Source: Pyropia yezoensis (taxonomy: Eukaryota; Rhodophyta; Bangiophyceae; Bangiales; Bangiaceae). Taken from it: DNA of 64,000 bases. Numbering within the stretch: position 1 is the first letter of the stretch; each line of letters starts with the position of its first letter. A program made the translations under genes and the position numbers. The stretch is from contig CM020620.1 in assembly GCA_009829735.1 (NCBI GenBank), positions 17,194,354-17,258,353 on the forward strand, in the 5' to 3' direction. Below the pieces are notes generated by a model that had not been told where the DNA came from, did not search any database, and saw only the letters and a program-made list of their open reading frames with translations. Of the stretch, positions 1 to 64,000 are shown one piece after another.

Positions 1-2564
1 GCATTCTGCCGATGCGGAACAAGGTGCTCCAGGGCGTCCTGGCAGCGGACCTGATTGGCTTCCATACCTACGACTACGCCCGCCATTTTTTGTCTGTTTG
101 CACTCGTATTCTAGGGCTGGAGGCGTCGCCCAAGGGTGTTGACTACAAGGACCACTTTGCGCATGTGGGCATTTTTCCAATTGGCATTGACCCCACCGCC
201 TTCATTCGTGCACTGGATCTGCCGTCCGTACAAGAGCGGGCGTCGGAGCTGCAGGCCAAGTTCGCAGGCAAGAAGGTGCTCCTGGGCGTCGACCGCTTGG
301 ACTACATCAAGGGCGTGCCTCACAAGCTGATGGCGTTTGAGACGCTGCTGGCCCGCCATCCTGAGTGGAACGAACGAGCTGTCCTGGTGCAGATTGCTGT
401 GCCCTCCCGGACGGAGGTTGAGGAGTACAAGAAGCTGTCGTCCCAGACACATGAGCTGGTCGGTCGAATCAATGGCAAGTTTGGGTCCGTTGACTACTCG
501 CCGATTGTGTTCATCAACCAGAGCGTCAACTTCCACGACTTGGTCGCCCTCTACTCGGTTGCGGATGTGTGCGTCGTGTCGTCCATTCGGGACGGGATGA
601 ACCTCGTCTCTTATGAGTACGTCATGTGCCAGCGCGAGCGCCACGGAGTGCTGGTGCTTTCTGAGTTTGCAGGGTCTGCGCAATCCCTCTCAGGGGCGCT
701 GCGTGTCAACCCGTGGAATATTGAAGAGCTGGCCACGGCGCTGCACGATGCGCTATCGGCTTCACCCCGCGAGCGACAACTGAAGCAGCAAAAACTATAC
801 CGGTACGTGACCACTCACACGGCCGCATTTTGGGCCCAGTCGTTTGTGTCGGAGCTGCGGGAGCTCGCCAACCTCGAGCGAGAGGCGCGCGATGCACGTG
901 GCGCCAACCTGCCGCTGCCTTTCCTGCGCGTCGAGAGGGAATTGGTGTCGGCGATGCACCCGCGGCGCCACCGTCTCTTCCTCTTTGAGTACGAAGGCAC
1001 GCTGTGCGCGCCCGTGGCTCTGGCTGACCTGGCCACCCCCTCGTCCTCCCTTCGCCGGTACCTGGCGAGGCTTTCTTCGGACCGCGCTAATGCCGTATAC
1101 ATTTTTTCTTCCCGCTCCAAGACCGTCCTTGACAGCTGGTTTGGGGACCTTCACGTGGGGCTAGTCGCGGAGCACGGGTGCGATTTCCGCCACCCCGGTC
1201 ACCCGGCGTGGGAACCACTTATTGGGCTACACGACCCCGCTTGGCGGGACGAGGTGGTGCCTATTCTCCAGTATTTCTCGGAGCGGACGCCCGGCTCGCA
1301 TTTGGAACTGAAGGAGAAGGTCATCACGTGGCACTTTCGAGACGCGGACCCGCAATTCGGGTCATGGCAGGCCAAGGAGCTGCAGCTACTACTTGCCGAG
1401 TCGTGTACCAACCTACCTGTGGAGGTGGTGAGTGGCTCCAAGTTCCTTGAGCTCCGGCCCGTTGGGGTCAATCGGGTGGCCGCAGTGCAGCGAATCATTG
1501 CGGAGTTGCCTGAGCCGGCGCTCGACTTCGTTCTCTCCCTGGGGTCGGACAAAGCGGACGAAGAGGTATTCTCCTACCTGTCCACATACATCAAGAACGA
1601 GCCAGAGGTGAGCACACTGTGCTGCCGCGTCGGGAAACAGCAGTCCTCTTCGGCAGACCGCTACATCCCAGATGTGGACTCTGCCCTGCGCGTTCTACGT
1701 GAGATTGCGCCTGCGGCCAAGCGGACGGCAGGGCTGGCCAGCTCAGCATCTGGGCTCCTGTCCTTTATGGACCTTCCCGGCAGCAACAAGTCGTCTAGCA
1801 CGCTTGGCCACTTTGCGGCGGCCAGCAGGGCATCTTCCATCATCAAAAACGCAGGTGGGGTGAAGAACGCGCTGCAGTTGGCTAAGACTGGGGACGGTAG
1901 CCGGCTGCGAGACATAGCCGCTGCGTCACTGGCTGAATCAAAGAATGCGCGCGTCAAGAGTGGCAACGCCGGGCCCGCGTCCTCTTCGACTTCCTTTGTA
2001 CCTGTGCCTGGCTCGACGCCCTCACGAGTTGCTGCGTCCCAGTCGCACATGTCTTTGCCAGTGGGGACACGGCCAGGCCCTGCTTTGAGCTCCTCTTCCC
2101 AGCGGCCGATCATGCCGCGGCAGGCCGGCGCGTCGTCGGCGTCTTCCCTCACCCCAGAGCTGCTGAGTCGCCAGTCGAGTAGACTGGGTGGCCAATCGAC
2201 ATTCGACACTGTGCCGCCGAGCACTGTGCCGCCGAGCACTGTGCCCGCGAGCGCGCCGCTCCCCTCGCCAGATCTGGCCGCCGCGACCACGCCTAGCGCG
2301 CTCGTGCAGCAACCAACACCGTCGACAATGGTGAACGAGTCGGCGGTCCAGTTGGACATATCTGACCTGCCGTCAGCCTCACCCGCATCTGCAGCTCCTA
2401 CCCCGGTTTCGACGCCATCCGATGGGTCCACGCGCGGCCATCCATCGACGCGGTCATCCTCGGGGCCCACGGCTGCTCAACAGCGGGCGACCCACAAGGC
2501 GGCGGGCGTCCGATTCCTGGACATGGAGCCAGACATACCCGAGGTATCTTGCAGCCCCCCGTAG
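1..2564 (+). CDS. TPS: Trehalose-6-phosphate synthase with degenerate phosphatase domain (5' partial)
   Basis: This is a GT20 glucosyltransferase, which makes trehalose-6-phosphate from UDP-glucose and glucose-6-phosphate in the cytosol. The frame is open from base 3, and the residues before the first Met (12) already match the family, so the N-terminus lies outside the window. Counting from that Met, family motifs are ADLIGFHTYDYARHF (about 12-26), GVDRLDYIKGVPHK (about 92-105, holding the Arg/Lys that bind phosphate) and RDGMNLVSYEYV (about 193-204). A HAD-type trehalose phosphatase domain follows (about 318-565). Its nucleophile motif, normally DxDGT, reads E326-Y-E328-G-T, and the acidic motif near 511 reads GSDKADEE instead of GDDxTDE. 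Phosphatase activity is therefore unlikely. About 280 Ser/Thr/Pro/Ala-rich residues follow, with a short TVPPS repeat. The gene ends in TAG. The TPS identity is firm; loss of phosphatase activity is inferred. Confidence 0.93.
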   Translation, partial: ILPMRNKVLQGVLAADLIGFHTYDYARHFLSVCTRILGLEASPKGVDYKDHFAHVGIFPIGIDPTAFIRALDLPSVQERASELQAKFAGKKVLLGVDRLDYIKGVPHKLMAFETLLARHPEWNERAVLVQIAVPSRTEVEEYKKLSSQTHELVGRINGKFGSVDYSPIVFINQSVNFHDLVALYSVADVCVVSSIRDGMNLVSYEYVMCQRERHGVLVLSEFAGSAQSLSGALRVNPWNIEELATALHDALSASPRERQLKQQKLYRYVTTHTAAFWAQSFVSELRELANLEREARDARGANLPLPFLRVERELVSAMHPRRHRLFLFEYEGTLCAPVALADLATPSSSLRRYLARLSSDRANAVYIFSSRSKTVLDSWFGDLHVGLVAEHGCDFRHPGHPAWEPLIGLHDPAWRDEVVPILQYFSERTPGSHLELKEKVITWHFRDADPQFGSWQAKELQLLLAESCTNLPVEVVSGSKFLELRPVGVNRVAAVQRIIAELPEPALDFVLSLGSDKADEEVFSYLSTYIKNEPEVSTLCCRVGKQQSSSADRYIPDVDSALRVLREIAPAAKRTAGLASSASGLLSFMDLPGSNKSSSTLGHFAAASRASSIIKNAGGVKNALQLAKTGDGSRLRDIAAASLAESKNARVKSGNAGPASSSTSFVPVPGSTPSRVAASQSHMSLPVGTRPGPALSSSSQRPIMPRQAGASSASSLTPELLSRQSSRLGGQSTFDTVPPSTVPPSTVPASAPLPSPDLAAATTPSALVQQPTPSTMVNESAVQLDISDLPSASPASAAPTPVSTPSDGSTRGHPSTRSSSGPTAAQQRATHKAAGVRFLDMEPDIPEVSCSPP

Positions 2565-4060
2565 GCGGGTGGTGCATTCTTTTGGTCCTTAAGATTGGCT
2601 TGCAGGGGTTGGCCGCCGAGGCGCGCGTGCTGTACTTGTTTCCAACGCGTGCGGGCCGCCCTTTGCCTATGAGGTCACGTTTCCCTCGGGCTCCTGGGGT
2701 CTAGTCGGCAGTGCCCTCGATCGGGGGGCTGGTCGGGCACTGGGATGGCGCTTGAAGCTGGCCCGGCCACGGGTGGGGCCAACGGACTTCCCACCAGCAT
2801 GGCCGTCGCGTGACTGTCGGACGACTTAAAGGTCACCACACGTCGCATGCACCGCTGTCGTGGTCGTGCAGCGTGGGCGGCCAGACCCTCCCGTTGACGT
2901 TTTCGTCGGGATGTGACACCACGGGCCTGTGCCGGTCCTGGGCGCGGGGGAGGGTGTGTATGTAAATAGGCATGGCCCGCAGGCGTAACTCAATATGTAC
3001 ATACATATATAGCATTCAAAGAACGCGCCAGCGCCGACTCCACACCAAGAGGCGACATGGGAGCCTGCGACAGGGCTCAGTCACCCGACCCCGCCAACAG
3101 AGCTCACTGGCTCGGTGCGATACTGTGCGTCTCGTAAAAAGTGGACGTGTACGAGTCGTGCAGTGTGGGTTTGAGTGGTCCAGTGGCCGATTTTTGACAC
3201 GATCACGTCACGTACACGTCCACTTTGTACGGGACGCACAATAGCGTCGGTGCCCCTTCCACGTACCACCCACTGGTTCAAAACACTGGATTGACCATTG
3301 CACCACCGAGGCGGCACACTCACGGCTCACACGGCAGGTACCCAGTCCAGACCAGCCACTCCGTCCAGCGCTGCATCTGTCCACACGTTCCCATCCTCGG
3401 ACGGCGTCGGCGAGCCGTCCGCATCATCATCCATTGAAGGGAAGTGCACCGACGGTGGCACAAGAATATCTGCAGTCACCATGAGACAGAGCATGCGTGA
3501 CCAGAGAGCCAGTCGCAAACAGACGGAAGACACGGGACCCAGAGACCCGTCAGAGAACCAAGAACAGAGACACGGTTACTCTAGTAAAGGAGCAGCAACC
3601 AATCAAAGAAAAAGAGCGGTCTATCTGTGCGTCGTCGTCCCCTGTTCAACGTACCCTCGGGGGGCAGCGCAGTCGGAGCAAACGCGGCGTCAATAACGTC
3701 CAACAGAACACCCCCGTCAAAGTGGATAGGCGCGCAGTAGACCGAGTCCATGGCCACCAGAGAATGAAGACAGCAGGATGTGGACAGTTGGGGAGCAGCA
3801 GCACGTAGGCCGACTGTCTGGCTAGGAGGGACGTGGGTGAGAGGAGAAAGGAAGCAAGAGCAGCGGCCGCGCGTCCCAGACGAAGTCTCCCTGTCAGAAA
3901 TTCATGCGCTCCCTCGGTTGGCGATCAGTTGACACGTGGCCGGGCACACCTCGCCGCCAACTACAGCTCTGAACGCGCAGCCACTGTGCATCAACCCCTC
4001 CCTCCCCCTCCGACTTCTCCGTCAAATCGAGGTTAACCCCTCGATCCCTTGCTCCCCACG
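2565..4060. other. Intergenic region between TPS and MAD1 genes
   Basis: About 1.5 kb with no reading frame I would defend. It holds a short AT-richer stretch near 2955-3010 and the strong inverted repeat at 3124-3240. It should also contain the 3' UTR of TPS and the promoter of the MAD1-like gene, but I cannot pinpoint signals for either. Confidence 0.6.
3124..3240. repeat. Inverted repeat with 30-base arms (hairpin or small MITE)
   Basis: The arm at 3124-3153 and the reverse complement of 3211-3240 agree at 28 of 30 positions; they share GTGGACGTGTACG at the inner end. The spacer is 57 bases. No clear target-site duplication flanks the arms. It could be a tiny non-autonomous DNA element or a transcribed hairpin. 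Confidence 0.8.
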
Positions 4061-6931
4061 ATGTCCACTCCCCCGCCTCACCCCCCTGGCGCGACTCCCG
4101 CAAGCGCCCGCGCGCTGCGGGCGCTCAGCGCGGACCTACGCACGTTTCGGTCACCGAACGTCCAGGCAGCGCTGGGTGGACTGACGCCGTCCGCGGAGCA
4201 TCGACGGCGGCCAGGGACACACTCGGCCAGCCACGCTGCCGGCGGAAGTGACGGCTACACCGTTCATGCATCTCTTGGGAACGGGAGCAGCAGCAGAGAT
4301 GGCGGCGACGCTGGCGTGACCGTTAGCGCCGACCCGATGTCGGCGGCCATGGCGGTCGCTCTTCGGGGTGTCGTCCACGACCTCCAAGTGCAGCTGAAAG
4401 CGGCACGGGCCGCAGCTACAACTGCGGTAGCGGCCGCCGCCGCCGCCGACGCTCGGGCGGCAGAAGCGGACGCGTTCGCCACCGTGGAGCGGGCTGGCGC
4501 GGCGGCTCGGCAGGCTGCATCGGCTGCCGCGCTGGAAGACCTCCGCGCTCGTCACGCTGCGGCGGTGGCGGCGGGTGACACCGCGGCTGCCGCCGCAGCC
4601 TCGGCCAATGGCCGCGCGGTCGCCGCCAGACGGCGTAGCGCCGGTGAGGGCGACACGACTGGTGACGGCAGCGGTGACGGCAGCGGTGACGGCAGCGGTA
4701 GCGGCAGCGGTGCGCCCACGCCCGCGTCTCTGCGGCGGTCGGCGGCGGCATCCTCAGCGGCAGCCACGGCGGCCTCTATCTCGGCTGTGCGGCGGCAAGC
4801 AGCGGCAGCTGTGGCGGCGGCGAGCGCCGAGGTCGCCGCCGCCAATGCCGCTCGGGATGCGGCCGTTGCGCGGTCCGCGGCGCTAGAGCGGGTGGCCACG
4901 GACGCGGCGGCCCGCGAGGCCGCCGCGGTGCGTCGGGAGGGGAAGACTGCCGCCGCCGCCGTCACCGCTTCGGGCGACGGAGATGCGGCAGCGGCAGCGG
5001 CCGCGACTCGCATCCAAGCGCTCTCGGCAGAGGTTGCCACCCTCCGCGCTTCCGCCGCGGATGCGGCGGCCGACGGGGCGGCCGTTGCCGCCGCCCGCCG
5101 CGAGGCTGCGACCGCTGCTGCCGCGGTGGCGGCAGCCCGCGCGGCAGCTGCCGCGGCGGCCGACCGTGCGACAGCAGCCGAGGACGCGGCGCGGGGCATG
5201 CCTGCACTTCTGGCGGAAAAGGCAACGCTCGCGGCGCTCATTGGCCGCCTCTCCCCGTCTGGACGGGTGGACGACGGGCTCGCCGCGCTGCGCGCGCACG
5301 TGGAGGCTGTCGACTCGGGCGGTCCACCCCTCGGTGCCAGCGGAGGCGGGGCTGGTGGTAGTGGCGGCGGTGGCAGGCGTGGCCGCGGCCGACGTGGCAG
5401 CGGCGGTGGCGGCGGTGGTGGCGGAGGTGGTGGCGGTGGCAGCGGCGGGCTGCCTCCCGCGGACGTCGCCCTGCGGTCACGCCTGGCTTCTACCGAGGCG
5501 GAAGTAGTTGCCGCTGCCGCCGCCACGGCCTCCGCTACGGCCCGCGCAGAAGCCGCCGAGGCGGCCGCCGCCATGGCGGCCGAAGCGACCCGCCGCGCCG
5601 AACGCCGTCGCGGGGTGCTGAGCAGGGAGGCGGGCCACCTACGTCGACTGGTCGACGAGCTGTCGGGCGACGCGTCGGGGGATGGGGACGCTGCTGTGGG
5701 CGGTGTGGCGGCGGCAGGGGCGGCGGGACGCCGCAAAGACAGCTGGCAGGTGCGGGTGGAGGCGGCAGAGGAGGCGGCGACGGCGGCAACCGCGATAGCC
5801 GACGACTACGAGGCGGACCTTCGCCGCTCTGCCGCGACGGTGGCGTCCCTGACTGGCCGCCTGGCCGCCGCGACGGCGGCTGCGACGGCGGCTGCGACGG
5901 CGGCCGCGACAGGGCAGCCGACGCGGTCGTCCCCGTCGCCCGGCGGTCGTCGGCCAGGCGCGCCCCCATCACCAGCCGCCCCCCTCTCCCACGCCGACGC
6001 GGTCCGCGCCCTGCGCGCACGGCTGGCCGAGGCGGTCGCCGCGGCGGCGGCGGCAGCACAGGGCGAGGCGGTGGCGGTCGCCGAGGCGCGCGCCCAGCGT
6101 GCCGCCGCCGCGGCCGTGCGTGATCGCGCGGCGTCGGCCGATGCGGCAGCCGCCGACGCGGCTGCTGCGTCGCGCCGTGCGGAAGCTGCCGAGGTCGAGG
6201 TCGCCCGCTTGTCCCGGCGGCTGGTGCGGGGCGACTGGGACCCGACACGGACCAAAGTGCTCCACCGGGTGGTCAACCCTGCGGCGGTGGCGTTGGCGTC
6301 GATGAAGCGGCCTCGGCCAGCCGCGTCGCAGTCCGATGGCGGCGGCGAAAATGTTGGTGAGGGGGGGCGCGGTCGGGGGGGTGGGCCAGGGGGTGCACCT
6401 GAGCCCGCGGGGGCCCTTGGCGACAACGGCGGCGGCGGCGGTGGCGGCGGGGGTAGCGCTGCGGAATCTTTCGGAGCTGGCGCCGCTGTTGCGACGCAGG
6501 GCTCTGAGAAGCGGCCGCGGCGGGCGCTCGGCGACCTCTCCACCACCGACGCAGCATCGCGGGGCGCGGCGGCGGCGGCGGCGGCGACCGACGTGGAGAA
6601 GATGGCGCAGCGGATCAAGGAGGTGGCCAAGCGGAAGATTGAGGAGCTCCGCGCCGCCGTGTATGCGCTCTTTGGCTGGCGCATCCAAATGGCCGGCGCC
6701 GTGTACACCCTCTCGTCGGCCTACGCAGAGAGTGGGGAGGAAGTACTGTGCTTTGGCCTCGGGGAGCGCGGGCAGGTGCAGATCCTCGACACGGCCTATG
6801 GCGCGGCGCTGGAGCGAGAGATCCGGCAGTACTGTGACCAGATGGGGTCGGTGCCGGCGCTGCTGGCGCACGTGACGATGGAGAACTTTGAAAAGACAAC
6901 CATGTTTGGCGGCAGCGGCGGCGCCAGGTGA
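4061..6931 (+). CDS. MAD1: Spindle assembly checkpoint protein MAD1-like
   Basis: Predicted coiled-coil protein of 956 residues that would anchor MAD2 at kinetochores and nuclear pores. The ATG at 4061 is the first in-frame ATG. The Mad2-interaction motif is readable at residues 732-740 (KVLHRVVNP), preceded by GDWDPTRT as in other Mad1 proteins. The C-terminal Mad1 domain spans about 851-950; it starts with R851-I-K (the RLK-like Bub1-binding position), continues with YALFGWRIQMAGAVYTL and contains YAES. Most of the rest is a very Ala-rich coiled coil, interrupted by Gly runs (residues about 446-463), a short GDGS repeat (near 4665-4710) and low-complexity Gly stretches near residues 765-805. 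The Ala/Gly expansion is unusual and probably reflects GC pressure. Length is comparable to other Mad1 proteins (about 700-750) plus insertions. No intron is needed. Confidence 0.88.
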   Translation: MSTPPPHPPGATPASARALRALSADLRTFRSPNVQAALGGLTPSAEHRRRPGTHSASHAAGGSDGYTVHASLGNGSSSRDGGDAGVTVSADPMSAAMAVALRGVVHDLQVQLKAARAAATTAVAAAAAADARAAEADAFATVERAGAAARQAASAAALEDLRARHAAAVAAGDTAAAAAASANGRAVAARRRSAGEGDTTGDGSGDGSGDGSGSGSGAPTPASLRRSAAASSAAATAASISAVRRQAAAAVAAASAEVAAANAARDAAVARSAALERVATDAAAREAAAVRREGKTAAAAVTASGDGDAAAAAAATRIQALSAEVATLRASAADAAADGAAVAAARREAATAAAAVAAARAAAAAAADRATAAEDAARGMPALLAEKATLAALIGRLSPSGRVDDGLAALRAHVEAVDSGGPPLGASGGGAGGSGGGGRRGRGRRGSGGGGGGGGGGGGGSGGLPPADVALRSRLASTEAEVVAAAAATASATARAEAAEAAAAMAAEATRRAERRRGVLSREAGHLRRLVDELSGDASGDGDAAVGGVAAAGAAGRRKDSWQVRVEAAEEAATAATAIADDYEADLRRSAATVASLTGRLAAATAAATAAATAAATGQPTRSSPSPGGRRPGAPPSPAAPLSHADAVRALRARLAEAVAAAAAAAQGEAVAVAEARAQRAAAAAVRDRAASADAAAADAAAASRRAEAAEVEVARLSRRLVRGDWDPTRTKVLHRVVNPAAVALASMKRPRPAASQSDGGGENVGEGGRGRGGGPGGAPEPAGALGDNGGGGGGGGGSAAESFGAGAAVATQGSEKRPRRALGDLSTTDAASRGAAAAAAATDVEKMAQRIKEVAKRKIEELRAAVYALFGWRIQMAGAVYTLSSAYAESGEEVLCFGLGERGQVQILDTAYGAALEREIRQYCDQMGSVPALLAHVTMENFEKTTMFGGSGGAR

Positions 6932-7361
6932 GGGCGGGGGGGTGGGGGGGGAGGACCTGCGCGGACCACCTTTCGCCGTGTGATTGTAGATGGGCTGTGC
7001 ATTGATGAGGGCGGGTCTCTATCGCTTGTGCACGCGGCGCGGAACGGGACTTGCCCCTGGTCTTTCCACAGACATGGTGGCCCCACCAGAGGGTACAGCC
7101 CCAGGCATCCCGCCAGCTGGGTAAGAGAAATAAGAACAGAAGAATCACAGGAGTCCCCCCACCCACCACAAGGAGGACTCGTAGCGAAGCTCCACCGAGC
7201 CCCGCCACGCCCATGATGAACGAGGCGACGAGTGCCCGTTTCGAACAGAAGAATAAAGAATCGGTCGGTAGCACACCAACAATACACTCAAGCCCCCCTC
7301 ACCTTCCTCCTCCCCACCTTGCTCGCCCTCACCCACCCACCTGTCGATCCCTCGTCTCCCC
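6932..7361. other. Convergent 3' intergenic region
   Basis: About 430 bases between two genes that converge on it. It contains an AATAAA on the plus strand at 7252-7257 that could serve as a poly(A) signal for the MAD1-like gene. No coding content is seen. Confidence 0.5.
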
Positions 7362-8840
7362 TCAGTGAATGACTGCAGCGGCAGCCATTGCCGCGAGCCC
7401 CGCCGCAACCCCCAGCAACAGCATCGTGTCCCCCCCTCCGTCGGCCGGTTGTGGTGGCGGCGCCTGCTTGGTCATGTACCACTCGAGGGTGTAGGGCTCG
7501 GGTGCCTTCTCCACATCCGCCATCTTGACGCCGCGGTAGGCGCGCCGCTTTGGCCGCGTTTCCTCCCAGCCGTCCAGCGTGGGGATGGACACAAAGTTGG
7601 AGGCGTCCAGCTCAAGCCGTGGCGCCGATAGGATGTAGAGGATCTCCTCGGCCACCTTGCGCACATCCCCGCTGGGGTGGGAGCTTAGCTCGCCGAGGAC
7701 TTCCCGAGCACGCTCCCGCTTTCCCGCCGCGTCAAGCGCTTGCGCCAGCCACAACCGATACTGACCGCCCGCACGGGTGCGGGCAGACGACAGGCGAGTA
7801 GCGCCGGCAAGAAGTTCCCCCGCGCTGGTGTAACTCCCCACATTGAACGCTGAGAGGCCACGCCCAAAAAGCTCCCCGGCGAGGCCCGCCAATTGCTCCT
7901 CTGTCAGTGCCAAGCGGGCCGTCTCGGGAAGGCGGCTGATGGTCAGTGCGTCCAGCGGGGACCCGTCGGGCGCAGACAAAGCCGCCGTGGGAGCGGCGGA
8001 ACGGGCAAAGCCTGGGAGCTCGGGGAGGGGGGGGGCGGCGCCAGTGCCGCCCACAGTGTCTTCGTCGACGGTGGGGTCTGCCGAGGAGGCGAGCGGGGTG
8101 TCCACCTTGCCGGCCTTGCGGCCAGCAACCGACTCGTCCAGCCATCCCCCAAACATCATGACGCGACCCGCATTGTCGGCGCTGCGGCCCATCAGCAGGT
8201 CGTCAAGTTCGTCCAGGTCATCCGGAAGCTCATCGAGCTCCTCCAGAGCATCGGCAGCGCGGAGCTCATTGCCATCACCCACCCCGCCTCCAGCAGGACG
8301 CCCAGGCGGGCTGGTAGCGCGGGAGCCCCCAAGCCGCGCACGCACCCGCGCTTGGTACTCTTGGGGCACATCCGACAGGCTCCTTGCCGAAAACGCTCGG
8401 TTGATGTTGAGCTTCTCGCCCGCAGCCGCGCCCGCGCCGGTCGGCATGGTCGGCCCGCTGTTGTCGTTGCCCGGTGTCGACGACGGCACAAACGCCCCCG
8501 CGCCGGCGCCCACGTCGTCGGCCGCCATGGGGGGTACAAAGCCCTTGAGGCCGCCGCCGCCTCCGCCGTTGCCGCCGCCAGCAGCACCACTAGCCCCACC
8601 GTCGGTGCCCGCAGCGCTGCCCGCCTCCCCAGCGGACGCCCGTAACCGCCGTACGCCGCCGCTCGCACCGCCCGTCACGGCCGGCGTCACCCCCCTGGGG
8701 CCAACGCCAGGCAGCAACGGACGGGTGGCCGCCGCCGCCGCAGGAGCATGCCGCCGGCGTGGGAGGCCGTCGCCGGGGACAGGGGGCACAAAGAGGGGTG
8801 CCGGCCGCGTCCCTTGCCGTCCCCCCAGCCGCCTGTCCAT
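7362..8840 (-). CDS. Plastid-type helical-repeat (TPR-like) protein with C-terminal membrane anchor
   Basis: Protein of 492 residues from the only in-frame ATG (8840-8838); an open stretch upstream lacks ATG, so an upstream exon cannot be excluded. The first about 80 residues are Arg/Ala/Pro-rich with few acids, as in a transit peptide. The middle is low complexity with an acidic block (LDELPDDLDELDDLL). Near the C-terminus a helical-repeat region resembles cyanobacterial and plastid proteins of unknown function: a GSYTSAGELLAGATRL-type helix pair, then YRLWLAQALDAAGKRERA, then EEILYILSAPRLEL. The last about 20 residues (from MLLLGVAAGLAAM) are a hydrophobic anchor ending in VIH. I infer a thylakoid or envelope membrane protein. 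Specific function is not recognised. Confidence 0.6.
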   Translation of the reverse strand: MDRRLGGRQGTRPAPLFVPPVPGDGLPRRRHAPAAAAATRPLLPGVGPRGVTPAVTGGASGGVRRLRASAGEAGSAAGTDGGASGAAGGGNGGGGGGLKGFVPPMAADDVGAGAGAFVPSSTPGNDNSGPTMPTGAGAAAGEKLNINRAFSARSLSDVPQEYQARVRARLGGSRATSPPGRPAGGGVGDGNELRAADALEELDELPDDLDELDDLLMGRSADNAGRVMMFGGWLDESVAGRKAGKVDTPLASSADPTVDEDTVGGTGAAPPLPELPGFARSAAPTAALSAPDGSPLDALTISRLPETARLALTEEQLAGLAGELFGRGLSAFNVGSYTSAGELLAGATRLSSARTRAGGQYRLWLAQALDAAGKRERAREVLGELSSHPSGDVRKVAEEILYILSAPRLELDASNFVSIPTLDGWEETRPKRRAYRGVKMADVEKAPEPYTLEWYMTKQAPPPQPADGGGDTMLLLGVAAGLAAMAAAAVIH

Positions 8841-9851
8841 AGCAAAGTGCGGGGCCGTTGCGCAGCCGCGCTGCCTCGATGGCACACTCCCCCAGCAGTC
8901 CTCGAGGTCCCCCCCCAAACACAAACGAGACCGGGGAGTCTCCAAACGACAGCGGCGGCCGGCGAGAGGAGCTACCACTACACCAAGAGCGAAGGGGCGA
9001 GCGGGAGGAGAGGGCCCAGAACAAAACGCCAAAGGAGAGCGGCGGAAAGCGCGGGGGCGGGGGGGGGGAAGCGTTTGCGAGATGGCACCGTCGGACAGAG
9101 GGCGCTATCGACAGGGACAACAGCGGTATGGAACGGGCGTGCCGGCTGTTGACACCGACGTCCCCGACGGTGGGGATAGGACCTGGCGGAGAGGCTCCCG
9201 GCCGACGTGAAGGTTTGTACACTCCACTCGCAAGGTCAGCACCGAGCGCTGGGAGCAGATGACACAGCGGGGGCGTGGGCGGGGCGTGTGGAAGGAGGTG
9301 GATGGACGTGTGCTGGACCGTCCTGCGTGCCCGCAGAGAGTGGGGGCTCCAGGCGGGAGCGGCGTCGTGGTTCACGCCCAGGCCCCACGCGGGGCGAAGC
9401 CAGCCGAGGCCTCAGCAGACCAGAGTCACGTGCCTGCCAGATCCTGCTTGAGCCCACCAATGAACGAGCGAGACTGCTCGGGATATCTTCCCAAGTATTG
9501 TCACGTGAACAATTAGATATGGGACAGGATGCATAGATTCATCGGCGTGTGGAGAAATTGAGGAGGGTTGTACTTGTGTTACAACTACCTATTGTCCACG
9601 AGGAGAATCCGAGGGGCCTCCGTTTCGAAACGTTTCGACTCGGGACGGCGGCGGCATGCTGCCGGCTTGCCTTGCCACAGCGCGACAGCTCCACCACGGC
9701 CCACGACGAATCCCTTGTTTTCCCTGCGTCCGAGGCGTGCTGCGTGGCTCCTGCGTCCGAGGCGTACTGCGTGGCTCTCCCGCTGGCCGGCCCTTCGGCG
9801 CTCCCAACATCCCCATTGACGCGACGCGTGTAGCGGTATCCAAAAGCCGTG
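8841..9851. other. Divergent intergenic region
   Basis: About 1 kb between the starts of two divergently transcribed genes (the TPR-like gene on minus and the PUM3-like gene on plus), so it likely holds both promoters. It is GC-rich, with a lower-GC part near 9430-9600 (for example TTGTGTTACAACTACC). No gene is supported here. Confidence 0.5.
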
Positions 9852-12527
9852 ATGGTCAAGCCCCACACGGGAGATGGCGCCGCGTTCCCGTCCCGTAACA
9901 GCGGCGGCGGCGGCGGCGGCGGCAGTGGCGGCCGCGACAAGTCCCGCGGCGGGGGCGCCGCGGGCCGTGGCAAGGCCCACGTCAAGCGCCCTAGCACGAG
10001 CCGGTATGGTATCATGACGGAGGAAGCCAGGGCTGCGAAGAAGCTCAAGTACTCCAAGAGCGGCCGCCAGGAGCTGCTGAACCGCAAGGGCGCCGCCCGG
10101 GGGGGTAAGGCCAGCGGCTATGCTCGCCCCGGCCGCCTTGATGACGACGGCGGCGGCGGCAGCGGCAGCGGCAGCGGCAGTGGCGGTGGTGGCGGCGGCT
10201 ATGGCGCCGGTCGCGCGGGCGGGAGCGGTGGCTACGTCGGCGGCCACGGTGGCGGTAACAGCGCGGTAGTCCCTCACAAGTCGGAGCGCCGGGAAGTGCT
10301 GGATGCGGCCAAGCAGCTGTGGGAGCAGCTGCGGCTGGCGTCGACGCGCAGCGGCTCTCGCCGCGACGCGGCGGCTATTGCCAAGGAGCGCGCCACCGCG
10401 TCTGCGCTCGTCACCAAGCTCCTCGGGATGCTTGCTGGACGGCTGCAGGAGTTCTCGCTTCGCCATGATGGCAGCCGCATTATTCAATGGCTGCTAAAGA
10501 GGGGCACCAAGGCGCAGCGGGGGGCTGTTGCGGCCGAGCTCCTCGCACCCCCATCGGCCGCTGCCCTCTCGGTTGCGTCGGGCCGGCTGGCCATGGCCGC
10601 GGGCCGCGGTGGCGGCGGCGGCGGCGGCGGCGCGGGCGGGTCGTTTGCGGCGCTCCCTTTTGTCCACACCCTCCTCAATGACCGGTACGGCACCCATCTG
10701 GTTGTGCAGCTGCTGCGGTACGGAGACAACGCGGCCCGTAGGACTGTGGGCGAGGCGGTGCGGGGACACGTCTCGCCGCGGCTGCGCAACCCCTACGCTG
10801 CCTCGGCCATTGACTTTGGCTTTCAGGTAGTTTGGCCGGCGTCTCTCAAGCGGGGTCTCGTCCTGGAGCTACTGTTTGCCAAACAGTTGCGGCTCCTGGA
10901 CGCGGCGACCAAAGCGGCGGCGGCGGCGGCCAAGCGGGGGGCGGGCGCAGCTGCCGTGACGGCCGACGCCGTGCCTGTGGAGCAAGGCGCGGCGAATGCC
11001 GAGGCGGCAGCCCGTGAGAACAAAAAGGGGGCGAAAAAGGGCCGCAAGCATCTCATGGACATTGCTGCTGACGGCGGCACCACTGCCACTGCCCCCTCTG
11101 CCGGAGCGCTCGACTCGTTTTCCGATGCGCTGGCGCTGGTGGACCCCGTCTTTCAGGCGGCTGTCGTGACGTCAGCGGCCGAGACGCTCACGTCTATGGC
11201 GGAGAAGCCCGAGATGCTTAAGCGGGCCCTCGTTCACGCCGCCATTGCCGAGTGGTTTGCCACGGCCATGCCCGTCCCGGCCTACTCGGCGGCCGTCACC
11301 GATGTGGCAACGACTCTGGCGCCCCACCTTGTGGAGCTGGCGTTCACCCGTCCTGGCGCGACGGCGGCCGTGCATATCGTGCGGCTGCTCGACGCACGTG
11401 GCCGCAAGCGCGTCCTGCGGGCCATCAAACCCCACATTTCCGACCTGGCCGGTGATGACTGTGGACATGTTGTACTGCTCGCTATCTACGCGGCGGTGGA
11501 TGACACCAAGCTGGTGGCGAAGGCCGTTACTGCCGGGCTGCTAACGCCTCTCCCGGGGGGGGACGCGCCGCCCGTGTCGCGCGCCAAGGCTGCGGCGGCC
11601 GCGGCTACTGAGGCGGCCGACCGGGACATGGACGTCGGGGCGGATGATGAGGGGGAGGCCGCCATGGACACATCTGCCCCTGATGCTGAAGGTAATGTCG
11701 CCGGGGCGGGCGATGACAAGGACCTCGATGACGGCGACGGCGATGACGGTGATGACGGCGCAGCCGACGGCGGACCTCGCGCGGCACGCGAGCAGGCCGC
11801 GCTCCTGGCGTTGATACGCTCCAAGTTCCCCCGACTCGTACTGTTGCACCTGCTCTTCCCCGCCGACACCCGGTACTTCCACCCGTCCATTTACGGCCCC
11901 ATCTGGTCGGACACGCCTGCCCACTTTGGGGCGCCATCCCGCAAGGATCCCGCCGCTCGTCGGCGGGAGGTCCTCGCTCCGTTCCTTGCCCCATTGTCCG
12001 CCGTCATGCGGCGCTACGCTGGGACGCTCCTCGCGGACGGGGGGTCGGCGCCAGTTGTGCTCGGTGCGGCCGCCCTCGACACCACCAGGGCGGTGACGCT
12101 TGACGCGGTGGGCGCCGCGCTCGCCGCCCCCGACGTTTCCAACGATGGCGCGTGTGGCGACGGCGCCGCCGACGGGCTGGGCGCGTGCCTCGCATCGCGG
12201 CCGGCGCGGCGGTGCCTGCGGGCGCTGCTGACGCTGGCCGGCCCCGAGGGGGTGAACGCGGTGGTGGCCGCCATGGGCGTCGGCGGCGCCGCGCGCGTGG
12301 CCGCCGCCGCCCGCCCCGCGGACCCGCCCGTGGTGGGGGGGGTGGCGTTTGTGGTTGCGGTGCTGGAGCGGGGGCGTGGTGGTGGCGACGCTGTCCTTGC
12401 TGTCGCCCGGGCGGTCGTGGCGTTGAAAAAGGAGCTGCTGAAGGGGGGGGGGGGGGACGACGTTGAGGCGCGGGCGGCGCTGCTGGCAACGGCCAAGGAT
12501 ATTCTCAAGGCACACAGAGCCATGTGA
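9852..12527 (+). CDS. PUM3: PUM3/Puf6-type pumilio-repeat ribosome biogenesis protein
   Basis: Predicted 891-residue nucleolar RNA-binding protein; yeast Puf6 and human PUM3 act in 60S subunit and rRNA maturation. The start is ATG 9852. The N-terminus is basic and Gly-rich (residues 1-140). PUF-like repeats follow, with LRHDGSRIIQWLLKRG (about 200-215) and DRYGTHLVVQLLRYG (about 277-291), then NPYAASAIDFGFQVVW. An acidic Asp/Gly block lies near residues 620-640. The C-terminal CPL domain typical of this family is marked by FHPSIYGPIWSDTP (about 674-687). Ala/Gly insertions make it longer than the roughly 650-residue family norm. It is a single exon ending in TGA. Confidence 0.88.
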   Translation: MVKPHTGDGAAFPSRNSGGGGGGGSGGRDKSRGGGAAGRGKAHVKRPSTSRYGIMTEEARAAKKLKYSKSGRQELLNRKGAARGGKASGYARPGRLDDDGGGGSGSGSGSGGGGGGYGAGRAGGSGGYVGGHGGGNSAVVPHKSERREVLDAAKQLWEQLRLASTRSGSRRDAAAIAKERATASALVTKLLGMLAGRLQEFSLRHDGSRIIQWLLKRGTKAQRGAVAAELLAPPSAAALSVASGRLAMAAGRGGGGGGGGAGGSFAALPFVHTLLNDRYGTHLVVQLLRYGDNAARRTVGEAVRGHVSPRLRNPYAASAIDFGFQVVWPASLKRGLVLELLFAKQLRLLDAATKAAAAAAKRGAGAAAVTADAVPVEQGAANAEAAARENKKGAKKGRKHLMDIAADGGTTATAPSAGALDSFSDALALVDPVFQAAVVTSAAETLTSMAEKPEMLKRALVHAAIAEWFATAMPVPAYSAAVTDVATTLAPHLVELAFTRPGATAAVHIVRLLDARGRKRVLRAIKPHISDLAGDDCGHVVLLAIYAAVDDTKLVAKAVTAGLLTPLPGGDAPPVSRAKAAAAAATEAADRDMDVGADDEGEAAMDTSAPDAEGNVAGAGDDKDLDDGDGDDGDDGAADGGPRAAREQAALLALIRSKFPRLVLLHLLFPADTRYFHPSIYGPIWSDTPAHFGAPSRKDPAARRREVLAPFLAPLSAVMRRYAGTLLADGGSAPVVLGAAALDTTRAVTLDAVGAALAAPDVSNDGACGDGAADGLGACLASRPARRCLRALLTLAGPEGVNAVVAAMGVGGAARVAAAARPADPPVVGGVAFVVAVLERGRGGGDAVLAVARAVVALKKELLKGGGGDDVEARAALLATAKDILKAHRAM

Positions 12528-14960
12528 CGGGTCAGGCCGAAGTGGGGTGCGGGTGGAGGGGGGGGGGGGGTAGGGTGTGCGCGGCGGGGGGTTCTGTGTG
12601 CGTGGCGAGGGAGGTGTGCTCCTGTGTCGCCCTCTATTTAGGGGGAGGATGAAAAGGTGGAGATGAAAGATACACCCGCCGCCGTCGCCGCTGCGCGGCC
12701 GCCACCGCCACCAGGGGCCTCGACCGCCGCGGCGCGGCAAGCGGCACGCGTCGTCGTTGCAGAGGGCGGGTGGTCGCGGGCGCACGCGGTGGGGGCTGGG
12801 ACTCCCCCGACCGCCGCCCCCCACGCGCGGGGACCGCTCAGGAATTTGGGGAGGGGCGGGGGGGCTCACCGCCGCTGGTATCTCCGGTGGTCAGCGCCCG
12901 CGGCGGCGCGCGCGCGGGGGCACCGCCGCTGGCAGCGGTAGCGGCGAGCCGCCGCCCACCGGCCGGCGCCAGCGTCCCCCGACTGGGTCCAGCCGCCCGC
13001 CTCGGCGGCCGCCGCCACCGCCGGCAGCCCCGCCGAGCGGGGGGGGGGGGGAGGTGCTCGGCTGGGGCGGGTGTGGACAAAGATGGGCTGGCGCCGTTGT
13101 GTGTAGCGGGGAGGGGGGGGAAGGGGGGGGGGGTGCTCTGGAGGGTTGGGGTGGGCGCGCGGCCGCCAGCCGCTCCACGCTCTCCGCCCCCACCGTCGGC
13201 GGCGGCTGCGCGCCGCGCCGGGTGGTAGGGGTGCCGCACGGGTCGGTGCTGCCCGTGGGCGACCTGGTGGTGGGGGTGGTGGTGGCGCCACCCGACACCC
13301 GCGCCCCGTGCCCACCACCGCCGTTGCCCGCCATTGCTGCCGACGCTGCCACCACCGGCACCGCTGCGGCCGATGCGGCGGCCGCCGCTGCGGCCGATGC
13401 GGCGGCCGCCGCTGCGGCCGCTGCGGCGACGGTTTGGGAGGCGGGGGGGGGGGTGTGCGCCGACCTTTTCTCGCGTGCCCTGTGTGGGGTGGAGGTCGGT
13501 TCGTTCGCGGTGACGAGGACGGGGAATGGGGGGGGGGGGGGGGGTACGGGAAGACGACCGCCTCTGTCTGGTGGGGGACGGCGACGGCGGCAGCAGCAGC
13601 GGTCTGAGCCGGTACCGAGAGACCATGGGGGCACCCCTGCGGGGGGAGGATGACAAGGTCGACCGCGTCGGGTGCGTCTTGCGACGGAGGGGGGACCGCG
13701 GCGGGCGGGGGGGGGAGTTGGGCAGGCCCCCCAGCTGCAGACGGTGGGGGGGGAGCGGAGGGGGGCCTGTGGGTGCTGCCGGCCGCCAGTGACCACGGCG
13801 GCCGGCCGCTGCGGCGATGGCCGCCGCGGCGCCGATCCCGGCAATGTGTTGTTTACAGCTTGCGGGCGGATGGGACGGTGACGACGATGGCGGTCTCTTT
13901 TTTGGAGGGCAGAGGGCGTCGTGTGGATGGGGGGCGGGGACACTGCGGGCGGCGGCGACGGCTGTTGGAGCACGGGGGAGGGGCGGCAGCGGCGTTCGCG
14001 GCAGCAGCGGCTGTGGTGGTGGCGGGCGGTGAGGGTTGGAGGGGTGGGCCTGTGGAGACCTATTTTGGGGGGGGGGGCGTGGGGGAGAGGGGGGGGTGCG
14101 CCTGAGCGTGGTGGGGGCCCCTTGCCCGCGCAGCGGGGTCGGTCGGGGCGGCAGCGTTTTATTTTTGCTAGGGGAGGGGGGCGGCCCTTTTCTTGGCTGC
14201 GGTCGGCGACCGTGCGTGGGCGTCGGGGGACGGCGGCTGCGCCGTCTGTAGCGTCGGTAGCGTCAGTAGCTGCAGCTGGGTGGCGGGCCGCCGTGGGGGA
14301 GCCGCGGGAGCCACGGCGCACGAGGAGGACAAGAACAACAACAAAGGCACAGCCGTTGATACGCCTGGCTCTGTCCGCACCCCCTCGCGGCGCACCCCTC
14401 CTGCGGCCCCGCTTCCTGCTTGACGTCTCCAACGCTGCAGCCGCCCCTCAGCCGCGGCAGCGACGGAAACAGCGTCGGGATGATCTCCGTAGGAGGGGGG
14501 AAGGGGGGAGAGGCTGGCCCTGGCTGGCCTTATCCCCCCCGACGTCCCCCCACTCCTTCCCCCCCAACCTCCTTCCCCGCCAACCTTCATCCCCCCCAAC
14601 CTCCATCCCGCCCGACCTCATCCCCCCCCTCCCCACGCCCCCCCCCTTCCCCCCCCTACTTCACAGCAGCGTGGCCCATGGCTGCCGCGATCTCTGCCTC
14701 CCTCCGCCGGGGGTTGTGCTGGTGCACAAAAGGTGGGAGGAGCAGGGGTCCAGCGGAGACCGCCGCTGCCGACGAGGTGGCGGCTGCCGAGCCTGCCGAT
14801 GGGGGCCAGGCGGGCAGCCGCCCGCGGTGGCGGCGGCGGCGGTGGTGGTGGCAGCGGTGGCTGCGGCGGCCACGGCCAGCTGGCCGGCCGCGCCGCTCTG
14901 TGGCTTTTCTCCCCAGCCGCAAGTCGCAGCTCATCCTCGCCCCGTCCGAGGGCCGCGCCT
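12528..14960 (+). other. Low-complexity GC-rich region, possible unresolved split gene
   Basis: About 2.4 kb with many poly-G runs (for example 16 G near 13525-13545) and Ala/Gly/Pro/Arg-rich frames on both strands. On the plus strand a few stretches look more protein-like (for example around 13215-13285, 13430-13520 and 13850-13910) but they lie in different frames separated by poly-G runs. A long C-rich tract ending in ...TTCACAG at 14661 resembles the 3' ends of the two introns in the subtilase gene. This suggests a spliced gene on plus whose frame is broken by homopolymer errors or introns. I cannot assign a family. Confidence 0.25.
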
Positions 14961-16773
14961 GTGCGTCATACGTATGTGGAGTACATGTACTGTACATAGG
15001 TACTGTACATATTTATGTAGAAACATCATCACAATGTGATGGTGAAGCACACAGGGGATCGCCCTCGCCTCGCCCGGGCGGCGCGCGCCGCCCTCGCGCG
15101 GGGCGCGCCCCCGCCCGCCGCCACGGGTCGTGTCCCCTACCTCTGACGACAGCTACGCAACGGGGCTGGGGTGTGGGCTCGTCTTGATGGGGCTTGGGTT
15201 GGTGGACACCCGGGGGCAGGTAAAGTACACCCTTCGCAGCACTGCTTATCCCCTGGCAAGATACAAGCCCGATTTTGGCCAGATCTCTTGCTTCGTTGTG
15301 CAAATTCTTGCCCTGCTCGAGCACGAAAATGATCAGCTCGAGAACGATTTTGCTTTTCTGATCGAGGGGCTGGGCTGAGGCCAAAGAATCTCCCCCAGGA
15401 TGACCGACACGACGGCCGATGTCGGTGTTCTGTCAACCAATGACAACAGCGGTGGCGCTGCCGTTTGCTGGATAGAGCGTTCCATTGGTCAGAATTGACG
15501 CCGTAGATGTCGAGCAAGGTGGAGAGATTTTTCCAAGCAGACCCTTGAAAGCTGTCGTCGCGCAGGTTTTTGCTTAACCAGTGCGAGAGATTGCGCGGTT
15601 TTTAAACGCGATTGTATAAAAATTGCACCCAGGTGCAGCGATGGTCGGTCGCTTCTTTGGGCTTCACGAGAGTGCTCTCCTGCCTCGTGCGCTTCCGTTC
15701 ATACCAAGGGAGGTGGTGACCACCAATCGCCCGAGCTGTTGTAGGCAGAAAGCAAGAAGAGAGGGGAAATGCGGTGTCTATGATGCCTTGAGGGGGGGTC
15801 AATGCAGGTTTTATGCAGGTTTTTGCTCGAGAATTTCCCAAAAAAGCAAGAAAAGTTTGACAGGCGATAAGCTGTGCTGCGCTTGCATCCGGATATCCCC
15901 GCACCTATCCGATACTGTACAGTATCCGATAGAGGGGCGGCACGCAAGGGGCAACGGTGCCCCACCACGTGGGGGGGCCCGCACCGTCCCTCGCGTCAAC
16001 CACACAAACGCGATGGGGCCCCCCCCGAAAGGCACGGCGGTGGCGTAGGCCGCGCCCCAACCCTCGATGGCAGTACTGAACCTACCGGCGGGCTCGTAGC
16101 AGTGTCATGCCGGTCGGCGCGTCACGCGGGGCAAGCAGCGGCGCCGAGGAATCAGGGGCGGCGGGCCCCAACCAGACGATGACGATGCGGCTGCCGAGTG
16201 GAGCGGACTTGGGCGGGGGCGGTCGTTGAGGATCAGGGAGGCCCTCGGCCGTCGTCCTTCAGGCGCGCATCATGCATGGACATCCATGCCCATGGAGGAT
16301 CGTATCCTACATACGTATGACTATGCATGTACTGTACACACATACATACACAGTGCCCCTTCCCCCGCCACTGCTACCCCCTCCAACGCTTTGCTTTTCT
16401 TTTTCAGCTGCCGCTTGCTCGGCGCAGGGGGGGCTGGTTGCGTACCGCGCGTGCGCGCCGCTGGTCCGCGGCCGTCGCCCGCCCCCCATTGTGTGTGCAG
16501 CCACGCCCTGGAGGGTCCACCTGGCGCGCCCCCGTCGCCGGGCTCAGGCACGTTGGGGACGGAAGGAAGAGCGGCTGCCAGGGGGGACGGCGTGGTGGTG
16601 GTCCGCCTGCGGCAGTCCTGGAGTACATTTAAAGTCTGCCGCGGCCGTAGCGCACCAGCCGTGGGCGATTGGCAAGTCCCCTCGCCTCCCGTCAGTCGTT
16701 GGCGCAGGTCGGGCGGTGTGCCCTCCACCCTCCCCCACCTTCCCCCTCCCACCGCCCCCCCCCCCCCGCCGGC
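14961..16773. other. Intergenic region upstream of subtilase gene
   Basis: About 1.8 kb, partly lower in GC (15180-15900), with no supported coding region. It holds a pair of inverted 20-mers (14965-14984 and 16302-16321) and a perfect palindrome at 15911-15926. A possible TATA-like ATTTAAA lies near 16625, about 150 bases before the subtilase ATG. Confidence 0.45.
15911..15926. repeat. Perfect 16-base palindrome
   Basis: GATACTGTACAGTATC is its own reverse complement and is flanked by TCC/CGAT sequence on either side. It could be a protein-binding site or the remains of a small inverted element. No function is assigned. Confidence 0.6.
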
Positions 16774-18910
16774 ATGGTCTGCACGCCCACCGCCCTGGTA
16801 GCGGCCGCCATCGCGGCCGCCGCGGTGGCCACGGCCGTCGCGGCCGCGGCGGTCCCCCCCGCCACCGGCGCGGTGGACGAGGGCCTCTCCCCCGCCGGCA
16901 AGGTGCTCACCCTCACCCCCGACTGTGATGGCGCCTGCCAGTCCCGGGTGGCCGCCGCCCTCGACGCCCGGGGGTGTACGGACGTGTCGGTGCTGCCGAC
17001 GCTCCGCCTGGCAACGGCGGTGTGTGGGGGCGCCGCCGCGGCGGCGGCGGCGGCGGCGGGCGGCGGCGGGCGGGTGGACGCTGCTGACGCCGAGACGGCG
17101 GCGCTCCGCACCCTGCCGGGGGTGATGGCGGCAGAGGCGGACACGCTGGTGGAGGGGGAGGAGCCGGTGATGGAGGATGGAGCCGACGCAGAGGTGCCGC
17201 TGCGCCTGCCCAACGGGGAGCACTACTTTTGGGGCTTGGACCGGTACGTGCGGCGGGGGTGCCGCGACGGTAGGGGGACGCAGCTTGCGTGTGGGTGCGC
17301 AGCGGAAGCCATGAGGGCCGAGTGCCATTCAGGGTGCACGCACGAGCGGCGGGAGAGGTGGGGCGGCTGCCCCGTCAACGGTGCTCACGGGGCGACACGC
17401 CGGCGCTGACATCCGTTCCCCCCATCCACTCTTTGTTTGTTATCCCTCCTCTCTCCTCCCCCCCCCCCCCCAACTCCCCTTCCCCGCTCCCTGCTGGTGA
17501 CCGCTGTCCCCACTGTCCTCCCCTCGCTGTGCTTCCTCCCCCAAACACGCAGGATCAACCAGGCGGCGCTGCCGCTCGACCAAAACAGCAGCACCGCCGG
17601 CTGCTATCCCCGCCGCGGCGCCGGCGTGACCGTCCACGTGACGGACAGCGGGTGCCAGCCCGCCCACGAGGAGTTCTCAACCGGTCAGGTGACCACCCGC
17701 GCGCTGCCGGGCTCTGGGCTGGCCGCCGACGGCATCGACGACCTCGGCCACGGCTCCCACGTGGCCGGCACCGTCGGCGGCCGGCGGACGGGCGTGGCGC
17801 CGGGCGTTGCCATCCGGTGCATCAAGGTGCTCAACCGGCGCGGCAAGGGCCACACGTCCGCGGTGGCGGCGGCGTTTGAGGAGGTGGCGGCGGCCAAGGC
17901 GGCCGACCCGGTCCGCCCCATGGTGCTCCAGGCGTCCATGAGCTGGACGGGCACCAGCCTGGACGCGGCGACCGAGCGGCTGGCCGCGGTGGGGGTGGTC
18001 CCGGTGGTGAGCGCAGGAAACACGGGGGGGGACTCGTGTGAGCGCACCCCCGCCCGGTCGCCGTACGCCATCACGGTGGCCAACAGTGACATTGACGACA
18101 CGCTGTACCGGTCGTCCAGCCGGGGGCCTTGCGTCAATATGATTGCACGTACGTGGAGGGCGTCTTCTTTCTGCGCGGGCTTCCAGGTTGGTGTGACGAG
18201 AGGAGGGGGAAGGTGGTGGTGGGGGGTGGGCCTCCCCCACCCCGTCCGCGCGCGCGCTTCCGGCGCTTGCGGCCGCCGACCGTTGCCCGCGCGCCGGGCT
18301 GCCGGCACAGCGACTGACCGGTGTTTCGAACCTTGGCGCCCTCCCTCCCCCCCTCATCTCCACCACCATGTCTCCTCTCCTCCTACCGTTTGCTCCCCGC
18401 GTCCCTGCCACTCCCTCCCTGCCCCCCCCCCCCCCCCCCCTACACAACCTACCATCCACCCCCTCAGCCGGCCACAAGGTCCTCAGCGTCGACCACCGCG
18501 GGGGCCTGAAGAGCATGACTGGGACGAGTATGGCAGCACCCCACGTCTCGGGGGTGGTCGCGCTGACGCTCGCTGAACACCCCAACGGCGGCGCCCTACG
18601 TGTGGAGGAGGTCAAGGCGCTGCTCGCGGCGGGCGCGCCCGTCGTGGCGGGGTGGCCCCTCGGGTGGGCCAAGTCGGCGTGCGCGGCGGCGCCGTCGACG
18701 CCGTCGCCGTCGCCGTCGCCAGCGCCATCGCCGTCGCCGTTGCCGTCGCCGGCAGTGCCATCCCCATCGGCGCCGGCCGCGACGGCCGCCCCCGCCGCCC
18801 CCAACAACCCGTGGGGCACCCCACCGTGGCTGGTGGGCTGGCCCGCCGCGCCAGTGGCCACCGCCGCGGCGCGGTGGCCGTCGCCCCCGACGGTGGTGGG
18901 CGCCCACTAA
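16774..18910 (+). CDS. Secreted proteinase K-like subtilase (S8 family), three exons
   Basis: Exons are 16774-17243, 17553-18148 and 18468-18910, giving 502 residues. The first splice restores WGLDRINQ, the classic entry to proteinase K-type domains; the second restores NMIAPGHKVLS. The N-terminus (VAAAIAAAAVATAVAAAA) is a signal peptide, followed by an inhibitor I9-like propeptide (about 45-140). The catalytic triad is complete: D188 in VTDSG, H223 in GHGSHVAGT and S376 in GTSMAAPHVSG; the oxyanion Asn is in SAGNTG. The C-terminus beyond about 420 is a Pro/Ser linker (SPSPSP repeats) and a hydrophobic Trp/Pro-rich tail. The protein is likely secreted, cell-wall or vacuolar. Splice sites are GT..AG with C-rich 3' tracts. 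The next frames in either intron contain stops, so splicing is required. Confidence 0.87.
17244..17552 (+). other. Intron 1 of the subtilase gene
   Basis: 309 bases, beginning GTACGTG and ending ...ACACGCAG. It contains a long C-rich tract (17457-17550). It interrupts an Arg codon (CG|G) in WGLDR, and removing it restores the conserved motif. Confidence 0.85.
18149..18467 (+). other. Intron 2 of the subtilase gene
   Basis: 319 bases, beginning GTACGTGG and ending ...CACCCCCTCAG after a run of about 19 C. It interrupts a Pro codon (C|CC), and removal joins NMIA to PGHKVLS in frame. Confidence 0.82.
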
Positions 18911-19484
18911 ACCGCCAGGCGTGGACCCCGAAAATTGGCCGGGGCCGCGTCTCGTCGTGGGGGAGGGGGGGGGAGCGTCCCTTCACAGGGGACACCGACA
19001 CCCTCTTTTCTCTTTGTTGCGATGCACCGTAGTAGCGCCGACAGTGAGCTCCTGCTTGTTCTTTTTTCTCGAACAGAGCTCTGCTCCCATGTAGGTACCT
19101 GAAAAGAGAACGCGTTTTTCTTACCATGTACGCGGCTGGTCTGGGACTTGGCCTCTTGTTGGTGGCACCCGCACCCGCCCTGACCGCCGAAAAGGTAACC
19201 GGGACGTGCTGCTTGCTGAAAATAAATGACACTTTCCTCGGTTGCGCTGCGCGAGGACAACAAAGAGAAGTGAAGAGGCAGGATACAACCGGCCTCGACG
19301 AGATACACAACAAATGAAACGGCAGATGTGCAGCGTCGCAGAGCGGATTGGCAGGGAGGATGGCTGGGCAGCGGATAAGAGGTAACCGTGAGCACCGCCG
19401 CGCTAAAGCCTGCGGGGCGAAACGGCGGGCGTACCCGACGGTCGCCGTCGGCGAGGGGGGAGGAGAGGGAAAGGGGAAGGGGAA

Positions 19485-19521
<37 letters not shown>

Positions 19522-19692
19522 TCACGTCAGAGGGGGGGGGGTCCGGGATCCCGCCAAACGGTGGCCAGCCGCCGCCAGCACGGATGTGCGTCCGTGTCAT
19601 TTGGGGCCGTGTGTGGGGTCATGCAGCGGGGCCGCCGGGGAGGGGTGGCAGCACCTGCCCGTCTTCTACCAGTTGAGAGGGATGGTCGGCCC
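18911..19692. other. Region downstream of subtilase gene
   Basis: The 3' UTR and intergenic DNA. A possible hairpin lies near 19040-19085 (GAGCTC..GTTC with GAACAGAGCTC). It contains the 34-base G run. No gene is supported. Confidence 0.45.
19486..19519. repeat. G34 homopolymer
   Basis: Thirty-four consecutive G. It could fold as G-quadruplexes on the plus strand and is also a likely site of length error in assembly. Confidence 0.8.
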
Positions 19693-20891
19693 CAGGGCTG
19701 TTCAAGGGTATCTGGCCAAGGGTACTACGCATGTATCAAATCAAGGGTATAGCACGTGGTGGTGGAATGTTAACCAATGCTTTCAATGTTGACCGGGCCC
19801 GGATTGCGCACGGTGACCCCGTGGAGGCCGATCGTCTTCGACACAGCGTTCTCCTTGCTTTCTTCCACGTAGTGCAACACACGCACTATCTATGCTACAA
19901 CCATCAGCTTCTCACAGACGGCGAAGAACAGAGTCTTCACCTCGTGTACAAAAAACTGTGGCCTGCAAGCGTGTGCTTCTTGCCTTCCGCGTCTGTTTTA
20001 TGCCCAGAATTATCCTTTTTTAGGGGCTGAGAAGGTCCCCCAGTCACCCAACGATGAGAAGGGTATTTCCAATGCTTTCTCCTCCGCGTATGATTGGTGC
20101 TACGCCGGAATACTCCCATGTCATTGGCGTACAACTGGTCGACATTGCCGCTTTCACATTCAGCACCTTCTCGTGCATGCGTCTCGGCTAGAGCAACAAC
20201 ACCAAGAAAAAAAATATGCGTTGTGATGCTCACAGCGAGAGCGTTTTTATGGTGTTTTTTAACCCTCACATCGACAAGGTCGACGACGTCAGGTGACGTA
20301 TTGGTCAACATTTCGCCAGCTCGTGCTACACGATACACATGGCGGAATTCCGTACAGAGGGCATATACTCTCTTTGATGGGAAGTGGGTATCCAAGAGTA
20401 TCTGTGATACACTTTCCTAGATTCCCAAGGGTATTAAGCAATTACACAATAAAATACCAATGTGCCCACTGACCACATTAACTTGCGTAGTTACCCCAAC
20501 ATTGTACTGTTACGACCCAGAGGAGTACAAAGATCGCCGCTGTCTGTCATTATGCAAGGCTTCTGATTGGCTGTAGGCATCAGATTGCGCACTGCTCATC
20601 GGAAACGGCTGGCTCGATGCGTTCCACTGTCGTTTTTTCACGATACTCCCGTCTTCTTTGATGAAGTCAGTCGTCCTGAAGGGTATCAATACACTGGAAT
20701 GGTCCGTGCTTAGTCATACGTACGCCTAATCTGGAGCAAGGGTATATACCCTTGGGCAATACGCCGGTGTTTCCCTCCCCGCTTCGTACACTTGGCTCAG
20801 CCACGGTCCACTGTCAGCTTCATACAATCCGTGACGTGAGACCCTCCGATACGATACACATGGCGAAATCTGATACCCTTGAACAGCCCTG
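19693..20891. mobile_element. Non-autonomous hAT-superfamily DNA transposon (1199 bp)
   Basis: The ends are CAGGGCTGTTCAAGGGTATC at 19693-19712 and its exact reverse complement at 20872-20891: 20-base terminal inverted repeats starting CAGGG, as in hAT elements. The element is flanked by a perfect 8-base target duplication GTCGGCCC (19685-19692 and 20892-20899), the hAT hallmark. Inside, the motif AAGGGTA recurs in both orientations about nine times (19704, 19718, 19743, 20059, 20427, 20679, 20738, 20747 inverted, 20874 inverted), like the subterminal transposase-binding repeats of Ac-type elements. A phrase near ACGATACACATGGCG occurs twice (about 20330 and 20850). I see no intact transposase, so it would need help from an autonomous copy elsewhere. 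Confidence 0.92.
20737..20754. repeat. Perfect palindrome inside the hAT element
   Basis: CAAGGGTATATACCCTTG is its own reverse complement and brings two AAGGGTA motifs head to head. This could be a dimer binding site for the element's transposase. Confidence 0.7.
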
Positions 20892-20899
20892 GTCGGCCC

Positions 20900-21371
20900 C
20901 CGCCAACGAATGGCCGGACTGGGAGAGGAGAGGCGTCTACGGGGGACTGGGCTGCTGCAGAGCAGCGCGTAGATAGGATAGGCTGAGGGTGCGTCCTGCA
21001 ACGTGAGACTATCGCTCTAAAACGACCATTTCAGAATGCCACGTGTGTCCACGTGGATGCTCCTTATTGGCTGCAAGAGAATGCGACTAACGCGATAGTT
21101 CAGGCTCCGCAGGGGGGAAAAAAGACGCAATGTAGATGAGGGAGAGACAGGGGCTACATGTCCAAACCCCCATTGATTCACACGCTACCGGTCCCGTCGG
21201 CGCTCCGAAGCCCTCGACAGGGGGCTCAACAAAACTGAACACAGCGGCGCATGTGCGACAGGTTCGTCACAGGAAATCCGTGCGGAGAACAGGCACAAGC
21301 GGCCGAGAGACCCTCGAACGGGTCTTTTTAGCTGACTTGACGATCAGCAAATAGTTTTTTCAGCGAGCACA
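20900..21371. other. Unannotated spacer between two DNA transposons
   Basis: About 470 bases of moderate GC with no supported gene. Short inverted stretches occur (for example around 21330-21350, GCTGA..TCAGC). I see nothing further. Confidence 0.4.
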
Positions 21372-21600
21372 CAGTGCGACCCCTCACTTGCCCTGGGGTA
21401 CACCAAGGAGGTGGCCCCCCTTCCAGTGTCCGACAGTTGTCCTGGAATGTTCGGATTTCAGCGATCTGGACGGTATGAGCCAATCAGTGCCCGTCAATTG
21501 CTCGAATATGAGTCGCCCGGCCGGGCCACTTCACGCGTACCCCCCCCTCAGTTGTGCCGATCGGCACAACTGCGGGGCGGCCAAGTGAGGGGTCGCACTG
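21372..21600. mobile_element. MITE with 19-20 base inverted termini, Tc1/mariner-like
   Basis: 21371-21390 (ACAGTGCGACCCCTCACTTG) is the exact reverse complement of 21582-21601. CAGTGCGACCCC-type ends are common in Tc1/mariner elements, which duplicate TA; here the right flank is TA and the left is CA, one transition away. The interior holds the hairpin at 21544-21577. It is too short to code for a transposase. The class is inferred; the inverted termini are directly visible. Confidence 0.75.
21544..21577. repeat. Long perfect hairpin inside the MITE
   Basis: CAGTTGTGCCGATCGGCACA with the next four bases forms a 24-base perfect palindrome (21549-21572), extended to 34 bases with one mismatch by flanking CCCC and GGGG. 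Confidence 0.8.
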
Positions 21601-22023
21601 TATCGGCTGGCTTTCGCGAAACGAAATTGTAGTTTTGCTTGCCAGACGCGAGCGCAGGCGCTGCCCTCGGCCACGTGGTCAACGGCACTTGAGGACGGCA
21701 GCTGGCGGGGTGAACGTTGTGAAAGTGGCGCTAGAGCCCACGAGCGGTACCTTTTCCGCAGTGTATGGAGGTGCAGCAATGCACGCGAGATCGTGTGAGC
21801 TCAGAAACTGTACGATAGTCAATCTCGCCTTGGCTCAATCGCCCGTGAGATGGGTGAACGTCTTGATGCGGTCCTTGCTGGCTCACGCAATTCAATCACT
21901 TTGCTATTACAAAGAGCCATCGTACGACAGATATCGGTCAATTAGACCTCGTTGGCTGTGATTTCGACTCACGAAACGCTAATTTTGGATGTCTTCAGAC
22001 GTGAATGTGTTTGCGCAGGGTGA
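21601..22023. other. Spacer upstream of the split Harbinger ORF1
   Basis: About 420 bases of near 50% GC. The phrase GGGTGACCTCCAT is present as a direct repeat (about 22018-22043). It may include the terminal region of the PIF/Harbinger element, but I could not identify its inverted terminus. Confidence 0.35.
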
Positions 22024-22113
22024 CCTCCATTGGGTGACCTCCATCAGACGAGGGACTCCTGCCGGGCATCCGGCCTCCCAGTCTTCCTGACCACATGCTT
22101 TCGAGCCTCGCGC

Positions 22114-22173
22114 AGGCCGCTCCTCAAATACTCCTCCGCCATGTCAGACGCAAGGGTCTCAGTGGTGCCCAGC
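22114..22173 (+). pseudogene. N-terminal fragment of PIF/Harbinger ORF1, cut off by chromovirus 1
   Basis: The plus frame reads RPLLKYSSAMSDARVSVVPS up to the left LTR. The same frame resumes after the right LTR at 31873 (NGTS, stop TAG at 31886, TSNTMWAKVW). Joined across the insertion this resembles the start of plant and algal Harbinger SANT/NAM-associated proteins, where a G..Q....FW motif follows a first helix. The CAG-like codon has become TAG. The joining is inferred; no longer protein is reconstructed here. Confidence 0.45.
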
Positions 22174-22536
22174 TGTAGCAATATGGTTGGCCGTATTGTG
22201 ACCCTAATGTTAGGGGGGCTACTTCTAATCCTTGGCTTTCAATTCGAGAGTCCGTACTGGTCACGGTATCTATAAGTTACGTATGACCAGAGGGACTTGC
22301 ATCTTGGGGTGGAGGGTAGCTAGTAGTGTCTCCGAGGGTTTATAACGAGGGGACCGGCGGCGAATCCACCGCCGGCCAAGGCAGAACAACAAACCCCTCC
22401 CATTTGGGCTCCCATCTTGGTCCCGTGGCTTGCGCTCCAAGGACAGCAACCTTGGCCTCCCGGTGACGTTGGTGCCGATCCCCCTTGGTGAGTGTTCCCT
22501 GAGAGTGGACGTGCGACGGATTCCTATTGTGTTACA
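22174..22536 (+). repeat. 5' LTR of chromovirus 1
   Basis: 363 bases starting TGTAGCAATATGG and ending TTGTGTTACA. The last bases differ from the 3' LTR (GCTACA), so this end is mutated. Confidence 0.92.
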
Positions 22537-22540
22537 TTGT

Positions 22541-22554
22541 TGGAGCAGCAGGGG
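22541..22554 (+). promoter_or_regulatory. Candidate primer binding site of chromovirus 1
   Basis: TGGAGCAGCAGGGG begins four bases after the LTR. A similar TGGAGC(A/T)GCAGGGG phrase lies in the same place in chromovirus 2, and a related one in chromovirus 3, so it is likely the tRNA-complementary primer site. The tRNA is not identified. Confidence 0.55.
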
Positions 22555-22761
22555 ACGGGTTTCCGTCACCTTTGTGGTGACGCCGTCTTCGGCCCTGGCA
22601 CACGGATAGGGATCCGGTCCTTTTCTTGTACTCGTGGTGTTGCGACCTGATCGATTGTGTTGAGTTTTTACCTTTGACTGTGATCTACTGTTACTCTCCC
22701 CAATCTACCCCCTCGCTCTCTTATTCGTGGTGATTGTTACGTCGGTTGACTGATTGTGACT

Positions 22762-24924
22762 ATGTCTACCCAAGAGACGGGGAACGTTCAAGATGACGGA
22801 TCGGCGTCGACGCCGACTCCGGAGGTGACTACGGGAACCGGGATCGGGAACCCGATCGACAACATTGAGACGCCAATGCTTTTCGGTGCCGGATCGACGT
22901 TCGGCACGGCTCGGACGGCAGGAGGCGGTGGCCCGCCTCAACTGTCATCGACCGACCTCACTCCGCCGCCTCCGTCACCAGGGGATTTCCTGATGGCATC
23001 ATTGGCCCGCATCGAGGCCCGGTTTTCCGGACTCGACGCTCGTCAAGAGCGGACGGAGGACGCAATGGCAGTGTTGATGTCAACACGCCACACGACGGGA
23101 CCCCGTCGTGTTTCTCCCACACCGGTACGGTTTGAACCGGCCGGACTACTTTCGGAGTTCACCGGGGTCGACCCCGGCGCAGCAACTCCCGGACGGCCCC
23201 CGGACACAATGGGGTATGGATCCGACTCGTCGGCAGAGTTGGAACGGAGTCACACGGAGCGATACGCTCGGAGCACCCGAAGCGGACTCCGCGGACACGA
23301 CCCGGCGGATACTTACGCCGGTGGAGAGTCGGTTATTGGGGGAGGGGGTACCCTCTCACAGTATCCCCACGACGAAGGAGGTCAGGCAACTCGGGTTCCC
23401 GAGGTGCCGACGCCTGAAGTACCATCTTCAGTGGTGGAATCTATGACCGCGCAGGTAACTGCGAGCCTACTGAAGCGGATGGAGTCCGATGAGTTTGCTC
23501 ATCAACTGGCTAAGCGACTGGATATCCAGGACGCTGACACGGAGATCGTCAACGAGGTCTTCCGGTCGGCTCTTACTCCGGAACGTTATCGTTTGGAGGA
23601 CCGCTCTACCACCGTATCGGAATCGATGCGCAATACGTCGCATCGGGCGATCCGCTCTATGCAGACCCTTATGAAGGGAGTCCCTATGTTCGGGGGGCCG
23701 AACGGACGCCCGTTGGCAGTCATCGGCTTCTTGACTAGCTTCAAGGCAGCCGCGGACAAGGCCCTCGTTAACGAGGGACTGGCCCTGGAGATCCTCCCGT
23801 TCTTTGTTGATGAACGGGTACGAGGCATCCTTCGCCAGGCATCCCCGATGCCGGGAATGAGGGTTGCGGCCACCCCCATGGATTACCGTGGGATTCTCAA
23901 GGAGCTGCTGAGCAGTTACCTCAGTGAGGACAAGTGCGAGGACCACTACCGGGCCCTGCGCACTGCCACCGCCCAGAGCTGGGAGGATGAGGAGATGTTC
24001 GGACGACGGATTCAAGAGCTCGACTACGAGCTGGGGAAGCTCCTCGGCGAAGGGGAGCTACGGGCCATCCTGTTCGCAGGAGTACCCAACTACGTATGGA
24101 TATCCGCACGGGGCGCCAACACGGCACGGACGAACTTCAGTCGAATGATGCATATGTGCAAGTCCCTGGGGGACGCCTACCGGGTGCTTCACCCGGAGTG
24201 TGCTCTTGCCTCAAAGCCCAAGCGTGAGGGGAGCAAGCTCAACCTTACCCCGGTACCGAGGCAAGACAAGATGGAACGGAAGGCCGCACCGGTACTGGTG
24301 GCTACCGATTACGCCTCCACGGGCGAGGAGGAACCACTGGTTGACCAGCAGGGCAACCTGCTGTTACCGGCTACGCCGGTGATTGATGAACAAGGTACGG
24401 TAGCGTACATCGCTCCGGCGGAGACCCAGTTCCAGGTCAGCGAGGGCACGGGACGTCGCGTCCCGTACGTACGGACTACGGGGTACTCTCTGGTGACGGG
24501 TAACCCTCACCAACCCTTGCCAACATGGGCGGTGCGCACGGAGGCACCTCCGCAGATTGCGGGCCGACCCAACCGGTTGGGGGAGTCCATGTTCCGGTTG
24601 ACCCAAGGACCCAAGGCCTACCAGGGACCAGGCACTCGGGCGCCCGAGGGAGGCAACCGCAGCTACGGGGCTACCCCGATGCGAACTCAAGGGGGGACCG
24701 GCATGTCCGGATGTATGTTGCGTGGGGATCCCCAGCACTGGGTGTCTTCCTGCCCACTCATCCCCGAGGAGTCTCGGCGGGCAGCGGCGCAACGCAAGGC
24801 ATCCACCGGGGGGTATCCGGCCAGAGCAACCGGACCCGCACCGGGTAGGCAGCCAGCTCCAGGTGGAGTACTGGCCGTCGAGGAGGCACCTCCTCAGCCG
24901 GATGTCCCGGCGGACAGCACCTGA
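22762..24924 (+). CDS. Gag of chromovirus 1
   Basis: 720 residues from ATG 22762 (MSTQETGNVQ); the nearest upstream in-frame start-like codon is GTG. The N-terminal half is low complexity; the capsid region follows (about residues 300-480, including FFVDERVRGIL and ELDYELGKLLGEGELRAILF). Near the C-terminus a CCHC knuckle is degraded: C-M-L-R-GDPQH-WVSS-C, where the second Cys is Arg (CGT at 24721). The frame stops at TGA 24922-24924, seven codons before the TAA (24943) that ends the homologous gag frame at the frameshift site, so this TGA is probably a nonsense mutation. A 140-base stretch of this gag reappears in the mosaic at 47 kb. Confidence 0.85.
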   Translation: MSTQETGNVQDDGSASTPTPEVTTGTGIGNPIDNIETPMLFGAGSTFGTARTAGGGGPPQLSSTDLTPPPPSPGDFLMASLARIEARFSGLDARQERTEDAMAVLMSTRHTTGPRRVSPTPVRFEPAGLLSEFTGVDPGAATPGRPPDTMGYGSDSSAELERSHTERYARSTRSGLRGHDPADTYAGGESVIGGGGTLSQYPHDEGGQATRVPEVPTPEVPSSVVESMTAQVTASLLKRMESDEFAHQLAKRLDIQDADTEIVNEVFRSALTPERYRLEDRSTTVSESMRNTSHRAIRSMQTLMKGVPMFGGPNGRPLAVIGFLTSFKAAADKALVNEGLALEILPFFVDERVRGILRQASPMPGMRVAATPMDYRGILKELLSSYLSEDKCEDHYRALRTATAQSWEDEEMFGRRIQELDYELGKLLGEGELRAILFAGVPNYVWISARGANTARTNFSRMMHMCKSLGDAYRVLHPECALASKPKREGSKLNLTPVPRQDKMERKAAPVLVATDYASTGEEEPLVDQQGNLLLPATPVIDEQGTVAYIAPAETQFQVSEGTGRRVPYVRTTGYSLVTGNPHQPLPTWAVRTEAPPQIAGRPNRLGESMFRLTQGPKAYQGPGTRAPEGGNRSYGATPMRTQGGTGMSGCMLRGDPQHWVSSCPLIPEESRRAAAQRKASTGGYPARATGPAPGRQPAPGGVLAVEEAPPQPDVPADST

Positions 24925-24932
24925 CCAAGGGC

Positions 24933-24939
24933 GGGAAAC
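24933..24939 (+). promoter_or_regulatory. -1 frameshift slippery heptamer, chromovirus 1
   Basis: G GGA AAC in the gag phase, followed by GAG TAA. The protease frame is -1 relative to gag and is open across this site. Downstream, CCGGGG (24958-24963) can pair with CCCCGG (24990-24995) around an inner GGGTAACCC. Confidence 0.7.
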
Positions 24940-27900
24940 GAGTAAGAGGAAGGATGACCGGGGGGCGCTGGGGTAACCCAAGCAAGCCACCCCGGAGTAC
25001 CGCGGGGAAAACCCCACGGCGAGCGCGTTTGAGCCGGCGCCGCATCAATCCCCGGGTACACCTTTCGGCCCCGACGACACAGAGTCAGGGGAATGATGAG
25101 AGTCCTCCGACAACGGGAGGCGAGGAAGGGATGCCCCGTCACGTTGAGCCAGCCAAGGGCCCTGTCCAGGATGCCCGAGGAACACCGGATATCGGTGTAG
25201 GACATGTGCTGTTTACCTTGGAGAACTTCAAGGTATCAGCCACACTGGGGGTTGACCCCCAGTCGACACGATCGTACTACCCTGTACTGGATACAGGGGC
25301 TGGACCCAACCTTATCCGGAAGGATACCCTCCCGGACAAGTGGCTTCCGCGAGTCAGAGTGACTCGGGGACCCACCATCAAGGACGCGAATGGTCGCCTC
25401 ATTCGTACGACCGCAGCGATGTCGCTGCGGGTTACCATCGGGGAACTCACCACGGAAGTCGACTTCCTGGTGTGAGAGACCCTATCGGTGCCCTGCATAC
25501 TGGGGTGCACCTTCATCAACGTTCACGTGGATGCAATCCGGCCAGGCCGGAGGACCGTCGAGCTCCAAGAAGCCGACGGGACGAAGCGAGGACATACGGC
25601 TATCGTCAGGGACCTGACGCTACAAGGGAGCCACGTTAACGTGGCTGAGGTGTACGCAAGCGTCGAGCCGAAGACACTTCGGTTGGCTAAGCGAACTCGC
25701 TTTGAACCGTTGTCGGAGACAGTCCTCCCGGTTAACTGCGACCTCGCAGGCATCTGCAGAGTCCGGTCCAACCTGCGGACGTACAAGCGCCATGGGTTGA
25801 CCATGGCCAACGGTCTCATAGACCTCCCAGCAGGAGGGTCGTCCCTCCTAGTGATGGCGAACTATCGCCGTAAGGCAGTCACCCTCCCGAAGGGAACTAT
25901 CCTCGGGATTGCCGAGCTCTATGAAGGGGATATTCTTACCCCTGACAAGGAAGGTCAAGTGGAACCACTTGAGGTGCTGGCGGTCGCCGAGACCACCGAG
26001 CGACAGCAACCCGATGACGGGAAGCCTGACCCATCGGCGCCTTCGGCGGACATGCCGGCAAAGGACCAAGAAGCACAGAAGGCCCTGGCCGAGGCTGACC
26101 TCGACCACCTTCCCCCTTCGGTAGCCGAAGGGGTACGACGGATGCTAAGAAAGCATGACGTCATGTGGACAGGCGGGGCCTTGGGTACCATTGGGGCAAC
26201 CCAACATCGTATAGACCTGGTACCAGGCGCACGACCCGCCCGGTCACAACCGCACTGAGCGGGACCTATGCAACGAGAGATCGTTGATGAAGAAGTGAAG
26301 AGGATGAGCGAAGCGAAGGTGATACGACCTTCGATGTCGGAGTGGGGTGCCCCAGTCGTTATCGTACCGAAGAAGGATCAAACCCCTCGGTTTTGCATCG
26401 ATTATCGACGCCTCAACTTGGTTACCAAGAAAGACTCATACCCTTTACCAAGGATGGATGAATGCATCGACTCCCTGGGGGAAGCTACGGTGCTTACCAC
26501 CATCGACTGCAATGCCGGATACTGGCAGATCCCAGTGGTGGACGAGGACATCCCGGTGGTACCGGTCTGCATGGTGGGTAACGCCACCCAAGGTATGGTT
26601 GACCATACCATGGCACACCGAGCATGCCCACTGACTCTCGCGGACTTCCGCGAGGCACAAGCCAATGAAGACGACTGTAGACGCCATCGCGCCAACCTCC
26701 TGGCCGGTACGGCCGGCATCTTCTCCGAGAATGAAGACGGACTCATATACCGGCGGGCACCCGCCGATGGACGACATCAAGTCGTGGTTCCCGTGTCCTT
26801 ACGGCAAGCCGTCATGGAACGAGAACACGAGAACCCTACAGCCGGACACCCGGGGGGTTCACGTATGTTCGCAGCAATGCGAAGGTTCTTCTACTGGCCA
26901 GCAATGGCCGTCGACGTGGTCGACCACGTAAGGGGATGCCACCCCTGTGCACGTAACCGCATGAGTCTACATAGGCAGGCGTCTGCCATGAAACTGTTCC
27001 CGCCTGATGGGCCCAACGAGCAGGTCGCTATCGACATACTCGGGCCACTTCCGGTAACGGAAGAAGGGAACAGGTACATCCTAGTCATGTCAGACCGGTT
27101 CACTAAGCTGTCACGAGCGGCAGCCATCCCGAATGATACGGCATATACCATCATGAACGCAGTGGTTGACCACTGGATCAGTGCATACGGAGTCATTAAG
27201 CAACTCCTCTCCGACAACGGAGCAAACCTTACGTCAGCATATTGCACTAAGGTCCTGGGCATGTTCGGCATCGAACCACGTCGGGCATCCGACTACCACC
27301 CGCAAACCAACGGGCAGGTGGAGCGGTTCAACCGCACCATCGTCAAGATGCTACAGTGCTACGTGGCCGAGCACACGAACACTTGGGACAGGCTTCTGTC
27401 CGTACTCACCCTGGCATACAATGCCAGGCCACATCGGAGCACAAACATCGCCCCACTGGAGTGGGTCATGCCACTAGGGGTCGGTAACCTGACGCTGCCA
27501 CCCGGCAGGTGCACTCGGTATGATACACCGAAGGGCCGACCGGCCGAACGCATCCACCTAGCTTGGTTGGCCAAGCTATCGTGGATGATTCCTAAGCTCA
27601 AGGGTGCCCTTGACAGAACACAACTTCGATACAAGAAGAACTGCGACGCCCGGTTACGGGTGCGCAACGCAACCCTGGTAACAGGTGACTGGGTCTACAT
27701 CAGACACCAGAAGTTCCGAGGGAACAAGCTTATGCAACCGGTCAAGGGACCGTACCAGATCTTACACAGAGATGATCACTCTGTCATACTGCACTCCGAT
27801 ACGGAGATACAACGCATCAACCTCAACGATGTGACACCTGCTCCGAAGCCGGAACAGCCTCAGCCGGTACCGGCTGGGTTGCTACATGAAGCTCTTGCAA

Positions 27901-28103
27901 CCCACCGGTCAGACGACCCGGTGGGACCGGATGGGATTCCATACCAAGTAGAGAGCGTGGTCGGACACACCGACCCGGACCTACCAGGACCCTGGTACGT
28001 CAAGGTTATGTGGGTCGGATACGACTCACCCACCTGGGAACAGGCGGCGAATATACCCCGCCAACTCCTCATGCCTTACATGAGGCGACGACGCCTACTG
28101 TAA
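24933..28103 (+). pseudogene. Pol of chromovirus 1: protease, truncated RT, integrase, chromodomain
   Basis: One frame, -1 to gag, with in-frame TGA at 25473 and 26256 (both at positions where relatives have Arg, so CGA-to-TGA). The aspartic protease site is intact (VLDTGAG, near 25290). RT starts normally (PRFCIDYRRLN, YPLPRMDEC, GYWQIP) but after about 26550 jumps in frame to the linker before integrase; relative to chromovirus 2 about 981 bases (327 codons) covering YxDD and all RNase H are missing. The junction lies at a VDED phrase that occurs at both breakpoints. Integrase is complete: HHCC zinc finger, D in AIDILGPLP, D in LSDNGAN, E in QTNGQVERFN. A chromodomain (YVKVMWVGYDSPTWE) ends the protein at TAA 28101. 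It is non-autonomous. Confidence 0.88.
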
Positions 28104-28553
28104 CAACCCAACCGACACCGACTTCGGCTGTTGGGGGGTGAGGCTTATACCTACTAAGTAGGGTGTCACATGGACTCGGCAAGACTTAGGTTCACTAAGT
28201 TGGAGCGGACTTAGGCAAACTAAGTAAGCTACTGACTCTTACAAGTTTACTTGAAGGAGATGACTAACTCCGATAATCTCAAAGTAACCTAAGGCTTACA
28301 CCAAGGTAAACCTTCAGCCAGGAGGCAAGTGACGGACCAAGAAGGTTGACGTTCATGAGTATTAACCAACCAGGATGGGTTGGGGGAGGCGGAAAAGAAC
28401 CGAGGCAAGCCACGACTAAGTCAAACGGGGTACTCCCCAATGGCAGGCATTGGTATCATGCAAACGCCCCAGCGGGGGATGAGTTTATACTCACTACTAC
28501 CCGGCCACCATAAGGGTTACCGGGGCCCTCTCGCTCACAAACAATAGCACTCC
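28104..28553. other. Spacer between pol and antisense frame of chromovirus 1
   Basis: About 450 bases between convergent reading frames. The motif ACTAAGT recurs several times around 28155-28230. It probably holds transcript ends for both directions. Confidence 0.5.
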
Positions 28554-30924
28554 TCAGTGGGTAGACCCACTGCCTGAGGGAGGCCACTCACGCGTAAGCG
28601 CGTATACCTCCGTGCTCCACCGGTCGGCAATCTCACGACGGTCAATCACCCGAGTTACCTCGGTGCATAGCTGGACGAGGGTGCTGCGGCCAGCCTCCAC
28701 GTCCTCCAGAGCTGTCTGGAGGCGGTCAAGCACACCACCGAAGCAACGCGCTGACCCAACCAGCGCAGCACCTGGGGGGATATCCCCCCAGCTAAAAGAG
28801 AGACCCTCCCGCATTGCGCGGGCAACAAGGGCGTCAACGCCCTCATACCAGAGACGGGGACCCCCGTCATGCATGACAGGGGCGGGAGGTGACACTGGCG
28901 CAGCCAGAGGAGCCACAGGAGCCGACACGGCCACCACCGGAGCCGGTGGCGCCTGATATGAGGCCCGGTAGGACCCCACCGAAGGGGCTCCACCGTAACC
29001 CCGGCGGGGCTCCGCCCGACGACGGGACACCTCACGCTCCCCACCCGCAGAGCCCCACTCTCGGGTACGACGGCCAACCGCCGCCGGTATCGGGTTACCG
29101 AACCACGGGGCAAGGACCTGAAGAGGGTCATGGATAACCATGGGAATACCCAGGTCAGCAACAGCCTCGGTGGACGCCCACCCATGGCAATTGGGCTCAC
29201 CCGGCTGAGTACGCCGGATACGCAACGAGTGACGAGGCAAGGGGGAAGCCCCAGCCTGCGGGTCCCGGTACGGGGGAAGGGCCAACACCCCAGCCCAGTT
29301 CACGGCATCGTGAACAGCCAGCAGGGCCTCGAACTCCCGGGCCAACCCGGTCTTGGCGGCTATCAGGTCCACGCCCAACTGCGCGATGTGCCGACGGACA
29401 CCCGTCGGAAGATGAAACAGGCGCCCCTGCCGGCGGACGGACAGCAAGAAGGAGGAAGCCTGCCCGAGGGTAACCTCAAGGGTGAAGGTACCCTGCAACG
29501 GGTGGACCGGCCGGGAGGCCAACACACTCCCGAAGTATCGGAGACAGGAGCCGGTGTCAAACCGGAAAGCAGGGGCGGGTTCCCACCCCTCCTGCCATAG
29601 CGGCGGGCGCACGGGAGTATATACCGGCGCACGACCGTTGCCGGTCTGCAACGCACACATTATATCGGTGCGGAACGCATCCGCCATGACACCATGGTTA
29701 CGTCGCCAACTCGACGCCGACTTCAAACCCGCCAAAGGCGGGTAGGGAGCCGTCAACGACAGATACGGGGACACCCCCGGGTAATAATCAAAGTCGGGAT
29801 ACCGACCGGTATCGCCCACCGTCTCCCCAAACGCGACCGGCTCCGCCGCCGCCGCAATCCCCCGAGCACTAGCCGGGTAGTCAACCTCCCGCGGCAACGC
29901 GGGGGCAATCAGGTCGCATACCCTGAAGGCGGGGTCGAGGTAGACCTCACCCCGTCCCACCCGGGTGCGCCAGAGCTGCGCATGCCGGTCGTCCGGCTGA
30001 CTCAGGATCCAATGGTGTTCCACCCGCACCGCGTTCGGCTGGTTGACCAGCCGCACCAACTCCCGCTCCCAACTCGGGTCCACCCAGACGCGGCGGGAAG
30101 TCCCTCTAGAGAGACGCGACTGGTGGAGGTCCACCCTCATCCGCCCAGCGGACTCCATTGACTCTTGTACAGTCATGCCTCGAACCCGAGCCACCAAGTC
30201 GGACATCGACATGGCGGGTTGACCCGCCGCCACGGCGACGCCGCCACCCAACGGGGCAACCCGGGCAGGACCAGGAAGAATCGGGGGCGCCGGGGGAAGC
30301 CCCACCGGCAGATGGACCGGTGCCGGAGGTGCACGGGGCCGAGGAGGAAGAAGAAGGGTTGGGCGCCCGCCCGGAGTAGCTCCCGGAGTCCACCGCCATC
30401 GGGGAAGACACGTCTTGACCACCAATCGCCCGCGGCACCGCGGGCAGAGCATCACCGCCACCCGGTCCCGACGTGGGCACCACGGGGGCAGCAGGGGTAG
30501 ACCTGTCACCCGCCGCCGGGGACACACCAACCGGGCGGGCACCCGCGCCGTCTTGACCCGCCGTCCCGGCCGAAGTGCCCCCACGACCGTCCGACACGCC
30601 GGCGCCGCCGTCTTCAGGTAGAGCCGCGCCGGTACCGGCGACAGACGCCATCCGGCCCGCCGGAGGATTGGGAGTAGAAGCAGCCGCTACACGCGGTTGC
30701 CCGCCAACCGACGGAGCCGTCGTGCCGCTGCACACGGACGACAATCCGCCTGGCGCACCTTCTGGGGCCACGCGAACGGTTACCCGGTCGCCCTCGTCTT
30801 CGGACGAGCTCGCCAAGAAGCACTCGGCAGCGGTGGCGGAGACAGGAACGTCGTCCACCATCCCCTCTTCCTCCTCCTCAAGCAGGAGGTCGTCCTCGCC
30901 CCCGGGTACCTGGGGGTCCGACAT
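28554..30924 (-). pseudogene. Antisense accessory gene (aORF) of chromovirus 1
   Basis: About 790 codons on the strand opposite to gag-pol, between pol and the 3' LTR. It starts at ATG 30924 (MSDPQVPGGEDD); the first part is acidic then Pro/Ser/Gly-rich. Near 30300 the frame shifts by +1, next to a short G/C run, into a frame that runs open to TGA 28554. The folded-looking part (about 30180-29150) contains WVDPSWERELVRLV, YPDFDYYPGVSPYL and RRQGRLFHLPTGVRRHIAQL. It has no recognised domain, zinc finger or clear membrane segment. A related block (QRRGMLWHLP..EQL, E..L..H....W) is found at the same place in chromovirus 2. Antisense extra frames are known in some plant Ty3/gypsy lineages; I do not recognise this family among them. 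Confidence 0.65.
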
Positions 30925-31497
30925 GATGACCGGGGTAGCAGGGGCGCCCCGTGCAGAAAAGCCGAGGCCGGCTCGACCCGGTACGAGGAACGCTCGCGCG
31001 GACGAGCCAGGGAAGCGCGGGCGCCCGCGCTTATAACCACACAGCTCAGCACGAGCGATACGGCAGCGCGGGACGACCCGCGCCAGCCGAGCTACGAGGG
31101 CGCTCCACCCAGGCACCTGGACCGGAGCCACGCCCCCCCCACACGGGGTAACCAGGGGGGTCACCCCCCACCGCCCCCACCCAACGCGGGCAACCCGCGC
31201 CACCCACTCAATCGTCCCACGAGAGGGGCCCCCCTACCACCAGACACCTGGTGGCGGATCCGCATGCACCACCCCTCGGAAAGGGGGGTCGTGAACAGAA
31301 ACCCGCATCGGGAAATTAACGGTCCGGAAAACGGATCGTGTGTGTACCACACAAAGGGGGGCACCCCCCTCAGACAACCTCGAAAAGGGGTGTCTGTCGC
31401 GACAGGGCGCAAAGCCCCACCCAACTGGTAAACGGTCACGCGACCCACTTACATTCGGTAACCCGAATGCAACTCGACCCGAGGACGGGCCGAATCT

Positions 31498-31509
31498 AAG
31501 GGGGGGATA
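31498..31509 (+). promoter_or_regulatory. Polypurine tract of chromovirus 1
   Basis: A purine run AAGGGGGGGATA lies directly before the 3' LTR, in the position expected for plus-strand DNA priming. Confidence 0.7.
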
Positions 31510-31872
31510 TGTAGCAATATGGTTGGCCGTATTGTGACCCTAATGTTAGGGGGGCTACTTCTAATCCTTGGCTTTCAATTCGAGAGTCCGTACTGGTCAC
31601 GGTATCTATAAGTTACGTATGACCAGAGGGACTTGCATCTTGGGGTGGAGGGTAGTTAGTAGTGTCTCCGAGGGTTTATAACGAGGGGACCGGCGGCGAA
31701 TCCACCGCCGGCCAAGGCAGAACAACAAACCCCTCCCATTTTGGCTCCCATCTTGGTCCCGTGGCTTGCGCTCCAAGGACAGCAACCTTGGCCTCCCGGT
31801 GACGTTGGTGCCGATCCCCCTTGGTGAGTGTTCCCTGAGAGTGGACGTGCGACGGATTCCTATTGTGCTACA
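31510..31872 (+). repeat. 3' LTR of chromovirus 1
   Basis: 363 bases from TGTAGCAATATGG to GTGCTACA; its ends form a 6-base inverted repeat. Visible differences from the 5' LTR are near 31656, 31740 and 31868. Confidence 0.92.
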
Positions 31873-31885
31873 CAACGGCACGAGC

Positions 31886-33232
31886 TAGACGTCCAACACC
31901 ATGTGGGCCAAGGTGTGGTTCAACTTCGCCACGCGTACTCCTCCCAACTTGACCGCTGCTGAAATGCGCGGGCGATGGACAAACCGCCCTCCGACGTCGG
32001 CCAAGACTGAGTTCCTTCGCAACATTGGGCCGTGCAGCCAGCGCTTTGCTCACTTTTATCACGTGGCAAGCACGCAGCTGACTGGCAACATAAATGAGGC
32101 GTCCGTTCTTCGTGCGACGCGTTGCCTCTACACGGCGACGAGCGCGTACGCTGCTGAGCGGAAGAACATCGACTACGAGAGGGTGCTCAAAGAGCAAGGC
32201 AAGGCACCACCTGTCCGCCGCGCCCGTCTCCTGCCCGAGAACTGGCAACCGTGCTGGCTGGTGCTGCGCATGCTCGACAAGTGGAGCGGGGCGACGGCCA
32301 ACCCTGGGATGGAGAAGCTGTGTCTGGACGACACGGAGGACTCAAAGGACTCGGACTGTGACTCCGACTCCGAGGGTGCGGCCACTGTCGATGGCGGCCG
32401 CAGTAAGGGCAAGCGCAAGAGGGACGAGTACAACGCGTTGCAGAGCCGCCCCCCGGGGCGCAAGGCTGCTAAGCGGGATATTGCCGCCAAGGCGGCGGAG
32501 AGCAAGCTGGAGGCGTCGCTGGCGTCGTCCGACCAGGCCATGCAGAGCATTGCCAGCTCAATGGCGCGCAAGACTGAGCTGGCGGAAGCAGCGTACCAGG
32601 TAGAGTCGCGGCGGGAGGCCATCGACTTTTTTGACCGCCCCGAGAATCGGGAGACCCCCGAGGGCAAGGAGTTCCGGCGGATGATGCTGCTGCGCATGGT
32701 GGACCTGGGCAGGACGGTGGCGCAACAGGTCATTCACGAACGCACGACGGCGGCGGCTGCCACAGCCTCAGCTGGTACGCCTTCAGCGTCCACTGCGAGC
32801 AATCCGGCGCGGGCCAGCGAGGGACCGGCTCTAGGCACATCGAGCCGCAACAGCGGCGCCGGCTCGCGCTCTGTCTGCGCGCGTGGAGCTCATGCCATGC
32901 AGACCAAGACACTGGAGGCAAAGGCGGCCGCTGCCACTCAGAATGTGGATCTGACCACGCCTCCCAACGAGCGCATTCATCCTGCGGCTACCGCTGCCGC
33001 AAGCTCCTACGCTGGTCGCGGCGGTGGCGTGGGGCCTGCCAACGAGGCCGCGACGGCGGGTGGTGCGCTCGATGAAGATGGGATTGACGGTGAGGGTGCG
33101 GCCTTCGAGGACTTTTCTGCCGATAAAGATGAACCTGCACCTGTGAACGACGAGGAGGTCCCGTCTGCTTTCGATTTGAGTGACGACGCAGATCGAGACG
33201 CAGACGAGGAAGAAGACCAAGACGATGAGTAG
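31886..33232 (+). pseudogene. PIF/Harbinger ORF1 (SANT/NAM-associated DNA-binding protein)
   Basis: The frame from ATG 31901 encodes 443 residues, and the frame upstream has a TAG at 31886 and then the LTR. Family features: an early SANT/Myb-like part (MWAKVWFNFATRTPPNLT, then MRGRWTN), a NAM-associated-type segment (WQPCWLVLRMLDKW, residues about 107-120), the RPPGRKAAKRD phrase (about 184-194) and a following long helix rich in Ala, Glu and Arg. The tail is acidic (DDADRDADEEEDQDDE). In Harbinger elements this protein helps carry the transposase to the nucleus and to DNA. The N-terminus is separated by chromovirus 1, so the gene is broken even though the remaining frame is open. Confidence 0.72.
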
Positions 33233-34050
33233 TGTCGGCCCTGCCGGCTGATGCTGTTGGATGCTGTACTGCCGTACTGCTTGTGCCTGCTTTCATGTGT
33301 TGCTGCATGAGCTGCTTTCTTTTCGGCCTGTAGTGTACCGCTGATGATGCTCCACTGACGAGGCGAGGTACGCGCACGTTGGTGAGTATTCTTCGTTTTT
33401 CTCTCTCTTGCGCCCATAGTGTAGCGTAGTGTGGTGTTGTAGTGTAGCACCTGCCCAATGCTTTTTTTTTTCTCGGGGTTGGCCGCCGGGTTTTTTTTTT
33501 CCCACTGGAACACGTCGCCGTACCTGAGCAGAGTTCAAGACAGTACGCCGCGCCCGCGAGGCAAGCGCAGCGTTTGCACAGCCCGGCAGCTGTCTTGAAG
33601 TCGTCCGCTCCAAAAAAAAACGACGGAGGGGGGGGGATCGGGGCCTTCCATGTGCGCCTCTTCGGGAGTCTGGGCGGAGGTAGCCCCAGCTGAATACGCA
33701 GCTACCGTGGTCAGCGTTTGGGACCGGCGTATGCCCCGCGAGGGATGGTCCTGTCCAGTCTCATTTGGAGAGACACAGAGGTTGCACAGGCCGTTTGTCA
33801 CGTGGCGGGGGGTGGGGGCGAAGGGTCCCACGTGCTTCGCGTGCAGGGGCAGCGCGGTTTAAACAATAGTGATCCCGGGGGGCGCGCCGTCTGGGGGGGG
33901 CACCTGGATCAATAGCTGACCGCCTGACTCGGCGTTCCTGTCTGAATGCGGCCGAGGCTTGGCAAGTGGGCGGCCCGCCTGCTTGTCGGGCACGAAGGGG
34001 TGTCCTCAACTACTACGCAAGGAGCGAACGTGTCAGTACGAGGTTTGCAC
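33233..34050. other. Spacer inside the Harbinger region
   Basis: About 800 bases without a supported gene. It contains T- and A-runs (33459-33500, 33613-33622) and a 10-base inverted repeat (TTCAAGACAG at 33534-33543 with CTGTCTTGAA at 33590-33599). Confidence 0.4.
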
Positions 34051-34620
34051 TACGTACGTTGTGGGGCGGGGGGCAGGTGCGTGCGGTGTTGGCAGCTGGC
34101 CGCGCGGGGGGGGTGGGGGGAGGTTGTGACGGTGTCGGCGGCTGGCGCAGCGGTGTGGGAGCGGTGGCGGTGTTGGCCGCAGGCGGTGCGGGGGGGGGGG
34201 CAGGTTGTGGCGGTTTTGGCGGCTGGCGGTGCGGGGGGGGGGGGCGGTTAGGTCGCTGCTGGCGGCTGGCGTCGCAGTATGGGAGGAAGAACGTGGCGGT
34301 GTTTGGGGCTGGCGGTGCGGTGCGGGGCGAAGGTCGTGGCGGTGTCGGCGGCTGGCGGTGCTGGGCGGGGGGGGGTAGGGGTGGCCTACTTGGTGGCTTG
34401 CTGGGTGGGTCGGGGGAAGGTGGTGGCGGTGTTGGCGGCTATCGACGTCGGGCGTGGGGCAGGTTGTGGGGGTGTTGGCAGCCGGCTGGGTGGGGCTGAG
34501 GCAAGATGATGGCGGTGTTGGCGTCCGACGGTGTCAGGCGGGGGGCAGGTTGTGGCGGTGTCGGCGGCTGGCGGTGTGGGGCGCGGGGCACTTGTGGCCG
34601 TGCAGGCGGCTTCGTCTGAG
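34050..34620 (+). repeat. G-rich degenerate minisatellite
   Basis: Repeated phrases of the form GGTTGTGGCGGTGTTGGCGG and GGCGGCTGGCGGTG recur about every 50-70 bases, with G runs between them. Units are degenerate and the exact period was not measured. Confidence 0.65.
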
Positions 34621-34703
34621 GGAAGGACTGAAGGAAGCTGGCGATTGAGGATATCAAAATATCTTGATAGAAACGAGGAGGAGAAGGCCAGCAACGAATT
34701 CTG

Positions 34704-36581
34704 TCACAGATACGGCTTGAGAAGTACTTCCCGTCGAGCCCACACATGCACTTTTAGGCAGTTCTTCAACGCGGCATGAATAGTTGCGTCGGTCGCGCGA
34801 GACCAGCCCAACACCGCCCGCAGCAGCAACCCCTGAGCCGGCGCAGCAGCAGGACCTACAAGAGGAGCTTGCAGCGCGCCTCCATTGTCCCCAAGTACGC
34901 CACCAACAGGACCAGCTGCACCCCCGCCTCCACCCACACCATTGCCAACTCCCACGCCACCTGCACCCTCACCCGCCCCTCCCTCGCTCGCACCCTCGGC
35001 GCCGCCGGCGTCGCCAACTGCAGCGTCAGCGAGGCCGGCCGCCCCGCCGGCGAAGGCACCGGAGGGCTCCGCCAATCCACCTCCAGCACCCGCGGCCCCG
35101 CCACCTCCACCACCGGCCACTCCGCCACCTCCACGACCGGCGACGACCGCTATTCCACCAGCACCGGCCGCGCCGCCGTCTCCACCTCCCCCACCGGCCA
35201 CGCCGCCGCCTCCACCGACACAGGCGGCACCGCCGCCTCCGCCGCCACCGACCGCGCCACCACCTCCACCAACACCGGCCGCTTCGCTGCCTCCACCGCC
35301 ACCGGCCGCGTCGCCCGCTGCACCACCGACAACGCCCGCCCCTCCGGCTGCATCACCGCCGTTGTCGCCGGCCTCCCCGCCGGTGTCGCCGAGGTCCGTC
35401 GAATCAGACTCTCCCTCAGACGCCCCACCCGGCCTCCCCGTTCCATACCCTGGCCTAGACCGCGAGACATACCTGTGGCGGCGAGTCTCGGTGACCATGT
35501 TATGCAAAACAGCGATAGCCTTGGCGGTACAGACCAGCGCGGAAACAGACATTGAGCTACCAGGGTACAGAGCCACATGAAACCGGGCAGTGAGCACGGC
35601 ATAAAGACGCTAAACGTCTTTTCTAAAGGCCTCTTGGAGGCGATTGAAAGCTCGCTCCTCGTCGTTGGCAGGCACGGCGTACGGTGAGATCATGAACGCG
35701 TGCCGGGGATCAATCCCGTCGACAAGATAATAGGGCATGCGGACAAGAGTCCCATTGACGGTGAAGGAAACTCCAGCGGGGGGCCACAGTCCTCGAGTGA
35801 CCTTGGTCATCAAAGGGCTGTGCGTGAGGACGTTCAGGTCGTTGTTCCTGCCAGGTGCGCCGGCGTAAATGTGCCAAATCCAGAGATCCTCGTCACACGC
35901 TGTCTCAAGGACGATGCTCTTCTTCCCCGTGCGGTCCTGGTACATGCCGGCATGCGCCGTCGGGCTGTTACTCCACTCCCAGTGAGAGCAGTCCAACCTG
36001 CCCATGCAGCCTGGAATACCCCTCTCCGCATTGCGTGTCATCATCCTGTGCAGGTCCTCGTTCGTGGGTGCCCTCAGATACTCCGCCTGATGCTTGCGGA
36101 GAATGATCGCCACGAGCCGCTTGGTGGCCAATGTCACTGTCGTCTTGCTCAGTCGGACGTACTCGTTCGTGCGGTCCGTGCACTCACCGTACGCCAAGAC
36201 GCGGAAGGCAGCCACCAGCTTCTGCAGTGGATGCGCCGGCAGGCGACCGGTGGCATTGGGTCGCTGCTCCCACCAGGTCTCATGTTTGATGTCCTCATAG
36301 ACGCGGCGAAAAATGGCTCTAGGCACACGAAAGCGCCGCTCAAAGTCCTGGTCGTCGTACACGGGTGGGTGCCCGTCCACGCCGAAATAGTCGCGCAGAA
36401 TGCTGTGCACGCCATTACTGAAATTCTGGTCCTTGTTTGGGCGACGGCCTGGGAGAGAGCCCCGCCGGCGGCGGGTAATGCGTGACAATAGCCGCCGGCG
36501 TTGAATCAATCGAAGGACAGTGCAGCGGTGCCGGTGCGCCAGGGTAATGGCTAGGTCATCGTCGTCATCACTAGCGTTCAT
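34704..36581 (-). pseudogene. PIF/Harbinger DDE transposase with stop in place of the VER-motif Glu
   Basis: The start is ATG 36581 (MNASDDDDD). A helix-turn-helix-type N-terminal part precedes the DDE_Tnp_4 domain: first acid in RLDCSHWEW, second in APGRNNDLNVL, then DGIDPRH and QEAFRKDV. The next codon is TAG (35612-35610) exactly where relatives have the Glu of the V-E-R motif, generally taken as the third catalytic acid. The frame then stays open for about 300 codons: RLYAVLTARFHVALYPG and ILHNM-like AVLHNMVTE (family C-terminus), a long Gly/Ala-rich stretch, and a final ATDATIHAALKNCL tail, ending at 34704. The open tail suggests a recent nonsense change. Lengths fit an otherwise complete transposase with an extended low-complexity C-terminus. 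Confidence 0.85.
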
Positions 36582-36969
36582 GGTGCGTACCTGGAGGGAG
36601 CACAAACCGACGAGCACAAAACAAAAAATCCACGATGAACACAACAGGGGAACGCGGAGAGACAAACGAAAAAAACCGCGTCAGCAACCAAAGTCGTCTC
36701 GAAGCAGACGTAGTCACGTGCGAGCACGCAAGCGCGAGTGGCACGACGCAAGCGGTGGGTGGCGAGGGCGTACGCGCCGAGAGGGACGACGACAGGCAGC
36801 GGGAAGAGGACGGTGGTCGCGACGACAACGGTGAGGGCACCTGTGAGACGTGGCGACACAGCGGAGACAGCCCGATTCTGCTGGTGTCTGGAGAAATGGT
36901 GCCCACAGGGGGCCTCAAAGAGATGGGGGGCGCGCCAACACACGGCCTCTCGCGAGGGGCTCGCATGCA
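36582..36969. other. Spacer upstream of the Harbinger transposase
   Basis: About 390 bases, likely including the transposase promoter (transcription runs toward lower coordinates). No gene and no clear inverted terminus were found. Confidence 0.35.
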
Positions 36970-37070
36970 GGCCTCATATGAGAGGCGCAGCGGGGAGGGG
37001 CACAAAAAAAATGCCTGCTGTGGGGAGGCGCGGCAACACACGCTCTCGCGCGGGGGGCTCGCATGCAGCC
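36970..37070 (+). repeat. Tandem repeat unit left of chromovirus 2
   Basis: About 100 bases running from CCTCATATGAGAGGCGCAGC to CGGGGGGCTCGCATGCAG. The end of a similar unit lies just before it (36944-36969), and another copy lies at 46453-46550, on the other side of the inserted retrotransposon. Confidence 0.7.
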
Positions 37071-37540
37071 TGTGGCAGTATTGACCCCCAGGTAGGGGGG
37101 CAACACGTGCCATGCAAGGGGCGGCAGGGCACTAGCCTGATCCGCTCCTCCCCCTGCATTTGGGTCCATATTCCCTAAGTTTGGGATAGTTAGCTTAGTA
37201 GTAAATCCAACTTGGATTTGAGGGTTTTTCTGCATTTATCGTCTTGAATCTTCGTGTGGCCCGGTGGGCAGGTGCTGGGGTGGGAGATTCTGAGTGGCGA
37301 GATTCTGGGGGGACCCGGGGGGGATAAGGAGAGGGACAGCGGGGCTTGGCCCTGCGTCCCCGTCCCGACCAAGAAACTGTTGGACCACACACCATCCTCT
37401 TGTTTGTCAGTGGGGGCTTTGCCCCACAACAGGGACAGAGTGTGTGCGACTTGCACTTCTTCCGGTTCCCCCGACACGGGAGGCAGCCCTTGTACACCGC
37501 CCCAACTTGGGTGTCGTGTGTGTAAGTTGTTTTTGCCACA
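37071..37540 (+). repeat. 5' LTR of chromovirus 2
   Basis: 470 bases starting TGTGGCAGTATT and ending TTTTTGCCACA. Confidence 0.93.
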
Positions 37541-37545
37541 TTTGG

Positions 37546-37563
37546 TGGAGCTGCAGGGGACAG
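37546..37563 (+). promoter_or_regulatory. Candidate primer binding site of chromovirus 2
   Basis: TGGAGCTGCAGGGGACAG starts five bases after the LTR and matches the corresponding phrase in chromovirus 1 except for one base in the first 14. Confidence 0.55.
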
Positions 37564-37659
37564 AGGTAAACTTTACCTCCGGGTGCACCCGGGTGTAGGG
37601 GGCCCTCTGTCTCAGAGAAACGGTGGACTTGGACCGTGTCATACGGATCGTCAGCCAAC

Positions 37660-39607
37660 ATGGCTAGTTCGGACCCCCCGTCATCCGGGGAGTACACGGG
37701 TGACGCACGTACTTCAGTGCCTTTGAATACTGGTGAAACACAGGTGGGTTTACCTGGGGTCGCAGAGGGACTAGAGGTCCCTCAAGCCAGCAGGACTGGA
37801 AGTGCGGGCGGGCAACAGGCCACCCCGACTCAGTCGGTAGTTCGCTCGGGTGACACTTCTGATGTGGGTGGGCCGAAGTCTGGCCACCGTGTGGTATACT
37901 CAACGGGAACGTCCCAAGCGGTGAGGACTGTCCCCGCGGGTTCCACTCGGGTTGGAGCCAACTTTGGCTTGGAGCCGTCGCCAACTAGGCTTTCGGAGGA
38001 CGGCGGACCTCCGTGGGTCGGCGATGGGCTCGCGCCCATGCCCCCGGTTGAGACCCCTGAGGAACGTGGTTACCCCTCAGGTGGACTCCCGGAGGCGGAC
38101 CGAGACTCAATTGGAGTCGTCAATCCACTCCTCGCGGAAACTGTCCGTCGGGAGGCGACCAATGTGTTGCGGCAGACTTTGCCGGACCTGGTGGTCACGA
38201 TGACGAATACAATTCTGAATCAGATTGTGGCGAGTTTGCCAGATGGCCTTAATGTCCAGACCGGATCAGGGCTTTCGAGCCCGCAGGCGCAGGGGGAATC
38301 CCTTCTCACGCCTACCTCTGGTCGCCCCGAACAGGGGGCGACACCTGTGACTCCCAACGAGGGAGCCACACCATACTCGGTGGGGCGTACGCCCTTCATG
38401 GGGGAGTTCCCCCCGGAAACGCCGGCGGCTACACCAAGCGCGCCGCGCCGGACTACAGGCACTGAGGGTGAACTTACCCCAGTGCCACAGCGGCTGTTCC
38501 CTCAAGGTGAGGTGCCGCCAAAGATCCAGGTAGCCAACCCGGTCTATTCAGAGGATCTTTGACTGTGAGACCTACGCCCTCCACAACAAGTCGGTGGTGT
38601 ATGGTCCTGACCAGGCCCGAGTCATGGGCCGTGCCAAGAAGAATGCACTTCATTCTTTTGGGCACAAAGCGGAGTGGGATGGAACTCCCCCCCTCCGTGT
38701 CTTTGAGTTCCTACGTCGTTTCACAAAAGCCTGTGACGACAATGCCATAAGTGAAGGCATGGCTTTCTACACGCTACAGGAGTTTACGAAGGGAGACCTG
38801 CGGACAGAACTTATGTCCGTCATGCCCAGCTCCTCAAGTGGAGGCGCTGGTGAGGTGACGTCCTATGTGGAGCTCGTCAACTGGTTGTTGAAAGCCATGG
38901 TTGATGAGGCGGCCTTGGCTTCTCAAGTCGAGGAGTTTACGCAAGCCCATCAGGAAGAGGCGGAGGACGAGTTGTCCTTTGCGGAGCGAGTCCGTAAGCT
39001 CAACAATCTTTGTGGGTTTCTTCATCCACAAGCTGTGGTGAAGAGTCGGTTTGTGGAGGGACTCCATTGGTCAGTCCGGATGGAGACCCGGGAGCATGAC
39101 ACTGCCCGGGCGACCCTGGCCGAGTTAGCTAGGTTCGCCTACCGCAGAGGCGAGGCCTACCGCAAGTTGCGGGAGGAACAACGCCAGGAGCGTTAGGCCG
39201 AGTTGACCAAGGAACGTGAGGAGGCGCGCCAGGCCAGAGAATTGAGAGAGGCACGCCGAATCCGCAAGGAAAGGGTGGTAGCTGCCGTGGGAGCTTCCCA
39301 GGGTATCTCTTCGTCTTCCCCAGTTCGGGAGATTCCTCCGGGAACTGACAATCGGTGTTGGAACTGCAACTCCGATGGACACTGGGCATATGATTGCCCC
39401 AAGTTGAGTAAACGCATCCAACAACTTGTTAGGAATGCGAGTAAGAAGTCGGCTACGAACAAAGTACGTTCACGCCGCGAGGGTGGGTTTCGACCGGTGG
39501 GGGCGGTCGCCACACCCTCGGCGAAGGGGGCGGACACGTCGTCCTCGGACTCGTCGTCTTCCCCTTCGTCCTCAGATTCGGACGCCAAGTCGGCGGGAAA
39601 CGAATGA
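37660..39607 (+). pseudogene. Gag of chromovirus 2 (frameshift and nonsense)
   Basis: It starts at ATG 37660 (MASSDPPSSG). A Pro/Thr/Gly-rich N-terminal part runs to about 38550, where the frame shifts by one. The capsid continues in the other frame (FDCETYALHNKSVVYG at about 38558, then GRAKKNALHSFG), which is homologous to the corresponding part of chromovirus 3 gag. An in-frame TAG at 39194 (probably CAG) breaks it again. The nucleocapsid knuckle is intact (CWNCNSDGHWAYDC). A Ser/Asp-rich tail ends at TGA 39605 just after the slippery site. Confidence 0.82.
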
Positions 39608-39640
39608 CCGTTGGAGCTGGTCGTCCGAAGCTCACAACGG
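39595..39640 (+). promoter_or_regulatory. -1 frameshift signal (heptamer plus hairpin), chromovirus 2
   Basis: Heptamer G GGA AAC (39595-39601) in gag phase, then GAA TGA. After a 6-base spacer a strong stem forms: CCGTTG (39608-39613) with CAACGG (39635-39640), continued by GAGCT (39614-39618) with AGCTC (39629-39633) across a one-base bulge. The -1 frame leads into pol. This is the textbook layout of a programmed -1 site. Confidence 0.78.
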
Positions 39641-42600
39641 CAGCCTCGGCCAAGTAGGTCAAGAGGACGAATCAACCGTGCCGGATACTGCGGCGACCTA
39701 AGGGAGTCCGCCTACCTCGGGTAGGACTCCCCAAGAACATAAACCCACGTCGGGTCATCGCGGTGCTGACGGGTGAGAATTTCCAGGCAGCTGGACGGGT
39801 GCAACTTGCCACCGGCCGCGCCTGTTGTGCCCGTATCGTACTTGATAACTGGTCAGGAGCCTCCTTGATACGCAAGTCGCTATTACCAAAGGAGATGATG
39901 CTCCAGCGCTGGAAGTCTAAAGCTGACGATCTGATCGATATCAATGGTGGGGTACTTCCCATCGTTGGTGCCGTGACCCTACCAACTAGGTTGGGGACCC
40001 ATGAGGTCGACGTGACCTATGGTGTAGTTGAGAATATATCGGTACCCCTGCTTCTGGGTACCCCTTATGTTGTTACACAAGTGCCTTTGATTTGTGGCCC
40101 TGAGTATTGGGTCAAGTTGATGAATGGGGAAACCATCCCCATCCTTGGTAAGGGAAAGTCTGTGGCTCCTGTGACAGTCTCACAGTCGAAGCCTGTTTGC
40201 TCTGTGAGGGAAGGGTTTACTGCTACCCTGCGTTTAGCCCGTAAAGTCACGTTGCCCCCCAACTCGGTGGCGCACGTTGACGTTGTAACTGATTATACGG
40301 GGAACGGGTTGGTGCACCCTCACCCCCGTCTTGCTCGCAAGCACCAAGTGCATCTTGCCCTTGGCACGATGGACTCCAAAGCTGGAGTCCCGTGGAGGAT
40401 CCAGGATATGAACCTGAGCTCGTCGCCCAAGTACTTCAAGTCGGGAGCCAAGTTCAGCTATATCGACCAACACGAGGGACCGGTAGTAGCGGTCACCCTC
40501 AACGCGGGCGCAAGTAGCGACCCGAAGTCCGAAAAGGAGAAGCATCAAGCCAAGTCGGCCGCCTCTCCTCGGCCCCATGTGAACATGGAGGGTGTTCCAC
40601 CCAGGTTGAGGGTTCAAGTTGAATGCCTCTTGGACCAATATCACAAGTTGTGGGATTGTCAATTGGGACTCATGAGAGCTACCCAACACCGGATCGAGTT
40701 GAAGCCCGGTGCACCCCCTATACGCCAACAACCGTGTAGGGGAGGACCCCGTTCAAGGGCCCTCGTTAAGGAGCAAGTTGCTCGCATGGAGGCCCTCGAT
40801 GTGATCGAGGCCAGTAACGCCGAGTGAGCAAGTCCGGTGGTTATCGTCCCCAAAGTTGATGGGACCCCCCGGTTCTGTATCGACTACCGTAAGCTCAACG
40901 AGAGCACGGTGAAGGACAGTTATCCCCTTCCTAGGATGGACGACTGTCTGGACTCCCTGGGGGAGGCGAACGTGTTCTCTACCCTGGACTGTAACGCGGG
41001 GTACTGGCAAACTCCCATTGCCCCGGAGGACAGGCATAAAACTACCTTTACCTGTCACTGGTACCTACCAGTGCAAGCGTCTACCGTTTGGTCTGTGTAA
41101 CGCGCCGGCAACTTTCCAGCGCGCTATGGACATGATTCTGGCCGGAGTACGGTGGCAGATCTGTCTCGTGTACCTAGACGATATCATTGTGTTCTCCCGA
41201 AGTCCGGAGGAACACATTGGCCATCTTGGCCAGGTGTTCAAGCTACTTGCTGACGCCGGTGTGTCACTGAAGGCGAGTAAGTGCCACCTCTTCACTCAAG
41301 AGGTGGAGTACTTGGGACATGTTGTCCGTCCGGGGCGTCTCAGTGTCAACGAGAAAAACTTGAGGGCCATCCGTAAGGCTCAGTACCCCCGGACCCAGAC
41401 CCAGATGAGGAGCTTCCTCGGGATGTGTAACGTGTACCGACGTTTCACCAAGGGCTTCGCCAAGGTGGCGAAGCCGTTGAATGAGTTAGTGAGCTCAACG
41501 CCACCGAAGAACCTGCCTCCCCCAAGTCGGGTGGAGCAGGAATCCTTTGAGACTCTTCGGGACCTTCTGCTGAGGCCCCCTATCCTGGCTTTTCCCAGGT
41601 TGGGAGGCCACTACATCCTGGATGTGGACGCTAGCTACGACCAACTTGGTTGTGTGTTGCTTCAGCAGCAGCCGGACAAGGGGTACTTGCCGGTGGGATA
41701 CTTTAGTAAGGGGCTGAACTCGGCCGAGAAGAACTACGGAGTCACCGAGTTGGAAGGACTCGCAGTGGTGTGGGCGGTGACGTCACTTCGTCACTACCTG
41801 GAGGGTGAGAAGTTTCTCATCCGCTGTGACCACCGCGCGTTGCAGTTCATCTTTAAGTCGGACTGTACGAACACTCGTCTCAACCGGTGGAGGGTGCGAC
41901 TGGCACCCTTCAACTTTGACATTGAGTACCGACCTGGTAGGCAACATGCCCTTGCCGACGGCCTCTCTCGGGTACCTACCGAGGGGCTGGACACTAACCC
42001 AGTCGATGAGGACATCCCCATCGTGGGGGTAGTCACGCGCTCGGGTCAGGTGTTGAACCCCGAGGCGCCAGGGAACAAGAAGTACTTGCCCCTGTCCCTG
42101 GAAGAGGTGGTGAAGGCCCAGGCCGAGGATACCTTCAGCAAGTCGCAGAGGGATACACTGGATACAGTGGTGGAGACGCGGCTCTTTCTGGGAGACGATG
42201 GCCTCCTTATGAGGAGGGGGGTATTCCAGGGGACCGAACAACTTGTCGTCCCCGCATCCCTCAAGGACAGTATCCTTGAGAGGGAGCATAACGCTCCCAA
42301 GGGTGGACACGTGGGGTCTAGTAAACTGTACCAGACCCTGAGGACCAGGTACTACTGGCCGTCCATGGTGGTGGACATCTACAGTTGGGTGGCTGCCTGC
42401 ACAAGTTGTGCACAGAACCGTCTAATGGAACGGCGGCCTACTACGGCTATGCTATTGTTCCCGGCCAAGGAGCCCTTTGCCGCGTTGGCGATGGACATCC
42501 TTGGGCCACTGCCAGTGACCGAGGGGGGCAACCAGTACCCCCTGGTCATCTGTGACCGCTTCACGAAACTTACGCGAGCGGTCCCACTGGCAAAGATCAC

Positions 42601-43585
42601 GGCCATGTCGGTCGTGTCAGCCTTCCTAGATCACTGGGTTGCCGCGTATGGCATTCCGGATAGTACACTATCGGACAATGGACCACAATTTGCGTCATTA
42701 CTGTTTCAGGGAGTGCTGGATATGTTGGGGGTTAAGGCAAACTATGCCACCCCCTACCACCCACGAACTAATGGGCACGTGGAGCGCTTCAACGAAACTT
42801 TTGTTCGGCAGCTGCGCCACTATGTGAGTGAGCATGTGAAAACGTGGGACCAATACATTTCTATTCTTACCACTGCCTACAATTCGCAGGTTCACTCATC
42901 TACCGGGAAAGTACCCCTCGCGTTTGTGACCCCCCGTCGCGTGCGGTCTATTGCCGTGCGGCGGCCACTCCCAACTAGGGAGGATGGTGGCAGTACGCCT
43001 ACTCCTACTGAGAGTAAGGCGGAGTTCGCTGCTAGGCTTGAAAACCTCATCCCTAAAGTCAGGGCTGAGATGGACAAAGCACAACAGCGCTATCAGCGTA
43101 CATTTGACAAAAACGTGCGCAATGCTAAGCATGTCCCCGAGCAGGGTGACTGGGTGCTGGTACACTCACACACCCCAACTGGGGCTAAGTTGGTATTCCA
43201 GACGAAGGGGCCGTACCAGGTCCTTCGTACTGATGGGCGGCGCTTCACCATCGAAAATTACGATGGGGTCCGCACAGTGAACGGACAGGACGTGGTCAAA
43301 GTTGCACCACCCCCTGCAGGGGACCCAGCTTGGGCGCGGGCGCTGGAAGCGTGGCGCCTCCCCTCGCTGCCTGCGGCCAAACAGGGCCCGCAGGAGTACG
43401 TGTTCGATAAGTTCATCGACCACGGCTGGGATGAGGACACTGACCGCCCCATGTTGAGGGTCCGTTGGTTTGGCTACAAAGCCAAGGATGATACGTGGGA
43501 GTATGTGGAGGACCTTCCCGCTGAGAAGGTCCGGGCTTACTGTTCCCGGAATGAGATAGACCCTAACAGCCCTCCCTCAACGTGA
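39596..43585 (+). pseudogene. Pol of chromovirus 2: protease, RT, RNase H, integrase, chromodomain
   Basis: Frame -1 to gag. Lesions: TAG at 39655, TGA at 40825 (at the Trp of the family's EW(A)SPVV motif), and a frame change near 41060 after TFTCH. The protease active site reads L-D-N-W-S-G (39842-39857) instead of D-T/S-G; it looks like a one-base gain and a one-base loss close together. RT keeps CIDYRKLN, LPFGLCNAPATFQR and VYLDDIIVF. RNase H keeps LDVDASYDQLG, the E-containing ELEGLAVVW, and HALADGLSR. Integrase keeps HHCC, MDILGPLP, SDNGPQF and NGHVERFN. The chromodomain follows (LRVRWFGYKAKDDTWEYVEDL) and the frame ends at TGA 43583. The enzyme core is complete but unreadable in one piece. 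Confidence 0.9.
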
Positions 43586-43696
43586 GGGAAGGCCGAGTAA
43601 CAGTGCCAAGAGAGTGCTTCAAGTCGAAGTGGTACGCAGAGTGGCTTTTAACTACAGCCCTAACCCTCACACTCTCATAACAAAAGCAGCTGCCAA

Positions 43697-45640
43697 CTAG
43701 GCTTGCATGTCAGACTCTCCAACCCCACGGCCCTCGCCTTCACGTGGAGGCGAGCGGCGAGACCCACGGCGATAACGCTCCCCACCAGTCGGCGGGGCCG
43801 GCGGCTCCAAGTCGGAACCGCCGCGCCCCTCACGGTCGCGCAAGTGGCGACGACCGCGGCTGCCCTTCTGTTTAGTCTTGCGCGCAAGTTGGCGACGCAG
43901 ACGCCGGACCGACTCCGACTCTGACGGAGTCGAGGACTCCGAGACGGAGTAAGACAACTCGTCTTCCGACACGGAGGGAGAGCGCCGCGAGTGTCGGCGA
44001 CGATGGCGAGGTGGCGAGTATGCCCGGCTCGCGCGACGTTTGCCACGCCCAAGTGGGGCTGGCTGGGGCATAATAGCCCCGATGCGAGCCAACTCGGCCG
44101 TCACAAACTCCGCCACCGACTCGCAACTCGCGGTCGCCACTGCCGTACGAACGCGCTCCTCAAGTTCAGAAGTCTCGGAAGTCTGAAGGGTTGCGGTCGA
44201 CGCGGCCAACCAGGATATGGTGCGCACCAACGTGGTGATCATTATCTCTGAGGTCAGAGGCGTGGCCGGTAACACCAACTTGGGGTATACCGTCAGGAGG
44301 GTGGCCCCCAAGTTGGGGGACACCGGGGTGGACGACTCAACGGCCACGCTAATCGGGATGTCCCCGTGCGGCTGGTAGGAGACAGGAGGAAGCGGAGGGG
44401 CACGCCGAGGTGGCGGGACCAGGGTGTAACTGCGACCCCGACTTGGGGCCCCCGCAGTGGGTTAAGTCATATGTTCATCATATGAGGGCACGGCCATAAC
44501 TATGGCCTTGTCCGGGGGTGGCGCAGTATGGCGATCCACCCCCGGGGCATACGGGTAGTCCCGGACGCCCAACCCCTCTCGTAGGACCACACGGCCGTCG
44601 TGAAGTTCACGAGCGACCCATACGAACTGGCGAACTGCGCCATCGTCCTTGGGCCCACGAGTGGGGCGGCGCAACTTGTGCTCAATGCTCTCCCACTCGA
44701 TAAACTTGTGGAGGCGGAGCATCTCCTCAATTAGAGCGAGCTGTCCTGATGAACACCCCTCAGCAACTAGCTGAGGGGTGAGCTGTTCTAAACCTTGGAT
44801 AAGCCGGAGGGGGAGATGCCAGAGCATCCCCCGCCGCTGAACACAAGACACCCAGGTCGACATGACCTCGAGGAGCCACTGGGTGGCCAACATGGCCCAC
44901 ACCAGGTGATCAGGGCCAGGTTTCAACATGACGACGCTGAAGTGGTCAAGCAACCGTGGTAGCAACGCCGGGAACCCGTAGGGGACCTCAACTTGAGGCC
45001 ACCACTCGGGCTCCTTCGGATAGTACTGCTCCTTACTGGCAGCAGACTGCTGAGGGAGCTCAAGTTGACCCGAGGTCACCAAGTAGGGACCTCGGCGGAA
45101 GTCCTCCTCCATCCGCACATCAAAGTGATGAGTGTGCGGATCGGCCTCGTGAAGGTACGGGGGGCGAGTTGCCACCGCGTCCCAAGTAAAGTTCGGCAAG
45201 TCGCCGGGACCCGGGATAGTTCCCCCGCGGTCCACCATGGCCTTGGCCCGCTGTATGTCTTCGACCTCCTCGTCGTCCAGGAAGGCAAACTGGTCCGTCC
45301 TGAAGCCGGCAGGGAACCCGACCCGACGGGTATACTTCTCCCGTAGGCGGTCCCATACCCGACCCATCGCTGGGCCAAGTCGGCCACAGCGAAGAACAGT
45401 CAACCCCTCCTCATATAGAGGTCAAGCGGGGTAAAACCACCGCCCCAAGGCCTCACGCGGGACAACTTGTCCCGCCTCCGGGGGAGATCCCGCCGTCAAC
45501 CCAAAGCCGGGTGACGCGGGAGTCCCATCCCCCGGAGCGATCGCGGAGCCCCCGCCGGAAGTTCCGGCGGGCGCTGCACCGTAGGAGGTGTTCTCCATAC
45601 GTTCGTCGAAAGAGTCCGTCTCCACTCCCGTGGTCGCCAT
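43697..45640 (-). pseudogene. Antisense accessory gene (aORF) of chromovirus 2
   Basis: One continuous frame of about 648 codons from ATG 45640 (MATTGVETDSF) to TAG 43697, interrupted only by in-frame TGA (45424-45422) and TAA (44464-44462). It lies between pol and the 3' LTR on the opposite strand and converges with pol at a gap of 111 bases. The central part looks globular and helical: REKYTRRVGFPAGFRTDQF, LPNFTWDAVATRPPYLHE, then RRGMLWHLPLRLIQGLEQL and IEEMLRLHKFIEWES. The C-terminal third is Arg/Ser-rich (RRHSRRSPSVSEDELS, RRLRRQLARKTKQKG), suggesting nucleic-acid binding or nuclear localisation. The HLP block and its spacing to E..L..H....W match the aORF of chromovirus 1. No known domain is recognised. 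Confidence 0.68.
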
Positions 45641-45960
45641 GGCTCTCCTCAAGTTGGGGAGAGACGCCCTGGCTACGGCGGCACGTGACCCGCCTCGAGT
45701 TGAGGGGGACTCGGATCGTGGGTAGACGGGTGGCCTCCCCAGCGTGGGGCGGCCCCGTGGAAGGTGAAGGGGAGGTGGTGGTGAAGGTGATGTGGAAACC
45801 GGGGAGAGCAAGCTGCCGAGTGGGCAAGCTTGAGGAGAGGCGCGGTCAACGTGACCGCCTCCACATCCGCGTTACGTACTCAGGGGGGGACAGCAAGTCG
45901 CGCCCCCAACGCCGAGACGTGCGTTTACGCACCCCCTCACAGGGCCGACCGGGTCGGTCG

Positions 45961-45978
45961 GAACTGAAGAGAGGGGAG
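45961..45978 (+). promoter_or_regulatory. Polypurine tract of chromovirus 2
   Basis: GAACTGAAGAGAGGGGAG lies directly before the 3' LTR. Confidence 0.72.
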
Positions 45979-46448
45979 TGTGGCAGTATTGACCCCCAGG
46001 TAGGGGGGCAACATGTGCCATGCAAGGGGCGGCAGGCCACTAGCCTGATCCGTTCCTCCCCCTGCATTTGGGTCCATATTCCCTAAGTTTGGGATAGTTA
46101 GCTTAGTAGTAAATCGAACTTGGATTTGAGGGTTTTTCTGCATTTATCGTCTTGAATTTTCGTGTGGCCCGGTGGGCAGGCGCTGGGGTGGGAGATTCTG
46201 AGTGGCGAGATTCTGGGGGGACCCGGGGGGGATAAGGAGAGGGACAGCAGGGCTTGGCCCTGCGTCCCCGTCCCGACCAAGAAACTGTTGGACCACACAC
46301 CATCCTCTTGTTTGTCAGTGGGGGCTTTGCCCCACAACAGGGACAGAGTGTGTGCGACTTGCACTTCTTCCGGTTCCCCCGACACGGGAGGCAGCCCTTG
46401 TACACCGCCCCAACTTGGGTGTCGTGTGTGTAAGTGGTTTTTGCCACA
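45979..46448 (+). repeat. 3' LTR of chromovirus 2
   Basis: 470 bases, TGTGGCAGTATT to TTTTTGCCACA, with a handful of differences from the 5' LTR (for example AACATGTGCC versus AACACGTGCC). Confidence 0.93.
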
Positions 46449-46452
46449 CAGC

Positions 46453-46560
46453 CCTCATATGGGAGGCGCAGCGGGGAGGGGCACAAAAAAAATGCCTGCT
46501 GTGGGGGGGCGCGGCCACACACGCTCTTGCGCGGGGGGCTCGCATGCGGGGCGTAAAAGA
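46453..46560 (+). repeat. Tandem repeat unit right of chromovirus 2
   Basis: A near copy of 36970-37070 (CCTCATATGGGAGGCGCAGC to GGGGGGCTCGCATGCG). A more degenerate unit seems to follow (GGCGAAGCGGGGAGGGG near 46566). Chromovirus 2 therefore landed inside a pre-existing short tandem array. Confidence 0.7.
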
Positions 46561-47207
46561 GGGGGCGAAGCGGGGAGGGGCCCACAGACTGCCACGTGTG
46601 GGGCGGTGGGTGTCGGCCTTGCATTATCGAATCGGGGTCTCGCCTGGCAGCCGAGACGGGGAAGCTTGCTATTGGTACGGCGGGAGGGGGCACAGGGCCA
46701 CCGAGCGGCGCCTGTGGTGGGAGGTCGTGGAAGCACACGCCCTTCCGCCGGGGCATCGCCGGCCTCGCCTGGCAGGCGAGGCGGGGAGTCGTTCGCAGGC
46801 CCTCATACGTCCTCTTTTTCGGGTGAAAGGTGTCATCCAGCGATGCCTGGGGCGGGTGGGGGCCTGCGCGAACGACTACGGGGGACACAGCGATGAAAGA
46901 GATTTTTGTTGGCAGCCTGCTGTGTACACGAACCTGTTGATACCGAGCGGGGCACGCTCGTGCAGAGAAACCCAGGTGTCCGCGTGTCTGATTTTACAAA
47001 TGTCGATTTTCATCACGCGGACAGGGCCGCACGTGGCAAGCGCCAGTGGACCGTGCGGTCCCACGGATCACGACGCGGCAGCACGTATCGGGGGAAGGAT
47101 TGCTGTTGGATTGATGCCGGGGTGAAACCTGCTCTGCGGATCTCCACTGGTCTAGCATCTCCTCCTTGTTCCTCGGCTGCTAAACAAATATGAGAATATA
47201 CGGCGCG
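46561..47207. other. Spacer right of chromovirus 2
   Basis: About 650 bases. The left part looks like decaying units of the tandem repeat. It includes a 10-base inverted repeat (TGTCCGCGTG at 46977-46986 with CACGCGGACA at 47014-47023) that could be a small element or part of a transposon end. No gene is supported. Confidence 0.4.
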
Positions 47208-47589
47208 TAAACCCACGTCGGGTCATCGCGGTGCTAACGGGTGAGAACTTCCAGGTGGCTGGCCGGGTGCAACTAGCCCCCGGCCGTGCCTGTTGTGTCC
47301 GTATCGTACTTAATACTGGTTCAGGAGCCTCTTTGATACGCAAGTCGCTGTAACCCGAGGAGGTGAAGCTCCAACGCTGGAGGTCCAAGGCCGACCATAT
47401 GATCGACATCAATGGTGGGGTACTTTCCATTGTTCGTGCCGTAACCCTTCAAGGCAGCCGCGGACAAGGCACTCGTTAACGAGGGGCTAGCCCTGGAGAT
47501 TTTTCCGTTCTTTGTTGATGAACGGGTACGAAGCATCCTTGGCCAGGCATCCCCGATGCCGGGAATGAGGGTCGCAGCCACCCCCATGG
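47208..47589 (+). mobile_element. Mosaic fragment: chromovirus 2-like protease joined to chromovirus 1-like gag
   Basis: 47208-47448 is closely similar to the chromovirus 2 protease region (39738-39977), including LTGENFQ and SGASLIRKSL. 47448-47589 is closely similar to chromovirus 1 capsid (23739-23880), with the order reversed relative to a real element (protease before gag). The protease site here reads L-N-T-G-S-G, so the catalytic Asp is Asn, and TAA follows at 47351. It was probably formed by template switching or by capture into another element. Confidence 0.8.
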
Positions 47590-48336
47590 TGAATTGTGAA
47601 GGGTTGACGCCCGTAATCTGTCCGACGAGCTATACAGGAGCCCCGACTTAAGTAGCAGGACACAGCCAACGGCGGCACAGAAAGACAGCAGTAGGAAGCA
47701 AAGCCCTAAAGAGTAAAAGCCAGGTCCCGCGGCAAGACGCCAGCTCGGTGCACACACAGCGTGGGGATGCGGTGGCGATCGCCTGCCATAGCACACAACC
47801 GGCGACGAGGTCCACGTTGGTCGCTGAGGCGTGCCTGCGTTGGTGCTCCACCACACTGCAGCGGCACCAGGCGCGGCGCAATCACGCCTGCAGCTACACA
47901 CAGCGCACCAGCCACCGCGTGGCGGACTCTCCGCCGGCCATCATAGGTGCCGCCCGACCCCACGGTCGCCCTCAGAGCCAGCGCAGCGCGCACCACTGGG
48001 CTGGAGTGTCAAAATCCAGAAAGCCGCCAAACACACGCTGCCGGTGGCTCCCACCCACCTCCAGCAACGCACGACGGCCAGCCTCGCAAATGCTTGCGAA
48101 ACGAAACGGCGGGGAGACGCGACCCCGGGCGGCATACACACTGGCACCTTTGTGGCTCCACCGATGGCTGAACTGGCTCGCAGCACTCCGTCAGAACCTG
48201 TCGCACACCACACATCACGGTGGCGGGTGTCCGACGGCTGGAGCGGCAGCGGTGGCGGCGGTGGTGGCGGCGGTGGCGGCGATGGTCGCGGCATTGCCTC
48301 CTCCGCATTTAAGGCCAACCTCTGAGCGGGCCGCAG
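47590..48336. other. Spacer left of the chromovirus 3 array
   Basis: About 750 bases, GC-rich, with a GGC/GGT run near 48240-48290. Minus-strand frames with hydrophobic stretches exist (around 47660-47990) but none is supported as a gene. Confidence 0.35.
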
Positions 48337-50404
48337 TGTAGCGTAATGGAACCCAGGTTCCCGGAACCACAAACCACAAACACACACACATAGACCACAG
48401 TCCGGAGTCCAGGAAGGAACAGGTAAGAGCCCTTGCTGATTCACTCGCCCGCCACGATACGAGGCAAGGGTAAACAGGACAAAAGCCCGAGGGAGAAGGA
48501 GCCCAAAGCACTGTTGATTTTACAAGATGGCCCCGGGGAGAACCCCGGAGCACCTCTCAAGAACCTCCCCCCCTGGCCCCTCCAGGGGCCCAGAACGAGG
48601 CCCCCAGAGGGCGCCCCCAGCGGGCCAAGTGCCAGCAAGGCACCGGCCGCTCACCGGGCCAACACACGAAAAGTAAGCGAAATCCCCCCACACACAAATG
48701 TCAATCCCCAAAAAAAAACCCAGTGGGAAAAAGGGGAAAGACACGAAATCACGCAAGGAAAACAAATGCGAAAAATCAAACAAATAACCCGAAGGTCAGT
48801 ATGCCCCAACCCGGCAAGTCCTCCGCTTCGGGGGGACCAATCAGGGCACCGGGCGTGTCGCCACTGCCCCGGGCCACCGATGCAGGGATCCCAAGCCAGC
48901 GCGTGGTTCCACGAAACGCTGCCAGCCGGGTCCCAAGTCAGCCTCCCGGGTCCCAACGGTACCTGAGGGCCAGAACGCCACATGGCCCCCTCACTAGGGC
49001 CGAGCGTCCCGCCGGCCAACGGGGAAACCGGGGAGAGGGACTGGAAAGGGTCTGACAGGGTTACACTAGGGTCACAACAAACGGGACGTGGGGCCAGTGT
49101 CTGCAAACAGGGTCCCCCCCGACAAGTGTCTCGAGGCAGAGGGTCCCGGGCAGACTGACCAGGGTGGTACGGGAGGGACCGAGGGCCACGCACAGGGTAA
49201 CTAGGGGGGTGTGGCGCAGCCCGCGCCGGCCGCCCGCCTGCATTCGTCCTCCCCTCGCCCTCCCCATGTGGCGCTCGGCCCGTGGGGTGGGTGAGGTGGC
49301 GTCGGGATGCGGACGGGGGGGGGCGTCGGCACACGGGCGCAGCCTGGGTTCCGTCGGAGTGGGGGCCCAGGGATAAGAGGGCCCTCACGGGCTCCCTCGT
49401 TCCCCGCGACCGGGACCCCGACGCACCATCTTCCCCGCTACGCTTCCCCGTGGGCTCCTCAATCGCTCCCCCTACCCGTTCCCCTTTCCAACGTTTCCAC
49501 GCACCCGTTCCCCCTGGTACCCCACTTTCCCTTACCGTGTCCCGTTACTCCGTCCCATGGAGCCCGGCCGCGCCGCGACGAGCGCGTCGGCTGGCAAGGG
49601 CTCGACGGTTCCTGGCGGTCCCAGCGTGCCTGTGGGTGCGGCGGTACCTGGGGCCCAGGGCGGTCCCATCGTTCAAGGCGCAGCGGGTCAAGGGGCTCCC
49701 GGCGGTCAAGGCGTACCGGTTGCAGGGCCAGGTGGGAACAACATGGACCAAGAGGAACGTGGTCCGGGACGGTCGTACGCGTTGGTAGAGCTGCCGAGAT
49801 GGATCCCGGACGTGTCGGCCCCGATACGGGCATGGGCCACGAGCGGACCAACGGGAGCAAGACGGACAGGGTGCCCATGGGCTCCAGTACCAAGGTGACG
49901 GTACCAACGGGCAACGGCCAAGAGATCCCACTCCGTACGGCGAGAGCGTCAAGCGCCAACGGGCTCGCCGGGCCTCAAGGACCATCGCGGGAACAACGGG
50001 CAACAAGGTCACTATGGACCACGGGATCAAGGAGTCAACTAGTACGACGGGACCACGAGGACCAAGTCAGGGCAACGTTGGACAAGGTACAAGGGGCACA
50101 AGATACCAAGGGGCAACCAAGGTGACCTCGGCCGGCACGTCGCACAAGGCACCCGCCGCGAGGCAAGGCACACTGGTCCCCAACGTAGGATGGGCACCGA
50201 CCGGCAAGAGGGCACCGTCGGGGTCAGCACGGACCCACGCGAAGGTCACGGGGGGGGTACCCATCGCACCAGCCACCACCGAGGAGGGCGTACAAGGTCG
50301 TATGGGGTCGTGGGGGGGAGAGGCGAGAGTGGGATTTGGTGTAAGCAACAACGGCGTTGCAACACCAGATAGTAATAAATTCTTGATCCCACAATCTTGC
50401 AACA
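48337..50404 (-). repeat. 3' LTR of chromovirus 3 copy A
   Basis: Starts TGTAGCGTAATGG on plus (so the LTR ends CGCTACA in element direction). The other end is placed at TTGCAACA (50397-50404) because the element-direction sequence just before it is purine-rich (GGGAGCGGATTAGAGG) and gives TGTTGC..GCTACA termini. This end is inferred, since both LTRs are followed by the same internal sequence. Length would be 2068 bases. Confidence 0.65.
49557..49898 (+). CDS. Small antisense frame inside the chromovirus 3 LTR (hypothetical)
   Basis: 113 codons from ATG 49557 (MEPGRAATSASAGKG), opposite in sense to the element. The first 65 residues have Gly at many third positions (GGPIVQGAAGQGAPGGQG), then RSYALVELPRWIPDVSAPIR. 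The frame is conserved in the second LTR with one Arg/Gln change. It could be chance coding potential in CAAGG-rich DNA; no function is assigned. Confidence 0.25.
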   Translation: MEPGRAATSASAGKGSTVPGGPSVPVGAAVPGAQGGPIVQGAAGQGAPGGQGVPVAGPGGNNMDQEERGPGRSYALVELPRWIPDVSAPIRAWATSGPTGARRTGCPWAPVPR

Positions 50405-50420
50405 CCTCTAATCCGCTCCC
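50405..50420 (-). promoter_or_regulatory. Candidate polypurine tract of chromovirus 3 copy A
   Basis: On the minus strand GGGAGCGGATTAGAGG precedes the proposed 3' LTR start TGTTGCAAG. It resembles the tract of chromovirus 2 (GAAGAGAGGGGAG). Confidence 0.5.
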
Positions 50421-50647
50421 ACGCCCGGGGAAGAAGATGCGACTTAGCCGATTTCGATGCCGGGGAACACGATGGTCGCCACGACGGTGACAACAAAGTA
50501 GCCCCCCATGAAAAAATCTTTGCAGGAACTAAATGTCGCCCTTGATGCCCCGAGTCGAACCACCAACCTGCCCACCTGCTCGAGTATCTGGACCAGCCCT
50601 TGGCCATTGGGACCCACTGGACAGAGTAAAGGGTGCCTGGCCCAAGG
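50421..50647. other. Short 3' internal region of chromovirus 3 copy A
   Basis: About 230 bases between the proposed polypurine tract and the pol stop. This is far shorter than the 2.1-3.4 kb found here in chromoviruses 1 and 2, and leaves no room for an aORF. Confidence 0.6.
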
Positions 50648-53600
50648 TTAGCAACGGGGCCACAGATCCGCACCCGGCTTAAGGTTCCAGGGCCACACAG
50701 CATAGATAGCCTTAAAGGGTTCCAGTAGTGCCACGGCCTCTTCCTCCCGCAGTGGGGGCTCGGTACCAACACGTTCACAGTACTGAACAACCTTAGCCCT
50801 GTCGAACTTATGGCACGGTTCCCATGTGTCCTCGGACTCTGCGTACCCCCACCAGCGGACCAGGAGCCATAGGTTCCCATCACCGTCCCGGTCGTGGCCC
50901 ACAAAACGTTCCCAGACAGAAGGGGTGCCTGAGTCTTCGTAGTCCATAGGTACCACCGGGTCTTGTGGCCCGTGTAAACGGGACGTGGAGTCAGTGTGTC
51001 CAGCAGGCGTGGGTGCCCGGGCCACATGGTCACTGCTTGCCCTGTGACGGATCCCCTCGACCAGAACCGTGAATATGTGCCCGTCCCGGTCCACGATACG
51101 ATAGGGACCCTTGACCTTCTGGTCCAACTTCTGCCGGGTATCATCATTGGTATCCACGTAGACCCAGTCCCCGATACGTAGGGCCTCGTTGACCGGAGTG
51201 ACCCGCTTGTCGTACCCTCTCTTGTACCGTTTCTGTGCCAGGTCCAGGTTCTTACGGACCGTAAAGGCCAGGTTTCTTAGATGGGCCCGTCTCGCCTCTC
51301 GGACCTGTCGCGCGGTACCAGTGAACTCCTTAGGGTACGGGCAGCCAGGGAGCTTGTCCAGGGCAAAGGTGCGGACCCGGTCAGGGATCACAAACTCAAA
51401 CGGGGCCACACCGGTACTCTGTTGGGGCCTAGTGTTATAGGCAACCGTGAGCACGGAAACCAACTCGTCCCAATGGTCCTGGTGGTCCTCAACGTACGTG
51501 CGGAGCTGGGCCACTATGGTACGATTAAACCGTTCCACCTGTCCTTGGGTCTGGGGATGGTACGTGGTGGAGGTAACATGCTCGATCCCAAGGAGCCCGC
51601 AAACGCCACGGAAGTATGTGGACGCTAACTGGGGCCCATTGTCCGTTAGTAGGGTCTCCGGGGGACCATAGGAAGCCACCCACGTATCCAGAAAGGCCGA
51701 GGCCACCACTGCCGCGTCCTGGCTGCCAAGGAGAACCACTCGGGTCAGCTTAGTAAACCGGTCCACCATAACAAGAAGGTACCGGTTCCTGCTGACGGTC
51801 CAGGGTAAGGGGCCCAAGAGGTCAAGGCACACATCCTTGAAGGGCTCCGTTGCAGGGAACAGTTTGAGCGGGTTGGTCCGCCGTCTCCCTGGGACCCTGC
51901 CCTTGGAACACGAGGTACAGTTGGAAACAAAGGCGTGCACATCTGCCACCATAGACTCCCAGTAAAATACCCGCCTCATAGAGGTGTACATCTTGTTCAT
52001 GCCTGGGTGCCCTGCGTGTCCCGGTTCATGTTCCAAGCTCAGGACCTCTTGTTGTAGGGCCTTGGGGACCACGATCTGGACCGCTCGGTCAAGCGGAGCC
52101 AATCGTACCAGTAACTCTTCCGGCGTTTCCCCGTACCTTGAGTTCACGTTCTGGTCCATCTCTTTCCGTAGTTCCTGGCACCGCTGGTCCTGACCTTGGG
52201 CCTTGAGGATCCTGTCCACTGTCAGAGGAGGGTACCGTGTGCCTGTTTTAAAGTTTGGCCGGGTCCAACCAGTGACAAAGTTAGCCAAGGTCAACAGCGA
52301 GGGTATCTCGTCAGGTATAGGGCCCCTGTCGTATCCCGTGGTATCCAAGCGTGACATAAAGTCCGCTGCGTGATGATGTTGCCCGGGACGGGACTCAACG
52401 GTATCCTGGAACTCGGCCAACCGGAGGCGCCAGCGGGCCAAACGACCATGGGCCCCGTCCATATGTAACATCCACTTCAGGGCCGTATGGTCCGTTCGTA
52501 CCACAAAGCGTGTCCCTTCAAGGTACGGTCGTAACAGAAACAGAGCCCAAACAACAGCAAGACACTCACGTTCCGTGGTACTGTAGTTACCCTCAGCCGG
52601 AGTCAGCACACGGCTCCAGTAACCCACGGGCTTGTAGGCCCCGTCCCCTTGGTCCTGTAGCAAAACGCACCCAATCTGGGTAGCGCTAGCATCCGTATCC
52701 ACGATGTACTGACCCGTGCGTCTCGGAAGAGCCAGAATGGGAGTATGGGTCAGATGGTACTTGAGCTCCTCAAAAGCGTCCGTCTGGGCCGGGGTAAACT
52801 GTGGTAACGGGTCTGGGACCTTGGTACTGGTCATGGCCAACAGGGGTCGGGCTACCTTGGCGTAGTCCTTGACAAAGCGCCGGTACACATTGCACATCCC
52901 TAGGAAACTGCGAAGGTCCTTCTTGGTCCTTGGGGTCTTAGCTTCTCGGAGCCCAACCAGGTTCTTCTCGTTCACACGGAGTTGACCCTTACCAACAATG
53001 TGCCCGAGGTACTCAACCTCATCCTGGAACAAAAAGCACTTGGTAGCCTTGAGGGAAACACCGGCCCTAGCCATTAACCCAAGGATCTCTTCCAGATGGG
53101 CCAGGTGTTCCTTATGGTCCTTGGAGAACACAATGATGTCATCCAGGTACACAAGGCACGTCTTCGACTTAACCCCAGACAGGATCATATCAATGGCCCT
53201 CTGGAACGTAGCCGGGGCGTTGGTAAGACCAAATGGGAGCCGGATGTATCGGAAGGTTCCTTCGTGACAAGTAAACGTAGTCTTGTCTTGGTCCTCAGGA
53301 GCCACAGGGATCTGCCAGTAACCACAGTTGGCGTCCAGCATGGAGAACACGGTAGCCTCTCCCAGGAAATCGACACAATCGTCCATGCGCGGTAACGGGT
53401 AGGTATCCTAAACCGTGACCTCGTTCAAGCGCCGGTAATCCACACAGAACCTAGGGGTACCATCGGCTTTCGGGACCAAGACAACCGGAAAGGACCACTC
53501 AGCCTGGGACGGTTCAATAACCCCGAGCCGGGTCTGCTTTTCCACTTGTTCCTTGATGAGGTCCCGTTGATGGAGCCCGGTACGGTACGGTTGGGACCGA

Positions 53601-54910
53601 ATGGGTTTGGCCCCTTCCTTGAGGGTAATCTGGTGAGGGGTCACATCAATGCGTTCCAGTTGCCCGTTCCATAGGTCCTTGTAACGGTCCAAAAGCTCGC
53701 GTACAGCCTGGTGTAGCTCAGGCGGGATCAAATCATACGCGACCTTGGGCATCTGGACCGGGGTTCCTTCAGGCTTCTTGTCCGTCGTGTCCGGCTCAGG
53801 GACCGTGGTTTCGGCGGGTCCCGTGGGAGTCACGTCCCCCGGTGCCGACGCTTGGCTCAACGGGTTCTCTTGCTCTGGCCCCAGGGTGACAAGTGGTGCG
53901 GCCCCCTCACTAGGGGCCGACAAGTAATCCGCAGGGACCTCGAGCACGGGACCATCGTACGGTATGGCCACGCCAATGGCAAAGTTCTTGGGAAGGTTGA
54001 CAGCCCGGTCCGAGATGTTCATAACATGGATCCGAAAGTCCCGTCGGGTCCGTATCGTAGCCAGTGCGTTGTGTAAACGGAGCCCCTTCTTAGCCATCTT
54101 ATGGGGCCTCTCGTACAATAAACACTTCCCATTGGTACCGCACTTGACATAAACCGCTTGTAGGGACCGGGGAGCCAAAGTCACGCCCTTGGACAGGTAC
54201 AGGGCCGAGGGATCTTGACGGATAGGGTTGCCCTTGACAGGAAAAGCGCTCTGGGCCTTGCCCTCCCAGGTCCTTTTGGCGTAGGACAGGAACGCAAGGT
54301 TCCAAAGGACCGACTCGGTCCCAGGGTAGATAGCCTTGACATGTTCCTTTTTGAAGTCCATCCCAAGGATCAATGGGACAGAAAGGGCCCTGACGACAAG
54401 GAACTCAAACTCCATCGGCTTCCCGTTGACAATGACCGATAGTTCCAGGACTCCCCGGGCCTTGAGCAGTTGCCCGGAAGCGTCACAAACATAGGTAGAC
54501 TTAGGAGCCCTAGAAGCCAATCGTTGACATCCACAGGGTAAGATGTCATCGCGTACCACACTGGGTCCCGCACCTGTGTCCAAAATGACCGTCGTTTCCT
54601 TGGGGTCCTCTTGGTCCAAACGTACAAAAGCATTCAAAGCGAAGTTCCTCTTACGCAGTACAAGCAAGGTGCCCTTGAACCCATATGGCTTTTTCATTCC
54701 CAATCGACGTCGGAGCCCAGACTTGGACCGCCGTGCCAAAGAGGGTAAACAGGAACAAGGGGTGGGCGAAACAATAGGAGACTCAGAACGAACAGGTACA
54801 ATGGGGCCCTTGAAGATCTTCGAGAACCCCAGTTTGGTTGCAAACGAGCAGGTACTATCCCGACGATGGGGAGGGGACCTCTTGGATCCGCCCCCCGTTA
54901 CTCTTTTCCC
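50648..54910 (-). pseudogene. Pol of chromovirus 3 copy A
   Basis: The frame enters by -1 shift at 54904-54910. Protease ILDTGAG is intact. RT begins PRFCVDYRRLNEVTV, then TAG (53410-53408) where relatives have Lys, then DTYPLPRMDDC, and continues open for 912 codons from Met 53386. RT has LPFGLTNAPATFQRAI and VYLDDIIVF; RNase H has VDTDASATQIG, ERECLAVVW and HHHAADFMSRL; integrase has HHCC, LDLLGPLP, TDNGPQL and TQGQVERFN; the chromodomain has LLVRWWGYAESEDTWEP. It ends at TAA 50648. The only lesion visible in pol is the TAG, which copy B shares. Copy A also has Ser for the usual Trp in GVKSKTC. Confidence 0.9.
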
Positions 54911-56603
54911 GAGGGTCCCGGCTCCTGGGAACCGACGGTAACATGGCACACTTGGTCCGCCTCGTCATCTGATAAGTTGATCCCTTCACACAGAGCCTGG
55001 ACCATGGCAACACGTATCTGGCGATGGAACTGACGGTCCGCGTTGGGCTTGACCTCGGTACTCTGGCTCCGGCCCCGAGTAGCCGCAAGGAAGGAGTCCC
55101 GGGCCTGGATAACCGCTTTCCGTTGGGCCTCGGATAACGTGGAACATTGATGGGCCATGTGGCCCGGTTCCCAGCAAAGGTAACAACGGTACGGGCGCCG
55201 GCTATCCATGGTACGTACCCCCACGAACTGGGGCGCGGATCCCTTGAACCCAAACACTTGGCCCGACCCGTTCTTCTCAGTTTCCTTGTCAAGGGGGCCC
55301 TTAAGGATCGTCGAGGGGCCCATGGGATTGACCGCCATTAACGGTGACGGGTCCGGGGTGGGCTTAGCCCGAAAATCAGTAGGCCTGCGGGCGGAAACAG
55401 AGGGACCAGCCTTACTCGAAGAGGACCCTTGGGCCTTTTAATAACGTCCGTGGCTGCCTTGTACTTGCCCGGAGTAAAAGTAACCAACTGCTGGTACGTG
55501 CGATCGGGAACATTGTAGACAAACGCGTCAGTGCGCAGGTACTCAGGGAGCCCTTGGATCAGCAGCTGTTTCATGGTGCCCTCGGTATGGATGTTCCCAC
55601 ACAGTTCCGTTAGGCCCAGGAGACGGACCGCGAAGGCCTCGATGCCCTCGTCTGGTTCCTTAGCGGCCCGACTGAACCTGTCCTGAGCCAGGGCCAGTGC
55701 ATGGGGCTCTGCGTACGTCTCTAGGAACCAGTTAACGGCCTCTGGGTAACTTGTGATCGAGGAGCCACCAGACGCGCTGGGGGAATCCGGAAGGGCCCGT
55801 GTGTACCGTAGTTCCGCGTCACCAGAAAGGAAATGTGGGATCGCATAAAGGGCCATGCCCTCGGAGACCGCGTTGTCGTTACAAGCCTTTACCAGTTTGC
55901 GGAGCCACGTGAACACTTTCAGGGCCTCCTTACCAGAGAAATTAGGGTACCCAGCGAAAGAGTGTTTCATGTTACGCGCGGCCCGTCCCATCTTACGAGC
56001 CTCACGTGTCCCATAGGTAGCCTTCTTGTTCCTCAGACGGTACGTACGGTAATCTAGGACCCGAGCAAAGCGATCATCTGACCACTTGATGACCTGGGGC
56101 TCGGTCCGTGGGTACTCAGGGGTCTCAAGGTCCTCCTCATCCAGGACAGAAGAAAATGTGGTACCCTAGGAAGAGGACGTACAGGAACCACTAGAATGGT
56201 GACGACGCCGACGACGGCGGGAGCGGGAACGATTGGAACGACTGGTATCATGGGACCCACCCTGGCCAGCAGGACTCTGGCTCAGGGCCTGGGATACAGT
56301 AGCCAAAATCTCATCTCGAATCGTTTCCAGAGTAGTAACAATATCTTGGGACCCAGCAACAGGAGCCAAAGGTGGAACTCGGGTCCCTGTCTCAGAACCC
56401 GTGTCCCGACGTAAATCCTGACCCATAGTAGCCCGAATCCCACCCGGGGGCTCTGTCCCCCGACGCGGAATCCCTGTCTGCCCGCCTCCGCCACGGCCCA
56501 ACGGACCCGAGGGACCGCCACGACCGCGACCAGCGGGAGTAACCATAGAAACGTCCGACGGCGCACCACGACCCCGACCTCCCGAGGGAACAGGGTCCGT
56601 CAT
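54898..56603 (-). pseudogene. Gag of chromovirus 3 copy A
   Basis: ATG 56603 (MTDPVPSGGRGRG); an Arg/Gly-rich N-terminal part ends in a Ser/Arg tract. In-frame TAG at 56168-56166, then the same frame continues (FSSVLDEEDLETPEY, RVLDYRTYRLRNKKATYG, GRAARNMKHSF) as capsid, homologous to chromovirus 2 gag. Near 55425 the frame shifts by one (after KRPKG) into the nucleocapsid frame, which has an intact knuckle CYLCWEPGHMAHQC and ends GPSGKE-TAA (54898). The frameshift is identical in copy B. Confidence 0.82.
54904..54910 (-). promoter_or_regulatory. -1 frameshift slippery heptamer, chromovirus 3 copy A
   Basis: On the minus strand G GGA AAA in gag phase (TCG GGA AAA GAG TAA). A -1 slip reads GGG AAA AGA GTA ACG, entering the long pol frame (KRVTGGGSK). 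Downstream GGGGGG can pair with the CCCC of TCCCCTCCCC. Confidence 0.75.
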
Positions 56604-56728
56604 GTTGGCCGTACGGTACTCGACCTGGACCAAAAGATCTCGTTACCAGAAACAGGAACCAAGGGACCAAACGCTACCGAGAAAGGAAAGGGCTGTCCCG
56701 ATACGGGAGAGAAGTATAGCCCTCCCTT

Positions 56729-56741
56729 GCTGCTCCGCCAT
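56729..56741 (-). promoter_or_regulatory. Candidate primer binding site of chromovirus 3
   Basis: In element direction TTTATGGCGGAGCAGCAAGGG follows the LTR end within a few bases (here TGGCGGAGCAGCA), resembling the GGAGCAGCAGGGG of the other two families but with two extra bases after TGG. Confidence 0.4.
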
Positions 56742-56744
56742 AAA

Positions 56745-58812
56745 TGTAGCGTAATGGAACCCAGGTTCCCGGAACCACAAACCACAAACACACACACATA
56801 GACCACAGTCCGGAGTCCAGGAAGGAACAGGTAAGAGCCCTTGCTGATCCACTCGCCCGCCACGATACGAGGCAAAGGTAAACAGGACAAAAGCCCGAGG
56901 GAGAAGGAACCCAAAGCACTGTTGATTTTACAAGATGGCCCCGGGGAGAACCCCGGAGCACCTCTTAAGAACCTCCCCCCCTGGCCCCTCCAGGGGCCCA
57001 GAACGAGGCCCCCAGAGGGCGCCCCCAGCGGGCCAAGTGCCAGCAAGGCACCGGCCGCTCACCGGGCCAACACACGAAAAGTAAGCGAAATCCCCCCACA
57101 CACAAATGTCAATCCCCAAAAAAAAACCCAGTGGGAAAAAGGGGAAAGACACGAAATCACGCAAGGAAAACAAATGCGAAAAATCAAACAAACAACCCGA
57201 AGGTCAGTATGCCCCAACCCGGCAAGTCCTCCGCTTCGGGGGGACCAATCAGGGCACCGGGCGTGTCGCCACTGCCCCGGGCCACCGATGCAGGGATCCC
57301 AAGCCAGCGCGTGGTTCCACGAAACGCTGCCAGCCGGGTCCCAAGTCAGCCTCCCGGGTCCCAACGGTACCTGAGGGCCAGAACGCCACATGGCCCCCTC
57401 ACTAGGGCCGAGCGTCCCGCCGGCCAACGGGGAAACCGGGGAGAGGGACTGGAAAGGGTCTGACAGGGTTACACTAGGGTCACAACAAACGGGACGTGGG
57501 GCCAGTGTCTGCAAACAGGGTCCCCCCCGACAAGTGTCTCGAGGCAGAGGGTCCCGGGCAGACTGACCAGGGTGGTACGGGAGGGACCGAGGGCCACGCA
57601 CAGGGTAACTAGGGGGGTGTGGCGCAGCCCGCGCCGGCCGCCCGCCTGCATTCGTCCTCCCCTCGCCCTCCCCATGTGGCGCTCGGCCCGTGGGGTGGGT
57701 GAGGTGGCGTCGGGATGCGGACGGGGGGGGGCGTCGGCACACGGGCGCAGCCTGGGTTCCGTCGGAGTGGGGGCCCAGGGATAAGAGGGCCCTCACGGGC
57801 TCCCTCGTTCCCCGCGACCGGGACCCCGACGCACCATCTTCCCCGCTACGCTTCCCCGTGGGCTCCTCAATCGCTCCCCCTACCCGTTCCCCTTTCCAAC
57901 GTTTCCACGCACCCGTTCCCCCTGGTACCCCACTTTCCCTTACCGTGTCCCGTTACCCCGTCCCATGGAGCCCGGCCGCGCCGCGACGAGCGCGTCGGCT
58001 GGCAAGGGCTCGACGGTTCCTGGCGGTCCCAGCGTGCCTGTGGGTGCGGCGGTACCTGGGGCCCAGGGCGGTCCCATCGTTCAAGGCGCAGCGGGTCAAG
58101 GGGCTCCCGGCGGTCAAGGCGTACCGGTTGCAGGGCCAGGTGGGAACAACATGGACCAAGAGGAACGTGGTCCGGGACAGTCGTACGCGTTGGTAGAGCT
58201 GCCGAGATGGATCCCGGACGTGTCGGCCCCGATACGGGCATGGGCCACGAGCGGACCAACGGGAGCAAGACGGACAGGGTGCCCATGGGCTCCAGTACCA
58301 AGGTGACGGTACCAACGGGCAACGGCCAAGAGATCCCACTCCGTACGGCGAGAGCGTCAAGCGCCAACGGGCTCGCCGGGCCTCAAGGACCATCGCGGGA
58401 ACAACGGGCAACAAGGTCACTATGGACCACGGGATCAAGGAGTCAACTAGTACGACGGGACCACGAGGACCAAGTCAGGGCAACGTTGGACAAGGTACAA
58501 GGGGCACAAGATACCAAGGGGCAACCAAGGTGACCTCGGCCGGCACGTCGCACAAGGCACCCGCCGCGAGGCAAGGCACACTGGTCCCCAACGTAGGATG
58601 GGCACCGACCGGCAAGAGGGCACCGTCGGGGTCAGCACGGACCCACGCGAAGGTCACGGGGGGGGTACCCATCGCACCAGCCACCACCGAGGAGGGCGTA
58701 CAAGGTCGTATGGGGTCGTGGGGGGGAGAGGCGAGAGTGGGATTTGGTGTAAGCAACAACGGCGTTGCAACACCAGATAGTAATAAATTCTTGATCCCAC
58801 AATCTTGCAACA
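56745..58812 (-). repeat. LTR shared by chromovirus 3 copies A and B
   Basis: Equivalent to 48337-50404 at +8408. I count about seven base differences (for example near 56850, 56876, 56909, 56967, 57192, 57956 and 58178), roughly 0.3%. It serves as the 5' LTR of copy A and the 3' LTR of copy B. Confidence 0.75.
57965..58306 (+). CDS. Small antisense frame in the second chromovirus 3 LTR (hypothetical)
   Basis: Copy of the frame at 49557-49898, with one substitution (GPGQSYALVEL versus GPGRSYALVEL). The same doubts apply. Confidence 0.22.
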   Translation: MEPGRAATSASAGKGSTVPGGPSVPVGAAVPGAQGGPIVQGAAGQGAPGGQGVPVAGPGGNNMDQEERGPGQSYALVELPRWIPDVSAPIRAWATSGPTGARRTGCPWAPVPR

Positions 58813-59055
58813 CCTCTAATCCGCTCCCACGCCCGGGGAAGAAGATGCGACTTAGCCGATTTCGATGCCGGGGAACACGATGGTCGCCACGACGGTGACA
58901 ACAAAGTAGCCCCCCATGAAAAAATCTTTGCAGGAACTAAATGTCGCCCTTGATGCCCCGAGTCGAACCACCAACCTGCCCACCTGCTCGAGTATCTGGA
59001 CCAGCCCTTGGCCATTGGGACCCACTGGACAGAGTAAAGGGTGCCTGGCCCAAGG

Positions 59056-62000
59056 TTAGCAACGGGGCCACAGATCCGCACCCGGCTTAAGGTTCCAGGG
59101 CCACACAGCATAGATAGCCTTAAAGGGTTCCAGTAGTGCCACGGCCTCTTCCTCCCGCAGTGGGGGCTCGGTACCAACACGTTCACAGTACTGAACAACC
59201 TTAGCCCTGTCGAACTTATGGCACGGTTCCCATGTGTCCTCGGACTCTGCGTACCCCCACCAGCGGACCAGGAGCCATAGGTTCCCATCACCGTCCCGGT
59301 CGTGGCCCACAAAACGTTCCCAGACAAAAGGGGTGCCTGAGTCTTCGTAGTCCATAGGTACCACCGGGTCTTGTGGCCCGTGTAAACGGGACGTGGAGTC
59401 AGTGTGTCCAGCAGGCGTGGGTGCCCGGGCCACATGGTCACTGCTTGCCCTGTGACGGATCCCCTCGACCAGAACCGTGAATATGTGCCCGTCCCGGTCC
59501 ACGATACGATAGGGACCCTTGACCTTCTGGTCCAACTTCTGCCGGGTATCATCATTGGTATCCACGTAGACCCAGTCCCCGATACGTAGGGCCTCGTTGA
59601 CCGGAGTGACCCGCTTGTCGTACCCTCTCTTGTACCGTTTCTGTGCCAGGTCCAGGTTCTTACGGACCGTAAAGGCCAGGTTTCTTAGATGGGCCCGTCT
59701 CGCCTCTCGGACCTGTCGCGCGGTACCAGTGAACTCCTTAGGGTACGGGCAGCCAGGGAGCTTGTCCAGGGCAAAGGTGCGGACCCGGTCAGGGATCACA
59801 AACTCAAACGGGGCCACACCGGTACTCTGTTGGGGCCTAGTGTTATAGGCAACCGTGAGCACGGAAACCAACTCGTCCCAATGGTCCTGGTGGTCCTCAA
59901 CGTACGTGCGGAGCTGGGCCACTATGGTACGATTAAACCGTTCCACCTGTCCTTGGGTCTGGGGATGGTACGTGGTGTAGGTAACATGCTCGATCCCAAG
60001 GAGCCCGCAAACGCCACGGAAGTATGTGGACGCTAACTGGGGCCCATTGTCCGTTAGTAGGGTCTCCGGGGGACCATAGGAAGCCACCCACGTATCCAGA
60101 AAGGCCGAGGCCACCACTGCCGCGTCCTGGCTGCCAAGGAGAACCACTCGGGTCAGCTTAGTAAACCGGTCCACCATAACAAGAAGGTACCGGTTCCTGC
60201 TGACGGTCCAGGGTAAGGGGCCCAAGAGGTCAAGGCACACATCCTTGAAGGGCTCCGTTGCAGGGAACAGTTTGAGCGGGTTGGTCCGCCGTCTCCCTGG
60301 GACCCTGCCCTTGGAACACGAGGTACAGTTGGAAACAAAGGCGTGCACATCTGCCACCATAGACTCCCAGTAAAATACCCGCCTCATAGAGGTGTACATC
60401 TTGTTCATGCCTGGGTGCCCTGCGTGTCCCGGTTCATGTTCCAAGCTCAGGACCTCTTGTTGTAGGGCCTTGGGGACCACGATCTGGACCGCTCGGTCAA
60501 GCGGAGCCAATCGTACCAGTAACTCTTCCGGCGTTTCCCCGTACCTTGAGTTCACGTTCTGGTCCATCTCTTTCCGTAGTTCCTGGCACCGCTGGTCCTG
60601 ACCTTGGGCCTTGAGGATCCTGTCCACTGTCAGAGGAGGGTACCGTGTGCCTGTCTTAAAGTTTGGCCGGGTCCAACCAGTGACAAAGTTAGCCAAGGTC
60701 AACAGCGAGGGTATCTCGTCAGGTATAGGGCCCCTGTCGTATCCCGTGGTATCCAAGCGTGACATAAAGTCCGCTGCGTGATGATGTTGCCCGGGACGGG
60801 ACTCAACGGTATCCTGGAACTCGGCCAACCGGAGGCGCCAGCGGGCCAAACGACCATGGGCCCCGTCCATATGTAACATCCACTTCAGGGCCGTATGGTC
60901 CGTTCGTACCACAAAGCGTGTCCCTTCAAGGTACGGTCGTAACAGAAACAGAGCCCAAACAACAGCAAGACACTCACGTTCCGTGGTACTGTAGTTACCC
61001 TCAGCCGGAGTCAGCACACGGCTCCAGTAACCCACGGGCTTGTAGGCCCCGTCCCCTTGGTCCTGTAGCAAAACGCACCCAATCTGGGTAGCGCTAGCAT
61101 CCGTATCCACGATGTACTGACCCGTGCGTCTCGGAAGAGCCAGAATGGGAGTATGGGTCAGATGGTACTTGAGCTCCTCAAAAGCGTCCGTCTGGGCCGG
61201 GGTAAACTGTGGTAACGGGTCTGGGACCTTGGTACTGGTCATGGCCAACAGGGGTCGGGCTACCTTGGCGTAGTCCTTGACAAAGCGCCGGTACACATTG
61301 CACATCCCTAGGAAACTGCGAAGGTCCTTCTTGGTCCTTGGGGTCTTAGCTTCTCGGAGCCCAACCAGGTTCTTCTCGTTCACACGGAGTTGACCCTTAC
61401 CAACAATGTGCCCGAGGTACTCAACCTCATCCTGGAACAAAAAGCACTTGGTAGCCTTGAGGGAAACACCGGCCCTAGCCATTAACCCAAGGATCTCTTC
61501 CAGATGGGCCAGGTGTTCCTTATGGTCCTTGGAGAACACAATGATGTCATCCAGGTACACAAGGCACGTCTTCCACTTAACCCCAGACAGGATCATATCA
61601 ATGGCCCTCTGGAACGTAGCCGGGGCGTTGGTAAGACCAAATGGGAGCCGGATGTATCGGAAGGTTCCTTCGTGACAAGTAAACGTAGTCTTGTCTTGGT
61701 CCTCAGGAGCCACAGGGATCTGCCAGTAACCACAGTTGGCGTCCAGCATGGAGAACACGGTAGCCTCTCCCAGGAAATCGATACAATCGTCCATGCGCGG
61801 TAACGGGTACGTATCCTAAACCGTGACCTCGTTCAAGCGCCGGTAATCCACACAGAACCTAGGGGTACCATCGGCTTTCGGGACCAAGACAACCGGAAAG
61901 GACCACTCAGCCTGGGACGGTTCAATAACCCCGAGCCGGGTCTGCTTTTCCACTTGTTCCTTGATGAGGTCCCGTTGATGGAGCCCGGTACGGTACGGTT

Positions 62001-63318
62001 GGGACCGAATGGGTTTGGCCCCTTCCTTGAGGGTAATCTGGTGAGGGGTCACATCAATGCGTTCCAGTTGCCCGTTCCATAGGTCCTTGTAACGGTCCAA
62101 AAGCTCGCGTACAGCCTGGTGTAGCTCAGGCGGGATCAAATCATACGCGACCTTGGGCATCTGGACCGGGGTTCCTTCAGGCTTCTTGTCCGTCGTGTCC
62201 GGCTCAGGGACCGTGGTTTCGGCGGGTCCCGTGGGAGTCACGTCCCCCGGTGCCGACGCTTGGCTCAACGGGTTCTCTTGCTCTGGCCCCAGGGTGACAA
62301 GTGGTGCGGCCCCCTCACTAGGGGCCGACAAGTAATCCGCAGGGACCTCGAGCACGGGACCATCGTACGGTATGGCCACGCCAATGGCAAAGTTCTTGGG
62401 AAGGTTGACAGCCCGGTCCGAGATGTTCATAACATGGATCCGAAAGTCCCGTCGGGTCCGTATCGTAGCCAGTGCGTTGTGTAAACGGAGCCCCTTCTTA
62501 GCCATCTTATGGGGCCTCTCGTACAATAAACACTTCCCATTGGTACCGCACTTGACATAAACCGCTTGTAGGGACCGGGGAGCCAAAGTCACGCCCTTGG
62601 ACAGGTACAGGGCCGAGGGATCTTGACGGATAGGGTTGCCCTTGACAGGAAAAGCGCTCTGGGCCTTGCCCTCCCAGGTCCTTTTGGCGTAGGACAGGAA
62701 CGCAAGGTTCCAAAGGACCGACTCGGTCCCAGGGTAGATAGCCTTGACATGTTCCTTTTTGAAGTCCATCCCAAGGATCAATGGGACAGAAAGGGCCCTG
62801 ACGACAAGGAACTCAAACTCCATCGGCTTCCCGTTGACAATGACCGATAGTTCCAGGACTCCCCGGGCCTTGAGCAGTTGCCCGGAAGCGTCACAAACAT
62901 AGGTAGACTTAGGAGCCCTAGAAGCCAATCGTTGACATCCACAGGGTAAGATGTCATCGCGTACCACACTGGGTCCCGCACCTGTGTCCAAAATGGCCGT
63001 CGTTTCCTTGGGGTCCTCTTGGTCCAAACGTACAAAAGCATTCAAAGCGAAGTTCCTCTTACGCAGTACAAGCAAGGTGCCCTTGAACCCATATGGCTTT
63101 TTCATTCCCAATCGACGTCGGAGCCCAGACTTGGACCGCCGTGCCAAAGAGGGTAAACAGGAACAAGGGGTGGGCGAAACAATAGGAGACTCAGAACGAA
63201 CAGGTACAATGGGGCCCTTGAAGATCTTCGAGAACCCCAGTTTGGTTGCAAACGAGCAGGTACTATCCCGACGATGGGGAGGGGACCTCTTGGATCCGCC
63301 CCCCGTTACTCTTTTCCC
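59056..63318 (-). pseudogene. Pol of chromovirus 3 copy B
   Basis: Same layout as copy A, with TAG at 61818-61816. From Met 61794 the 912-codon frame differs from copy A at about four residues (Ile/Val in MDDCIDF, Trp in GVKWKTC, Tyr in HVTYTTYHP, Phe in GTPFVWERF); the protease region differs by one (Ala/Val before ILDTGAG). Copy B has the family-typical Trp, so copy A carries the derived Ser there. Confidence 0.9.
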
Positions 63319-64000
63319 GAGGGTCCCGGCTCCTGGGAACCGACGGTAACATGGCACACTTGGTCCGCCTCGTCATCTGATAAGTTGATCCCTTCACACA
63401 GAGCCTGGACCATGGCAACACGTATCTGGCGATGGAACTGACGGTCCGCGTTGGGCTTGACCTCGGTACTCTGGCTCCGGCCCCGAGTAGCCGCAAGGAA
63501 GGAGTCCCGGGCCTGGATAACCGCTTTCCGTTGGGCCTCGGATAACGTGGAACATTGATGGGCCATGTGGCCCGGTTCCCAGCAAAGGTAACAACGGTAC
63601 GGGCGCCGGCTATCCATGGTACGTACCCCCACGAACTGGGGCGCGGATCCCTTGAACCCAAACACTTGGCCCGACCCGTTCTTCTCAGTTTCCTTGTCAA
63701 GGGGGCCCTTAAGGATCGTCGAGGGGCCCATGGGATTGACTGCCATTAACGGTGACGGGTCCGGGGTGGGCTTAGCCCGAAAATCAGTAGGCCTGCGGGC
63801 GGAAACAGAGGGACCAGCCTTACTCGAAGAGGACCCTTGGGCCTTTTAATAACGTCCGTGGCTGCCTTGTACTTGCCCGGAGTAAAAGTAACCAACTGCT
63901 GGTACGTGCGATCGGGAACATTGTAGACAAACGCGTCAGTGCGCAGGTACTCAGGGAGCCCTTGGATCAGCAGCTGTTTCATGGTGCCCTCGGTATGGAT
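63306..64000 (-). pseudogene. Gag of chromovirus 3 copy B (partial)
   Basis: The nucleocapsid frame (63746-63306) has the intact CCHC knuckle, and the capsid C-terminal part (up to 64000) lies in the other frame, joined at the same frameshift as copy A. The N-terminus is beyond the window. Confidence 0.8.
63312..63318 (-). promoter_or_regulatory. -1 frameshift slippery heptamer, chromovirus 3 copy B
   Basis: GGGAAAA on minus, identical in sequence and phase to copy A (54904-54910). Confidence 0.75.

Follow-up and report, generated by a model that had tools for sequence, protein, structure and literature searches.

Antisense genes at the 3' side of LTR retrotransposons are a known kind of accessory gene. 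In the Retand lineage of plant Ty3/gypsy elements the interval that separates pol from the 3' LTR holds coding regions in antisense, and a regulatory role has been proposed for them (PMC11963269). The gene23 of the maize element Grande is described as having a promoter upstream and a nuclear product, and the same source places an antisense gene of Boty, from Botrytis cinerea, after pol and ahead of the 3' LTR (PMC7264820); the Boty gene, brtn, was the subject of Zhao et al. 2011, as cited in PMC8365987. HBZ and APH-2 of HTLV-type viruses are named as an analogy for the antisense proteins (PMC11963269), and the antisense promoter of HTLV is placed within the 3' LTR (PMC7264820). What we describe here is a variant of this kind in the Bangiales, found in chromodomain-type elements and lacking the Transposase_28 domain of the plant proteins. 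An earlier note on this DNA mentioned antisense frames of some plant Tat/Ogre-type elements and knew of none described for chromodomain elements of this kind, a statement that has to be narrowed, since the fungal Boty is listed as well (PMC7264820). Our literature search turned up no such antisense accessory gene from red algae.

The likeness to Retand consists of an antisense region in the interval from pol to the 3' LTR. The Retand antisense proteins carry Transposase_28 (PF04195), whereas none of the seven members searched here matches it, and Retand elements are non-chromoviruses of flowering plants, while the Pyropia elements have chromodomain-like integrase ends and reside in a red alga. 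Grande gene23 and the aORF of rice RIRE2 have the same position and strand as the Pyropia gene, a likeness drawn from their descriptions, but the gene23 promoter is reported and the Pyropia promoter predicted, and the hosts belong to different kingdoms. Boty brtn, also likened by description, is a non-plant gene in the same position, although a fungal one. HBZ and APH-2 are likewise antisense accessory proteins, with a promoter in the 3' LTR as opposed to the predicted spacer promoter here.

The window that we analysed is a stretch of 64,000 nucleotides from contig CM020620.1 of Pyropia yezoensis. It holds two LTR retrotransposons, elements 1 and 2, which represent separate families of this genome (Table 1). 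The LTRs of element 2 are flanked on their outer sides by the five bases CAGCC. In the pol frame of element 1, Pfam recognises PF00078 over profile positions 1-87 of 205 only, followed by PF17921 and PF00665, and most of the reverse transcriptase and the whole RNase H were not found in the frame. The Chromo profile matches the C-terminus of the integrase with 20.0 bits (E 6.7e-4) in element 2 and 12.2 bits (E 0.18) in element 1, in the right position though below the Pfam cut-off of 25.1 bits in both. Chromodomain-bearing Gypsy elements of a brown alga are reported to fall outside the chromoviruses (PMC12477816). The earlier note took gag and LTRs alike to differ between the families; this had to be given up for gag, because a piece of the element 2 gag (38594-39196) is homologous to the element 1 gag, with 25.8% identity over 163 aa (E 6e-12).

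Table 1. Coordinates, within the window, of the features of the two elements.
Feature	Position	Strand	Remarks
Element 1 5' LTR	22174..22536	+	363 bp; 99.2% identity to 31510-31872; TG...CA ends
Element 1 gag-like frame	22756..24924	+	722-aa ORF; matches element 2 gag piece, E 6e-12
Element 1 pol end	26268..28103	+	Pfam: RT fragment, integrase, weak chromodomain
Element 1 antisense accessory gene	28554..30924	-	789 aa in open copies; window copy with one length-changing indel
Element 1 TATA-like island, likely antisense-gene promoter	31000..31040	-	TATAAG 31035-31030; 111 nt ahead of ATG
Element 1 purine-rich tract	31498..31509	+	abuts 3' LTR; from sequence
Element 1 3' LTR	31510..31872	+	363 bp, TG...CA
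Element 2 5' LTR	37071..37540	+	470 bp; 98.3% identity to 45979-46448; TG...CA ends
Element 2 gag region	37636..39607	+	ORFs; broken into pieces in window copy
Element 2 pol	40913..43585	+	Pfam: RT (C-terminal part in this frame), RNase H, integrase, chromodomain-like end
Element 2 antisense accessory gene	43697..45640	-	647 codons from ATG; window copy has two stops
Element 2 3' LTR	45979..46448	+	470 bp, TG...CA

Both elements have a long frame on the opposite strand between pol and the 3' LTR (30924-28554 and 45640-43697), where the earlier note had located it. In element 1 the frame begins with an ATG at 30924 and had been described as intact save for one shift; the window copy has one length-changing indel and measures 2371 bases, as against 2370 in 37 of another 39 listed copies. 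The ORFs of element 2, read before as one frame broken by stops, are indeed a single frame that two stop codons divide into stop-to-stop stretches of 149, 319 and 254 aa. Among the copies retrieved from the same genome, those analysed being the best matches to the window's own copy, the frame is fully open in 11 of 18 in family 1 and in 17 of 30 in family 2. One such open copy, L003, has 8-25 stops in each of the other five frames, and the antisense frames are therefore not a product of chance. The codon-usage score of the antisense frame is the best of six in L003 as well as in the open copies L010 and L049. The frame is stop-free within the match at 117 of the 126 scored family-1-like places, 92 of the 126 lying in open frames of at least 750 aa, and at 74 of the 76 family-2 places. 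As many as 46 of the latter have one identical score, which suggests a recent burst of family 2 with the antisense gene open at the time. Pol or its end was found on the other side at all 42 places where the flanks were read (8, 30 and 4).

That the shared frame is under selection, as the earlier note proposed, is borne out by the variants shared among copies, for which omega is 0.47 in family 1 (S 50, N 54, p 1.3e-4) and 0.25 in family 2 (S 68, N 41, p 1.6e-12). The four non-mirror frames of each family show no purifying selection (omega 1.35-3.07). The ratio is low in the mirror sense frame too, 0.49 and 0.29, because the third positions coincide, and it is the stops of this frame and not its ratio that exclude it: shared stop gains are seen there, and there are none in the antisense frame of either family. 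As a control, pol gave an omega of 0.10 in family 1 (8 copies) and 0.24 in family 2 (25 of the 30 copies), so that the antisense gene is close to pol in family 2, while pol is the tighter of the two in family 1. The family 2 control leaves out L013, L019, L031, L032 and L037, which have pol deletions, indels or diverged stretches; the value of 0.60 for shared variants when all copies are used is for this reason misleading. The last quarter of the family 1 gene is without constraint (omega 1.15 on 11 shared variants). A comparison of family 1 with a sister family, in which pol lies on the opposite strand past the stop of the antisense gene, gives an omega of 0.29, with a dN of 0.41 and a dS of 1.41 over 549 codons.

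Homology between the antisense proteins of the two families extends over about 230 residues (37.7 bits, E 1.4e-6), and the maximum in 400 shuffles was 27.7 bits. When 36 pairs of frames were compared, this pair was clearly at the top, and the runner-up reached 27.3 bits (E 0.002). The collinear block by which the kinship was first recognised, RRQGRLFHLP / QRRGMLWHLP followed by QL and then E..L..H....W, lies inside the significant alignment. Compared profile to profile, the families match modestly, with a probability of 73% (E 3e-5), or 21.5% with close copies only. Relatives with 42-52% identity occur in Pyropia vietnamensis, which contributed 12 of the 16 protein matches; they are annotated as genes there. 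What the sequences show is the gene itself, its place in the elements, the homology of its two versions, and its conservation from copy to copy, in the sister family and in Pyropia vietnamensis.

A start or promoter signal, which the earlier note had tied to the existence of a gene, is present in family 1 as the start codon and a promoter-like TATA block, conserved about 105-112 nt upstream of it. The island around the block is 97% identical between subgroups, compared with 52-69% close by on either side. Of 8 further copies, 7 keep the ATAAG block; the box is changed in the remaining one, L067, and in one of two copies of the sister family. No such island was seen in family 2. The block is likely the gene's own promoter, predicted as it is from conservation. 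Other parts of the spacer are conserved between subgroups as well, namely 250 nt beside the LTR (93-100%) and a patch at -200 (89%), and with such identity the part near the LTR could also hold signals.

The proteins consist of a conserved middle block flanked by low-complexity arms. The N-terminus is acidic in family 1, and the tail is very basic in family 2. Pfam gave no domain above the cut-off, and DUF6214 as the only match below it. Nothing convincing came from PHROGs (two matches at E 0.1-0.2), NCBIfam or PDB sequences. Transposase_28 had no match in any of seven members at E up to 1; a genome search with the PF04195 profile was also empty, but as it was equally empty in every control genome it carries no information. 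Two AlphaFold2 models were unusable (mean pLDDT 34.2 and 33.3), and in that of family 1 an average of at least 70 is reached solely by 10-residue blocks between about residues 721 and 770, which form a helical C-terminus. No strongly hydrophobic stretch was found, the best 19-residue hydropathy means of four proteins being 1.23-1.51. The usual threshold for a transmembrane segment is 1.6. These means and the antisense orientation do not fit an env-like accessory gene.

The explanation that we favour, with about even confidence, is that the antisense gene of both families is kept by purifying selection and encodes a likely nuclear, trans-acting accessory regulator of the element. In family 1 it would be transcribed from its own TATA-type promoter, as predicted above, and not from the 3' LTR, and the protein could therefore be made independently of gag-pol. 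It may bind nucleic acid of the element, chromatin or Gag, and may set the amount of sense RNA or the number of integrations, as proposed for the proteins of Grande and Retand. The nuclear step is weak because clusters of at least six K/R in 12 residues are abundant in family 2 only; family 1 has one, the sister family has two that overlap, and the Pyropia vietnamensis protein P0004 lacks them.

An unlikely alternative is a second structural or assembly protein, active alongside Gag in the particle as its capsid partner, as a chaperone or as a minor structural component. Families 1 and 2 have both a homologous gag and the antisense gene in common; in a third family in the window no relative of the antisense gene could be recognised, and its gag has no BLASTP match to theirs. 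The conserved block is also mostly helical in the prediction, at low confidence. However, only three families are compared, a separate antisense transcript would be an odd route to particle stoichiometry, and the proteins show no similarity to the pieces of gag from either element, so that a gag origin is not supported. Family 3 has antisense frames of its own, 275-276 aa and open in 6 of 6 copies, which we rejected as a further gene: they show no constraint in 5 copies (one of two tandem copies omitted), the longest having S 12, N 38 and no third-position excess.

Ranked after this, and improbable as well, is a factor for integration or nuclear import that joins the pre-integration complex or steers it to chromatin, thereby complementing a weak chromodomain. 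Such a role is discussed for antisense proteins (PMC7264820), and the very basic tail of family 2 and the weak Pfam chromodomains of both elements would suit it, but family 1 is without the basic tail and no nuclease, DNA-binding or import domain was detected.

We give little credence to a role at the RNA level, in which the antisense transcript would itself control the sense RNA and the frame would be there by accident. Any antisense transcript could pair with the genomic RNA over its 3' part, and a review leaves the possibility standing (PMC7264820), but codon-position bias, omega below 1 and protein homology across families and species mean selection on the protein. Equally hard to credit is a captured host gene, carried as a passenger without a role in transposition; the promoter-like block of its own would suit this, but pol or its end lies on the other side at all 42 places with flanks read, and constraint over a dS of 1.4 and across species is unexpected for a passenger. 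That the frame is due to chance, or is a side effect of a sense-strand coding constraint, could be argued from the low ratio of the mirror frame and from open sense-strand stretches in family 1, the longest of 399 codons. This has next to no probability given at least 7 stops in every sense frame across the gene in L003, L010 and L049, shared stop gains in the mirror frame but not in the antisense frame, and the antisense pair as the best of 36.

Going further than the regulator, we tentatively propose, as something clearly short of probable, a protein family confined to the Bangiales and found only in antisense on Gag-related LTR elements. With its own internal promoter and inherited together with one type of gag, it could be a self-encoded switch for control of the element or against silencing, independent of the antisense genes of plants and fungi.

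Most antisense accessory genes known in LTR retrotransposons come from flowering plants, and here one is found in a distant lineage and without the plant-type domain. In Pyropia the copies are numerous and nearly identical, selection can be measured, a sister family and a second species are at hand for comparison, and the promoter prediction is concrete. Should plants, fungi and red algae each have put a protein gene in antisense at this one site, a general reason probably lies behind it, and the small genomes of nori-type algae are a tractable setting in which to study this placement.

Both antisense frames that the earlier note had placed between pol and the 3' LTR were found where it had put them, and their coordinates are listed in the table below. 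The LTR pairs are 363 bp and 99.2% identical in element 1, and 470 bp and 98.3% identical in element 2; a purine-rich tract precedes the 3' LTR in both, and element 2 has a five-base target repeat. A 99-bp repeat, 95% identical, lies just outside both LTRs of element 2 (window 36968-37066 and 46449-46547). Reverse transcriptase (RT), integrase and a chromodomain-like end were detected in both elements with Pfam, but the chromodomain scores are under the curated cut-off in elements 1 and 2 alike, and we therefore call them chromodomain-type, a wider name than chromoviruses, which they may still be. The pol frame that element 1 has in the window (26268-28103; Pfam) is missing RNase H and the greater part of RT.

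Features of the window, with strand and basis where given
Feature	Window position	Strand	Basis
Trehalose-phosphate synthase/phosphatase, host-like	12-2564		Pfam
Mad1-like, host-like	4049-6931		Pfam
CPL-domain protein, host-like	9849-12527		Pfam
Subtilase, host-like	17437-18576		Pfam
Antisense gene, element 1	30924-28554		
ORFs beside element 1, possibly a Harbinger-type partner protein and transposase	31901-33232; 35610-36680	+; -	resemblance by eye
Antisense gene, element 2	45640-43697		
Family 3 LTR element, two copies	48337-64000 (pol 53407-50648)	-	
Glycine-proline-rich antisense frames, family 3 3' region, up to 276 aa	49295-50122	+	

The family-1 and family-2 proteins match each other with 24% identity across 230 residues (BLASTP, 37.7 bits, E 1.4e-6); the best of 200 full and 200 local shuffles reached 27.7 bits, and the runner-up among 36 frame pairs 27.3 bits (E 0.002). 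The motif block that had been noticed as common to the two proteins is located within this aligned region. Searched with an HMM of family 2, the window's family-1 frame is hit at E 1.2e-4; the converse search gives E 0.0027, and the profile-profile comparison, which had been proposed as a check, gives a probability of 73% (E 3e-5), or 21.5% using close copies only. The proteins differ outside the shared block: in family 1 the N-terminal arm is long, of low complexity and acidic at its start, and in family 2 the C-terminal tail is very basic.

The suggestion that the frame is under selection is borne out by the variation among copies. The genome surveyed was 107.5 Mb and has three large contigs; a first look gave 1125 candidate copies of family 1 and 1555 of family 2; 40 were scored per family, and 18 and 30 of the 40 listed were analysed, window copies counted in. 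The antisense frame is fully open in 11 of the 18 and 17 of the 30. Variable sites were sorted into synonymous (S), replacement (N) and stop, with an expectation that takes account of the mutation types observed and of their CpG context, and variants in single copies, mostly post-insertion, were kept apart from those in at least two copies, mostly of the active lineage. The shared variants gave S 50, N 54 and omega 0.47 (p 1.3e-4) in the 18 family-1 copies and S 68, N 41 and omega 0.25 (p 1.6e-12) in the 30 family-2 copies, with no shared stop gain in the antisense frame in either set; for the rare variants omega is 0.79 and 0.74, a sign of relaxed constraint. As a control, omega in the other four frames, the mirror frame apart, is 1.35-3.07 across both families. 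The mirror sense frame has low ratios (0.49 and 0.29) because its third positions coincide with those of the antisense frame, and it has stops as well as shared stop gains, 2 in family 1 and 8 in family 2. Pol gave a control omega of 0.10 in family 1 (8 copies) and 0.24 in family 2 (25 of the 30 copies). In family 1, the final quarter of the gene shows no constraint (11 shared variants).

The gene is also found beyond these two families. The database protein P0015 represents a sister family with two places at 99% in this genome; in that family, too, pol lies on the opposite strand, past the stop of the antisense gene; family 1 and the sister differ by dS 1.41 and dN 0.41 in the antisense gene (omega 0.29, 549 codons), and omega in pol is 0.09 (340 codons). 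The two 99% places (L049 and L050, at G000:C2:9532685 and 9542978) are separated by about 10 kb and oppositely oriented, and are the only two among 126 scored. With the P0015 query (1930 candidates), the match is free of stops in 117 of the 126 scored places, and in 92 the frame around it is open for 750 aa or more; with the family-2 query (3562 candidates), 74 of 76 have no stop in the match and 46 have an identical score, the open fractions in both being biased upwards since the scored places are the best-scoring ones. A profile search found 16 proteins, 12 of them from Pyropia vietnamensis, the sole named source of relatives among the hits, which suggests a bangialean red alga as the host, and there were no further hits among the roughly 8000 candidates sharing exact words that were scored per search. 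The P. vietnamensis proteins match at 42-52%, and their gene models have the acidic start EDDLL.EEEE in common with family 1. One of the other four proteins, P0014, reaches at most 49% in this genome among the matches listed, and is therefore from another genome.

The spacer upstream of the gene was compared between two family-1 subgroups of four copies each. The 250 nt adjoining the LTR are 93-100% identical, and there may be signals there too, whereas the subgroups diverge between about -320 and the start codon, with conserved patches at -200 (89%) and -110 (97%), the latter flanked by 30-base steps that drop to 52-69%. In 8 of 8 copies the -110 block has the sequence GTGGTYATAAGCGCGGG, after which the DNA is GC-rich. 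Of eight more copies, drawn from other subfamilies, seven have ATAAG here and one CACAAG, about 106-112 nt upstream of the start in the six where the start was located, and in the sister family GATAAG stands at -104 in one copy and the box is altered in the other. No such box was seen in family 2. The simplest reading is that the block is a putative TATA-type promoter of the antisense gene.

We could not recognise any relative of the antisense gene in family 3, the third LTR element of the window, whose two copies have the same orientation at a distance of 8408 bp, the arrangement of a tandem produced by LTR-LTR recombination. Its antisense frames (275-276 aa) are open in 6 of 6 copies, and were rejected as a further gene because no constraint was seen on them (S 12, N 38, third positions without excess; five copies). 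The integrase region is 40% identical between families 3 and 1, 42% between 3 and 2, and 38% between 1 and 2. The gags of families 1 and 2 match (E 6e-12), and the family-3 gag has no match to the compared gag pieces of either (E 2.6 and 0.5). Across the three families the antisense gene thus goes with the gag type, which is a weak though testable hint.

No domain was found in the antisense proteins with Pfam, PHROGs, NCBIfam or PDB sequences, AlphaFold2 gave no usable model, and there is no strongly hydrophobic stretch. The antisense proteins of Retand have Transposase_28, but the gene described here does not, and the likeness to gene23 of maize Grande and brtn of Botrytis Boty is one of position and strand. 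In plant chromoviruses, Steinbauerova et al. (2011) reportedly found extra frames to be uncommon and limited to the 5' region. Our literature search found no antisense accessory gene from a red alga.

Three family-2 copies (L013, L031 and L032) are deletion derivatives without RT, RNase H and part of the integrase, with one junction common to all and a second common to two. They keep the LTR and the antisense region, with the frame open in one of three, which fits either a gene in use or simple hitch-hiking. The antisense protein may have the structural role or the role in integration that the earlier note had suggested. The best-studied analogue, gene23, is nuclear and has its own promoter (PMC7264820). 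Because of this analogue, the predicted expression unit of its own and the conserved block between low-complexity charged arms, we infer that the antisense protein would act in trans as an accessory regulator of these elements, likely in the nucleus.
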